A stretch of 64,000 nucleotides of DNA from Polytrichum commune (Eukaryota; Streptophyta; Polytrichopsida; Polytrichales; Polytrichaceae), in the NCBI GenBank assembly GCA_950295325.1, contig OX485807.1, positions 37,974,440 to 38,038,439 of the forward strand, given 5' to 3'. Both the position numbers and the translations under genes were made by a program. Positions 1 through 64,000 of the stretch are shown in pieces; the stretch's first letter is position 1; every line of letters begins with the position of its first letter. A model generated the notes under the pieces. That model saw only the letters and a program-made list of their open reading frames with translations, had not been told where the DNA came from and made no database searches.

Positions 1-162
1 ACAAATTTTGGTATTGATTTAGGGTGGCAAGGGAACTCTCTTTTGACTTGATTTTTTGTCATTTATTGAAGAATTTGATGTTGTGCAAGTTCAAGTTTCC
101 AGCATGTACAAATTGAAAACAAGATTGTTGATTGTTTGAGTGTGTTCCCTGTGTGTCTTCAG

Positions 163-1285
163 TGAGAAGGTGGTCTCTGCAGCCCTTCTGCAAATCTTTG
201 GTCGGCAAATTGCTGAGGTTCCCCTTATTGCAACTAGCCTTGCACACCAAGGGCAGGTATTCTCCCTGAATATATTCTTCTATACCTTTTGACATCTATG
301 CTTTGTTATGACTTCTGGAGTGGGAAAACGGAAACTGGTAGAACTCTTGATTCACTCTGGTTATGGCAGCGAGCACCTTCACGTGTAGTCTACTTTAGTA
401 TCTGGTATCCTGTTGTGGTGGTGTTACTTTAGATAGACTTGTACTGAAAGGACCTATTAACTCCTAAATGCTTTTACCCCATTCATGGACATGGAATATA
501 TAGGTCAAGAATCATGTTCATGTACTTTTTGTACCTGCTTATGTTACTTTCCCTTGCATGCTAACTTTCTAAGAGGTGGAAGTATTTAACATCTGTGATT
601 GAAATACATTTGTATTCAGCTCTCCTAGGTTGCTAAAATGTGATTTCTTTATGAAAGGTTGAAATTAGATCAAGGGACTATGTTTAGATGAAGGATAGTA
701 TCACAAAATTACTTGGACCAACTACAATATGTAATTTGAGATGAGGTTTGTTCTGGACCTCAAAAGGGTTCAAATAAATCTTGAAGATCAAGGAAGGAGC
801 ATCGTGGAAAATTGGTATTGAATTGCAACTTGCTGAAGAGAGATCTGCACTTCCACCCAGATAACTTTGTTGAGCTCAGAGACTTCAATCTTTCAATGGT
901 TGATTTCATAATTTGCTACTTTATCTGGTGTATCACAGGGCTTCTGTAAAGCACTCATGACAACAATTGAGAGACTTCTTGGAGTGCTAAGTGTGGAATA
1001 TTTAGTCCTTCCCACAGCCAAGGATGCAGAATCAATTTGGGTCAACAAATTTGGCTTCAGACGGATGGATGATGAGCAGGTGTGATTCTTCTCAGTGGAC
1101 CTTGTATTTTCTTGTGTTTAGTCACATAATTTAGGTTAAACACTTGCTAAGCTATGATCAAAATTAATGTTATTGGTGGTGGTTCTATTTTGCAGCTGGC
1201 GAAAATTCGTATGACAATACGGCTTATGACCTTCACAGGTACCTGCATGCTCGAGAAGGCAATCACTCCCATGACTGTGCTATAA
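163..1285 (+). CDS. GNAT acetyltransferase of plant PHD-finger type, last three exons
   Basis: Three exons read in phase: 163-256, 939-1079 and 1196-1285, each with AG before and GT after, and the last ending in TAA. They encode the C-terminal acetyltransferase domain of the plant nuclear PHD-finger/GNAT family (IDM1/ROS4-like), whose members acetylate histones. Visible landmarks are AEVPLIATS, then the acetyl-CoA loop HQGQGFCKALM, which follows the Q/R-x-x-G-x-G/A pattern and spans the first intron. Next come EYLVLPTAKDAESIW and KFGFRRM, typical of the end of the GNAT fold. The first exon begins with one base of a split codon, so upstream exons, including any PHD finger, lie outside the window. 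Introns are 682 and 116 bp. Family assignment is strong. Substrate and exact orthology are inference. No polyadenylation signal was identified. Confidence 0.85.
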
Positions 1286-4200
1286 AGCAAGAGAGTACAA
1301 AGGACAAAGTGGAAGTGTCAATCTCCCTGTCTGTGTACAGAACCTGTCCCACAGAGACATTGAATTTTCCAGGTTGTGATTATCAGCGATCACATGAGTG
1401 AGCAACCCCTTTTCTGCACCTAGCAGACCATTACCTCTCCCAGTTTTGGGTAGAATGTTGAGGGAATGGCTGGAGGGAACGACAGCCGTGAAGCAGAGTT
1501 TTTTTAAAGAGCTCTTGGTAGTTCCACACTGCAGGATGGACTTTATTTTTAAAACCAGGTGTACCACTACATAAGACGACCATAGCCCCCCCATAGGCCC
1601 CCACATTCATGGGTGGCACACTCTCACTGGCCATTACTCCCACCAAAGGTTCAATTGCTCACTGCATTCTCATCTTTTGGAGTTAAGTGTCTCATCTTGG
1701 GCTCTTTGGACGAAGCTTTCTCATGAAGAACATCAATGTGGCAAACTGCCAGACAGAACTTGATGGGTGCATGGGAAAGGAGGAGGGTCGATTGTTGGAT
1801 TTGAGCAAGTTTTGAAGGATATATGAGCAATCATAGGGGCGTTACCAGGGGCTTAAATAGTGGTAGTCTTTTGTTTAAAGTTCTCTGTAAAGCTCAACTC
1901 TAGCACGCGGAGCGCCATGGTTTCGGGTGTGCATGCAGGATAAAAAACATGGCTTTGTCTTCTGAAGGCACAAAGTGTGCTTGCATGTAGTGATACATTT
2001 TGAGTGTCTTATTAGTCAGGTACATTGAGGAGTATCATAGCGGCAAAAGGCAGATTCAAACTGGGTAGGTTACTAAGCGTTCCCTTTGTTAGGGTTCAAA
2101 ACTCTGTATTTATTACCTGATTTTGTGGAGGATTATTTAGGAACTCAAGTTTTATGTGTCCGGAGTGCTCCAAAACTTCAGGGGTGTGGGACTGAGTTTT
2201 GGTGGGATAGTATTGCAATATATTTGAGCTCAGGCAATGCTTTTTTTGTTTTGTTTCTTTTTTGGATGAAAATTTTCTGTCAATTATCAATTTCAAGGAT
2301 ATCAGGTTTTGTGGGAGTGCACTCCCTTTCATTTAAAAAAAATCAAGGTTCAATTATCATTTTCAAGAATTTTTGTGTCTGTTTGGACAAGTGGGCGAGG
2401 GCAATGGGAGTGGGATGTACTTAGTGAGGAGCTAAGGACATCAAATGTGACCATTTTGCCAATACTGGATAATTGTCTCGGGGAATACTGATTTTATTGT
2501 CTCACGGGCATAGTAATAAATTTGAATGTTGTGTACATTTTGTGCTGGTGTTTAGAATGTAATATTTCTCGACGACGTCCAGAGTTGAATTAGAAGTGTT
2601 ATTTGGTCTTGGCCTATTGATAGTAAATGGAGGTTCATCTAAAACTTAGATGTGCATAGGTAACAATGATTGTACCAAAATTGTGATTCCAGTGGATTGT
2701 TTGCACTTGGTGCCAGGTCGTATCACAAGGTAGAGACTTTGTACAATGAATGTCCAAAAGAGTTTAGTTCCTCACTAAGTACATCTTATTCTAAACCATA
2801 TTCAAGTATGACATGGTGATATCATGTCCAACATTGGTGTTAAACAAGGATGTCCCCTTCAGTGTTTATATTAATGAGCTTGAGATATATATTTGGATAA
2901 GATCGATTGTATTTTGAAAATATCTCATTTTGGAAGGTTTTTGAGGAAGGCATGAGGATGCATATGATAACTCTTTTCAAGATCATATCCTACCATATAT
3001 ATTGTTGGTTTAATATGGAGAACTTCTCATGCACTTATGTAGCTAGCTATATGTTTTCAAGAACACCTTGCTCGTCTACCCTCCTCTTGGTTAGTTAGTC
3101 AAGCAATCTCATTTTCCTCACACTTGGTTGAAGAAGTAATTTATTTTAAGGAATTAGAAGAGCCATCCACAAATGTTCAATCCAAGAACTTGAAGGACTA
3201 GAAATACCTAAAATTGAGGTCAAAGCACTCATCAAGGCATACATGAAAACGCGATCAAATACCTCACCAACTTAATACTTAAAAAAAGAAAACTTGAAAA
3301 CAAACAAACCCCTATAATCCCCCATTGGTGATTATGGTCAACTTTGTTCCTACAATGCAGTAGAATGAAGGCACACTTTGTGTTGGAGTGTCCCCTTTGC
3401 AATTACATCAGAGATAGATTTCCTTCCCTATTTTAGAATGTACTATTAGGTAGTCTTTATTCCAATTGGGCCATCAAGTTGAGATTCGTCTCATGGAGGC
3501 CATTGCACTCAATTTGTCTTTCTGACACAACTTGATGAACATGATTCCCATATTAAGTTTTTTTTGGCTTCTTGGACTTTAATATCAATTCAATTTTATT
3601 TCATGGATGCTATGGTGATTTTACCCGAGTATGAAGGTTCATGGATAGTATATAGACCTCAATGGTATTCAAAACCAAAAAATTCCTCAAATACCCATAC
3701 CATATTGGTATCAAAAATAGATGATACAAATGCAACACGAGTATAATCCACTCTCTTACCATGTTCTGATGCATTCTTTACTTTTGGTAAGTCTCCTTTC
3801 ACGTGTGATTCCTAGTATAAGAGCATTCAATACTTGATCTTTGTACCATGTAATGTGCCCTTATACTAAGGAATCACCTTGTGGCAAGGTTCACCTTACA
3901 TAGAATAGATAGGCTTTAGTATGGAAATGGATATTTTAGAAACCAATTTATCGAAAGCAACCTTTGCTAATGTTAGTTATCAAATCATGAGTGCACTTTG
4001 GCGCTGGCTTGAATCCACTCACCTCAACTCCCACAAACAATGCACCCCCAAACAAGTTGATTCCAATAATACAAATTTCAACAACACAGACATGGATTAT
4101 ACACAAGTTGGAGAGGGAGCGGCTCCATCTCGGGGGAGGTTTACGCCCGAAGCATACACAACAAACTAGATGCATCAATGTTGTGCCATTTGAACGCTGT

Positions 4201-5239
4201 TTATTTGTCTTGGCAAACACTCACCTAAGTAACAAGGAGACATGAGCATATAGAGAACAACAACTTCAATTTAAACAATGAGATCACAACCACACAATAG
4301 TGCTTTCAACACTTTCTTCTCTTGCTTACCCTTCCTACACTTCTACCATATCCCCAACCTTGGATAGTTCTAATTGTGTCTCCCCCTTACCCTATGTTGC
4401 CGTGCCATTGACATGCTCCTTTAGAGCACACATTCGCTATGCGAACTACACCAAATGGTTAGCTGGTCCACACACCAAACAATGAACCATAGACCACACT
4501 AAATGGGGCTGACACTAAATCCAATAATCGATGTAGTGTGAAAAGGCCCCGAGCGAGTAGGTTATGAGTGTTGGATTACAAATTTGAAAGTGACTTTGAA
4601 CACGAAGTAAACTTATTATTAACTCACCGTTGCGACAAGACATATTGAGGTGCGTTGAGATTGGATTGACCTTCTCAATGGCCCTTTATGTGAAGATCGA
4701 AGTGTGATGTATCCAATCCTAAATATAATATTTGGGAGCCGACTTTATTTCCCCTCTCCATCACGAAGATCCCGTAACTATGATTACGTGGTTAGCGGAC
4801 CTTCAACAACCACTTTTAGCTTTGGATCCATTTCTCATAGGATATGAAACATGTGTGTAGAGCAAGATGATTTGCAAATCCATAGTGTGCTTATAGTCAT
4901 TTTCCTCATAGTTTTCGAAGCTCACATGAATATCTTAATCATCAAAGTGAAGATTCTATTTCTCAATATGCAAAAATTGTGAAAGTATCCGGACCGCATG
5001 CAAAAAATATGTGTTAAAGTAATCGGAGTAAGGAGTAACAAAATTGGAATGGACATACACCCAATCATGTTGAAGTTAGTAATGGTTTCATTTGATCTTG
5101 CCTCCCCTTAGATTGGTGTGGGATGCTTATTTCTCACGAGAGGTGAAACTCAGTCCTCGCCACGTCCTTTGTATTTCATGATTTTTAAAGTGATTTATTA
5201 AAATGGTTTTATAAAATCTATGTCAACCAATGGCTACAG
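1286..5239. other. No gene recognised
   Basis: About 4 kb of AT-rich sequence after the acetyltransferase stop codon. Open frames are short, lack recognisable motifs and have no splice-consistent neighbours. I see no RNA gene and no complete transposon. A short A/C-rich patch near 4010-4150 resembles the composition of the retrotransposon at 29.8-37.7 kb but has no domain I can name. Confidence 0.5.
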
Positions 5240-6235
5240 TAGGAGGATCCATGAGGGGGGGGGGGGGGGAACTATTCTTTGAGAGTCGGATCCACATGCA
5301 TGTGGAAACCTTTAAAAAATTCTCCTACATACAAAAGTTTCACAACTAGAAGGGAGACTATTTATACAAATCAAAGACTACATAGTACATATAGTCTTAG
5401 GTATGTTTACATAAATTTGAACTCCTAGAGTCAATTGCCTTGTTAAAGTATTCAAAATATACATGCTCATTAAGCACTTTGTAATGACAACGTCATTGAA
5501 GTATTGGGAATGCATGGGAATGACAAGTATTGCCTTATGGATGAGCACTTGTGAACTTTCATAGTACCCTATTTATTTGTACAAACTACCTGGAACAATA
5601 CCCCTCCCATATGTATACTTTGTGAGTCAAAATTTTGTCGAATACCCTTTTGCCTATGTGGTACCATACATGCTGCATTTTGGCCTCATTCCGTAGTTCA
5701 ATGAAAACGTTATGCTTACATTACATTGAGGCATGTAGGCAAATCTAGTGGGTGATAGCATGACACATGTTGGCCTCATCACAAAGATTCCCTTTCCTAG
5801 GTTGTGGGTCTTTGGTGCTAGATCAAGGCCAATGCCGATCTATTGACACCTTGACACCCACTATATTGTGCTCCTTGTGTTTTGTTGAGCACAAAATCCC
5901 TAGCATTTAATATGTGTCTATTGTTCCTTCTCACTCCGGGGGAAGGGGGGGGGGGGGTCCAGAGCCACATGTGTGTGGGTCCTTTATTAAGACCCCTTAT
6001 GTACAAAGTTTTCATGATCAATAATGACTAGACGTACAAATCATAGACTACATAATAGTCTCATGGATGTGTACAAATATTTTGAACTCCTACAATAAAT
6101 TGCCTTGATTATGTATACAAAATAGAAGCAATTAGAATTATTTTGACATTCCTTGGATACACACTCATAAATTACTTTGTAATGATAAAGTTATTGAAGT
6201 ATGACACATCGGGATGACAAGTACCTGGGGGTTGC
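5240..6235 (+). repeat. Two diverged direct repeats, each led by a poly-G tract
   Basis: The segment 5240-5560 recurs in altered form at 5930-6230, about 690 bp away in the same direction. Both begin with a run of a dozen or more G, then an ACATGTGTGTGG-like stretch, ACAAATCA.AGACTACATA.TA, TTTGAACTCCTA, AATTGCCTTG and CTTTGTAATGA.AA.GT.ATTGAAGTAT. It is an old duplication or two copies of one repeat family. No coding capacity is visible. Confidence 0.7.
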
Positions 6236-7489
6236 ACCCTTCAATGCGTGTGGAACCATATGTGAATGAACAAAAGGGGGTTTTATAGAGAGAATACTAC
6301 ACAAAATATACTTAATCTCTGTATATTGTGAGATGTAGAGGTTTAGGTACTATGGGAGGGCTTAATATGCCTATGATAAAATGATATAATATAGTAGGGC
6401 TTAAGGACCCTAATTTCAATCAATTACAAATGAATGAAAATGGGATTGGAGCAATTGAACATAATAAGATGGTCATGAGACCTTCATCCATGGCGTATGT
6501 ACAAGGAGGGAGGCCATTAGATCCGAGGCTTGAGGGGAAAGATGATCTCAACCGTTGTGAAGCTGAACTACCTTGTAGCTACAAAGACTTTGTACTTGTA
6601 TGCTATACATATGGCAACGGTTATTTTTAGGGCCAAATGAGTATTGTATACTTCCGTTTTCCTCTTTCGATAAATAATAAATAATAAATAATAAGAATAA
6701 GAATAAGAATATTTTGCATATACATATTTTGACTTGTATATCCTCGCTTCAAAATGTACATATATTTTAAGTTCAAACCTTTTTGTATTTAGAGGTTTTT
6801 ATTGAGGGTAGAGAACGTATATTTCTAGGCCTTATTGAAGGGTGAACCCCCCAGGGGACATTTATTGCCGTATGGATTAGCACATAAAACTTACTTTTGT
6901 TTGGGTGGGGGCAATGTAAGGAATATTTGATTGAAAGTAACTCCTCTTGTGAGAAACCTTATGGGACCTTAGGTATACTTACCTCTCCCTAAACAATTTG
7001 CTAAAAATTCAATCACTTAGTCCAATTTCTTTTAAACATGTATCTACAACAATGTTTGTCCTTAAATCCACATCAAACCACATACCATTCAAATATAGGC
7101 GTGAAATTAAAAAGAACTGAATAACATCTGCATGCTTTAAATATGGTGCCAATTTGGGCATAACATTACCAAACCTACGGTAATGGCTCCCTTTCCAAAA
7201 GGGGAGGCATGTAGTAGGCTAAAATGTGAGGCAAAGAATCTTGGCCTTTATTCATGGAAGTGGTTACGGGTTTTTAGCCTTGTTGCGCAAAGATCCTTAG
7301 GCTTGCCCTCCCATCTTACGCATATCTTGCTCATCCAAACCTAGAGTAGCATGCCATTCCGGGTGTCATTTGGGCCACACAGTCTGCAGACCCCTATGGG
7401 CCTCCGACGACAACCACACCTAGTCCCAACATTCTTTAATACAACCTCTCAATTTTCATTTGGTGAGGGAAGCCTAGGTGTCGATGCAC
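6236..7489. other. No gene; AAT/AAG microsatellite
   Basis: AT-rich sequence without a supported gene. It contains a simple repeat at about 6668-6712, ATAAATAATAAATAATAAG followed by AATAAG units. A 66-codon frame at 6430-6630 has no recognisable motif. Confidence 0.5.
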
Positions 7490-7929
7490 CCTTGTAGAAT
7501 GAACAATACTCAAGTTGAACACTGTTCATTTTGTAAGATTTACCCAAAATAAAGAAGGTATTATGCTCCCAACATTCCTAGCCATATGAAGCAAGACCCT
7601 AGTGTTGAGTGATGTTATTGTATACTTATCATAGTTTCATAGCAGCTTGGGCAGGTCTTTACTTAATAATTAATTAAAGTGACCATAACAATTAGGCAAC
7701 CCAAAATAATAATATATCACAATCGGACAATTTCAAAATGCAATGAAAATAAGTTAGGCATTCATCCAAGTTTGTTAGTTTGTGAATGGCAATTGCTAAT
7801 TTCATCTAAGGTGGCTGATTTACTCCAAACCCTTACCTTCACCTCCAAAGCTCCCATTAATTGCCCTAAGCTCTTATATGATATGATTTGTGATGTGTGA
7901 GAGACATGTTGCATTTGTGTAAGATTGTG

Positions 7930-8016
7930 GATTAGAAGTTAGAATGACGAGACACTGTATTAGAATGATGAGACACTGTATTAGAATACGAGACACTGTA
8001 TTAGAATGACGAGACA
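7930..8016 (+). repeat. Short minisatellite, about 21-bp unit
   Basis: Unit ATTAGAATGAYGAGACACTGT repeats about three and a half times with small changes. The matching place in the right segmental copy (about 39891-39920) has a single unit followed by the same flank, GAGACAAAAGACTCA, so the expansion is specific to the left copy. Confidence 0.8.
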
Positions 8017-10081
8017 AAAGACTCAGAAAACCTTTGCAATGTATGTTTAGATCTATTGATACCTACAAGCTAATTTATTGAATTACAACACATGTAAGCT
8101 GAACTTCTATGATTTGAGCATTAATATGGTCTTTAAGAAAGAAAGCTAAACAAACCATGTCAATAATTTCCTAGAAATTTAGGCACCCTTCTATTCATAC
8201 ATTTTCTGCCCAGGCTGCTACGAACTACGATATTCTCTTCAATGGAATTCATGTCCATTTCCCCAAATTAAAAATAAAATAAAATGTCCACTGGTAATTG
8301 AAGCCTGTAGAGAATTGCTTACAAGGAGGAAACTTGATGGACACTGCATGTGAAGTTCATAACTTAGTCACACGACTTGCTTGCCGACACTATGTGTTCA
8401 TTGCACAATGTCAACATTCTCGTTTACGAGGAATGGACTACCAGAGATATCAATTGCATCGCAACTGCTTGGAAATAGCTTCTCAAGTCCTTCTGCAGAG
8501 TCGCGTGGCTCAAAGTTTGAGATATGCATTTAGTTCATAGTCAATGCATATTTTGGATCAGTGTGTCATGGCACTATCAATTCCCTGGTGATATATATCA
8601 TGAACTTATTTAAAGATTTAGGTTAGTTTTCATGTAGGCCGATTTGTTTACCAGATTCTAGTGGAAATGTAGATTTCATCTGGTGGCAGTTATATTTCCA
8701 CTAGAATTTGATGGGTGAGTGGCCTACATGGAAACTGACCCTTACAAACAATGAAACTGGGAACCTTATTTTAATCACCCGTGAATTTGTTTTTTATTGA
8801 AGTCAATCCTAGCCTAATCAACATTATGACACCCTATAGATTCTTGATGGGGTCATGTTTAGGAATAGGTGATTTTACTCTATTTTGTTTGATCAAGGAT
8901 AGTGGGACTGTTGAGCCCTAAGTCACTATCATGTAGAGTAGAGAAACCCATTTCTGATAACCCATCCAATCTTAAAATATAGAGTCCCCTAAAGCCGTGA
9001 AGTTCCACACATGTAGCTGCCATTTTCTAACGTGATGGAAAAAGATGTGAAGTTTCACGCAGGTCACGCTCACATTGAGCGTGGTGGAAGAGTAAGTAGA
9101 AAAGGGCATGGATTTGGATTCCTCAAAAAGGGTTGTAATTAATCTAAAGTTTTTGTCTCTAAGCTATCGGATATAGGCCGACCTGTGCTAGGACTTGAGT
9201 TGGGAGAGAATCTTGCCATGAAATTTTATAGTCATTTCAAAACTTGGAAATAAATTGTGTTTGTTCTTGTTAAACGTTGTGAAATCAATTTCTAAACCTG
9301 TGAAAAATCACCCCAATATCGCACTTGTAACACACTTATGTGAAATTGCTTAAGTTAATCGAAATAGGTGTATCTACTCTACATCAGTGAACGAGGAGAA
9401 CTAACTGCTAGTTACAGATGAATTGGTTGAGTTTAAGAATTAACCGGTTGAAGTTCAAGACTTCAAGAAAATCACCCCACATTTGAGAGGAATTTACTTC
9501 AAACAAATAAAGAAAAACCGAAAGATCACAAATCATAGCCGATTGGACCTGGCAACACTAGCATTTTGACCGATTATGCCCAAAAATCTCCACGGACATT
9601 GATATACATGAAAATACAAAACAACTTGAAGCATGACTTCATACTTCAAATTTAGAAAGACTTTAAGGTAGAGGGTGCTAAAACCAACACGTATAAATGC
9701 TTCACAATTGTCAACACTCTACTACCTTGAACCGTTCCCAATGGTGTAGGATTGTCCGGGCCTACAGAGTGATGGTTTTAGGTGCCATTGGTGGCGCCAC
9801 CACATAGCAACCTCCGCTACCTCCATGTAAGGTAGCAGGTTTCACTCTATCTCGGGCTGGTTCAAGGTGGGTTTAGGGTGGCTTGTCAATGCCTATTCTA
9901 GCCATTCTATACATGGGGGGATGGGGGGTGGTGGGGGGGGGGGGGGGGTTGGTACATTCTATACATAGTGGGGGTCATCAAATATTCAATTGAGGCTAAT
10001 TATTTTCTTTCTTTCTTTATAACTATGGTTGGCCCCAAGGCTAATATGATTTTTTTGATATCAACCACATAAGCCTATGTC

Positions 10082-10508
10082 ATAACATTATTCAATTACA
10101 TGGTTGTGTTCCATTTTATAATTAGCATTTGACATGGACCTCCACTATCTTACCTTCGTGAGAAGAAAATTACAAAATAAGAAGAAATTGATGTGAATAC
10201 GAATAATGAATAGTGCAAGTTTGAATAGTAAGATTATTATGAATAGTGTGGGTATTTTCAATAATATTTTTTCTATGAATAGCAATTTCATGAAATAATA
10301 TTGGGATGAACAATGTTTCATGTGAATATTCCTAGGTGAACAATAATTGCTACACATAGTGCCAGGAGTATAACTCCACCTAAGTTTCCAACTTTGGCAT
10401 GAATGTATGAATAGTATATGGATATTCCTAGTTTGTTCAAAGCCCCACATAATATAATTGGCATATTCTAGGATCATAGAACCGACGCACATGGCTGAAT
10501 AATGTTAT
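10082..10508 (+). mobile_element. MITE family 2, copy 1
   Basis: A 427-bp element with imperfect terminal inverted repeats. The left end is ATAACATTATTCAATTACATG, and the right end read in reverse is ATAACATTATTCAGCCATGTG. It has no coding capacity of its own and is rich in GAATAGT/GAATATT motifs. Copies are at 45069 (same strand) and at 16609 and 50584 (opposite strand). The superfamily is not determinable because I cannot define the target-site duplication with confidence. Confidence 0.75.
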
Positions 10509-11160
10509 AGTATGTGCAATAGCTGAAATTGTTGGTTTAAGAACCCTCTACCTTACATTTGACTCATGGTCTTCCTTGCCACCCATTTCTTCCTCTAAGT
10601 TGGGGTTTTAGATACTGGAATGGATATCTTTGTATGGTTTTTTTGGGCAATGAGATAGAGTGGTTTCATTTGTCTTGGATGAGAAAACGAGAATGAGAAA
10701 ATGATGACAAGGTGGCGTTGGATGTGGTTTGCTTGTCTTCTTGTTGCTATTGACTCGGATGTGGCCAAGTCCAAATAGCCCCGGGACTAAGGGTCAACTT
10801 CCATGCATTTGTCGGTGCTTATAAATGCTATACTTTCCTCCATGGTGGACCTCCCAAGCTCGAAGAGCGTGTTCCATGCGAGGTGACAGCCCATTGGCAT
10901 TTGGACTAAAGCCCGGCCAACGATTCCTAGTAGCCATGTAAGTTGAAGGTGAAGTTGTTGGGAACTCTTTATATGTAAAAAAGTTAATTTGAAGTGAAAT
11001 TAATATTGCAACTGGCACATTAAACTCATATGGGACAAGTTTTCATTGATTATAAACCCTCATGTGGGTGTCAAAAACTCTAACATGGGCGTTTGTGGAA
11101 TGTGTACTTTTCATATATTTACCTAGTAAGATCATTGCCTTTGCATTTAATCACAAATCT
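10509..11160. other. Duplicated non-coding stretch with a minus-strand frame remnant
   Basis: A minus-strand open frame at 10794-11018 (74 codons) has a counterpart at 45807-45992. The shared peptide includes PTTSPSTYMATRNRWPGFSP and AWEVHHGGK. I do not recognise the family. It could be a relic of a repetitive gene. Confidence 0.3.
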
Positions 11161-11165
11161 ATCCT

Positions 11166-11501
11166 CTAATCAAGGTGCTTCATTTCATGATGAAGTTTGA
11201 ATATGTCATGTGGAATGGGAAAGACCTCCCATTTTGTGATCCTCTTATCATGGGAGGTGAACTTCATGATTAGGGTACCCACATCCATGACGGTGAACTC
11301 ACTTTCAATTTTTGTCTTGGTGAAATCAACCGAATACCCCATGAAAAGTGACCATAAGGGCAAACTTCCAACAAGTAAATTGGGCACAAGGAGACAAATT
11401 TTGATTCCATGGGTTTGGACATGCCCCCAAAGACGCAAAGTTTTCAAAGATTTATACCCTCCTCTCCCCCACTTGCAAATCTGGGTACGCAAGTCCCACA
11501 T
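11166..11501 (-). pseudogene. Unrecognised minus-strand frame, shortened copy
   Basis: A 111-codon frame whose partner at 46087-46563 is longer (158 codons). They share SLPLWSLFMGYS, DFTKTKIESEFT, MDVGTLIM and DIFKLHHEMKHLD. The left copy has changed sequence at its start because homology to the right block stops near 11480. I cannot name the family. Retention of an open frame in both copies argues for former coding but may be chance. Confidence 0.35.
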
Positions 11502-11828
11502 TATATGGCAGGGGGCATCGGATAAAACAACTTAAAGGATGGCATTTGTAAAAATTATTTCAAATTATAGAAAGATAAAAGGTCTAGAAAGTTGGGTGAA
11601 CACCAAATTAAATAAAATGAGATATATGAAAGTTGGGTTGCATGTTTTATTTTTATTTTTCATAAACTCTACAACGTATATAAAGAACTGAAACACCTAT
11701 TTTTAAACCTATGCCTATGCATACTTTCAAAAGATCCACACAAGTAAATGGCTTCAATTGGACTAAAATGCATTGTAAGTGATTATAATCAGGGCCATGT
11801 AATACGGGAGTTGCATACCCGGGCCATG

Positions 11829-11858
11829 AGGTCGGAGGTTTGACCCCTCCTTCTAGCG
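11829..11858 (+). pseudogene. 3' fragment of tRNA-Asn
   Basis: Only the variable region, T arm and 3' acceptor strand of tRNA-Asn are present, including GGTTTGACCCC with one change in the T loop, followed by TTCTAGCG. The 5' part is replaced by unrelated sequence. It marks the broken left end of the tandem array. Confidence 0.85.
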
Positions 11859-12162
11859 GTGCAAAATCCTTTTACAATTCCGTTTACTAATCGTCATATA
11901 CTTTTGCATCAATGAATAAAGTGGGGGGGGGGGGGGGAGGAGGGGACAATGCCTGGTATTGCACAAATTGCTCACAAACTTCATAGTCTTTTCCAAATAC
12001 CGTCCACGAGCTTATGAATTATTTATAGTGCCCAATTGGACTGGGGGGATGACCCACCACTCTTGCAGCTCATCACCCACTCTCCTCTTGTTGGTTATCT
12101 AGTCCGTTCACCACAACCCACCTAAATGATTCTTCAAGGTTTCCAATCACACAACGTCTTGA

Positions 12163-12234
12163 GCGTCCGTAGTCCAACGGTTAGGATAATTGCCTTCCAA
12201 GCAATAGACCCGGGTTCGACTCCCAGCGGACGCA
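12163..12234 (+). tRNA. tRNA-Gly-TCC: tRNA-Gly (anticodon UCC), copy 1
   Basis: A 72-nt cloverleaf with acceptor GCGTCCG/CGGACGC, anticodon loop CTTCCAA and T loop TTCGACT. One mismatch lies in the T stem (CCGGG against CCCAG). The upstream leader is rich in CAA, as is usual for plant tRNA genes. No run of four T follows before the tRNA-Asn 39 nt downstream. Probably functional or nearly so. Confidence 0.93.
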
Positions 12235-12273
12235 TGTGCGCACTTGAGAGGCGCCACGAGTTGCACTAGACAT

Positions 12274-12290
12274 GCTGGAATAGCTTAGTT

Positions 12291-12323
<33 letters not shown>

Positions 12324-12347
12324 GAGGTTCGACCCCTCCCTCTAGCG
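12274..12347 (+). tRNA. tRNA-Asn-GTT: tRNA-Asn (anticodon GUU), copy 1
   Basis: A 74-nt cloverleaf including the discriminator G. The anticodon loop is CTGTTAA and the T arm GGAGGTTCGACCCCTCC. The acceptor 3' strand is CTCTAGC, giving one mismatch against GCTGGAA. A TTTT run lies about 11 nt downstream (12358-12361), the first Pol III terminator after the Gly/Asn pair. Confidence 0.93.
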
Positions 12348-12654
12348 GTGTAAAACCCTTTTACAATTCCATTTATTGATCGTCATTTACTTTTCCATCA
12401 ATGAGTAAAGTGGGGGGTGGGGGCAGGGGGGGACAATGCCTGGTATTGCACAAATTGCTCACAAACTTGTCTTCATATTCTTTTCGAAATATCATCCACG
12501 AGCTTATGAATTATATATAGTGCCCAATTGGAGTGGGCGGATGACCCACCACTCATGTGGCTCATCACCCTCTCTCCTCTTGTTGGTTAGCTAGTCCATT
12601 CACCACAACCCACGTAAATGATTCTCCAAGGTTTCCAATCACACAACATCTTGA

Positions 12655-12726
12655 GCGTCCGTAGTCCAACGGTTAGGATAATTGCCTTCCAAGCAATAGA
12701 CCCGGATTCAACTCCCGGCAGACGCA
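12655..12726 (+). pseudogene. tRNA-Gly-TCC: tRNA-Gly (UCC), copy 2, damaged
   Basis: It has the same anticodon as copy 1. The T arm reads CCGGATTCAACTCCCGG, which breaks the conserved G53-C61 pair and changes the B box, and the acceptor 3' strand is CAGACGC, giving a C-A mismatch. These changes make it the least likely of the three Gly copies to give a stable tRNA. I call it a probable pseudogene. Confidence 0.75.
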
Positions 12727-12764
12727 TGTGCGCACTCGAGAGGGCCACGAGGTGCACTAGACAT

Positions 12765-12838
12765 GCTGGAATAGCTTAGTTGGTTAGAGCGTGTGGCTGT
12801 TAACCATAAGGTCGGAGGTTCGACCCCTCCTTCTAGCG
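12765..12838 (+). tRNA. tRNA-Asn-GTT: tRNA-Asn (anticodon GUU), copy 2
   Basis: A 74-nt cloverleaf with a fully paired acceptor (GCTGGAA/TTCTAGC), loop CTGTTAA and an intact B box GGTTCGACCCC. The anticodon stem has one G-U wobble (CCATA). A TTTT run follows within 15 nt. The upstream partner tRNA-Gly is damaged. Confidence 0.93.
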
Positions 12839-13147
12839 GCGCGGAACCTTTTTACAATTCTATTTACTAATTGTCATTTACTTTTGCATCAATGAATAAA
12901 GTGGGGGGGGGGGGGGTAGGAGGGGACAATGCCTAGGACTGCACGAATTGCTCACAAACTTTGTCTTCGTATTCTTTTCCAAATACGTCCACGAGCTTAT
13001 GAATTATATATAGTGCCCAATTGGAGTGGGCAGATGACCCGCCACACCTGTGGCTCATCACCCACTCTGCTCTTGTTGGTTAGCTAGTCCGTTCACCACA
13101 ACCCACCTAAATGATTCTCCAAGGTTTCCAAACACATAACATCTTGA

Positions 13148-13219
13148 GCGTCCGTAGTCCAACGGTTAGGATAATTGCCTTCCAAGCAATAGACCCGGGT
13201 TCGACTCCCGGCGGACGCA
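13148..13219 (+). tRNA. tRNA-Gly-TCC: tRNA-Gly (anticodon UCC), copy 3, canonical
   Basis: A 72-nt cloverleaf with all stems paired: acceptor GCGTCCG/CGGACGC, T arm CCGGG-TTCGACT-CCCGG, anticodon loop CTTCCAA. This is the undamaged consensus of the array and the best candidate for a working gene. tRNA-Asn follows after 39 nt with no T run between. Confidence 0.96.
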
Positions 13220-13258
13220 TGCGCGCTCTTGAGAGGCATCATGAGTTGCACTAGACAT

Positions 13259-13275
13259 GCTGGAATAGCTCAGTT

Positions 13276-13308
<33 letters not shown>

Positions 13309-13332
13309 GAGGTTCGACCCCTCCTTCTAGCG
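13259..13332 (+). tRNA. tRNA-Asn-GTT: tRNA-Asn (anticodon GUU), copy 3, canonical
   Basis: A 74-nt cloverleaf with the standard plant D arm AGCTCAGTTGGTTAGAGC, loop CTGTTAA, T arm GGAGGTTCGACCCCTCC and acceptor TTCTAGC plus G. TTTT at about 13342-13345 is the terminator. Confidence 0.97.
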
Positions 13333-14282
13333 GCGTTAAAACCTTTTACAATTCTATTTACTAATTGTCATTTACTTTTGCATCAATGAATAAAGTGTGG
13401 GGGGGGAGGGGGGTAGGAGGGGACAATGCTTGGGACTGCACGAATTGCTCACAAACTTTGTCTTCATATTCTTTTCCAAATACGTCCACGAGCTTATGAA
13501 TTATATATAGTGCCCAATTGGAGTTGGCGGATGACTCACCACTCGTGTGGCTCATCACCCACTCTCCTCTTGTTGGTTATCTAGTCACCTAAATAATTTT
13601 GAAGGGGGTGCCAATTTTGTATGCATAAAGTATTGCTTGCCAGAGGGCGCCCTTGCATGGAAGTTGGCTCGAATGAATGAGAAGTTGGCTCAGCAAGCTG
13701 CCTCTACACGAGTTCCACCAAAATAGTCGAGAAATGGGGTCCACACTGCAGACTCACAATTCGAAAACATTCAATAATCTGTAAGTCGAAATCAACTACT
13801 CATTTGTATCATTTTCTGATACAACTTGTAGTGCCGTAGTTGCACACCAGTTGCACACCAGTTGCACGACGACGTAGACTTCGCAATGCATGCCAGTTCA
13901 GTTACACCTTGCTCAGTCGAACCGATGCTTTGAAAATTAGAGGCTGTAGCGATTGCGAACCCAGCGATCCACTATAACGAACTCATCGATCCCAAAACAA
14001 CTCTGGGATCGAAATTGATCGATTTTGTGTCGATGGAGTTGCAGTCTGCAAAGTCTGAGCCACTACTACCACTACTACCACTACAACTACTACTCATTTG
14101 AGCAGATTTTGAGCAACGTAATTTTGTACCTCGATGTCCATCACCTCCTGAGTTGATTTTTGAGAGGCACCCGTTCTATGTATCACCTCCGGGTTCTTCT
14201 AGAGTACCTGAGAGATTGACAGCATACTGCAGAGATCCGTGTTGCTTGAGTCAGCTTCTCAGGCTGCCAACGTATCGATTTG

Positions 14283-14442
14283 ATGGACAGGGGGCGAAAC
14301 TTGATAATCACAACCATGTTTGTGATCGTGGTGTGGCTATTGCTGATGCTCTGCGATGCCACTCGAACTGACAGGATTAACGTCCCGACGGCGAAGGGTC
14401 AAAACATGTTAGTGGATGGGCGTGTCGCGGATATTAGCCCAG
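14283..14442 (+). CDS. First exon of a secreted-protein gene, left paralog
   Basis: The exon runs from ATG to CCCAG followed by a strong donor, GTAAGT. It encodes MDRGRNLIITTMFVIVVWLL, a charged start followed by a hydrophobic core to about residue 28, then CDATRTDRINVPTAKGQ and ADISP. This is a clear signal peptide or signal anchor. The right paralog at 48080 differs by indels that are multiples of three and keeps the hydrophobic stretch, which supports coding. The exon ends in phase 1. Later exons are uncertain. A piece near 15064-15104 reads NGDQLCYSRLAG between AG and GT in compatible phase, and open frame near 15720-15917 gives a Pro-rich tail (SPPVSYPPPG, PAPAPGP). I do not recognise the family. 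Confidence 0.6.
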
Positions 14443-14516
14443 GTAAGTGATTGATTGAAGCGTGTGCACTTAGTACAGGTCGTGACAAGCCGACAGGATT
14501 ATGATGATTCTAGCGC

Positions 14517-14889
14517 GGGGTGGCAACTTTTCCCTAGTTTGAATCGCACTTGTTCTTATACTTCTAATGTATTGTTGATAGGTTGTTTCACTAAGAGGAG
14601 GAACAGGCCTGGAAAGAGGGTGTTGACAGGAATACATTCATGCAAGTTGTGTCTAGATTTAGAAAACTTTCAAGTTTGTAAAATTTAGAACCAATTTGAG
14701 AGCAATGTTTCTAAGCCAAGCAGGGGTCACCTGCCAGATCCCCTGAGTGTTGAAGCTCACTTCTAGAAAGATTTATGAACATGTTTAGTCTTGATATTAC
14801 TTATAATGTGAAAGCAACTCCAAAAGAATGCTTATGCTTAGAAATGGTTCTAGAGGAGCTCCAAACAAAAGTTTTAAAGACGGTGACCC
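14517..14889 (+). mobile_element. MITE family 1, copy A (in an intron)
   Basis: The element starts GGGGTGGCAAC and ends with TTTTAAAGACGGTGACCC. Read inward from each end, both termini run from a GGGTGGC- or GGTGACC-like tip to TTTAGAAC, so they form imperfect inverted repeats. It lies just downstream of the signal-peptide exon. Copies: 48320 (paralogous position), 60665, and reversed at 58286 and 59411. Confidence 0.7.
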
Positions 14890-15063
14890 GTGCAAGTACT
14901 ACGTATACTTGCCACCCCAAGGATTCAAGTGGAGCAGTTTCAGGTCACACACGTATACGAATTGAAAGTTGGAGAAGAATATGAATTTTCTAAAATCTGA
15001 AACCTAGCTAGTTGTGTTGAACCTCTAGATGTGCATATATATATTAACAAATGCCTCCCCAGA

Positions 15064-15917
15064 TTCGAATGGTGATCAACTGTGTTATTCAAGACTTGCA
15101 GGTAACATCTTCAAGTTTTTGAAAACCAACTGCAACATGGTGCGTTTATAACTCTACTGTTATTTGTAGTTTGCAATTAATGGGCGGTTGGTCTTGACGT
15201 AATGAAAATTTACAATATGGGGAGTAGGTTAAAATTGTGCTCTTAATGTGATCATTCCTTGCAAAAAGGTTTCCCTGAATAATATTGGATACAAGAATTT
15301 TGGATGCCGATAGAGCAGTTTATTCTTTTGTTTGGGATCGCTGTACTCAAATTATGGCCCAAGTTTGCAACTATTTGTTGATCTTGGTTTGGATATGCTT
15401 ACACATATTTACAGGATGAGCACACTCTAATTCTGGAACTGCTTTTGCATTACAAGTGCCACGTTAAGAATCTAATTATTCTAAGAAGTTCTTCTATACA
15501 TTCTCTCAGTACTTGTTCGTCGAAGTCTAGATTATAAACCTGGGTAAGGAAAGCTGAAAATGAAAACAGATAATTATTCAAAGGAGTGCCAAGAAGTGTG
15601 AAAAAACGTGACACATTTTTGGTACACCTCATCGTGGTTGGACCTTGTGAGATGGGTTAATTGTTTGTAAGACGTTTAGCGGCGAATCACATGCGCTTAT
15701 AATATTGTTGGATGGCTAAATGTCGTTCCAGAAATTATTATGGAGCAGTGTTACGACCATGGAGCAGCGTGACGGGGTCTCCTCTTCTACTTCTCTGAAT
15801 CAAGAATTGTTGAGCCGGCGAATTTTACGCAAGTCGCCTCCCGTTTCGTACCCTCCACCAGGTCACGTTCCCAGCATAGTTCCGGCTCCGGCTCCAGGCC
15901 CAATCGCAGGTTACTAA
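15064..15917 (+). other. Candidate distal exons of the left secreted-protein gene
   Basis: Comparison with the right paralog (48860-49555) is informative. Around 15720-15765 the frame reading NVVPEIIMEQCYDHGA has mostly synonymous differences between copies (GTC/GTA, GAA/GAG), whereas the longest open frame there is interrupted by TAG in the right copy. Just downstream the frame reading YFSESRIVEPANF also tolerates the differences (AGA/CGA). These hint at real coding frames different from the longest one, but a TGA separates the two pieces and I cannot fix splice sites. Confidence 0.3.
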
Positions 15918-16608
15918 ACTGAAAATACAACAATTTTAACTCATGGAGCAGATGGCAAAATCATCATGGCGACAAAAATTATACATGACTATGCACAAAC
16001 ATCATCAATTTCAATCACCAGAGTGTGATCCGATCATCACCTTGGTGGTGACAGTAGCCATGGAATCAATGCCCAATATCGCTCCCTACAAACAATCCAA
16101 GCGTTAGACTTATGAACTTTTGAAGATTGATATCCGAGTGATAATTGTAAGATTTTCAGTGAATTGAGGGCTCAGGGGGTTTAGTGTCTTAAATAGGGCA
16201 AGTTCAGGAAACTTTCAGGTATGGGATCTCTTTTTCGTATGTACAAGACAAAAGTTTAGTCACAAAGGTGGGAAAGTGAAGTTTTCATATTATACATAGG
16301 GCTCATCGATGTTGCTGTATTGAACTCAAATAATTCATATAAGTACTTACTATATGAAAATTCGTTAGAGGAGCTGTGGAGCCCAACTAAATAATATGGA
16401 AGACTTCCATATTTGATCATTCAACTGCATGCATTACCATTCTGAATCAGTCAGATCTCCCAACAATTAATTATGTGTCTTCACACGCTTGTAGAAGTCA
16501 ACAAGTTCACTTCATTTCTGGACAACAATCCATGCAAATTGACTAGGTCATTAGGTTGTATGTATATGATCAGAATTTGGAACTTTATTTCTATGTCATT
16601 ATGAAACA

Positions 16609-16915
16609 TAATAATATTCAGTCATGCGGGTCAGTTCCATGATCTTGCAATATGTCAAGTATATTCCATGGGTCCCTCGAACAAAATGGGAATATTTGTT
16701 TACTATCCATACATTCAGGTTGAACTTGAAAATTTGGGTGGAGTTATACTCTTGGTACTATGCAAATGATTTATTGTTCATCCAAGGAATATTCATAAGA
16801 AACATTGTTCATCCCAATATCATTTCTTGGAATTACTATTAATACAAGAAATATCATTGAAAATATCGACACTTTTCACAATATTTTTACTATACAAACT
16901 GGCATTAATTTCTTC
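16609..16915 (-). mobile_element. MITE family 2, copy 2, truncated
   Basis: This is the reverse complement of the element at 10082, starting ATAATATTCAGTCATG and covering about three quarters of its length. Homology stops at TTAATTTCTTCC (16915), where the right segmental copy continues to the full terminus at 50987. The break coincides with the end of the left segmental copy. Confidence 0.7.
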
Positions 16916-18084
16916 CTATTTGAAGAGGAGGCTTGAAGTGCCTCCCTATGAGACGGCCACATCGTCCTACGGTCCCCATGTTCCCCGATAGCTTGACCCA
17001 CAGACCCTATGCCTTTGTCGACATTGCAAAACCATAATTCTGGCCTCGGTGAGCAACAGTGGAGGACGCAAGAAGCTTGCAATCCAGCGATTCGATGTTT
17101 TGGATCACATCATGTTCTCCTCGAGGGGGTCACCGTCTAGCTTGGTCGCTCATTTGGCCTTGGGACTCCAAATTCCTCTGAACTCCTAACTCACAAGTCT
17201 TATCTACACAAGGGTTACAATCGATGTTGGTGTTGCTGCAATGAAACATTCATGAAAGTGGATCCACGAGATGATAGACGCGCAACAGGAAAGTGAACAT
17301 ATGATTGACCCATAATTACTGAAAGTCGCAACAGGTGAAAGTGGGGAGGGGCAATTTGTGTAGTCGGATGGAGGATTGAATTAAATTACAACGTTTTTGG
17401 TGTGGATTTGTCATAGATTTCAACATGGAGAGTTGTTTTGTTGGGAAGCTTGCAAGTTGTGACGGTAGTGGGCATGGGATTCTGGCTTGGGTTGTTTGAG
17501 ATGGGTGGAGATGGTTTTGAATTTGGGAATGCATGGGGGAGTAAAATAGTAATCATCATAACATTCTTAAGCCACATGAGATTGCCAATTGTTGATGCGC
17601 TAGACATTCACAACCTTTCAAATTACTAAGCAGGTTGTAAAACTTTTGTTCTAATTGCATTTTTAGAAGGATCTGGAAGTTTGGGCACAAGCAGAAAACC
17701 CTCATATGGGGGCAGATTCTTTTGATAAGGCATGTGAGTAACTTTGGGCAACGCAACATGGTAGATCCTCCAAATATAAGAATACAAAAGATGTGGTGAG
17801 AGTTCTATGGACAAAGGATGAAGGACTTTTGAACCTTCCTACTATCTTCTCTCCTATGGTAGTATGACGAGAAACAAAGACGTGCACGCAAATGAATTAT
17901 GGTTGAAATGAGAAGTATTGACGCTTGTGGAATAATAATGTTGCCGAACAAGTTGCTTACTTGTTCTTCATAGTGGGGAGGAAAGTATTTTCAGCAAGAA
18001 TTGTGAGAATGTTTATTGGATGTGTTCATACTGAGTGTTCATACTTGTGATTGTTGTGATGTAATGGGTGTATGTGATGGAAGG
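16916..18084. other. No gene recognised
   Basis: Unique sequence between the duplication edge and the first copia element. Short frames on both strands near 17316-17760 overlap each other and show no motif. Confidence 0.5.
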
Positions 18085-18263
18085 ATATTGTCATCCTCAC
18101 CCTTTGCCTTGCCATTTATTGCTCATTTTCACTTTGATTTTAACAAACAATATGGGAAAACTCTCTTTCCACTATGGACAAGTCTTGTAGGCTTATTACA
18201 ACCTAAATCTTTCTAGTATTACATTTCTATGACTACGAGCAATCTAATGCTCCATTTTCAACA
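18085..18263 (-). repeat. LTR fragment (3' side) of copia element 1
   Basis: It matches 21210-21389 and 23165-23358 over GTCATYCTCACC, AACAATATGGGAAAACTC, CCACTATGGAC, GGCTTATTACAACCT and TCTAGTATTA. In element sense the first bases are TGTTGAAAATGG, right after the polypurine tract. The distal part of the LTR appears lost. Confidence 0.75.
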
Positions 18264-19171
18264 CTCCCACTTTGCAAGTAGTCAAAGACTTGTAATATTA
18301 TTGAGTTTCTTAGTTTTCAACCCTATATAGTGAGTTTCTAACATTGCCCATAAGTTTTTTTTATATTAGACCTAATTTCTTCACTCCAACTCAAAGGACC
18401 TTCAATTATCACCACATTGGCGCATTCCTCATCGTATTGAAGCAAAATGTGATTCTTCCACCATTCTCCAAGTGGTTGCTGCTCCCTCGTGGAATATTGC
18501 CGCTACTTGCCAAATCCTTCAACAATAACGTTGTTATTTGTTGGTTCTTCATGTGCCTCTTCTATTGCAAGCTCATTACCTCTCACTTGCTCATTGCCAT
18601 CCACGGATTGTCCACTGCCATCAAACAAAGGCAATTTCAGAAGATTCATTCACCACCGCCACCGTAGGCCCTACCGGACCACCTCCTGTATGAGAACGCA
18701 CGAAGTTGGCTGCGTCCACTCTGCATACCTTCATGGAGATCATGTGGGTTTAAATTCCCTTCTTATCAAGCTATTGCAATCAAGTCAATGTTTGCACCTC
18801 CCACAATGCATTTATTTACGTGAAATCGCACATTCAACTTGTACAACAAAAATTTGCTCACCGAGAGCAAATTGGCTTGCAAGTTTGGCACGTGAAGCAC
18901 ATTTGTGATGCGAATTTTAGTTGTTTTTGTCCCTCATTTCAACTCCAATGATAATAAACCTCATTCCAATAGCTTCGGCCACGCTATCGTCAACCAAACG
19001 TATGTAGCGTGGAGAAATTACCTCGTGCATGCCAAATGTTGTCCTATGTGAAGTCATTTATTTTGTAGCTTCCGAATCTATGATCCTTGTGCAAATGCTC
19101 ATCGAATGCGCTCCATATTGTGTTGCAAATGTAAATTTGTCTTTGTCTTTTTCATTTTTGGCATTTTTCCT

Positions 19172-19360
19172 CTATTTTATTTTCATTTTATAGCAAAACT
19201 TTGCAATGTGGCCCGGTTTGCCGCAATAGAAGCACACCCTTACACCTTGTTGCAAAGGTGGATCGTCCTCTTTGCTTTGGTGCAACATTATGGTCGGGTG
19301 CAAGCACGGTAAAGTGGACAACTCCTGATCCCTACCTAGTGTTAAGTGAAAGTGATTCAA
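19172..19360 (-). pseudogene. Copia gag zinc knuckle
   Basis: A minus-strand frame containing CFYCGKPGHIAKFC, an intact C-x2-C-x4-H-x4-C nucleic-acid-binding knuckle of copia Gag. It lies downstream of the gag core in element sense, as expected. Confidence 0.85.
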
Positions 19361-19861
19361 TTTTATGTACTAACTTTGAATTTTGTGAAGAAATAAACCA
19401 TAGACATTTTAAAAACATCTTGATCTACAAAGCCAAGCAATTTATGATGACAAAAAGAATTCCAAGAAAAGTCTACCTATTTTAAAAGACGGTGCAAGTG
19501 GCGTGCAAGTAGGTGATATTGAATAAGTGACTGTCTAAAATTTGTTTAAAATATGATAAAATTACATTAAATTGATGGTTTTTTACAAAGTTTTGTGGTG
19601 ATGCCCTCAAGTAGATAATGAATTCAAGGAATATAAAAAAAATTCTAACTTCAAAATAGTTAAGGTCATGAAATCTACATCCAACACCAGACTCAACCAT
19701 TTGTTTTTGAGCATCACTTTTGATGCTAAGTATTGAAGATCTCAACTTGATATTCTACATTTGAGTATTTAACACAACAATAGAGGTCATCATAAAAAAA
19801 ATTCCAATTTAAATAACTCTTTGCTACTACTTTTAGGCCTTTGACCAAAAAAATTATGGTT

Positions 19862-20215
19862 TTAGTATACCAGAGCACTTTCTTGGTCCACTTTACCATG
19901 CTTGCACTTGGTCGTGTCTTTACCTTGGGGCTCCTTCTCCTCGCGCTTCGACATCTCGTGCATCAAACCTGCCGTCGCGTACTCCACCGTCAAATCCTTC
20001 ATTAGTATCCTCTCCAAGGTGGTGATAAAGTACTCATACGACGTTGGCAAACTTTTGAGCAAAGTCATGATGATACCTTCTTCCCACATATGTATCTTCA
20101 AACACACGAGTTGATCCACAAACACTTTGAGCTTGTTGATGTGGTTGAATAAGTTGTCATCTTTTTCCATATTGCACGTGAAGAACTTGCAGCAAATGAA
20201 AAGGATGTTGGACAC
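19862..20215 (-). pseudogene. Copia gag core
   Basis: A 117-codon remnant of the UBN2-type copia Gag, with FFTCNMEKDDNLFNHINKLK, LKSLPTSYEYFITTLE and EYATAGLMHEMSKREEK. The equivalent protein of copia element 2 lies at 38924-39443. The capsid function is known for the family. This copy is truncated at its N-terminus. Confidence 0.85.
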
Positions 20216-21119
20216 ACTCTTTGTCTCGTGAATGTTACAAAGGGTCTTCTACACCTCCATTAGTCCTTTGTGCCTCTTAATGTGTGCAAGTTGGTTGCCC
20301 ACCAAATTGAGGTTGATAATAGACATGGCCTTCTTGACGAGCCTTTGGTAGTCCTTCAATATTTTGTGATCCATGTTAGAAGGTGGAGCCTTCTCGGATC
20401 CGTTTATAATGTCCTAAAGGTCCATGGGAGCCAAAAACATTTCATTTTGAACTTTCTAAGGTTAAATCTCTCTCCATGAAACTTGTTCATGATTCTAGCT
20501 TCTTTGCTCTCAAGATATGCCATCTTCTGCTCGAATAATGAGTTTATGTGCTCAAAACTTTCAAATCATATTTTCTTCACCTCAAGGAAAACTTAGGACA
20601 CTGAAATCACTCATACCGGATATCCTTCACCTCAAATGTGCCTTACAATTTCAAATACATCAAGTAATATACTCTACACTTCAAAAGAAGTCTTAAGACA
20701 CTCAAATCATTCCAACAAGATTTTTTCATCTCAAAGATGCTATACACTCTCAAATACCTAAAATCAGATCCTTTACACCTCAAGAGAAGTCTTCAGACAC
20801 TCAAATCAATCAAACAAGAACTTCTTCATCGCAATTGATTAGCCTTATCTTTCAAATATATTTTTTGCACTAAAATCACTCAAAACACGCAAGTATGCTC
20901 CTCTTGAACTCAAATCACTAGCCTATTTCTCAAATCAGAGTTTCACAACATCAAACAAATATTCAAGTAAAAGAATAACACAAAGAAACACTTACAACAA
21001 CTAAATGCGCCCTCGAACACCTCCAAAGCTCCGATGCTCCAAAGCGCCAATTCCCCAAGATCCACTGTGTAGCCTCAAATCAATCAAATTTTTAGGCACT
21101 TCAAATGCATACGTGGACC

Positions 21120-21389
21120 GTCGATAACCTATTCAAACTCAATAAGACTAGAGAAGAGCTTGCACAAACGAGAACACCTATACAAAGGCATATGAAGAAT
21201 GCTTGAAGTGAGATTGTCATTCTCACCCCTTGCCCTCTTTTTTATTGTTCATTTTCAACTTGATTCTTTCAAACAATATGGAGAAACTCCTCTCCCACTA
21301 TGGACCACCCTTGTAAGCTTATTACAACCTCGCTCTTTCTAGTATTATATTTCTATGATTACAAACAATCTAATGCTCCACCTTCAACA
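21120..21389 (-). repeat. LTR (5' side) of copia element 1
   Basis: It shares AATA.GACTAGAGA.GAG.TTGCACAA and TATACAAAGGYATATGAA with 23085-23358 and its inner half with 18085-18263. In element sense it begins at 21389 with TGTTGAAGGTGG. The helicase pseudogene starts within about 25 bp on the other side. Confidence 0.7.
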
Positions 21390-21412
21390 ATATTGATATT
21401 AGATATATGGTG

Positions 21413-22697
21413 CTCACCGAGGTTCAACAACATATCATGGACAACATTATTCAAAATTCACAAAGACTACATATCTTCACAGGTACTCTGGGAAGTGAAA
21501 AAACATTCTTTGTGAAATCCATTGCCCAATATTTTCAAATTCATAATAAAATAGTCATTTTTTAGGAACCACAAGAGTAATTGCACTTAGACTTTCCAAG
21601 TTGGCATCTACAGTTCACACCGTGTTTTGTATACCTACACATGGCTATTTCTCTACACTGCCTTGTCCAAGCCCCATTTTGGCTAGATTAAAGAACGTAG
21701 TTGTCATAATTATTGACAAAATGTTGATGATGACTAGCAGTATGTTGTATGTAGTGGAATGATGCCTCAAACAAAACACCCACAACACGGACACATCTTT
21801 ATTCCAAAACATGTTCTTGCTATTAGTTTGGGACCTTTTTCAACTACCCCACGATATGTATACATACACCTAAAGTTCCATATGTCATTTGTAGAATATG
21901 CCATATCACTTCCGCTTCATATTTGGGTAACTGCCAAAGACCGCACAATTCGGATATCTGTCAGGCATGCATCTGACCTAATATACCTCAAATTTTTCAA
22001 CATAATATGATATCGACCACCTACATAATCATAGATTAAAGACACACTCAATGTCTGCTTCATAGATAAGGGTGAGCTTTCAGACCATATAGATGGAACC
22101 ACGACGATCTTATGTTCGCACTGGAAAGATGTCACATGTACAATGACATCATATTCAAAGCAAATTTGCCCCAGCAGAGAGAAATCCTGTGACACTTGAT
22201 AAAAATGCAACCGAAGCTAACAATGTATCAACATTGTTGAATGACACAAAATTCGATCAAATTGGCAATGTGGCGTTAGTTGCACTTGTTATGTTCACAT
22301 CAAATGTCAGTATTGCAAAAGGTGTTGTCAATGGTGCAACTGCAACGGTAACATCGGTCCATATAGACAACCACGGTTTGGTTACAACCATAGGTGTTCA
22401 ACCCATAGGGACATCAACACGGATTTTTTTAAAGCGTCACAATTTCCAATACAAGTATACATATGAACTAACTATTACAAAGCATCGTTCCCAATAGTTC
22501 GAGCATATACAATGACCGGCCACACATCACAAAGTGCTACAATATCAACCAAGGTTATTGTTGATATTTAGATTGCATTTGCACTTGGATTAACTTATGT
22601 CATGCTATCTAGAATCACAAATACACAAAATGTAAAGATTATAAGAAAATTGGTTTTGTCAAACTTCATTCCATTCCCACCTCTTGGCACAACATGA
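21413..22697 (+). pseudogene. PIF1-like helicase fragment (possibly Helitron-derived)
   Basis: Broken plus-strand frames read as the helicase part of a PIF1-type protein. Present are the P-loop region FTGTLGSEKTFFVKSIAQ (Walker A Gly-Ser-Gly-Lys altered to GSEK), a Walker B-like VVIIIDKMLM, then near 22280-22340 FTSNVSIAKGVVNGATATV. Next is RAYTMTGHTSQSATI and LGLTYVMLSRITN with a TAG inside. At least two frame changes and several stops make it a pseudogene. PIF1 helicases occur both as host genes and at the C-terminus of Helitron proteins. No Rep domain or Helitron end is visible, so the source is undecided. Confidence 0.75.
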
Positions 22698-23084
22698 ATC
22701 CTTTCATTATGACAAACATATCATGGGTGCACCCGTGGACATGTTGAAATAAAATATGCTTGAAGAAATGTCCACGTCGCTCCATTATCCCACAGAGCAT
22801 CTAGGGTTCAAGTGGAGTTGCCCACGTTCTTTCCATGAAAACTAGAAGAGAAGCAAGGGGTTACAATTAGGATTTAAAACAAGGGACTTTTAGAAGAAAA
22901 AAAATAGGGAGTATGAGAATCATCTTGCTTGCATTTGAAGTACATCTTACTACTAGTGTAACTAAATCTATCAAAAGCACCTCAATTATCACAAGATCTT
23001 AGATGTATTTTCTTTTGTGATTGTTGATAATATGCCATGCAAAGATTCCTACAGACTTTAAAGAAGCGGATTGTGAAAAGGGAA
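22698..23084. other. No gene recognised
   Basis: A short AT-rich interval between the helicase pseudogene and the LTR of copia element 2, with no motif or open frame of note. Confidence 0.5.
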
Positions 23085-23358
23085 TTATTGGAAGTCAATA
23101 GGACTAGAGATGAGATTGCACAAGCATATACACATATACAAAGGTATATGAACAATGCTAGGAGTGAGATGATCCCATGCTATCCTTGCTTTGCCTTTTA
23201 TTATTTTTATTCTTTTCTTTGGTTCATACAAACAATATGGGATAACTCTTATCCCTCTTTGGACTAGCATTGTGGACTTATTCTAACCTTATTGTTTCTT
23301 AAGCCTTTTCCAGTACATTTTTATTGACTATCAGCAATTTAATGCTCTACCTTCTACA
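23085..23358 (-). repeat. LTR of copia element 2
   Basis: Homologous to the LTR-like blocks at 18085 and 21120. In element sense it starts TGTAGAAGGTAGAGCATT after the tract AAAGTGGGAG. Its outer edge is not sharply defined by sequence alone. Confidence 0.7.
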
Positions 23359-23702
23359 CTCCCACTTTGTGAGTAATCAAAGGTTTCTAAATCCATTGCC
23401 TTTATTAATGCTTGATGCCTATCCTTTGCAAGTGGTTTGGTTAGCACATCCGTTATCATATCCTCCGTTGGACAATATTTCAAATATTTCTTTTGATTTT
23501 CTAGTTTCTCTCTAATGAAGTGATATTGTATATCAAAATATTTGGTGCAAGAATGATGTGTGGGATTCTTTGCAAATGTTATGCATTCTTAATTGTTACA
23601 CATGCTGGATGTTGGTCTTTCTTGAACGTATCCCACATCCGCCAAAAGTTGCTTGAGCCAAATCGGTTCCTTTGTGCAATTGGTAGTGGCCATGTACTCC
23701 GC

Positions 23703-23921
23703 CTACGCTGTAGACAATGTAATAGTTGGTTGTTTATAGCATTTCCACAAAATGACTCCAACACCAACCAGAAATATGTACCCCGTGATGGATCGTCTGT
23801 CATTTGCATTTCCCGCCTTATCCGCATCGTAAAATCCTCTCAAGGCAATATTCTTGCCTCTCATGCATGATTTGAAATCCAAAGTGCCCTTCAAATACCC
23901 CATGATATGTTTCACGGCCAT
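23703..23921 (-). pseudogene. Copia RNase H remnant
   Basis: A 72-codon frame with AVKHIMGYLKGTLDF, the DADKAGN block (family DADWAGD), DRRSITGYIFLVG and KQPTITLSTA. These are the ordered landmarks of the copia RNase H, which removes RNA from the hybrid during reverse transcription. Substituted acidic and Trp positions suggest decay. Confidence 0.9.
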
Positions 23922-24572
23922 CTAATGCAGTGGACCGGCTTCGACATGAATTGGCTCACTGTTATTACCGCAAATGCAAGATCGGCCCTCATACCCGTCA
24001 TTGCATACATGAGAAATCCTACTGTAGCCTTGTATGAAACATCGTTCATTTCCCTTTGCACATTCCTAAAGTCCTCATCCAAAAGTTTTAATAATTTTGA
24101 ATTCGTATCGAATGGAGTTCCGACTAGTTTGCATTCTTCTATGTTAAAATGCTTGAGGACCTCGATGTAGCTCCCTTAGTTCATGGTGATAATACAGGCT
24201 TTTCTATTCCTCTCAAATTACACTCTTAGACAATAATGCAACTTTTCAAGATTGCTCATCAAAAACTCCTTCTCGAGCTCCGAATTTGAGCCATTTCAAA
24301 TGGGTTACATTGCTTGCCAATATGATTAAATCGTTCCCTAGAGGATTGCCACCAAAAACACTCACCTGTTTATTTGACGTATAACGAATGATTCGTTTGG
24401 CTCTTACTAAATCCTCATTGATGAAGAACGAGTCAATACGGTGCTATCACGCCCTCGGCGATTGTTTGAGTTTGTACAAAACTTTCTTAGATTTATACAC
24501 AAGGTGTTTATTTCCTTGTTGTACAAATCCCTCCGGTTGATCCATGTAGATCTCCACTTCTTATACTTTATT

Positions 24573-25400
24573 TTAAAATGTTGTTTTTACGTTCATTTTG
24601 TAGATCTCCCTATCCATGGCCGCTCCTATTGTGAGAGTGCATTTAATGATGATGAACTTGGCCACATGGCAAAGGTCCCATTGAAATCCACTCTGGCTAC
24701 TTAAAAATATCCTTTTGCTACTAACAATACATTTTGCCTCCCTCTTGGTGTGGAACACCCATTTGCACCCTACACACTTGCAATCCTTTAGAAGGTTGGT
24801 CAATTCGCACGTACCATTGGCCATGAATAGATCATACTTCTTTTGCATTGCAGCCTTCAAGCTGCTCGCATGTTCGGATTTCAATGCTTTGTACAAATTC
24901 AAATGATCATCCAAAAATACCATTTTGGCTCGTTCTTCGCCATGTTGGGGTAGAATGTGATTCTTCCACCACACTCCAGGTGGGCGTTGCTCCCTCTTAG
25001 GATATCTTCCATCTTTGCCAAATCTCTCGATGCGGCCGTCATTTTTTGCGGGTATTTCAATTGGTTTTTTTTTTTCATTTGTGACCAAATGATCTTCTAG
25101 TTGCTCCCCACGTTTCTCACCATCATTATACAAAGAAAAATTGAAAAAATTGTTTATAACAACCACTATAGGGCCTCCATTTCTCTCACTTGGACATGTC
25201 TCCAAATTATTTCCAACGCTCGTGTTATCCTCCATATATACCATGTCTTTAATTTTTATGATTTTTTTAGTTTGCAAACACATCAGCCTATAGGCTTTAG
25301 TTCCCTTATAATAACCCAAAAATAAACATTTGGTGTTTTTTGCGTGGACATTACTTTTTTTTCCATCCCGCACGATTGCATAGGCAATGCATCCGAACAC
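24573..25400 (-). pseudogene. Copia integrase C-terminus to RT start
   Basis: A 275-codon frame. Its N-terminal part is the integrase end (FGCIAYA, CLFLGYYKGTKAYRL), then the linker with KREQRPPGVWWKNH, then the RT beginning (AMQKKYDLFMANGTCELT, CKWVFHTKR). After that the frame loses resemblance, so the RT catalytic block is missing or scrambled toward 24000. It is the longest surviving piece of copia element 2. Confidence 0.85.
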
Positions 25401-25403
25401 ATA

Positions 25404-25636
25404 TATGTTTGCAATGTAAGGCCTTCTTCTGCTTCACGTTTCTTTGGGCGTAATATAGTCCATCGCCCTCGTTGGATATTAGTTTTGTATATAAATCGCA
25501 TTGGCCATTTCTTCCGCCCAAAATGATTGATAGAGGATTTAAACATGAAGCATATTTCTCACCATCTCTAAGTAGATGCGATTTGCACGTTCTACCACCC
25601 TATTTTGATGGGGCCTATATAAGGTGGATGTTTGTT
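25404..25636 (-). pseudogene. Copia integrase core, part adjoining the insertion
   Basis: Reading leftward from the insertion point, the frame gives QNRVVERANR and LEMVRNML, matching the integrase signature QNGVVERKNRT..EMAR.ML. The frame continues from 38124-38200 across the inserted element. Confidence 0.85.
25625..25636. repeat. Target-site duplication, left copy
   Basis: TGGATGTTTGTT, repeated at 38123-38134. The next base differs (A here, T on the right). The first T could belong to the right-hand tail, so 11 bp are certain and 12 possible. Confidence 0.93.
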
Positions 25637-27619
25637 AACGAAGTCATAAGTTGAGATGAGTCATTCATAAAAGGGTATGAGGAAGCCGATGTATACGTAC
25701 TACGGCCGGAGGAGTAGGACAGCGTCGTAATGCTTTGGATTCCATGATCGGTGCCCTTTCAGAGGCCGGGAGGCTGCAGGAGGTCAGGGGAGAGAGGTAA
25801 GGTTGAAGCATCGCTATGTGGTGCTCCTCGAAACTCTCCCCTCTCCACCCACCTCACCAAGCCCTGAAAGGCCGCTCAAACGGCCACCTCAACACCCTCG
25901 GAGAGATATATAAACAGGAGGACCAACACCACAACATCACTTTGGGAATGCACACTTCGAGAGCTAGCCAGGAAGCGACATCTTGATCAGATTTTGAGTA
26001 GAAGCGGCTCACAGCGACACTTGAGCCGATCTTGAAGCGGAGTGACTCTCAGTGACATCAGGAGCGAGAGATACTACCGGATAGGAAGAGAGCATAGATT
26101 CTAAGACGGAGAGGACATTGGAATGAGAGATCTAGCGCAATACCTGTGAGATCAGATAGCTAAGCAGCAGAGAGCCTGCAGATCTAGAAACAGCAACTGA
26201 AAGCAAGGACAGAAGTTAGATAGCAAGAGAGTTTATAGTGAGACACATCTGCAGATCCCCGAAAAACTACACCTGCACCGAAACTGCGGCGACCCCAACA
26301 ACTCGACATTGAGTTCCGGAACCTGCACCGAACGGAGGCCCACTACAGATCAAGGTTGCGGCGATCTCAACAAAACACCTGGAGTCCACTCACGCCGGCA
26401 TCTGGAGGACTGCAGAGCCGATCTTCGCTCAGAAACCAAGCTCACAGAATCCAATGTAAGCTGCCAAGGACACCCACCTGACGACTTCTACAAAGCGGCG
26501 ACACTAACCGGAGATTCAAACCAGCACCCCCTGCGGTGCGGTGACAACTGAGATCCCTGTGCTACAGCACTCTAGGACTTGATTACCACATTCAAGAAGC
26601 AAGACAACTAGGGAGCACGAGCGACCCCCCCGAAGATCCCCCCGAAGATCGTCATCAGACTGTGAAGAAGATTGCAGTCATACAAGAGCCGAAGCCGAAG
26701 AGACCCGAAGAGACCCCATAGCCGTTTTCTACCAACGACCGAGGATCATTCGCCGCACTTCCAGATCAAATAGTATACTCTTGAACTTTCTTTCCAAACC
26801 CTGCTGCAATCCCACACCAAAGACGTGAGAGTTCGGGGCCTTTGTCCCTTGCTGCACGGAGAGAAACAAGTCCAGGAACGAGAAAAGACGACTGAGGTAG
26901 AGCAAGGTGTAGAGCTGCTCGCCACCGAACTCTGCTGCCGAAAGAAGAAGGTGGTTGGAGTGAGAAACTACTGGTCGAAAGCATACTGGGAATTAAGCAG
27001 CAAGAATACACATTGTTACTGGAGCAAGAAACTGCTTGGAATTCAAGAGGAGCCGTTGGAGAGGAGCTGCTGGAGGGCCATTCCGTCGAAGGTTGCTGTC
27101 CCGGCCGAGGAGCGGACAACGACTCTACTGCGAACAGAGAGTAGGAGCGGAGCAGCTGTGTAGAGCTGAACCGCCACGAAAGGAGGGAGTTCGAATCTGA
27201 GACCTGCAGCTGAGAGGTGACGGAGCTGTGGAGTTGGGAGGCTAGTTGCTTCCAACCAGACAGAGGAGGCTGCGGAAGGAGGGAGTTCGAGGTGCTGCGA
27301 AGGAGAGGAGCAACTCCAACAAAATACTGCCCGAGCTAAACCAGGTATCACTCAAAACCCCCACTTAGATAGACACTTAGACACATAGAGAACACACACA
27401 CAAACGAAACAAATTAAAATCACAGTAGATACACACACACACACATTAGTTAACTAGGCACTTAGCTTCCTTTTTGCTCCCTAAAAGTAGAAGTAGTTTT
27501 GCTGCCCTTCATCCGCTTGGTAAGTTTACACGTTAATTTGTTTTCTCATTTGCACATAGGCACACACATAGTCTTAGACACATCATAGCATTGATAGGTT
27601 TGTTAGGATAGTAAGCAAA
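25637..27619 (+). promoter_or_regulatory. 5' leader of the non-LTR element
   Basis: About 2 kb, clearly richer in G+C than the surroundings and full of CCGAAG, GCGGCGA and GGAG motifs, including a small tandem CCCCCCGAAGAT pair at about 26625-26650. Open frames inside (for example 26825-27163) overlap on both strands and look like by-products of composition. A GTAAGT donor-like site occurs at 27520. Likely promoter and untranslated leader. Confidence 0.7.
25907..25914 (+). promoter_or_regulatory. TATA box in the leader
   Basis: TATATAAA in the context GGAGAGATATATAAACAGG, a strong match to the plant TATA consensus, with an inferred start site near 25938-25945. It lies 270 bp inside the element, which is unusual because a downstream start would lose the first 300 bp on retrotransposition. 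Confidence 0.55.
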
Positions 27620-28378
27620 ATGAAGGTTGCATATGCAACCTACCTTGTTATCATTATGTGGCTAGTACTAGCCACACCATACTGGATATACTCTCATAGT
27701 GACAACTCTCACACCACATGGGAATGCCTTACAAACTCTTGCTTTAAAAACACATATAAGAACGTCATAAATCCAAAGGTATGGTATAACAACCTTAATG
27801 TTCATATCATAAATGAATGTTCCATTAGAAATAATGGATCCATGGTAGTAACGGTAGATGCTTGTGCTTTTAGTTATACTTGCCTCAAATGCTTAGGAGA
27901 TGTATGGAATGTTAGAGCTGTGACAAATCATAATCTGCATAAGAGCACTTACAACCAATTTGTAAAAACTAATATGAAGATTCATATGAATAAGAAAAGG
28001 TGTTATCATAGGATGAATGCAAGTTATACTCATACTAGTACTCATTTGATGTTAGAACATGCAAATTACTTCTTCTTTCACTCTCAATTCCTAGGAGGCC
28101 CACAACTTAATTTGTGGAAAAGAATTAGAGGAAAGAAAATAAGAAGTATACCTCATTCAAAACTAAAGTACGAAACGTTTGTTTGCTTTGCTTATATCAG
28201 AATGGCAACCATCACTCCAACCTCATCATCCCTTAAGTTGTTTGAAAATAAAAACATAGATTCTACAAGTGGAAAACGTCCAGTGCTTGCTGTGGTATTG
28301 TCAAGTCAAAAAAATGTTAAAGGAATAGCACCCACTGAGAGAACACGCCCCCCTATTGGTTTGGTTTTCAAGCTATGA
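27620..28378 (+). CDS. ORF0: small protein with hydrophobic N-terminus
   Basis: 252 codons. Residues 1-25 form a signal-peptide or membrane-anchor stretch (MKVAYATYLVIIMWLVLATP). The next 120 residues carry spaced cysteines (WECLTNSC, ACAFSYTCLKCLGD, KKRC) and many Asn/His, which suggests an exported or lumenal domain. The last 60 residues, from MATITPTSSS, are basic and Pro/Thr-rich, more like the start of an ORF1 protein. The TGA overlaps the ATG of ORF1 (ATGA at 28375-28378), an arrangement used elsewhere for termination-reinitiation. I recognise no family. It may be an element gene, or an acquired fragment fused ahead of ORF1. Confidence 0.6.
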   Translation: MKVAYATYLVIIMWLVLATPYWIYSHSDNSHTTWECLTNSCFKNTYKNVINPKVWYNNLNVHIINECSIRNNGSMVVTVDACAFSYTCLKCLGDVWNVRAVTNHNLHKSTYNQFVKTNMKIHMNKKRCYHRMNASYTHTSTHLMLEHANYFFFHSQFLGGPQLNLWKRIRGKKIRSIPHSKLKYETFVCFAYIRMATITPTSSSLKLFENKNIDSTSGKRPVLAVVLSSQKNVKGIAPTERTRPPIGLVFKL

Positions 28379-29454
28379 ACACAATTGCAAAATTTGCCAA
28401 CATGCCTCTCATTCAAACACCTTCTTTCACTGAGTTAGTCAAAAAAGGTATGTGTGAGTCTGAAGCACATGAAATGGTGGAGTCATCTCCCTCCTTTCCG
28501 TTCGTTGCCCAAGAAGAGTGGCCTTCTATACGAACGGATGGTAAGGAGGGAATGCACTATAATCTCATACAGATTTCTTCAGATGTGGAAGTGGGTGATC
28601 ATGGATTTGCTTTGGACTATCACATATCTATCCATTTTGAAATTGAAAGAATAGAATTGGATAGAGATGTGATACTCAACTTAACAAAGGATAGACTAAA
28701 AACAATGAGGATAGAGGTCGGGGAAGTCCTAGGGGAGCCCATAGCTATCCTTTGTTTTCATGGGACCAAAAGATGGAGTGGAATTATTAAACTCCACCTT
28801 AAAAACCCTGAAATGGATGGATATGGCCTTCTCTGTGGATTGAGACCTTTCATCCTCAAGCTTGGCCAATTTACACATGCTATAGGCAAAGTGTGTAAAT
28901 CCTTTTATACCATTGCAATTGCATCCATGCTCTCCGTCAAAGTCACAACCCCATCAATCAAGGGTAAAGAATGGTATGATTTGTTTGTAGAAATAGTTGG
29001 GGATGGATTTCGACGAGGCCTTGACTTTGAAATAACGAATGTGCAAAAATCAGCAGATGCAGAGTTTGCTTGGATTAAAGCACCCTCTCCAGAGGAAGCC
29101 AAAAGAATTAAAACACTCAAACTTTCGTTTTTCAATGAAATAGTAGATGTAAACTTTGCAAGTAACGAAAAACTCTCAGAAGATGATAAAGCCCGAAAAA
29201 ATGCACTCATCCTAATTGCCCGTAACCTCAATAAGGTAAAAACAACCATGCAAATCGAAAAAGAAATCCGAAAATGCATGGGAGAACTAAATGTTCTCGG
29301 TTTTTACTTTAGACTTGAGAACGGGAAGCATACGGGCTCATGCAATGTCCAATGCCTCAACTCGTTTGTCTACAAGAAATTTGTTAAGAAAAATGAAAAA
29401 AATTTGGTAAATATGTTGAATTTACCCCCCATCCAAAAAGTCTTGACGGGATAA
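28375..29454 (+). CDS. ORF1 protein, RRM-like RNA-binding region
   Basis: 359 codons. The N-terminal two thirds are unfamiliar. About residues 275-345 look like an RRM: KARKNALILIARNL (beta 1), EIRKCMGE (helix), VLGFYFRL (beta 2), GSCNVQCLNSFVYKKF (beta 3 and helix). ORF1 proteins of non-LTR elements bind their own RNA, so the role is inferred as RNP formation. The frame closes at 29452-29454, but the -1 frame stays open across 29421-29819 and continues with sensible sequence. A run of six C (29425-29430) lies just before the stop. Base composition is normal for the region, unlike ORF2. Confidence 0.75.
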   Translation: MNTIAKFANMPLIQTPSFTELVKKGMCESEAHEMVESSPSFPFVAQEEWPSIRTDGKEGMHYNLIQISSDVEVGDHGFALDYHISIHFEIERIELDRDVILNLTKDRLKTMRIEVGEVLGEPIAILCFHGTKRWSGIIKLHLKNPEMDGYGLLCGLRPFILKLGQFTHAIGKVCKSFYTIAIASMLSVKVTTPSIKGKEWYDLFVEIVGDGFRRGLDFEITNVQKSADAEFAWIKAPSPEEAKRIKTLKLSFFNEIVDVNFASNEKLSEDDKARKNALILIARNLNKVKTTMQIEKEIRKCMGELNVLGFYFRLENGKHTGSCNVQCLNSFVYKKFVKKNEKNLVNMLNLPPIQKVLTG

Positions 29455-29819
29455 ATGCACCTAGTAAAGAAGAGCTAGTTAGACTTGGATTTTCAGACGT
29501 GAACACCGCACTTGCAAACACCATCCAAGCTCTGGAGAATGGACCGCACCAAAACATCACCAACAAAGATCTCAACAAGATGGTAGAAGCAGCGGTAAAA
29601 AATGGGACGGATGAAATACGAAAAGAAATGGTGAACCTTAAAGGTGAGATTGTGCAAGAGACAAAGGTTTATGCCGACCATGTGCAAGCGGAGTCAAACA
29701 AGAATTCCAAGCTCCAAATACAACTCCTTCAAAGGCAAATGAAGATTACCTTGGATGCTATCGAAGCGGCTCATCCGGACATATCGGAAATTGAAAACAA
29801 TATGGACTTGACAAACTAA
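29421..29819 (+). CDS. C-terminal coiled-coil part of ORF1, in the -1 frame
   Basis: Read in the -1 frame from the C6 run, the sequence gives KSLDGINAPSKEELVRLGF, then a charged helix-rich stretch (KMVEAAVKNGTDEIRKEMVN, LKGEIVQETKVY, LQIQLLQRQMKITLDAIEAA) ending in TAA at 29819. The first in-frame ATG is 29499, but the open frame begins earlier. It likely forms a coiled coil for trimerisation, as in many ORF1 proteins. It is joined to the preceding frame either by -1 frameshifting or by correcting a one-base indel. Confidence 0.65.
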   Translation, partial: FTPHPKSLDGINAPSKEELVRLGFSDVNTALANTIQALENGPHQNITNKDLNKMVEAAVKNGTDEIRKEMVNLKGEIVQETKVYADHVQAESNKNSKLQIQLLQRQMKITLDAIEAAHPDISEIENNMDLTN

Positions 29820-30052
29820 TTTCGACAAACATCCCGGCGGCGTACAATTATAAATTACTTATAGTATATTTATATACTAAAAACAAAAACATAATTAAAT
29901 TATTAATATATACTAAAAATAAAACCCTACCAAATAAAATAGTATATAACATCAAAAATTCACAAAGAAAACCCCCCCAACACCTCACAAAAACAAATCT
30001 ATTTACTCACAATACAACAATATCCTATCCAATACAACAAAGTACACAATAC

Positions 30053-30378
30053 GGCCTCAGCCTACCGGCCTCGCCACAAAATAAAACTAACAAGGTATAT
30101 ACACTACCACTCCCTCAACCCCATCATTAACACAATCACAAAGCCTACCCACCAACATACTAAACCTATACACTACCTCCCAAAAACTACACAAAAAACA
30201 ATAATTGCCTTACCTAATCTATTTACAAAAAGTAAATATAAACTACTCACCTTAAATAAACCTCACCTCAACATCAAACACCATCACAAATCCTATTTCA
30301 AACACCTATTAAACCCTCATTCAAAATACCAACCTCACCCAAAAGATACAATGGCCTCGGCCTACCGGCCTCGCCACA
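30053..30378 (+). repeat. 26-nt motif repeated exactly 300 bp apart, in frame
   Basis: The block 30053-30078 recurs at 30353-30378 with a single A/G difference. The core is CCTACCGGCCTCGCCACA. Both copies encode ASAYRPRH in the ORF2 frame, and the difference is synonymous (TCA/TCG). The second is preceded by ATG (30351) and the first by ACG (30051). The frame is open from 29943 to 31508. Confidence 0.85.
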
Positions 30379-31511
30379 CAAATAATAACACATACCACTT
30401 CATAAATAACTGGAGACCTAACTCAATAACAAGCCAAAAATCTATAAAAAATACAAACTCACACTTCTCACCCAAACAAATAGAAAACATCATACCCGCT
30501 ATACCTAACCTCTTTACTACAACCAAGTTCATAATTATAATTTATCTAAAAACAAACATGAAAAATCCAAAAACACTCCATTCCCACGAATACTACTTTA
30601 TTAACAAACTAGAATTGCTAAAATGCGGGGACATAGAACCCAATCCCGGACCAATGCCTAACATCCTACATACACACCCTGCTACACACCAAAAAAGAGC
30701 CAATATCTACTTCATTCCAAACACTATAAAACTACAACCTGAATACCAACACATAGCAAACACATTTGCCCCCATACTAAAAAACACATACCCACTACAC
30801 CCTCAAGCAATAACCACCTACCCACATCTACATCAATATATCCAAACACAAAGGCAATCACCACTAACCCATATGCTATACGCTCTAATTATCACCATCC
30901 ACCCCTCAATAGACACATGCAATAACATACTAACCCAATCCCAAAATTACCACTTTAATAACATATGGACGAACACATTAATTATCAGACTGGCCAACCT
31001 CACCAACCCCCCCGAAAGGCATATATCAACACCTCACCCATACACAACTTTTGTAGAAAACAATCAAGATATAATATACCCAAAAAACTCAATACACACA
31101 GAGATATATGAATTTATCCACAACCAAGATACTACACCAATACCAATCACCCTTCAAAATAATTTTCCCTTCCTCCCAAATCAATTGATCACCGAAGCAC
31201 TCCGATGCCTAGAAAGCATCAACGAATATTCACACCCACCCCCACCCCCAGCTACTCCCACACCAACCCCAAGAATTAACACCGACACCGAGCACGAAAT
31301 AAATATAATAACATGGAATGCGTCATCACTGAACATATCATTACCAAACCTACAAAGCCTAATAAACAACTCGCTAAACAACACAGCAATTATACATATC
31401 CAAGAAACCAAACTAATTGCAAATAAATCTACAAAATACATACAAAACTTATTTCCGGAATTTAAACTCATTTTCAACAACACACATGCACTCATAAGAT
31501 GCATACAATAA
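30351..31511 (+). CDS. ORF2 part 1: 2A motif and start of APE endonuclease
   Basis: 386 codons to an in-frame TAA (31509-31511), with the same frame continuing at once (next ATG 31515). Residues 89-101 are LLKCGDIEPNPGP, a full match to the 2A consensus D-[VI]-E-x-N-P-G-P, at which ribosomes skip the last Gly-Pro bond. The APE-type endonuclease begins at about residue 317: IITWNAS with Asn323 and IHIQETK with catalytic Glu352. APE nicks target DNA to prime reverse transcription. A hydrophobic FIIIIYL stretch lies at residues 60-66, ahead of 2A. The frame is also open 136 codons upstream of this ATG. Confidence 0.85.
   Translation: MASAYRPRHTNNNTYHFINNWRPNSITSQKSIKNTNSHFSPKQIENIIPAIPNLFTTTKFIIIIYLKTNMKNPKTLHSHEYYFINKLELLKCGDIEPNPGPMPNILHTHPATHQKRANIYFIPNTIKLQPEYQHIANTFAPILKNTYPLHPQAITTYPHLHQYIQTQRQSPLTHMLYALIITIHPSIDTCNNILTQSQNYHFNNIWTNTLIIRLANLTNPPERHISTPHPYTTFVENNQDIIYPKNSIHTEIYEFIHNQDTTPIPITLQNNFPFLPNQLITEALRCLESINEYSHPPPPPATPTPTPRINTDTEHEINIITWNASSLNISLPNLQSLINNSLNNTAIIHIQETKLIANKSTKYIQNLFPEFKLIFNNTHALIRCIQ
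30615..30653 (+). other. 2A ribosome-skipping motif in ORF2
   Basis: It encodes LLKCGDIEPNPGP. The Gly codon GGA is 30648-30650 and the following Pro codon CCA 30651-30653. If active, it would release a roughly 100-residue N-terminal peptide and start the endonuclease-RT polyprotein with Pro. Confidence 0.85.
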
Positions 31512-31514
31512 AGA

Positions 31515-32396
31515 ATGCCTTATACCCCCGGAAGAGGAGGCTTACTCACACTTATCCACAAGAAATATGCATTCCCTGGGAATATCACCAAAATTCCCAC
31601 GCCAGTAAATATATCCCCATACCTACAAATAATTAAAATAAACAACCATCTACTAATACCTTGGCTAATCATACACATGTACATGCCTACACACTTAGAA
31701 GACACATGCCTCATTCCACACCTTAAGAACGAAATCACTAACGAAATCACTATACACCCCAATCACATGTATACATTATGTGGGGACTTTAACCGAGATA
31801 TCGCACTTAGAGGCAGACAAAATAACAACATTAACACCCCTCCACAAGAAGAAGATTACCAATGGAAAATTTTCACCGCATCACTCAACCTAGAATATAT
31901 CCCAACTAACACTAGCATCTCCAGACAAGGAGGCTATAATTACACATCAACAAGTCTAATAGATGGATTCTACATTCACTCACTAGACAACAGCAAATTC
32001 ATTTCTACCACAAACACAAACATGAATCTAAACTCAGACCATTATCCAGTTGTACTATATATCCCCCACAACACCCTTATAGCCAGATCCCCACCCCCCA
32101 CAAACACGTCACCAACTAGAATACTAAACCCAATATCACCAGAAAACATCAAAAAATTCAACATAACATTCTTCGAAGAAAACTTTGCACTAATAAAAGC
32201 CCTTACAACCCTACTCGAAAACCACCAATACTTAAGCCCGGATCAATGGGCGGAAGCTTGTACAACATTCGACCACATTGTATACAAAATTTCAGAAACA
32301 ATTGAAGAAACCTGTAAAGCAGACCCACTATCCAACCTTACGAACAGAACATCACAACAAGGTGGGCTTTTGCCACGCAAACTTGCGAGAAAATGA
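31515..32396 (+). CDS. ORF2 part 2: remainder of APE endonuclease
   Basis: In frame with the previous part. It carries CGDFNRDI (Asp91, Asn93 of this piece) and LNSDHYPVV (Asp175-His176), the conserved APE motifs after the QETK block, and SLIDGFYI between them. With Asn323 and Glu352 upstream, the active-site set is complete apart from the intervening TAA. It ends at TGA 32394-32396 (context ARK-stop-KRH). The frame then stays open to 33125, so this stop looks like a Trp codon changed to TGA. Confidence 0.85.
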   Translation: MPYTPGRGGLLTLIHKKYAFPGNITKIPTPVNISPYLQIIKINNHLLIPWLIIHMYMPTHLEDTCLIPHLKNEITNEITIHPNHMYTLCGDFNRDIALRGRQNNNINTPPQEEDYQWKIFTASLNLEYIPTNTSISRQGGYNYTSTSLIDGFYIHSLDNSKFISTTNTNMNLNSDHYPVVLYIPHNTLIARSPPPTNTSPTRILNPISPENIKKFNITFFEENFALIKALTTLLENHQYLSPDQWAEACTTFDHIVYKISETIEETCKADPLSNLTNRTSQQGGLLPRKLARK

Positions 32397-33790
32397 AAAA
32401 GACACCTCAACACATATCACCTCATCAGGAAAACCATATACATTGCACAACACGATCCATTCTGGCAAGCACACCCCATCCTAAACGATATACGAAACCA
32501 CCAACACACAAACATCCCACACCCACCTGTTATAACGGCACCTCCTACTGAATGGATTGATGCCATAGCAACCATCGCAAAAAATGCAAATAAAGAAGCC
32601 AAGAAAATTACCACAAAATACACCAAAGACTGCATTCTAAAGGCCGTATCAAAATACTGTCAAATATATGAAAAAAGCCCCAAAAAGATAAATCGAAAAG
32701 TCTTCAAGAACACTGAAACCTCACCCCTGGACTCCATCATTGATAGACAAAACAATATATTAACTAACCTAGAAGACATCGCAGCAGAAATATACACGCA
32801 ACAATCCATCAGTAACCGTCCTACAGTTCCCACATGCCAATATCAAAATACACATCCACTACACTGCACATGTAGAGTCCGGCAATATCCATGGCATGAC
32901 TTAGACAGACACATCATTGACAAACGAGGAGAACCCCAAATCCCCCTACACACGTATTTTGACCAAGAAATATACGACTTTTGTCTTAAAAACCTAAGTA
33001 ATAACAAAGCCCCAGGCCCAGACAAAATACCCAATTCAATTCTAAAAAACATGCCTCCACGCTTCCATAAATTACTCTTCTTATTTTTCAAACATTGTTA
33101 TAAACAAAAACAAATCCCTGCATCATAAAAACCAGTCTAACAGTTTTACTATACAAAAAAGGTTACCCATCACAACTAACAAATCATAGACCTATTGCAC
33201 TAGCTAACACCATATATAAATTCTACACGAGTACATTAACTTCATCCTATCAGCGTATGGAGAAAAATACCAAATATTACACGATAGTCAAGATGGGTTT
33301 AGAGCAGAGAGAAGCACTTCTAGACAAATCCAATTATTAATCGCAGCGCTTGAAGACGCAAGACTCACGAACCAAGATATATATATCCTTTACATTGACT
33401 TCAAAAACGCCTTCGGCTCCATTGATCACGCCAGACTTTTAGCCATAATGAAAGATCTGGAATATCTCACTGATTCCATAAATCTCATAGAAAATATATA
33501 TTCACAATCCTCAACAATATTCACTGGTGAACACTTCGGTAAAACCTTACCAATCCCTATTCAAAGAGGTACAATACAGGGTGATACCCTTAGCCCATAT
33601 CTATTTATCATATTCATAGAACCCCTCCTCAGATGGCTACAACAAGGGAATAATGAATACACTTTTGGTACATCTAAAATTAAAAATCTCATCAGCAGCA
33701 TATGCAGATAACCTAGCAGCAATCGCCAATAAACTAGAAACACTAGAAACACAACTCAACAAACTAGACAAATTCTGTGAATGAGCAAGA
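32397..33790 (+). pseudogene. ORF2 part 3: reverse transcriptase, broken
   Basis: In frame 32397-33125 it reads through HCTCRVRQYPWHDLD and NNKAPGPDKIPNSILK (RT motif 0/1). It meets TAA at 33126 and then gives NHRPIALANTIYK (motif 2a region). A one-base shift near 33235 leads to QDGFRAERS, the motif A Asp in YIDFKNAFGSIDH (33397-33399), and GTIQGDTLSPYLF (motif B). A second shift near 33695 leads to motif C, AYADNLAA (33698-33721), where the usual second Asp is Asn. A TGA at 33782 follows (FCE-stop-ARMDL). Family identity is unmistakable. Activity of this copy is unlikely. Confidence 0.9.
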
Positions 33791-34750
33791 ATGGATCTTG
33801 GAATACCCAAATGCGCAATAACTGGATGCCCAAACAAATCCAAACTTCACCCCACAACCTTTAAAGCCCTAATCCAATCTACCAATATCAACTACAAAAA
33901 CCAACCTATACCAGTCTTAAACCAACATGAACCATACACGTATCTAGGAATAAATCTTGCATCATCACTCAAATGGAAAACACAAATAAATACCACTATA
34001 GCTAAAGTAATAAAACAGTGTCAAGCCCTTGTAACATGCCCAGCTATTATGAAACAAAAAATAAACATGGCAGATACAGTCATACGTGCTGGAATAGCAT
34101 ACAGCTTCTACGTAGTGTCATACTCCATACCAGTTATCAAAAAACTTGATAAAAAAATCATAGCACTTCACAAAACGATATGCGGAATACCCAAATGCAC
34201 ATCTAACATCGCTACACAACTCCCACACAATCTATTTGGAATCGAAGCATTCTCACTACAAAATGCCTATTTAAGATGCATTGGAGAACAACTACAAAAC
34301 GCCCTTAATGATAAAGGTAGAATTGGGAAAATATATGTTGGTCTACTTCAATTCATACTCGCCAAATATGGAGGCTCTAAGGAAATCACCCGCATTAAAT
34401 ACCACCACTGTGTTAGATCACCCATCACTAGAACATTATTCTTGCTCAAACATAAAGCCGGAGTCCACCTAAAAAGTACAATAAACAATTTCCTACTAAC
34501 CCCATCCCTACTTGAAACTGCATGGATGCAGGAAGCACAAATGCTTCATGGCCTAAATTCCAACACCTCACTTAAATTACTACACAAACTACTTGTACAT
34601 AATATAATCACACTAGACCAAATTACCATGCCTAATGGTACCACTCTAATGAACCCGGACGAATTCAATATCTACCACTCCACTTCTTCTAAACTTATCA
34701 AAAGCGCACTTAACATAGCTAATCAATTATTTTTGCCACCCCCCTTGTAA
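33791..34750 (+). pseudogene. ORF2 part 4: RT thumb and linker
   Basis: 319 codons continuing the YADN frame: KCAITG, YTYLGINLASSLKWKTQI (typical RT end motif Y-LG), then IRAGIAYSFYVVSYS and KLDKKIIALHKTICGIPK, the thumb/linker block of non-LTR elements. It ends at TAA 34748-34750 only because of a shift at a run of six C (34739-34744). The next frame continues PCNQCPLSCQQHH, a Cys/His cluster. Confidence 0.85.
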
Positions 34751-34904
34751 TCAATGCCCCCTATCATGCCAACAACACCATCCACCAAGATCCCTAAAAA
34801 ATAAATATATAATAAGACACCACAATATCCTACCACACCCACCAACCGCCCCCGTACACTCCCCTAACCTCCCCATCCCCCCTCTACCCCCTCCTCCCAA
34901 CAAC

Positions 34905-37676
34905 ATGCTTAAAGACCCCCGACAATTCCTCATACACAAAATAATCGATCATAAACAAAAACAATCCAATGACCATAACGGAATAAAAAGAACAGTCACG
35001 TCGTACTTATGTCAATGGACTACAACAAATAACAACACATATAACAAATGGCGAACTCAAAGGGACCTATACCCCTACTGTGAAGCCAACACATGTAATC
35101 ACAACACAGACCTACTTATCCACTACTACAAAGAAAGACAACACAAACATTTTTCAAACATAATTAATGCCTACTTCTCCACAGAACAATATAGAGACAC
35201 AAGATACGTCACACCAACCACAATAATTCCACTAGCACATATCTCTATTAATGAATGCAACCCAGAAAACGACATCGAAACAAACTCTGATACCATCCAA
35301 ACACAATTCGATGTCGCTCACATATACGAAGACAATGGCCGACACCTCATTACCATCCCGAAAGCTAGACTAACATGGCAATGGAGACAATACCAATTGG
35401 CAAAAAACAACACACACGGTTTAGAACCATCTACCCAATCGTTCGAAACTGAAATTGTTTGGTTATACCAAAGGTACAAATACCGTATCCCAAAAAATGA
35501 CCCACTCAAACGAGCCCAATATACAATACCAACCCAAATATTAGATCTCCTGATTACAACATTCAATATTAACCACTCATATTTTTCATCCCCAGTTACA
35601 TGCCCCACACAATTCACCCAATTCTACTCACCATTCTCGCAAGACATAATATTTGGATCCCTAGGTAAAGCGTTTGACCATAAATGGCAAGGAATCGGTT
35701 ACGCACACCCTCATAATACAACAGACCTACAACAAGTCATTCACTGGGCGCGCATAGCGGCCCAAAATGATCCATATACAATCACTATACTTATATCTCC
35801 GGATACTAATTGGTACCAAAACTCCAACCCACACACAGGCCCATTCCCAGACACACACGTCATTGCCCATTTCGCCGCTAATACGATCACGTATGAGGAA
35901 CCCACAATACCCTCCGAGCTCAATATCACAAGAAAAGAACCATCTACCATGCAAATATTTTGTATCCATCACCAAAACAATAACATAGGCACCTACGAAC
36001 AAATGAAATTAATAAGCGACACAGCAAATAACCTCCAAATACTACAAAGTCACACACAAACTGCACCACCCACCCCTCCAAACATCACCGTTAACCCTAG
36101 TAAAAAATGGGCTAAATCAAACTACCCAAACACACCCCTACACAATAATATCCCCACCCCACAACTTCCAAACTACCAAACTAACTTACTGCTAAAATTC
36201 CACCCCCAATTTAGCTACTACACAGACGGATCCTTTATAAAACCCAAAGAAATTGCCCCTGGGGTATGGAGAAGAGAAAGAGCTGGATACGGTATCTATA
36301 GCCCCAAAGGCTTAAATATCGCCAAAAGACTCCATGGGCATCAAAATATACTACGTGCAGAAATGATGGCTATACACAAAACACTAAGAATCATCAATAC
36401 AAAATTCCTTAATGAACCCGCATTCATATTCACAGACAATCTAAACGTATTATACCTACTCAACACACAAATTAAACACCCCATTCTCCATAATAGTCAC
36501 CCCGACCAAACCACACTAAACTCCATGGTAAAAATCCTCCAAGACCGTACACAGCCAATCACACTATACAAAGTCAGAGCACACGTCAACATTGACGGTA
36601 ATGAAAAAGCGGATAAACTAGCAAAAAACAGGTTAGAATTAGAACACAGAATTGCCATCCACCCATACGAACATGCCCACGCCATCCCGTACTATTACCA
36701 AAAGGACGTCTGGGCCTCGATGGCAGACGTCCCAGACAAAGGCCCAGTAAGATTCTTAGAAAAACAAATTAAAAAATATGATAGGGAAACCAATATAGCA
36801 ATCATGGCCACACAAACCCCCAACACGTGTAAATGGACAGAAAATATAGACATTGACAAAGAACTGTCCAACGAATTCTGGACAAATCCCTTAATCACAG
36901 ACAAACAAAAATCCTGCCTTATTAAATTCCGCACAGGAACATACATGGGTAATGCTAGAAAACAAATGTTCTTCGGTCACCAGAGGTACCCCTCTATCAC
37001 ATGTCCTATATGCAATTCAAACGATCCAGACACTTGGCTACACGTTCTACTAAAATGCAACCAACAACATATACACTCACTACGAATTAAAAGACATAAC
37101 AAAGCAGTCGGAGAAATTAGGAAGCTTCTAATCTCGTCCGAAAAATCCCGATGTTTTACTCTCATGAATGCCGGTACCTTCAATAATAACCCCCAAGAAA
37201 ATACAGTCCCCAATTGGCTACTCCCCTGCACATGTAACACACAAAGATGTCATTGCAACGCAAGATTTCGACCTGATATACTCTGCGTTAAAGGATTACC
37301 ATATCAAAATGACCCTCCCATTAACATTGACCCTAACCTCACCATACAATTTATTGAATTCACATATTGTAACGACAGATTTTCCCCAGAAACAATAGAA
37401 GCAAAAAACAACAAATACAAACCTTTGATTGATAGTATCGCTTCCAGAGGATGGAAAATCGAACCACTTATTGTCATCACAACTGGGGCCCGAGCTACGG
37501 CCCACATCCCATCTATAAAAATACTAGAAGAAAATCTCAAAATACCCCTGGTTACCATCAAAAATACCTTTAAAAACATTAATACCATTGCAATACAATA
37601 TGCCATGTCCATCCTCCTCCATAAGAGGAGAATTGAAAACCACCAACCGCTCCCCCAAAACTTAGACCCTCCATAA
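34905..37676 (+). CDS. ORF2 part 5: MTase-like region, RNase H, CCHC knuckle, restriction-like endonuclease
   Basis: 923 codons from this ATG. The frame is open from about 34740. Residues 233-340 are an unnamed region (FGSLGKAFDHKWQGIGYAHP, ILISPDTNWY) faintly like phage-type adenine methyltransferases. RNase H follows, with Asp441 (YTDGS), Glu486 (RAEMMA), Asp511 (FTDNLN), His560 and Asp570 (GNEKAD), all catalytic residues present. A knuckle, Cys700-x2-Cys703-x9-His713-x4-Cys718, precedes the second endonuclease: RFRPDIL (Asp791), IQFIEFTY (Glu818), EAKNNKYKPL (Lys834/837), then SRGWKIEPLIVITTGA. This is the PD-(D/E)xK order of restriction-like endonucleases in R2-type elements. TAA at 37674. 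Confidence 0.9.
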   Translation: MLKDPRQFLIHKIIDHKQKQSNDHNGIKRTVTSYLCQWTTTNNNTYNKWRTQRDLYPYCEANTCNHNTDLLIHYYKERQHKHFSNIINAYFSTEQYRDTRYVTPTTIIPLAHISINECNPENDIETNSDTIQTQFDVAHIYEDNGRHLITIPKARLTWQWRQYQLAKNNTHGLEPSTQSFETEIVWLYQRYKYRIPKNDPLKRAQYTIPTQILDLLITTFNINHSYFSSPVTCPTQFTQFYSPFSQDIIFGSLGKAFDHKWQGIGYAHPHNTTDLQQVIHWARIAAQNDPYTITILISPDTNWYQNSNPHTGPFPDTHVIAHFAANTITYEEPTIPSELNITRKEPSTMQIFCIHHQNNNIGTYEQMKLISDTANNLQILQSHTQTAPPTPPNITVNPSKKWAKSNYPNTPLHNNIPTPQLPNYQTNLLLKFHPQFSYYTDGSFIKPKEIAPGVWRRERAGYGIYSPKGLNIAKRLHGHQNILRAEMMAIHKTLRIINTKFLNEPAFIFTDNLNVLYLLNTQIKHPILHNSHPDQTTLNSMVKILQDRTQPITLYKVRAHVNIDGNEKADKLAKNRLELEHRIAIHPYEHAHAIPYYYQKDVWASMADVPDKGPVRFLEKQIKKYDRETNIAIMATQTPNTCKWTENIDIDKELSNEFWTNPLITDKQKSCLIKFRTGTYMGNARKQMFFGHQRYPSITCPICNSNDPDTWLHVLLKCNQQHIHSLRIKRHNKAVGEIRKLLISSEKSRCFTLMNAGTFNNNPQENTVPNWLLPCTCNTQRCHCNARFRPDILCVKGLPYQNDPPINIDPNLTIQFIEFTYCNDRFSPETIEAKNNKYKPLIDSIASRGWKIEPLIVITTGARATAHIPSIKILEENLKIPLVTIKNTFKNINTIAIQYAMSILLHKRRIENHQPLPQNLDPP

Positions 37677-38110
37677 AACCCAAAAAACTTATACAATATT
37701 TAGTATCTATTTACAGCTCAGAATGAGGGATTGGTGCCGGTTGGTTGGTACAAATTTCCTGCCTTTTACTCACTTGCAACACCAAGTCACGCGTTACATT
37801 TTAGACAATCATACGGACTTGACTGAAATCGAACCCGGAACGTCTTAACTCAAACATCCTCCCACAACCAACCGAGGAATCATGACTTGGCGTCCACTCT
37901 CATAACAAAAACACTAATTATACCTAAAAGGCATGCACCGCCGTGGGCCATGATCGGCCCACGTTATTTGTTTCTCGGTTACTATAGTGTCCATCCTCGA
38001 AAGAGGAGAGTAGTTTTGTCCCAGCTTCCCCATGTCCTGTGGGCATCGGGTTGTTGGCATTACGAACGGACACTCTATTCACGCTGGCCCCTAAAAGGGA
38101 CCGGAGTTTC
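37677..38110 (+). other. 3' UTR of the non-LTR element, with hairpins
   Basis: No open frame. Predicted stems: CGGTTGGTTG (37738-37747) with CAACCAACCG (37865-37874); CGTGGGCC-ATGATC-GGCCCACG (37942-37963); TCCTC-GAAA-GAGGA (37994-38007), which has a GNRA-type loop; CCCT-AAA-AGGG (38089-38099), close to the tail. Hairpins at 3' ends are what the RT of many non-LTR elements recognises. Function here is inferred. Confidence 0.65.
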
Positions 38111-38134
38111 TATCTATCTATCTGGATGTTTGTT
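38108..38134 (+). repeat. TATC tail and right target-site duplication
   Basis: TTCTATCTATCTATCT (38108-38123) ends the element as a short 4-bp microsatellite tail rather than poly-A. It is followed by GGATGTTTGTT (38124-38134), identical to 25626-25636. Confidence 0.93.
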
Positions 38135-38345
38135 TCTCAATGTCATGGTCCTTCAAAGCCATTCGAATGCCTTGCAAATGAATTCCCCACTGTTATTTGA
38201 CCAAATTGCCATGATTTTGTTCTATGATTGCATCTCCATAAGGGCCTTTGATTCTTTGAGCATCTCAAAGCACTTATCATGTTTTATAAAATATGAATAC
38301 CTTTCATGTTCAAATAGTCGAGGCGGTGATACCAAAGCTTGAGCG
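38124..38345 (-). pseudogene. Copia pre-integrase and integrase N-terminal part
   Basis: Frames on the minus strand read LWYHRLDYLNMKG (pre-integrase His/Leu block) and WSNNSGEFICKAF, a decayed form of the integrase RSDNGGEF signature, then EKQTS leading into the insertion. At least one stop and two frame changes are present. Confidence 0.8.
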
Positions 38346-38415
38346 CAACATCTCCCATTAGAGATTGCACCAAATTGGCCACATCCGCTCCATGCACCTT
38401 CGTAACATTCATTCC

Positions 38416-38724
38416 TTATGAGTTGCCTTTGCATGGTGCAATTGCAATGGCTTCGCTATCACAATCTTTTACAAAACATTCGTTTAGGTTGAATTGAACT
38501 TTCAAATCATTTGACACTAGTTTGCTCATCAAGAGCAATTGAGCTTGCAACTTGTGCACGTGGAGCGCATTTTTGATACAAAGTCGGTTGATTTTACCTC
38601 TTACGATTGCTTCCACGATGATAGATTCTATTTTGATGACTTTGACAATACTATTATCATCCAAGTTCATATTGCATATAGCAATTACCTCATATGTATG
38701 GAATGTAGCCCCATACGAAATCAT
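38416..38724 (-). pseudogene. Copia protease-region frame
   Basis: A 102-codon frame with IKIESIIVEAIVRGKINRLC, LHVHKLQAQLLLMSKLVSND and FVKDCDSEA. It matches the stretch after the copia protease active site (NVLHVP.L..NLLSVSKL). The DSG catalytic triplet itself lies outside this frame and was not found intact. Confidence 0.75.
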
Positions 38725-38849
38725 ATACTTTGCAGCTCCTAAATCTATGATCTATTTGCACGTACTCTTGAAGTGTACCTCATTATGTATTACAAATGTA
38801 TAGTCATCATTGTTCTTCGCAATTCATATTTTTAGGTTCTTTGTTCTTT

Positions 38850-38905
38850 ATTTTTTAGCGAAAATGTACAATGTGGCCCGGTTTGCTACAATAGAAGCAT
38901 GTCCT
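38850..38905 (-). pseudogene. Copia zinc knuckle, last Cys lost
   Basis: The minus strand reads CFYCSKPGHIVHF followed by Arg (CGC) where the last Cys (TGC) of C-x2-C-x4-H-x4-C should be, then TAA. The equivalent in copia element 1 (19172-19360) is intact. Confidence 0.75.
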
Positions 38906-38923
38906 TACGCCTTGATACGGAAA

Positions 38924-39469
38924 TTAGTTGTTCCCTTTGTTTTGTTGCAACCCCAATGAGGCATTCTCACCTTGAGGCTTGTCTTCTTTGCCCTTTGACA
39001 TCTTGTGCATCAAACACGCCGTCACATACTCCATCGTAAGTTCCTTCATCGGCGTTGTCTCCAAGGTGGTGATCAAATACTTATACGACACTGGCAAATT
39101 CTTGAGCAAAATCATGATGATATCTTCTTTCTGTACGGGTAGCCCCAAATAAGCGAGTTGATCCGCAGACGCCTTATCCTTGTTCATGTGGTTCAACAAG
39201 TCATTGCCCTCTTCCATCTTACACGTGAAGAACATGCGGTGAACGAAAAATATATTGGACAAACTATTCGTCTCATGAATATTGCAAAGGGTCTTCCATG
39301 CCTCCGCGAGTTTTTTCCAACTCTTGATATGTGTAAGTTGGTTGTCCGCCAAACTTGAGGCCGATGATGTACTATAACCTTTCTTAATATGCCTTTTGAT
39401 ATTCCTTCTTGACCTTGGGATCTGCATTGGAAGGTGCCGGTGCACCCTTGTAAAATCAACAATACTCAA
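38924..39469 (-). pseudogene. Copia gag of element 2
   Basis: 181 codons with FFTCKMEEGNDLLNHMNKDK, LLKNLPVSYKYLITTLE, EYVTACLMHKMSKGKEDKPQ. It is the same Gag family as 19862-20215. The first 25 or so codons are unlike Gag, and an alternative frame carries the real continuation, so there is a frameshift near 39380. The 39444-39469 end belongs to the neighbouring duplicated block. Confidence 0.85.
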
Positions 39470-40309
39470 GTTGAACTCTGCTCATTTTGTAAGGTTAATC
39501 CAACATAAAGGGAGTATTATGCTTCCAACATTCCTAGCCCTATGGGGCAACACCCTTGTGTTGAGTAATGTCATCATGTACTTACCAAAACTTCATAGTA
39601 GCTTGAGGGTGATCTTTGCTTAGTAACTAATTAAAATGACCACAACAATTAGGCAACCCAAAATAATAATAATATATCACAATTAGACAATTTTAAGATA
39701 CAATGAAAATAAGTTAGGCATTCATGATTCATCCAAGTTTTTCTTACAGTTTTCGGATGGCTATTGCTAATTTCATAAGCCCTTACACCCTTATCTTCAC
39801 CTCTGAAGCTTCCATTCGTTACCCTAAACTTTTAAGTAACATAGTCTGTTATGTGTGCAAAACATGTTGCATCTATGTAAGACCGTGGATTAGAAGTGTT
39901 GGAATGATGAGACAAAAGACTCACAAAAGACTTTGCAGTGTATGTTTCGACCTATTGAGACACCTAAAAGCCAATTTATTGAATAACAACACATGTGAGC
40001 TGAGCTTCTATGATTTTTGGACATTAATCGATCTGTTTTTAAAAAAAAAAGTTAAACAAACCATGTCAATAATTTCCTAGAAATCTAAACACCCTTCTAT
40101 TTATATATTTTCTGCCCAAGCTGCTAAGAAACTACAGTATTCTCTTCGATGGAATTCATGTCCATTGAATTTCTCCAAATTAAAATCAAAATAAAATGTC
40201 CACTGGTAATTGAAGCCTGTATTGAACTGCTTACAAGGAGGAAACTTGTTGGACACGGCATGGGAAGTTTATAACTTAGTCACATGACTTGCTTGCCGAC
40301 ACTATGTGT

Positions 40310-40771
40310 TCATTTCACAATGTCAACATTCTCATTCACAAGGAATAGATTACCAGGGATGTCAATTGCATCACAGCTGCTTGGAGATAGCTTTTCAAGT
40401 CCTTCTCCAGAGTTGCGTGCTTCACAGTTTGGCATATGCGTTTCGTTCAGAGTCAATGCATATTTCGGATCAGTGTCCGGGGAGAATTTGGGCATACTCG
40501 GTCGAGATCCTAGTCCAACTGGTTGCATGTTGATATCTTTCAGGTTCTCTTTGTTGAGTTGGAGAATAATGTTTATAAAAGGAAAGAAACTGGTTTCATG
40601 TCGACATTTTCCTCGAAATGGATGGGCGATTTTCCCAACGTCTTGAATCTGAATGGGCTCCTTCTCAAACTCAAACGCTTCATCCGTAACTACACGAAAT
40701 ATTGTATTTAGTGCCACCAAATTTGCTTCCTCAATACTGATTGTAAACTGTCTGTGTAGTGTCACGAACAT
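40310..40771 (-). CDS. Unrecognised 153-codon frame, possible exon
   Basis: Minus-strand frame with HRQFTISIEEANLVALNTIF, DEAFEFEKEP, VGKIAHPFRGKC, SRPSMPKFSPDTDPKYALTL and SCDAIDIPGNLFLV. Amino-acid composition is protein-like and the frame is long for this AT-rich sequence. The left segmental copy keeps only its 3' half (8298-8560) because a 2.86-kb deletion removes the rest. I cannot assign a family. It may be an exon of a decayed gene. Confidence 0.35.
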   Translation of the reverse strand: MFVTLHRQFTISIEEANLVALNTIFRVVTDEAFEFEKEPIQIQDVGKIAHPFRGKCRHETSFFPFINIILQLNKENLKDINMQPVGLGSRPSMPKFSPDTDPKYALTLNETHMPNCEARNSGEGLEKLSPSSCDAIDIPGNLFLVNENVDIVK

Positions 40772-40979
40772 GGATTGTAAACCTAACTTTATTTGTCATC
40801 TCTTGGAAAAAAAATTTGAGCATTATAGATTTACAGTGTGTGTTGCAATTACTCTCAACTTACTAAGCCATTTCTCGTCCAGATTTCAAGCATCCATGAG
40901 AACATTTCATCACAAAAATGTTGGGATGCAACATATGTCAAACTTTGTTTCAATAATTGGCATTTGGATGGACTAAAAG

Positions 40980-43330
40980 TAAGTTGAGATGACAGTACTT
41001 GTAGAATTATTCATAAGTATCGTCACTAGAAAATTTACCACAAGGACATAAACTACCATATGACACTAAATACAATATCTAGTGTTTAGTGTAGTGGTCA
41101 GTTCTCCTTGTTCATTGTTTCGGATAGGGTTTTTGCAAAAGGGCTTTCATAACATTGCTTAGCAGGAAGAAACTATTATGGGGCCGGCTGTGACTCTCAA
41201 AATCTTTACCCTCTCATTCTGCAATTTCAACTTGAATATGAATGAACAAAGCAATATTAGACCAGATTTGAGTGAACACAACCCATCTATTGAGAATTGT
41301 TAAGTTTAAAAATCCATCTAAAAGGAAATATTTGCATTAACCACCCGGATATCCAATTTCCATCAGGACTCTTCTTATCTAGCCTCCAATTACGTCACGG
41401 GTAGATCACTCCATTGTCAAGTTGAACACCACGTGCGACCAAAAAAAACTTCTTTTGGTAAGTTGCACCACCAAAATGGGTCAAAATTTTATCAATTTTT
41501 CTTCATGAGTAGATATACACAGTACCTATGACATAGGTAAAAGTGGTAACTAAATTTGATGATTTGTTTCTTTCATAAAACATACCGTTTCTAACTAGAA
41601 TGACACAGAATTGAACTAAAACATTTATTAAAAAAAATAAAGATGACTAAAAATTTCAAAAAAATATACAAAAGATACTATCAATGGTTATGTATATGTA
41701 GAAAAAATATCATAAATTTTAAAATTATATATGGCATGTAATATAGGGGTAGCAAACTTTATCCGCACGTGGTGTCAACTTGACAATGAAGTGACCTCCC
41801 CGTGAATTACGTTTTGGTGCACTTCTATGTCAAAATGAAAACATTGCCACATGTTGCAATTACTTTTGACCTAAAACCGCCACATGAAGTGCTGAGCACA
41901 AATACTATTATGACATCATCAAGTGTTAAACGATTCTCGTTAGCAATTGATAGGGGACTGAAGTGCATTTAATTGATGTTTCAGTTTGATTTCGTATGCA
42001 TGCAAAAGTTGTAAGGGTTCAAGGCTTTATTAGTGGATGATTGAACACCAACATGATTTAGTGTAGTGATTTGTCTCCTCTTGTTTCTGGCTACCGATGA
42101 CATAAACTAATATCTAGGTAATTCTTGACTTTTTGGTCAATTTCAAACTATTTTGTCATCAAATGTATGTTTTAATGTCTTCATTATGGTGCCTAATGTA
42201 TGTGCACATCATGTCCACAGTATATAATCATCTACATAATGGCTACATGACGAGTACAATTAACAACACTTGAAGCACAAGTGTTCACAGTTATGAAAAC
42301 TACTTGTTTATTTCTAGACTCCACAAAAGTGTAGAATTACTTGAAAACTAGTTCATAGCATCAACAACATTCTATGAAAATATTAGTTTCGTAAGATAGT
42401 GCTTAATGTAGTGACTGGTTATGAAGTGATAGTTGACTAACAAAATTCATAACCCCAATCTATTGACTTCATATCATTAGTCAGCCCCTCCATGCTGCAC
42501 CCTTTCTAAATGGGTATGTTGGCTCTCTCTATTCTCGGGTTGGTTAGCCCTTTTGCATAGCCAACAATACTTATGACGTAGGTCAAATCGCCTCACCTGG
42601 GACCCTTGCAACCGCCACACTCAATCAACAATCCAATCATAGTGTAGAGTTCACGGAATTCAATGTTTTTATATAAAGCATTGCCTATAAGTCAAGCCTA
42701 GGATATGACAACCTGTCCATTCTAGAACACATATGAACAATAATCAAGCTGAAAATTATTCATTTTGTAAAAGAAGGCCAACACACAAAAGGGTATTATG
42801 CTCACAAAATGCCCGACCCCATGGTACATCAACTTGTTGTTGAATGAGTAATGTTGTGTTCTCCATGGTTGCCATAATTAGTATAGAATCTTGATTACTG
42901 ACCAAGAGTGGTTAGTACCACTTCCTCTTGGCCATGTTTAAACCCAATTTCATAGGCATTGTTGGAGCAGTTCTACATTTGGTCAATAAGATGCCTTGTA
43001 CGTAGCTCAAGAACTGGGGAGATTTTGCCCCCAAATAAGCTTAGTTCACTGTTCAGTAGAGGCGTCCCATAACTGATCAATTAAGAGATTATGCGCCAAA
43101 CCCGGAGAAGTATAGGGCAATGTAAATTTTTTCTGTGTAGGAATAGAGAAATCAAGAGGATTTCTATATTAATAATTTATTTCTTACATTGAAACTGGTC
43201 GAAGCCAAGAAACTAAGTAGGCCTCACAACCAAAAGTTTGTCTAAACACATCACCAATGTCTAGAGTATGTCATAACCGCTCATTTTGAGACGAATTTAT
43301 CCTCACTTTAGCATTAAGAAACATGGACAT
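40980..43330. other. No gene; part absent from the left segmental copy
   Basis: AT-rich sequence without recognisable coding. Near 42730-42890 it has a diverged copy of the repeat that starts the segmental blocks (compare 7496 and 39450: AACAATA.TCAAG.TGAA, TTCATTTTGTAA, GGGTATTATGCT). Confidence 0.5.
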
Positions 43331-45068
43331 GTGTCATGACACTATCAATTCCTGGGTGATATCATAACCTTAGTTTGAGACTTAGGGTTACTAGTTTCCA
43401 TGTAGGTTGATTCGCCAACCAAAGTCTAGTGGAATTGTAGATTCCACCTAGTGGCATCTACATTTCCACTAGAATTTGGTGGGCAAGTGGCTTGCATGGA
43501 AACTAATCCTTAGAAGCAATGAAATGTGGAACCTTATTTTAACCACCCACAATTTTTTTTACCGGAATCAATCCTAGCCTAATTAACCCTCTAAATTCCC
43601 AACGGGGACTTGCTCGGGAATTGATGGTTTTACTCTATTTTGTTTGGTGCGGGAAAGTGGGACTGTTGAGCTCTAAGTCACTATCATATATAGTAGAGAA
43701 ACCCATTTCCGATACCCCCCCCCCATATTAATACATAGAGTCCCCTAATGTTGTGAAGTTTCACACATGTCACCCTCATATTCAACATAATGGAACAATA
43801 AGTAAGAAGGACATGGATTTGGGTTCCTTGAAAAGGGTGGTAATTAAACTCAAGTTCTTGTCTCTAAGTTATTGGAAATAGGTCGACCTATGATGTGACT
43901 TAGGTTGGGAGAGAATCTTGCCATGAAATTCATAGTTATTTCGAAACTTCGAAATAAATTGTGATTTGTTTCGTTAAACATTCTGAAATCAAGTTCTAGC
44001 CCTGTGAAAAATCACCTCAATATTACACTTGTACCACACTTATGCGAAATTGCTTAAGTTAATGGAAATATGTTTATCTACTCTACATCAATGAACGAGG
44101 AGAACATCTGCTAGTTATAGATTGGTTGAAGTTCAAGACTTCAGGAAATTTACCCATCATTTTAGAGGAATTCAAAGAATATATCTCAAATGAATAAAGA
44201 AAAACTGAAAGATCACAAATTATAACCGATTGCATTTGGAAACAATAGCATTTTGACCGATTATGCCCAAAAATCTCCACGGACACTTGTATACATGAAA
44301 ATCAAAAGCAACTCGAAGCATGGGCTCATACTTCAAAGTTGGAAATACTTTAAGGTAGAGGGTGCTAAAACCAACACCCCACCCAAAACCTACACTTAAG
44401 AATGCCTCACAATTGTCAACACTCTACTACCTTGAACCGTTTCCCATGGTGGAGGAGTGTCCGGGTCAACGGAGTGATGGTTTTGGGTGCCATTAGTGGT
44501 GACACCTCATAGCGGCCTCCAATACCTCCATGTAGGATAGGTAGCGGGCTCCAATCTATCTCGGGTTGGTTCAAGGTGGGTTTAGGGTGGCTCGTCAATA
44601 CCTTCTAGGCATTCTTTACATTGTGGGGGGGGGGGGGGGGGATGGTTCTAGCCATTCTATTCATAAAGCCAAGGAGGTAGGCCCACAAAGCATAAAGGGG
44701 GTTGGTTCCTTGGATGCAAAGTGGTTCGATGCATGGGATGCAAGGCGATAATTTTGCAAGCAAACTAGGTGCAATCATGGAGGTGGCCATGTGGATTTGC
44801 GCACCCTTACTAGTTGGGCTTTGATCTAGTTTGGGTCTAGTATCCAACTATGTTGTGTTGGTTCTAAGCAAGAGGTGGAGGTCCTCATCAAATGCAAGGT
44901 CTTTGTACATAGGGCCTATGGATTGGTTTAAGGGACCTTGTGGTTTAGACTTTGAATATTTATCAAATATTCAATTGAAGCTATTTTTTCTTTCTTTCTT
45001 CTTTATAACCATGTTTCGCCCAAAGGCTAATATGCTTTATTTAAAAATTAAATACTTAGCCATATGTC

Positions 45069-45494
45069 ATAACATTATTCAATTGCATGGTTGTGTTCCA
45101 TTCTATAATTAGCATTTGACATGGACCTCCACTATCTTACCTTCATGAGAAGAAAATTAGAAAATAAGAAGAAACTGATGTGAATATGAATAATGAATAG
45201 TGTAGGTCTGAATAGTAAGATTATTGTGAATAGTGTGGGTATTTTCAATAATATTTTTCTATGAATAGTAATTTCATGAAATAATATTGGGATGAACAAT
45301 GTTTCATGTGAATATTCCTAGGTGAACAATAATTGCTACACATAGTGCTAGGAGTATAACTCCACCCAAATTTCCAACTTTGGCATGAATGTATAAATAG
45401 TATATGGATATTCCTAGTTTGTTGAAAGCCCCACATAATATAATTGGCATATTCTAGGTTCATAGAACCGACGCACATGGCTGAATAATGTTAT
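45069..45494 (+). mobile_element. MITE family 2, copy 3
   Basis: The right-block counterpart of 10082-10508, with the same terminal inverted repeats (ATAACATTATTCAATTGCATG at the left; TGGCTGAATAATGTTAT at the right). Confidence 0.75.
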
Positions 45495-46086
45495 AGTAAT
45501 ATATGTGCAATAGCTGAAAGTGTTGGTTTGAGAACCCTCTACCTTACATTTGACTCATGGTCTTCCTTGCCACCCATTTCTTCCTCTAAGTTGGGGTTTT
45601 AGATATTGGAATGGCAACCTATTCCCACTGGAATGAAGATCTTTGTATGGTTTTTTTGGGCAATGAGACAGAGTGGTTTCATTCGTCTTGGATGAGATAA
45701 TGAGAATGAGAAAATGATGGCGAGGTGGCGTTGGATGTGGTCTGCTTGTCTTCTTGTTGCTATTGACTTGGGTGTGGCCAAGTCCAAATAGCCCCGGGAC
45801 TAAGGGTCAACTTTCATGCATTTGTCGGTGCTTATAAATGCTATGCTTCCCTCCATGATGGACCTCCCACGCTCCAAGGACGTGTTCCATGCAAGGTGAC
45901 GGCCCACTGGCATTTGGGCTAAAGCCCGGCCAACGATTCCTAGTAGCCATGTAAGTTGAAGGTGAAGTTGTTGGGAACTCTTTATATGCCAAAAAAGTTA
46001 ATTTGAAGTGAAATTAGCATTGTAGTTGTGACATCAAACTCATATGGGGAATAAGTTTCCATTGATCGGAAACCCTCATGTGGGTG

Positions 46087-46563
46087 TCAAATTAAAACTC
46101 TAATATGGGCGTTTGTGGAATGTGTACTTTTCATATATTCACCTAGTAAGCTCATCAGCTTTGCATTTAATCTCGAATCTATCCTCCAATCAAGGTGCTT
46201 CATTTCATGATGAAGTTTGAATATGTCGTATGGAATGAGAAAGACCCTCCCATTTGGTGTTCTTATCATGGTGAACTCCATAATTAGGGTACCCACATCC
46301 ATGATGGTAAACTCACTTTCAATTTTCGTCTTGGTGAAATCAGTTGAATACCCCATGAAAAGTGACCATAAGGGCAAACTTCCAACAAGTAAATTGGGCA
46401 CTTGGAGACAAAATTGGATTGCATGGGTTTGGATATGCCCCCAAAGACCCAAAGTTTTCAAAGATTTATACTCTCCTCTCCCCCACTTGCAAATTGCAGG
46501 TCCTTTGACCTTGCCACTTGGCATGGTCAAACCTAAAGAGTCTTGACTAGAGTCAATATCCAT
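46087..46563 (-). pseudogene. Unrecognised minus-strand frame, longer copy
   Basis: 158 codons, partner of 11166-11501. It adds MDIDSSQDSLGLTMPSGKVK at the start and WRIDSRLNAKLMSLLGEYMK near the end. Family unknown. The shared central block is listed under the left copy. Confidence 0.35.
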
Positions 46564-47355
46564 AACATTTGCTCATCTAGACTTAGCACTTACCCTAGGC
46601 AAAGAACTTATTCAGCTTGGGCAATAGGAAAATCCGATTTCGATTCCAATATTTTAGAAGCTTTAACCTTAGTCTGCATTCTAGGTACTTGGCAATGTCA
46701 TTTACAAGAAAAATCTAGAACAAATTTTATCTAGTTCTCCTCAAAAGGGGTTACTCTCTTCAAACTTGAGCACTTTTAACTTTGCTAAAAATCCAAATGA
46801 AATGGTGATGTGTCCAATCACATGAATGCAAAAAATTAAGCTCCACTATTCTCCGTGACATTTAAATAGGGAAAAAAATTCACATTCCACTAATAGGATC
46901 CACGTACACTTCCCGGTTAAGGCTTCAATGAGAGGAAGTAACCACTCAAATTAATTATATTGCGCTCGCACCGCCTGCTTAATAGAATTAACTACACTAA
47001 ATATGATATTTAGTGTCACTTTGGTAACTTTTCAGGTGACACTTGTTATGAATAAGTGAACAAATATTGTCATGGACGATGGATGAATTCATCCACTGGT
47101 CCAAACCCATTCTAGCCTTTGTCAGCAACTTGTGATGAAACATTGTCAAGGATGATTGAAATTTGGATGCAAAATCACTTGGTAAGTGACAGTAATTGCA
47201 ACACTGTGAATGTATAATCCCCCAAATTATTTACAAGGAATGGCAGATAATGCTGGGTTAACATTCAGCGTGGGTGACACTAAACCGCAGTTTACAATGA
47301 GTATTGAGGACGACAATTAGAATTGGCGACACTAAATATCATCTTCAGTGTAAGC
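46564..47355. other. No gene; right-block sequence at the tRNA-array position
   Basis: About 0.8 kb without a supported gene or RNA. In the left block this place holds the tRNA tandem array, so one block gained or lost sequence here. Confidence 0.5.
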
Positions 47356-48079
47356 ATATGAAAGGGGGCGAATTTTGTATGCATAAGGCAATGCTTGCCA
47401 AAAGGGAAGGGAGCCCTTGCATGGAAGTTGGCTCGAATGAATGAGAAGTTGGCTTGCAAGCTGCCGGTCCAGGAGGTCCACCAAAATAGTCGAGAAATGG
47501 GGTCCATTTCTTGCCACAGACTGAACCACCACGACTGTTTGCCGGACAAAATCCACACTCCAGACTCACAAGTCGAAAACATTCAATAATCTGTTAGTAA
47601 GTCGAATTCAACTACTCATTAAAATCATTTTCTGATACAACTTGTAGTGCCGTAGTTGCACTCCAGCTGCACGACGACGTAGACTTGGCAATGCCAGTGA
47701 AGTTACACCTTGCTCAGTCGAACCCATGCCCTGAAAATTAGAGGCTGTAGCGATTGCGAACCCAGCAATCCCAAAACAATTCCGGGATCGAAATTGATCG
47801 ATTTTGAGTCGATGGAGTTGCAGTCTGCAAAGTCTGAGCCACTACTACTACTACTACTACCACTACTACTACTCATTTGAGCAGATTTTGAGCAACCCAA
47901 TTTTGTACCTCGATGTCCATCACCTCCTGAGTTGATTTTCGAGAGGCACCCGTTCTTTATATCATGTCCGAGTTCTTCTAGAGTACCTGAGAGCTTGACC
48001 GCATACTGCAGAGGTCCGTGTTGCTTGAGTCAGCTTTCAGGCTGCCAACGTCCATATCAATTAGCCCATTATCGATTTG

Positions 48080-48245
48080 ATGGGGAGGGCGCGAAACTTG
48101 ATGATGATCACAACCATGTTTGTGATGGCGGTGTGGCTACTTCTGCTGCTGCTCTGCGATGCCTCTCGAACTGACGGGATTAACGTCCCGACGGCGAAGG
48201 GTCAAATCGTGGTAGTGGATGGGCATGTCGCGGATATTAGCCCAG
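48080..48245 (+). CDS. First exon of a secreted-protein gene, right paralog
   Basis: It runs from ATG to CCCAG followed by GTAAGT. It encodes MGRARNLMMITTMFVMAVWL, then an LLLLLLCDAS hydrophobic core and cleavage-like region, TDGINVPTAKGQIVVVDG and ADISP. It is two codons longer than the left paralog, all indels being multiples of three, and ends in the same phase 1. Compared with the left copy, the hydrophobic core is preserved while individual codons differ, consistent with selection on a signal peptide. Downstream counterparts of the candidate distal exons lie at about 48860-49555 and end in a Pro/Ala-rich tail (APAPAPAPSPIAAY). No family recognised. Confidence 0.6.
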
Positions 48246-48319
48246 GTAAGTGATTGATAGAAGCGTGTGCACTTAGTACAGGTCGTGACAAGCCGACAGG
48301 TTTATGATGATTCTAGCGC

Positions 48320-48692
48320 GGGGTGGCAACTCTCCCCTAGTTTGAATCGCAGTTGTTTTTATACTCCTAATGTATTATTGATAGGTTGTTTCACTAAGAG
48401 GAGGAACAGGCCTGGAAAGAGGGTGTTGACAGGAATACATTCATGCGAGTTGTGTCTAGATTTAGAAAACTTTCAAGTTTGTAAAATTTAGAATCAATTT
48501 GAGAGCAATGTTTCTTATTCAAGCAGGGGTCACCTGCCAGATCCCCTAAGTGTTGAAGCTCACTTCTAGAAAGAATTATGAATATGCTTAGTCTTGAAAT
48601 TACTTATAATGTGAAAGTAACTTGAAAATAACGCTTATGCTTAGAAATGGTTCTAGAGGAGCTCCAAACAAAAGTTTTAAAGACGGTGACCC
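48320..48692 (+). mobile_element. MITE family 1, copy B
   Basis: The paralogous counterpart of 14517-14889, with the same termini (GGGGTGGCAACTCTCCCC to AAAGACGGTGACCC) and the same place in the intron. It was therefore inserted before the duplication. Confidence 0.7.
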
Positions 48693-50583
48693 GTGCAAGT
48701 ACTACGTATACTTGCCACCCCAAGGATTTAAGTGGAGCAATTTCAGGTCACACACGTATATGAATTGGAAGTTGGAGAAGAATATGATTTTTCTAAAATC
48801 TGAAACTCAGCTAGTTGTGTTGAACATCTAGATGTATATGTATTAACTACTGCCTCTTCAGATTTGAATGGTGATCAACTGTGTTATTCAAGACTTGCAG
48901 GCAACATCTTCAGGTTTTTCAAAATAAACTGCAACATGGTGCGTTTATAACTCCACTGTTATTTGTAGTTTGCAATTAATGGGCGGTTGGTCTTGATGTA
49001 ATGAAAACTTGCAATAAGGGGGCAAGTTAAAATTGCGCTTAATATATACTTGGATTCTTTACATTCTAGAAGGACACACGTTTGAGACATTATTACCAAT
49101 TAAATTTACACACCATGAATGTTGTACTGACAATATCTACACTTATGCTAAGTTTGGATATAACCCTAAATATAGATCAAAATGAAAACATGGTATCTAT
49201 TCAAAGGAGTGTCAAGAACTGTGAAAAAAGTGACACAATTTCGGTACACCTTATCGTGGTTGGACCTTATGAGATGAGTTAATTGTTTGCAAGACGTTTA
49301 GCAGCGGATCACATGCGCTTATAATATTGTTGGATGGCTAAATGTAGTTCCAGAGATTATTATGGAGTGGTGTTACGACAATGGAGCAGAGTGACGGGGT
49401 CTCCTCTTCTACTTCTCTGAATCACGATTTGTTGAGCCGGCGAATTTTACGTCGCAAGTCGCCTCCCGTTTCGTACCCTCCACCGGGCGTCAATCCCTTC
49501 GGCCGCATAGCGGCTCCGGCTCCGGCTCCGGCTCCAAGCCCAATCGCAGCTTACTAAACTGAAAATACAACAATTTTAACTCATGGAGCAGATGGCAAAA
49601 TCATGATGGCGACAAAAATTATACATAACTATGCACAAACATCATCAATTTCAATCACCGGAGTGTGATCTGATCATCACTTTAGTGGTGACAGTAGCCA
49701 TGGAATCAATGTCCAATATCGCTCCCTCCAAACGATCCAAGCGTTATACTTATGAACTTTCGAAGATTGATATCCGAGGGATAATTTGTATGATTTTCAG
49801 TGAATTGAGGGCTCCAGGGGTTTAGTGTCTTAAATAGGGCAAGTTCAGGAAACTTTCAGGTATGAGATCTCTTTCTCGTATGTACAAGACAGAATTTCAC
49901 TCACAAAGAACCTGGGAGAGCAAAGTTCCCATATTATACGTAGGGGTTATCGATGTTGCTGTACAGTGGGTTTGATACGACTTCATGATTTTTTTAAAGG
50001 AATTATGTAAAGTAGAAAACTTCAAAATTGTGGTCAAATTGATCTACAGTAAGTGTAAAATGTTGTACGTAAAAGTTTTAAACTAGAAACTCTTCAATAT
50101 AAGCTCCTGAAAATTGCTTACAGGAGGGTAGTCTTCTTCCCAAGGCTGTGTTATGTTTATGTTCTCAATGCCATTTTAAAGCTTGAGAGGCAGTGTTCAG
50201 TTTTGCTTTAGAGTTTACATTTTGGGATTCCTCATGTGAAGGACAAACACAAGTTGATTGGACTCACATAAATCATATAAGTACTTACTATATGAAAAGT
50301 CGCTAGATGTAGTAATGAATCCCTGATCTTATGAATTATAATATATAAGAGGAGCTGCGGAACCCAGCTAAACAATGTGGAAGAATTCCATACTTGATCA
50401 TTCAACTGCCTGCCATTACCAATTAGTCAGATCTCCCAACAATTAATAATGTGTCTTCACACGCTTGTAGAAGTCAACAAGTGCACTTCATTTGTGGACA
50501 ACAATCCATGCAAACCGACTAGGTCATCAGGCTGTATGTACATGATCAGAATTGGGAAACATATTTCCATGTCATTATGAAAC

Positions 50584-50987
50584 ATAACAATATTCAGCCA
50601 TGCGGGTCGGTTCCACGATCTTGCAATATGTCAATAATATTTCGTGGCTCCCTTAAACAAAATGGGAATATTTGTTTACTATCCATACATTGCTGAACTT
50701 GAAAATTTGGGTGGAGTCATACTCTTAGTATTCTGCACGGGAATTATTGTTCATCCAAGGAATATTCATAGGAAACATTGTTCATCCCAATATTAGTTCT
50801 TGAAAATATTATTAATAAATGAAATATCATTGAAAATACCAACACTATCCACAATGTTTTTACTATACAAACTGGCATTAATTTCTTCTTGGTTTCTAAT
50901 TTTCTTCCCATGAAAGTAAGATAGTGAAAGCCCATGTCAAATGCTAAATATAGAAGAGAACACAACCATGTAGCTGAATTATGTTAT
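50584..50987 (-). mobile_element. MITE family 2, copy 4
   Basis: A complete reversed copy: left end ATAACAATATTCAGCCATG, right end CATGTAGCTGAATTATGTTAT. It shows where the truncated copy at 16609-16915 would have continued. Confidence 0.75.
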
Positions 50988-53900
50988 GAAGATCTGCCTA
51001 CAGAACTCATAAAAGATGACAACAGAGAAGTTTTCAAGTTATACCTTACGATTTAGGAAGGTTTGGACTCTTTTGATAATTTGAGGCACATATCTGATGA
51101 AAAGTTCAATATATGCGACATCCAAGGCATGATGAAGTAGTACTTGTTTGCTTGCAAAGCCGAACCATTTAACTTCCTACCACAAGTTATTCAATCACAC
51201 ATGATAATAATGGTGTTGTGTTCTTAGTTTTGGAAGTTTCTTGACTGTAACAATGTTACGACTATTCAAATTGGAGTTTTAATTTTTCAACTGAATATAT
51301 CCCATGCTTGGCGCTTGTGAGGAGGCTACAAAGTCACCCAAGTTTCTTTAATGCTTACACTACCACAAACAACGAGTGATGTCGGGGCTATTAAAAACCG
51401 GCTTTCTAGGTTGTCTTATTAGGAATGATGAGCCAAGTTAAGCTTTGCATAGGTTGATATGGAATTTAAGATAGTGGGTCCCAAGCACATATTTTAGGTT
51501 ATGAAATTCTCTCAAATTTTTGGAGGTGCAAAGAGGAGGTCCCAAAAATTTCACCTGACATTCCAAATACGCTCGGATACACGACGAGCTATCAATCTAT
51601 TAATAGAGAGTTAACTTTTCTCAAAGAAGAATCAAACCCATGGTTTTGTCCCTCTTTGAGGGACCTTGCACATAACTCTAACGTAGTGAAAACTTCAGTT
51701 TCCAGAATTATCAACTATGTTCATATGTGGAATTAGACTACCCCATGTTAATTTCTCGACATTGTACACTATTTCAAATGTTTATTACCACAGTGAACAA
51801 ACACATCAAATGGTTTATTTCACAACTGTCACTATAAGGGCGAATAAACAAAGTTATAAGCTTTTGTACTCTTAACTTGATCCAAGGTAATTTGCATGGA
51901 TAATCGCAAAGACAAGTTGATAACCTAATTGCGCATATCAATGTACAGGAGCTTGTAGTACTTGGGATATATATATCCCCGAAGACTCTGTTGAGGATTG
52001 CCATGGAAATTACTTAAGCTGACAAGAGTATCAAAAGCCCATCAAAGGAGCTAGAATCTAGCTAGGCCACCATGGTCCCTTAGGGACAAGTGACTTGATC
52101 AAAGTCCAAGTTCAAGACTTAAAGTATACTCGGTGATTCTGTTTGTGTTGACTTTTATGGCATTAACTCAGAAACTCCATTTCAAGAATGCACACTGAGG
52201 GCCACTTCACATGGGGTCCAAAGTCCCAAGTCCCACTATGGAGGCAAAATTCCCAATTTTTGAGCCTCAAGAAATCATTAAAATACAGATAATTATGATT
52301 AAAGACGGATCTTGATTATTTTATGCAAAAACAATCGTAGGACTTGTGCTCACACTCCACTAGAGCTAGAGGTCCTTTGAAGTACAAATAAGATGCGTCG
52401 GCAAATGTTTGGATACTTGACAAATATAGTATGTAAAGTCTGAAGCATCATATTTGTACTTCAAAGAACCTCTAGCTTTAGGAAACCAATACAACAAGAC
52501 CATGACGTTGCAACTAGACCCAACTTTCTTCTCATTGGATGATGATTTGTTGGCTCTGTCTATAGGACAAAGACTATGCATCGACTTCTATGTTTCAAGA
52601 GCAAATTTCCTAACCACTTTGCATTCACACTTGGACGTTACTTGTTCCTACTATTTTTGGTCCAGTTTATTTAACGTGGATGGTGAAAGCTTGCATACCT
52701 TTGACAACTAACCAAATAATTCAACTATTAGTTAACTAATTGCCTTTCGTAACTATAGTTTGTGATTTAACATGCCGAAAAATGTAGTTTAACTGTAGTT
52801 GTTCTAAAATGTAGTTAACTATAGTTATATACATCTAGTTAATTGTAGTTGTTCCCGAAAATGTATTGAAAAATTTTGATTGACTGTAATTGGTTATAGG
52901 TATAGTAAATAGCCATGAACTAGCATGAGCAAAGTATACAACTACAATTGTAGTCTTTCATAAGAAAGCATAGAGCCTCACAATTCTACTGCATTCTTGT
53001 TTAAAAGGTCCACAAGTTGATGCGATGTACCCCATTTTGATCCAACTTTCCTTCGCATCTTTTGCATTTCTTTTTGCAATAGGATCCCACGTCCTTTGTC
53101 ATTGCCACACTAGTTGCAATTACAACTCTATACCTTGTTCACTTACCCAATGCCTTTGTAGTAGATGTCTTCAATGTGCTCCACCTTTGCACAAAGTATA
53201 CTCCACATGAGAGAGAGAGTGGGTGGAAATGAGCCCCCATTAGGGTTTTAGGGAGGTTAATCCTCCTTCCTTAAGGGTTTCCTTACATGGACGAAATATT
53301 GAAATATTATGAGTGAAGTTAGTCCCACTAATTGGGATGATGGGATACATGTCATTCTCATTAGGAAAATAACATAAGATCTCCCTAAGGTCTATTAAAA
53401 AATTTGGCCTTTGTCGGCAGTTTTCAAAAAACTATCTCAACAAACTTTTGATTTTCTTTTGGGATATTTGTTCACGTATGTTACATATCATTTTTCTTTA
53501 AATCAATTAATAACTAGTAGGCTAAGTTTCTTTAGCCTAAGTATTAGGTTCAAAGGCCATCCTTTGTTAGTTATAATTTATTATAAATTTTACTTTTGAA
53601 AAACAAATGCCACCCTATGTTATATTCCACCCCCTTTTGGAAAATATTGGAAGTGTGCCCCCTAAGCCAAACAACCAAATCAACCTTTGTTGGAATTTTT
53701 TATTTATTTTAAAAGTGTATATTTATATACAACTTATAATACTTGAATTGTGTACTTTCAAATAGTAAGTGACACTACATATAATATGGTCATGTTCAAC
53801 ATCTATCACAACAATTTATAATGATGGTCAATTTTTTATTAGCACGTGTTCAACTGTCATTACGGAAGGTTTCATTATTGGCATCATCTCTTTAATGTAC

Positions 53901-54106
53901 TTTCACTTATGCATACCTTGGAGTTACCCATGTTTTGTGTTCAACTCTATCTTCTTTGCACTCTCTATGTTTGTGTTGTATCATTGACTTATTACAAAAT
54001 TAAATATCCTTTGTAATATTTTTTATATTTTTTTAAATGTTCATACTATGAATGTCAATGATAATCATATTTAAGATATCATAGGGCATGCAATGAAATT
54101 TGCATA

Positions 54107-54151
<45 letters not shown>

Positions 54152-54420
54152 TATAGATATGCATGCCCATAGTCGTGTACATATTGTTTGTTTTTTTCTC
54201 GTTGTTCACTACTTAATGCTCATTTCTCACTACGCACAATCTAGCATTCATGTAGTTTATCCTCCACACCCTTCATTATACTGAATCCTAAAACAATTAT
54301 TCTTCATGCCAAAATACCATGGTTATAAGATACTAGTGGGCTTATTACCAAATATCTTGCCTTCCTCACCATTCACAAGTTACCGCTCATTGCTCACCGC
54401 TCACAAAATAACAATCCCTC
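50988..54420. other. No gene; simple repeats
   Basis: AT-rich, with short frames only. It holds a hairpin (52360-52482), imperfect GTAGTTAACTATAGTT-type repeats at about 52720-52870, and an (AT)n microsatellite of about 40 bp at 54109-54149. Confidence 0.55.
52360..52482. other. Long-stem hairpin
   Basis: Arm 52364-52398 (GCTAGAGGTCCTTTGAAGTA and onward to AAGATGC) pairs with 52444-52478 (GCATCATATTTGTACTTCAA and onward to CTCTAGC) with only two or three mismatches over about 36 bp and a roughly 45-nt loop. This could be a small MITE or a microRNA-type precursor. Confidence 0.7.
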
Positions 54421-54429
54421 TTTTGATCT

Positions 54430-55275
54430 TATAATTGATGATTTTCCAAAAGGCAAGCTTGTGCTTGGTCTTCCTTCTCCTCCCAATGCACTCCCTTTTG
54501 GGAACGACCAGAAGAACATTGAGGCATTGTTTGAAATTGCCTTTGCATATCTCACTGATAATGCCGTTTTGCTTTTGTATGTCCATGAGAGGAAAAGTGT
54601 TAGGAACGATGCAAAGACCTTTGCAACCTCTTATGATTTTTTTTTGTAGAAAGATTGGTGGGATTCCAACAAGTTGCTATTTTGTTTTCTAGTTGATGCA
54701 TCTTTGATGATATACACAAGACTCTATTTTATTTTCTTTCTATTACTTCTCCATTTACAATATTTGCCAACTCATATTATGAATCTACTATTCAACACTA
54801 AATGCTAGGTTATGTCTTTTAGACTCGTTGTTTTGCATCATGTTGTTCCTCCGCTCCATTCCCAAGATCGAGTTTGTTTTAATAGAAGAAAGGGCCAATG
54901 TTTGAGGTTGATGTTGAGGCTTTGGATGTATACTTCAATATGACATTGGCAAGCATGCAATTGATGAATGGGAAAGTCACATGAAGAGATGGAAAGGAGA
55001 AGGACTTTGAATCAATGCAAATCCTCATTGAGGCTTTGACAACCCTTGGATCTATTGTTTTAGATGTTTGCGATTCTACATGTTGGTAATTTTTAAATTT
55101 TTAATTTCATCATGCAATACACTTTTTTTTAAGGTGTTGTTGGTAGTTTGTGCAAATTTGTTGTATTTTTAGCCAATTCAATGGTGGGTGCATTTCTTCA
55201 TGTGTACAAATGTAGTGGCCGCTATTTAGCTACATACGAGGAGGACTTTGCATTGACAAAATGCAAGGACATTTA
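54430..55275 (+). pseudogene. Methyltransferase-like coding relic
   Basis: Frames read DDFPKGKLVLGLPSPP, DQKNIEALFEIAFAYLTDNA and VLLLYVHERKSVRNDAKTFA up to TAG at 54649, then KDWWDSNKLLF in the next frame. Further on come GSIVLDVCDST (about 55049-55082) and YKCSGRYLATYEED (about 55206-55250). The pair VLDV.DST and SGRY..A.EED resembles motif I and the following strand of SAM-dependent methyltransferases. The order is unusual and the frames are broken, so identity is tentative. Confidence 0.3.
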
Positions 55276-55394
55276 AAGCTTTGAAACATGTGGTTGGACA
55301 TTGAGCTTTGTGATTTTATTTTATATATTAAATTTAGTAACTAAAAAAAACATGAGTTCTCCTCACAGTCCAAAGGTTTTGCTTATATATGCAG

Positions 55395-57135
55395 AGAGGC
55401 ATGCTAAGATGACAAATGGGGGACACAAACCATCAAAAGATGATACCTAAGCCGATGGAAACCCCACAAGGCACCACACAACAATGGCACAAGGAAGCAG
55501 AACTCCTAAAATTCATGATACATTCTACCATACAACATCCTACTAGACCAGAACCTACTGCTCCTAACACAACACCACATGAAAACCCACACACAAAAAT
55601 CCTCCAAACATACAAAAATTGCCTCACCCACACACCCAATCCAAGACATGAGATATCTACGCCCACCCCTACAAATAACCAACCTCGAGCTATCCACCCA
55701 TGAATGCAACCTAGAAAAGACATCCTCATAAACAAACAAACAAACAAACCAACCAAACAAATGAAGGGCGTAGAATCCTTGCATAAACAATTAGAATTAT
55801 GGGAATTACATGGCCACCATCACTACCAAAAGGATGCACTGGTTATGGAACATATTCTCCCAGACAACCTCCCATAACTAGTCAGAGAAAGAAGTGGCCA
55901 CAAAGGCCATTGCAAAAGAATGAGATCCGGGTACCATTTACATTCCAAACATGTAGGGTCTACTAGTTCCCTATCTGTAGGTTGTGATTGGTTATCTATT
56001 GTATTTGAAGGACCAGCTCCTCACCATATCAATGGATGTGTCCCTTATATTATGCATTTTGATTCCTTCGATAGATTCAATTTCTAGTCATTTACTAAAT
56101 CTTGCCTTCCAAATGTCATTATTTCTATTTTATTTTTAAAGAAAATGGTTTAATATCTGCCTCAATTTCTTATTTTAATGACATGTATTTGTGTCAAATT
56201 GGTTAGTGCAATGCATCCAAGTTGCTTTATTTCATCTAAAATCATACATGTTCAATACATTTTTGTGTTTTCTTGTTCCATATTTCAAAGCCATGTCCTT
56301 AAATAGTCTCAATATCAGGGAAAAATCCCCAATTACCAAATATAATGTTACATGCCGACATCCACACAATAGTGACCATCCCACCACACACTATAAGCTA
56401 CAACCCGACACTGGAATGGCCAAAATGCTATCGATACATAGAACCATCCCTCACATCCATAATATGAATACACAAGCAATCAAACCCCACAAACACTCCG
56501 CCACATTATCAAGAAAATCCACAACATCCAAGATACCCACCCTATTAAACCCACCCCACAAACTACCACATCAAATTCTCCAACACAAGGAAAATTGCTC
56601 CCAAAGTAGTCATACCCCTCGAAACTACCCCCATGATATCAATACCAACCGAATACCACCATATCAACCCTCTCAAAATCCACTCACAACAATGCACAAA
56701 CATAGACGGATTCTTCATTTCCCCCACCAAAATTTTTGAAGGCCAGATAGAAGGCAACACTACAAGATCAACAGTATATGGCCCCAACAACAACACCCAA
56801 ATAGTAGAAGACTACCAGGCTACCAATACATCCTACGAGAAGAGTTTAATGCCATACTCATTGCCATAAAACCCATACAAACCACCCAACTGGACACACA
56901 TATATTCACAAATAACCTCAATGGTATATTTCTCATAAATAATCACATTTGACACCCGACTTTGCAACAATTGTACACCAAATATATTGGCCCCCACACT
57001 ACATACACAAAGTAAGAGCCCACACTGGCATCACCGGAAATGACATAGCAAACACGCTAGCAAACAAGGGAATGCACAAAGACAAACCCACCAACACACC
57101 CACATACACATTGCCCAACTACCACACATGATGGA
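55395..57135 (+). mobile_element. Decayed relative of the dual-endonuclease element
   Basis: Two A/C-rich, G-poor blocks (55395-55800 and 56335-57135) separated by ordinary sequence. The second holds RNase H pieces in shifting frames: IDGFFISPTKIFEG, REEFNAILIAIKPIQTTQL, HIFTNNLNGIFLINNHI and HKVRAHTGITGNDIANTLAN. They parallel YTDGSF, RAEMMAIHKTLRI, FTDNLNVLYLLN and KVRAHVNIDGNEKADKLA of the full element. Same group, different and older copy. No endonuclease or RT was recognised. Confidence 0.7.
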
Positions 57136-58285
57136 GCTATCTGCAACCTCCATACACTCTAAACACTTAAAATGGAAGAAACTCATGCCAATATATTAGT
57201 AAGCACACTTGAACGCCAAGTGTCAATGGTCATAAGGGGAGACTAGAAATGAAGTTTGAGACTCGTATTTTAATAAATATGGACATATTTTCATAATATG
57301 AACTTTTTGGTTGCTTCAATTCTATGTGCGGATCTGTTTATACACTTTTGATATACCAAAACTTTATGAGAGATATGTGAATCCTTAGTGATAACTTGAA
57401 TGTTTTGCTATTAAAATATGATGAAAACTATCAATATCTTTAATGATGTTAAATCTATATAAATATGTTAAGTAATGAAAATATAATGAAAATAACTACT
57501 ATAATATTACCATAAACAACTAAGCATATTCTATAAGAGAATCCTACCATATAATCCTATATATAATATGATCTTATGATAGAAATCAACATGTTACATT
57601 TATGGACTTTGGACTTAGTCCAATTTCACTTAAATATCGATTTTGATCATGAATTTAACCTAGCATATGCCTGAAAATAAGATAAGTGGCACTATTACGC
57701 ACATGACAGTAACTACCATAAACGGCACAATGGCTCTTGAACTACAAGTTCACGCCACTTAAGTCCGCCTTAGCAATTTAAAAGGAACAAGGAGAATGTT
57801 CTATATGAACTAAAGTTTGTGTAGCATGGCGAGCTCTATTTGATTTATTTAGGGTTTAGGGTGACAACAGTAAATTTGTGAGCTCGTTGTCTCTCATATT
57901 TACACATCTTCACATGCCTCTAGAAATCGGCCACCTACGTTACCTCATCATCACATGAGGTGGCAGGAATTCTGCTATGGCGATTCAAGAATTAGGTCTA
58001 ACATGCAGTCATGTCATCCTATCCCTAATTTGCAACCAAGTGGCAATCCGGTGATCTAGACAACCTAAAAGCACAAGCACATGTAAAGAAGCAAATATTT
58101 GGACATGGGCTATTGTCAGACATGAGGTACAAACCTTTTCAGGGAGCGAAAAAATTTCTGATGCATAATTAAATCAAAACAAGGCGTGTATGCCAGGAAT
58201 TAGAATCAGCAAGTCCAAGTGAATGCATCCCACCACTTGCCTGAGAACCACCAATTTCCCCGGGTCAGCGACTATCTGTAGCTGT
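57136..58285. other. No gene recognised
   Basis: AT-rich sequence without a supported gene, RNA or repeat. Confidence 0.5.
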
Positions 58286-58610
58286 GTAGCACTCTCTTTA
58301 GAACTTGGTTTGGAGCTGCTAAAGCATTTCTAAGCATAAGCTTTCATTTGGAGTTGATTTAGAAAGGAAATCTTCACTAGCCAGAGGGTCTAGATGGTGA
58401 CTCTTGTTTTAAGAACATTGCTTCTAATTGATTCTAAGAATGACATTTGAAAGTGCAGAGTTTTTCTAATTTTAACACAAACTGTATCAATTAATTCCTC
58501 AGGGCCCTCTCTCCATCCATGGTGCTCCCGTTGTGAAACAACACATCCACAATTCACTAGAAGTTTGATTTTAGAAACAACTGTTCTAAAGCGGAGAGAT
58601 GCCACCCCAG
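58286..58610 (-). mobile_element. MITE family 1, copy D
   Basis: A reversed copy. It starts with CACTCTCTTTAGAACTTGG and ends with GCGGAGAGATGCCACCCC. It shares TTTGGAGCTGCTAAAGCATTTCTAAGCATAAGC with the other copies on the reverse strand. Confidence 0.65.
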
Positions 58611-59410
58611 CCTCTAGTTGGAGATTGGATGAACCTCCATGCATACCTGTACACTTTTCTGGGGAAATTAATTCTAACTAATTTGACCATTGCAGGCACC
58701 AAATAATAGGCAGCCGGACCACTACATTCAAGACACTTGTGGAAATATGTGCAATTAATTGAGGGTACTATAAATTCTGTCGGGTGTGAATATATACACA
58801 CACTCGCACACATTGCTCATACATGATCTACCTGTGGTGGAAATGTGTCACGACTTGATGATGGTACAAAAAGATGATGAGCACCCCATCAGCACTGAGA
58901 TTGCCAGAGTGGTGTCAAGATCATCAATTTGCTCTTGAAATGGCTGATCCTGTGCCATATGGAAGCAAGGAAATTCATCAACTCCAACATGTTCCCACTG
59001 TGGTCTGATTTGCCGGCACGTGACACTGTGGCTGCTGCAATTTCCCGGAAATATTAAAAACGTTTGATCAAAGTCAACATGACAAGTGATCTTAGCCGAT
59101 AGCATTACGTAGTGATCTTACTGCATAAAGGTGTACACTTGGATCATCATGCAGTGGATGGCAATGACAATGGCATGTAGTCATTTCTGCAGGTCACAAA
59201 TAAATACGGAATTCAATTTGTCAAAGATACACTCACACACAAAAAGTAATAAAATACAGGCACCCCACAAGCACCACATAAAACATGCCCGCGGCCACAG
59301 ATTAGATATTTGGAGGCACGAATCTAGAGCATAATCAAACTACGTTCAATTGGTAATGACACTGCACTGAATTTGCACCCCAGGGGTGCAATTATCTTGT
59401 AGCACTCACA
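58611..59410. other. No gene recognised
   Basis: Sequence between two reversed MITE copies. Short frames only. Confidence 0.5.
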
Positions 59411-59928
59411 GTGGTCACCATCTTTAGAACTTGGTTTGGAGTTGCTAAACCATTATTTTTGGAGTTTTCTTTCGCATTAATTGTAAGAATTTGTAAGACT
59501 AAGATTTATAACTATTTTATATTTTCTGACAAGTGGAATTCAATACATAGTGGGTCTGGTGGTGATGCACGTTACAAAAATGGTTTTCTAATAAGTGGGT
59601 TCTAAGAATGAGAGGTATGCATAACATTACTCAATTGGTGAGTTGTGTTCATGGGGCCAACAGTATATTCGAGAATAAAGACTCCGGATTCCGAAATCCT
59701 ACTACTTCAAATTGAATTTGAAGTCAGGACAATTGAACACATCTTATCAACAAAGTAATGTTATGTGAAAGTGCAAATCTTTACTAGTCTAGACACTAAT
59801 TATATGTCAATGGATTCCTCTCAATGCACTCTTTCCAAGTATGTCGCTTCTCTTTGTGGGAGAACAGATCATTAACTCATTAGAAGTGATTTAGACACAA
59901 CTGTTCTAAAAGGGAGAGTTGCCACCCC
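59411..59928 (-). mobile_element. MITE family 1, copy E
   Basis: A reversed copy of 518 bp, from GTGGTCACCATCTTTAGAAC to CTAAAAGGGAGAGTTGCCACCCC. Its termini show the inverted repeat most clearly. It is longer than the other copies, so it may contain extra inserted sequence. Confidence 0.7.
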
Positions 59929-60243
59929 GGGTGCTCATCACCGCGAATCGTTGGAATCATGATTCTAATCTTTTTGTGAATCCCAAATTTTAGTTTGTCA
60001 CGGATCTGGACATATGCAGGACGTGCATGCCATTGAATTTCCACCAGGCAGCAGCTTGGAATTAAAGCTGTCCAACTTAACCCTAACAAGTGATGCATTC
60101 CTGCAAACTTGCTTCTTCAATCAAATGACGTGCCAACCACGAACCTGCAAGTCAGAGAGCAGGTGGCAAATGCATGCTGCAAAAGTATGCATATGTCCAT
60201 TTCAGGATTGATTGACCATTGCTAACCTTAAGCCTTAAACCTT

Positions 60244-60284
60244 AAACCCTAAACCTTCCGCTTCAATCCCTGCGTGTATATATA
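60244..60284 (+). promoter_or_regulatory. Candidate promoter: telo-box and TATA box
   Basis: AAACCCTAAACC (60244-60255) is the plant telo-box found in promoters of highly expressed genes. It is preceded by related AAACCTTAAACC-like units. TATATATA (60277-60284) follows 22 bp later, placing a start site near 60310, about 100 nt before the ATG at 60408. Confidence 0.5.
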
Positions 60285-60407
60285 CACGCACATATACTGA
60301 CTTCAGATCATACATCAGTGGAATTGAAGCACCTTGTTCTGAATTCCTTTCTTGAACTTGAGAAAATTGCAACTTGAGGGACTTGTACTAAACTAATTCT
60401 TAAAGCT

Positions 60408-60514
60408 ATGGGATCAGTGGAAGAAATTGGATCAAGCCGCCGAACAAAGCTACCTGAGGTTGTGGTGCAGGTTGCACATGAAAGTGTCTTTGCTGAACAC
60501 CACTCACCTTTGAG
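60408..60514 (+). CDS. Candidate first exon of an unrecognised gene
   Basis: ATG to TTTGAG followed by GT. It encodes MGSVEEIGSSRRTKLPEVVV and then QVAHESVFAEHHSPL, 35 codons plus two bases. The start has an acceptable context (AAGCTATGG), and telo-box and TATA elements lie upstream at suitable distances. The peptide has no recognisable domain. Its phase does not join simply to the bestrophin-like exon 2 kb downstream, so it is either another gene or one with further exons between. Confidence 0.4.
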
Positions 60515-60664
60515 GTATCATTTTGACTACCTTGTATACATAGCCTGCTTTGATGATTTTCCAGATTCTTGATTCCTCGATGAATTTAGGCATTGTAGAA
60601 GATGTAATCAGATTTCGATCGAGTCACATAATCAGTTTTTATTAGTTGTTGGTTGTTTTCCCCA

Positions 60665-61034
60665 GGGTGGCAACTCTCCCTTTAAGAACGAGTTGTTTCT
60701 AATTCACAAGTTCTAAATTTCATATGGATTGGTGATTTGTTCTCTCACAAATGCTTGGAAAGAGGCGGGCATTGGGAGGAATCCATTGATTTGACTTGTG
60801 TCTGAATTAGAAAAAGTTTGTAATTTTAAATGCCGTTTTCAGAAGCAATTTTTTAAAACATGCAGGGTCACCACCAGACCCCCCATATATAGGTGCTGGA
60901 TTTTCACTTGTAATTTTTTTATAAAATTATTTCTTATAATTTCTAAGTCTTAAACATAATGCTTATGGTTCAGAAGTAGCTCCCAAGTAATGCTGATGCT
61001 TAGAAATGGTTTAGCCTGAAAACAGGTGTTACCA
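60665..61034 (+). mobile_element. MITE family 1, copy C
   Basis: It starts GGGTGGCAACTCTCCCTTT shortly after the candidate first exon. It contains GGAAAGAGGCGGGCATTGGG and AAAACATGCAGGGTCACCACC, parallel to copies A and B, and fades near GGTGTTACCAG (61034). Confidence 0.65.
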
Positions 61035-61980
61035 GAACTTGTCCAGTGATGATGAATCACACAGTCTTGACGTTATTTGATCATTGCATATTATATTAGT
61101 TGGTGGTTTTTTTTGAATGGGAAATTATAATGATGGGATCACGTTGTTAAGGACTATTTTATTTTATTATATTATATCTGTCTGGACTAGATTAATCATC
61201 AATTAATCAATCAATACAGGTAGTTTCTTGGGTCTAGTAGTCACACCATTTACAGTTTCCTCCATGGACTGATTTCTTATTTTAAAGTCTCAGAAATTGA
61301 TATATAGCTGAACTCTATACACATTATTCAGAAGATCCTCATTCTCATCAATCTCTTGAATCTTTCCATCTTTACATCTTCAAATCTTTACTTGTTTGGG
61401 CTTTGCCCAACTTCTATATGATGTTGGACCTTCGATTAAGGTGGGATTCACATTGATGTCATATTAGAGTTTCAGATTTTCAGAAGAAATTGAAAGGTAA
61501 ACTCTAAGCACATTTTGAAGATCATCAATGTCATCAAATTCTTGGACCTCCATACATGGCATTTGGTCTTTTTCAACCTCACTAATGGTGGACTGGAGGA
61601 TGGAGCTTCGATCGAGGTGGGATCGGTTAACATATTCAATGTCGTATTAGAGTTTCAGAATTAGCTTGAAGTTGAAGTCTATGCACATTCACACAGATGA
61701 TCATCACTCTCATCAATTTGTTGAACCTCAAACAAAATGTTTGATGTTTTCCAGTTTCTTTCGGATGGTGGAACTTTGGGCCATGTGGCCCCAAGTTTTC
61801 CACAAAGCAATTTCCCTCACCAAACTCACTAGTATTTAATGTCATCACATCTCGTCTTTCAATCATGTAGTTGTATTAGTGTTGACTTTATGCATGCATT
61901 TATTCAAATGTTCTAATGTTATATGGAACTTGATATGTATTGCTAATTTAATTCAATACGCAATCTTATATATATTGGAT
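61035..61980. other. No gene recognised
   Basis: AT-rich. Two internally similar stretches (about 61290-61470 and 61480-61720, with TTTCAGA, GAAGATCATCA..CTCATCAA, CTTCGATYGAGGTGGGAT) suggest a local duplication. No open frame with recognisable content. Confidence 0.4.
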
Positions 61981-61984
61981 GAGC

Positions 61985-62220
61985 ATGTTCAATCAAGGCG
62001 GGATCGATTAATTGTCATTGATTGATGTCTGAGCTTATTGAACGCCTATGTCTTTCCACACAATCTGAGCAAGTCAAAGGTGGAGTCGGAGATGCTTAGG
62101 CAGACAGGTCGGAATATTATTCGGATGGGTGACCATCCCAGCAATTCATTTTCGGTGCACCTTGCCACCTATGCTCCACCCAATCGTAGTGGGGATATCC
62201 GGGTGAACTAGATCTTCTTG
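61985..62220 (+). pseudogene. Partial upstream duplicate of the bestrophin-like exon start
   Basis: TGATTGATGTCTGAGCTT and GTCAAAGGTGGAGTCGGAGA, then ATGCTTAGGCAGACAG, match 62485-62575 (GATGTCTTAGCTT, GTCGAAGGCGGAGTCGAAGA, ATGCATAGGCACACAG). After the ATG the two part. Here a 40-codon frame, MLRQTGRNIIRMGDHPSNSF and on to GDIRVN, ends in TAG at about 62209. It is a relic or alternative start, not a channel. Confidence 0.4.
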
Positions 62221-62477
62221 ATCAACCATGTTGGAACTGAAGAGCTTGCCCTTGAGAGGAATAGGTGCCAACTAACTTGTTCACTCCCATTCAAGATGTT
62301 TATTTTTGAAAGAAGGTAGTAGTCTTTGGGCACCTTTTAATTCTTATTATGCATGTTTAGGGGTTACTACATATAGACTTGGACCAACTCGAAAATGAAG
62401 TAACACCATAATTCACACCCGTGGCAACTCTTGAGTCATCTTTCTCTCTTCCTTTCTTTTAAGGTGGCATCACTTAA

Positions 62478-63022
62478 TTGCTATTGACTGATGTCTTAGC
62501 TTACAACTCGCACGTCTTTCGCCACAATTTGATTAGGTCGAAGGCGGAGTCGAAGATGCATAGGCACACAGTCTACAACCATGATGACTGGGTGAAACAC
62601 CGTTCGTGCTGGCGGCACCGCCGCCACCTCACGACGATCATGTCATCAGGCGTGATCGTGGGCCTTGGACCGCCAGTGTTGTTCTTCACATTTGTCGCAA
62701 CATTGGTGGCCGTGTTCAACCAGTCCGTGTCCTCTGGGCACCTCCCCGACTGGGTGCCCCTCCTCCGCGTTGAGCCGCTCCCATTTACGCTCACGGCGCC
62801 TGTGCTCGCGCTCCTCCTCGTCTTTCGCACAAACTCCTCCTACACCCGGTTCGATGAGGGGCGCAAGGCATGGGGCTCAATCGTAAACCGGACACGTGAC
62901 ATAGCACGACAAGCATTGACATGGATCCACCACCCAGAAGACGCGCATCGGCTACAATGCTTGCTACGTCATGTGAAAGCATTTTGCTTTTGCCTCAAGA
63001 ACCAATTGACGGCTACCCCAAG
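62478..63022 (+). CDS. Bestrophin-like chloride channel, one exon
   Basis: Open frame of 182 codons, read to CCCCAAG followed by GTAACA, a plausible donor at 63023. The first domain residues are HRHTVYNHDDWVKHRS (from 28), then TM segments at about 55-82 and 100-117, then FRTNSSYTRFDEGRKAWGSI and NRTRDIARQALTW, the conserved block of the bestrophin/UPF0187 family. Plant members such as VCCN1 are thylakoid voltage-dependent anion channels that tune proton motive force. Family members are roughly twice this length, so later exons lie outside the window or are missing. The start is unclear: Met at 62556 or an upstream exon supplying a transit peptide. G+C is far higher than the flanks. Confidence 0.8.
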
Positions 63023-64000
63023 GTAACAATGAGGCCTTTGTAAATAAGAGATTTATTATGTCTTATGTTCTTTATGTTGTGGCATGTTTACGTATGTTTG
63101 TGACGATGTCTATTTGGTGAGAAAGAGGACATTGAGACCTTCCAAAATATGATGTAAGTTGAACATTCAAAATGGTAGTCCAAATTTAGTTAGGACTCAT
63201 AATAACCTCGCATAATAAGGGGTTTTATCATGCAGGTGTTCGTGTACAAGAAGGCTTGAAATTTATATCAGAGACATGTTATAAATTTTATTTTAAGCAT
63301 AATTAATTGATGATTAGAATAGAACCTTAATATGGGGATGAGGTCACATACATCATCATACATGTACAAGTGATAAAATACATATAGACTTTGATTTGGA
63401 GGGGCTTATAATAAAGGCATAGTAAGCTACTGTTCTCCCTCTTTAGTATGACACCTTTGGGAAACACAAAAAAGTTGTATTATCGAGGTGTCGTCTTCTC
63501 ATTAAATATGACAAATGGCGTAAAGTTGTCGTATTATTGAGGGAATACGAAAACATAAGTAATATGAGCTTTAAATATATATACAACGAGTTTAAGCAAT
63601 ACAGATGGTATGAAATAACAACTTATAACTCCAAACAAATACAAATATTCTCAAGAACTCTTGAAACAGGAGTCCAAAGATCTCTAGTGTTGCCTACCCA
63701 AGTTAGCAACTCTCATCTTATCTAAATTCTCTACTAACTTCTGAAATCTAATAATCTCATGAACACCAACACATAAAGAGTTCTCTAACAAGAAACCAGA
63801 CAACAACGATGCATGACGTTTAGCAACATACTAGGCAGGAGGCCACTCTAACCCTGATTCTCATTAAGTTCCCGATGGTAAGTGAAGTTCCCAAGTTGTT
63901 CCCAAGTAAAAAATGGATGTATTTTAGATGTACATAACATAAATGAAAGGAATGTTAACATCAACTACCTCTTTAATATGATAGAACGGAGATTCTAAAT
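63023..64000. other. Intron or intergenic sequence, no gene recognised
   Basis: AT-rich sequence after the bestrophin-like exon. No continuation of the channel (the second TM pair and C-terminal helices) is visible in any frame. If the gene is intact, the intron exceeds 0.98 kb. Confidence 0.5.

Follow-up and report, generated by a model that had tools for sequence, protein, structure and literature searches.

The region at 25637-38122 of the window (the whole 64,000-nucleotide stretch of DNA that was analysed) is very probably a non-LTR retrotransposon of a multi-copy family, full-length but decayed. ORF2 of this element combines an APE-type endonuclease, a reverse transcriptase (RT), a PCIF1-like domain and an RNase H with what is predicted to be an R2-type restriction-like endonuclease (RLE). 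The element likely integrates by target-primed reverse transcription (TPRT), in which the two endonucleases probably cut one target strand each. Its features are:

25625-25636, no strand: 5' target-site duplication TGGATGTTTGTT (second copy at 38123-38134)
25637-27619, +: 5' untranslated region
27620-29816, +: ORF1
30351-37676, +: ORF2 region, interrupted by stops and frame changes
30624-30653, +: 2A-like peptide CGDIEPNPGP
31302-32070, +: APE-type endonuclease domain
32976-33800, +: reverse transcriptase core
35289-35978, +: PCIF1-like domain (PF12237), where AHPHN (35703-35717) replaces NPPF
36213-36632, +: RNase H domain
37002-37058, +: CCHC knuckle (translation and alignment A3)
37062-37520, +: predicted R2-type restriction-like endonuclease domain (motifs, alignment A3 and predicted fold)
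37677-38110, +: 3' untranslated region
38111-38122, +: (TATC)3 3' tail
38123-38134, no strand: 3' target-site duplication TGGATGTTTGTT (matches 25625-25636)

Boundaries, copies and open frames

The element span is set by the flanking copies of TGGATGTTTGTT together with the (TATC)3 3' end, in agreement with the target duplications and TATC tail described in the earlier note. The 923-aa C-terminal part has 49 scored copies (window copy included), and a (TATC)2-7 tail ends 29 of 30 loci, with the window locus counted among them. In 14 of 19 other copies, direct repeats of at least 11 bp join the two ends; mismatched pairings gave such repeats in 2 of 342 cases. Given these counts, the boundaries are not due to chance. 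The remaining five of the 19 copies have direct repeats of only 0-8 bp; the target duplications measure 11-14 bp. The 3' untranslated region is matched over its full length, with small length changes, in 29 of 30 loci (the match ends early in L028). The 5' untranslated region is mostly not common to three other copies that were read through: long homology begins only at 27274 or 27493, and weaker matches of 65-219 bp lie farther 5'. The longest of these, a 90% match in one copy, covers 25751-25968.

The earlier claim of a complete 12.5-kb element holds for its length, but not for its intactness. Read against its relatives, ORF2 in the window contains four in-frame stops and four frame changes, the YADD of the relatives' RT has become YADN (33701-33712), and ORF1 is broken into ORFs 27620-28378 and 28375-29454 plus a shifted tail, which rules out an intact element for this copy. 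Long open frames do occur in other copies: ORF1 is a single 733-aa frame in copy L013/L059, ORF2 is one frame of 2625 codons in three other copies (opening upstream of 30351 in L013), and an uninterrupted 2,168-aa frame holding both APE and RLE is found in L062, which represents a sister family.

Since one polypeptide cannot be read from the broken frame of the window, it might be argued that the two endonucleases stem from two elements, nested or fused during assembly. This is hardly credible: L062 carries both in its single frame, and three further copies (L013, L016 and L022), when read piecewise, each give a 96-97% match to the window that begins near 27.5 kb, reaches the 3' end and spans both APE and RLE; one of the three bears an insert in ORF1. 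On these grounds adjacent elements and assembly fusion were rejected. Likewise, the public proteins P0076 (2A, APE region and RT start) and P0001 (RT end to RLE) both belong to contigs listed at 13,377 bp.

The N-terminus of ORF1 appears hydrophobic by eye; no Pfam family scores above cut-off for this frame and nothing in the PDB falls below E 0.14. Near the N-terminus of ORF2, the peptide CGDIEPNPGP fits the 2A consensus (D-V/I-E-x-N-P-G-P), making ribosome skipping a putative function. GDIEPNPGP is found in the window, P0076 and copy L013, and P0075 has GDIQPNPGP (Q for E). Other 2A-bearing non-LTR elements similarly have D-I-E-x-N-P-G-P near an ORF start, whereas here the peptide sits in a dual-endonuclease element.

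Two endonucleases and the placement of the reverse transcriptase

An N-terminal APE domain had been proposed, and its motifs are present in the translation (WNAS at 31314-31325, QETK, GDFNRD at 31782-31799 and SDH at 32034-32042). The window piece scores 21.3 bits against PF14529, below the Pfam cut-off of 27.4, but L062 exceeds it with 29.9 bits (PF03372 staying below its own cut-off) and P0075 is above cut-off for both PF14529 and PF03372 (APE E 1.2e-9). RT (PF00078, E 5e-16) and RNase H (PF00075, E 1.5e-11) lie between the endonucleases, as expected from the earlier note.

For the C-terminal CCHC and RLE, the motifs are in place (RPD at 37269-37277, IEF around 37356 and KNNKY at 37404-37418), and all eight rows of alignment A3 share PD, the acid of IEF and KxxKY without variation. 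Linker, CCHC and RLE are predicted to fold as in R2 (9dou, 9nl2, 9nl3, 8gh6, 8ibw, 8iby and 8ibz), in a model with a mean pLDDT of 56.6 built from 9 sequences. Motifs and predicted fold thus bear out this part of the claim, but sequence searches alone do not: none links the RLE region to R2. A protein search with the region yields only P0001 and P0010 besides itself, so that the RLE is not seen in algal-type relatives, and of 153 proteins a local RLE profile matches 10, all with numbers below P0079. The first model of the 923-aa part (mean pLDDT 54.1) gave no Foldseek match at E <= 0.001 (R2Tg 2.1e-3).

In the RT tree, which has no row labelled Dualen or RandI, the element falls in a 100/100 group whose other RTs comprise, among others, proteins of Gonium, Parachlorella and Haematococcus. 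R2 forms its own 98/91 group with the element RT outside, and a 100/99 branch, with a long-branch warning at that join, separates the element from four L1 rows (those of the host, RTs L063, L065 and L066, being assigned to L1 by grouping). Against known structures, the RT scores higher with vertebrate R2 chains (2.2e-30 to 3.7e-30) than with LINE-1 (6.5e-18), and R2Bm (3.8e-19) ranks only slightly above LINE-1. The element resembles R2 in its RT scores and in its predicted linker-CCHC-RLE fold, but differs in its N-terminal APE, RNase H, ORF1, dispersed sites and 12-bp duplications; membership of the R2 clade is excluded by the RT tree and the presence of APE.

Plant L1 elements have a terminal CCHC, and RT, dispersed insertion and target duplications are generally found in L1-type elements too. 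Together with the RNase H that plant L1 elements also carry (available part of PMC4640811), this could suggest an L1-clade element with APE only, whose C-terminal motifs are the usual zinc-knuckle tail. We consider this very improbable, as the 100/99 branch rules out membership of the L1 clade, the region around and after the CCHC is predicted to adopt an R2 fold, and the tail is (TATC)n instead of poly(A).

The Dualen/RandI group of non-LTR retrotransposons was reportedly described by Kojima and Fujiwara in 2005. Its elements combine APE and RLE and have an RNase H (available part of PMC4640811), and 8 of 8 RandI families have non-A 3' repeats (available part of PMC3747384). Compared by these partial descriptions, the dual-endonuclease reading of the earlier note is supported: APE, RLE with CCHC, RNase H and a short-repeat 3' tail are all present, and the RT is nearest to green-algal RTs. 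Differences are the plant-type host (plastid contig with ndhB) and the PCIF1-like domain and 2A-like peptide, neither of which is reported for Dualen in the titles and abstract openings of the papers listed. The plastid contig, C8 (146,561 bp), bears rps7 as well as ndhB; its ndhB shares 176 of 247 residues with a chloroplast NDH chain, which in turn shares 237 of 248 with a second such chain. This agrees with a streptophyte host outside the flowering plants, possibly a moss with seven chromosomes. Phage records gave no match to the element, and of 37 and 55 pattern matches in IMG/VR and GTDB genome contigs, none was confirmed by tblastn.

A PCIF1-like domain between RT and RNase H

PF12237 (PCIF1_WW), absent from the earlier reading, is found between RT and RNase H at E 8.7e-11. 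The cut-off of 31.1 bits is exceeded by the window (42.1), L062 (38.1), P0002 (35.3) and P0141 (48.4), with P0123 (27.5) and P0010 (21.1) below it. Given that the 923-aa model lacks a Foldseek match at the threshold above, the assignment is one of sequence only; against PDB 6irv and 6irx the domain alone is weak (E 0.46 and 0.86). Like PCIF1/CAPAM (6irv, 6irx), it has PF12237 and an alignable core, FxSPxxC...FGSxG; in contrast, it lies inside a retrotransposon polyprotein and has AHPHN for NPPF. Among the papers listed for PCIF1 paired with non-LTR elements or retrotransposons, titles and abstract openings report no such domain.

NPPF is the catalytic motif of PCIF1 methyltransferases. Among the matches listed, it occurs in 0 of 31 proteins against 25 of 31 for AHP, and both window and sister family have GYAHPH. 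Methyltransferase activity has therefore likely been lost. An active cap-adenosine methyltransferase marking the element's own RNA is improbable, even though the PF12237 cut-off is passed by the window, by the sister family and by P0141 of the algal type, and two algal-type relatives keep NPEY, which is nearer to NPPF.

Integration and its wider meaning

In every segment measured, amino-acid changes per site are fewer than silent ones (between families, dN/dS could not be computed for 5 of 9 segments because silent sites are saturated). Across 15 sites, selected for having a duplication, the first nick lies at purine|pyrimidine, with G|T at 11 of 15 (L017 and L023 each show an overlap of 1 or 2 bases between duplication and tail), and by eye they have no longer target sequence in common. 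Such a loose dinucleotide preference is expected of APE-type enzymes. It would also suit a single working endonuclease: APE would nick both strands, as it does in L1-type elements, leaving the RLE-like domain only to bind DNA or support the RT. This reading is possible, if on the unlikely side: the CCHC and RLE segment has the lowest pN/pS (0.21) of six segments compared among copies, and its PD, IEF acid and KxxKY are invariant, as noted above.

In the preferred scheme, both endonucleases work. ORF1p and ORF2p would be made from one RNA, and a short leader would be expected to part from the enzyme at the 2A-like peptide. APE may nick the bottom strand across from G|T; the 3' A exposed in this way could base-pair with a U in the UAUC repeats and so prime reverse transcription, and slippage in this priming is proposed to give tails of 2-7 units. 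About 12 bp away, the top strand would be cut by the RLE, positioned against the RT as in R2, which might account for the narrow duplication length. RNase H would remove the RNA. With AHPHN for NPPF, the PCIF1-like domain may serve to bind capped or 5' RNA instead of acting as a methyltransferase.

A broader scenario, which we regard as rather doubtful, is that a dual-endonuclease lineage, extending from green algae into plants, took up a PCIF1-type cap-methyltransferase early and kept the fold, with NPPF swapped (two algal-type relatives have NPEY, most of the plant-type group AHPHN). The domain would now read the capped 5' end of the element's own RNA, coupling 5' recognition to the second-strand cut by RLE, after a first cut by APE. 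If true, the retrotransposon would check for a full-length capped template before completing integration.

According to the available part of a review (PMC9033089), the LINE superfamilies of land plants are L1 and RTE, so that a plant group with two endonucleases would extend this list. The PCIF1-like domain, shared with algal-type relatives and altered in its catalytic motif, would be a relative of a cap enzyme built into a retrotransposon. For the understanding of non-LTR integration it matters why an element would keep two endonucleases and which of them cuts the second strand. Two endonucleases together with an RT and a PCIF1-like domain offer a way to ask how both target strands get cut and, with its multiple copies, long open frames, first-nick preference and narrow duplications, the family can be tested domain by domain.

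Boundaries, surroundings and copies of the element

The window lies within contig C5 of a 408-Mb genome in 64 contigs, nearly all of which is held by seven contigs of 42-78 Mb. Another contig, C8, has rps7 and ndhB: the rps7 product shares 126 of 155 residues with a chloroplast S7 chain (4v61), and that of ndhB 176 of 247 with a chloroplast NDH chain. Plastid ndh genes are a pointer to streptophytes, and the finding fits a streptophyte outside the flowering plants. Both the target duplications and the TATC tail reported in the earlier note are present: the same 12-bp repeat stands on both flanks, and (TATC)3 closes the 3' end.

25637-38122, + strand: non-LTR element, 12,486 bp, delimited by flanking repeats and 3' tail
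25625-25636 and 38123-38134: target-site duplication TGGATGTTTGTT, on both flanks of the element

The host sequence is a minus-strand copia-type element, interrupted by the insertion, in which Pfam recognizes a gag domain to the right (PF14223, E 3.8e-23) and an SH3 domain to the left (PF25597, E 2.1e-14, together with an RVT_2 match below cut-off). Elsewhere the window holds a tandem array at 11829-13586 (493-bp unit, 3.6 copies, with a tRNA-Gly(TCC) and tRNA-Asn(GTT) pair in each of three units) and a Bestrophin-like ORF at 62478-63023 (PF25539, E 7.1e-35).

At least 49 scored copies are present in the genome, the window's own (100%) included and the others 93-97% identical; this is a lower bound, since the first look gave 7,110 candidates. 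Matches listed for the public protein P0002 number 39, among them families with 71-94% identity to this protein. Of thirty copies taken as loci, that of the window included, 29 end in (TATC)2-7 (the exception being L028). We fetched 5' flanks for the 20 best copies after the window, 19 of them tailed: a direct repeat of 11-14 bp joins both ends in 14 of the 19 (12 bp in eight), and the remaining five have repeats of 0-8 bp. Mismatched end pairings, used as a control, gave a repeat in 2 of 342 cases, both of 11 bp. The 14 bounded copies measure 11,532-14,252 bp; they do not estimate the full-length fraction, because selection went by score and reading of the 5' flank stopped at 3 kb.

Long homology to the window begins only at 27274 or 27493 in three copies, each read in three pieces; upstream there are weaker shared stretches, the longest being 25751-25968 (90%, in one copy). 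The 5' untranslated region (window 25637-27619, loci L059-L061) varies within the family, the rest being 96-97% alike.

Coding capacity and constraint

The motifs named by the earlier note in both endonuclease regions were found in the ORF2 translation, where Pfam also detects RT (E 5e-16, with the motif YADN) and RNase H (E 1.5e-11). For the APE, the window's piece stays below the Pfam cut-off; the sister family, represented by copy L062, exceeds it (PF14529, E 5.3e-7). The copy had been called complete, which holds for its two ends but not for ORF2: read against the public proteins P0031, P0037 and P0076, its frame is interrupted by four stops and changes four times. The proposed genome search did recover long single ORF2 frames: copies L013, L017 and L019 lie inside frames of 2,625 codons, and L062 has one uninterrupted frame of 2,168 aa. 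The latter also exceeds the cut-offs for PF00078 (2.5e-26), PF12237 (1.5e-9) and PF00075 (8.3e-15), with PF03372 below its own; C-terminal to the Pfam domains follow CCHC, KPD, IEFTYCNDRF and KxxKY.

30624-30653, + strand: 2A-like peptide CGDIEPNPGP, from translation

The 2A consensus is D(V/I)ExNPGP; GDIEPNPGP recurs in P0076 and L013, and P0075 has GDIQPNPGP. The open frame of L013 contains an ATG that lies 5' of the one in the window (30351). At the window's ATG and upstream of it lies a 29-nt direct repeat (93%, 30053-30081 and 30353-30381, 300 bp apart), in frame, so that the peptide SAYRP is present twice. ORF1 (window 27620-29816; L059:3586-5784) shows by eye a hydrophobic signal-like start and a Cys-containing part, which is odd for a LINE ORF1; no Pfam family passed its cut-off, and the PDB yielded nothing related below E 0.14.

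With L032 and L035 excluded for length, the other 28 of the 30 copies give a pN/pS of 0.32 over 923 codons, although copy pairs share history and the comparisons are not independent. By segment, the value is 0.21 for CCHC plus RLE, 0.25 for the stretch preceding it and 0.29 both for RNase H and for the N-terminal 160 codons; the PCIF1-like part reaches 0.38 and a linker 0.50. Between L013 and L062, nine segments give pN 0.12-0.33 and pS 0.62-0.87, the latter too high for dS to be computed in five of them; amino acid identity is 61% for the APE segment (pN 0.25, pS 0.69) and 67% for the RLE segment (pN 0.21, pS 0.77).

Relationships of the RT and a proposed integration route

An RT search with P0031 matched 336 proteins, and organisms named in the best 120 are Gonium pectorale, Parachlorella kessleri, Haematococcus lacustris and a MAG labelled Agrobacterium. 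In an IQ-TREE analysis of 37 rows (unrooted, with two long end branches and a tool warning on basal long-branch joins), nine plant-type rows group together at 100/100, nested in a larger clade (30 rows, likewise 100/100) that includes the Gonium, Parachlorella and Haematococcus proteins (P0098, P0100, P0130). L1 (100/99) falls outside this clade. So does R2 (98/91). In the PDB, matches of the RT to vertebrate R2 chains (2.2e-30 to 3.7e-30) rank above R2Bm (3.8e-19), closely followed by 8c8j (2.2e-18) and LINE-1 ORF2 (6.5e-18). Passages in PMC8226300 place Dualen in Chlamydomonas and relatives, and in PMC12747079 LINE/Dualen labels are recorded in cryptophytes.

Some related sequences were seen in passing. 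A third family in the genome (L064 and L067, frames of 2,131 and 2,372 codons) is placed by the RT tree close to P0056 and P0064; P0130 has a Josephin domain N-terminal to the APE, and for P0105 a chromodomain (PF00385) is listed. A decayed relic at window 55411-56964, within a stretch of similar A/C-rich strand bias, is 32% identical to P0123 over 150 columns and 33-45% to P0001, P0002 and the L062 frame over short stretches.

Target-primed reverse transcription fits what is seen: a target duplication, a tail of short repeats and this set of domains. Over 15 sites (the 14 bounded copies plus the window; the duplication overlaps the tail by two bases at L017 and one at L023) the target begins with T in 14 and with C in one, the preceding base is G in 12 and A in three, and G|T occupies the first-nick position in 11; by eye, no comparable base pattern is seen at the duplication's other end. 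With T nearly constant there, the primer strand would end 3' in an A, which could pair with the U of a UAUC unit, and slippage would explain tails of 2-7 units. The first nick shows a dinucleotide preference and the second none that was seen, with a narrow spacing of about 12 bp; this would be expected if the APE picked the first nick site and an RLE fixed to the RT body made the second cut, an inferred assignment that we hold about as probable as all its rivals together.

The PCIF1-like domain

Unexpectedly, PCIF1_WW was detected in the window's ORF2 (E 8.7e-11, 42.1 bits against a Pfam cut-off of 31.1), between RT and RNase H. Rows spanning it in an alignment of 34 public proteins (A1) share FSSPVTC...FGSxG...GYAHPHN with few changes, and a local profile matches 39 of the 153 collected proteins. 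In the literature covered, which leaves out Repbase and the majority of subscription journals, our search by title and abstract start found no report of a PCIF1-type domain in a retrotransposon.

In PCIF1 the catalytic motif reads NPPF. It occurs in none of the 31 proteins among these 39 with a printed motif region, which read AHP in 25, AYP in one, NPEY in two and neither in one, the region being cut or shifted in two. A phmmer alignment to PCIF1 chain 6irv (E 0.46, with 6irx next at 0.86) sets AHPHN opposite ANPPF. The domain is related to an RNA methyltransferase but is without NPPF, and for this reason does not contradict the statement in PMC6338049 that land plants lack transposons which encode DNA methylases. 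Since the profile also reaches P0141 (4.1e-19), P0117 (2.6e-7) and P0104 (3.3e-4), labelled algal-type by their RT-tree position, the domain is probably older than the plant-type group. With its catalytic motif replaced and yet under constraint, it may serve the element as a binding module.
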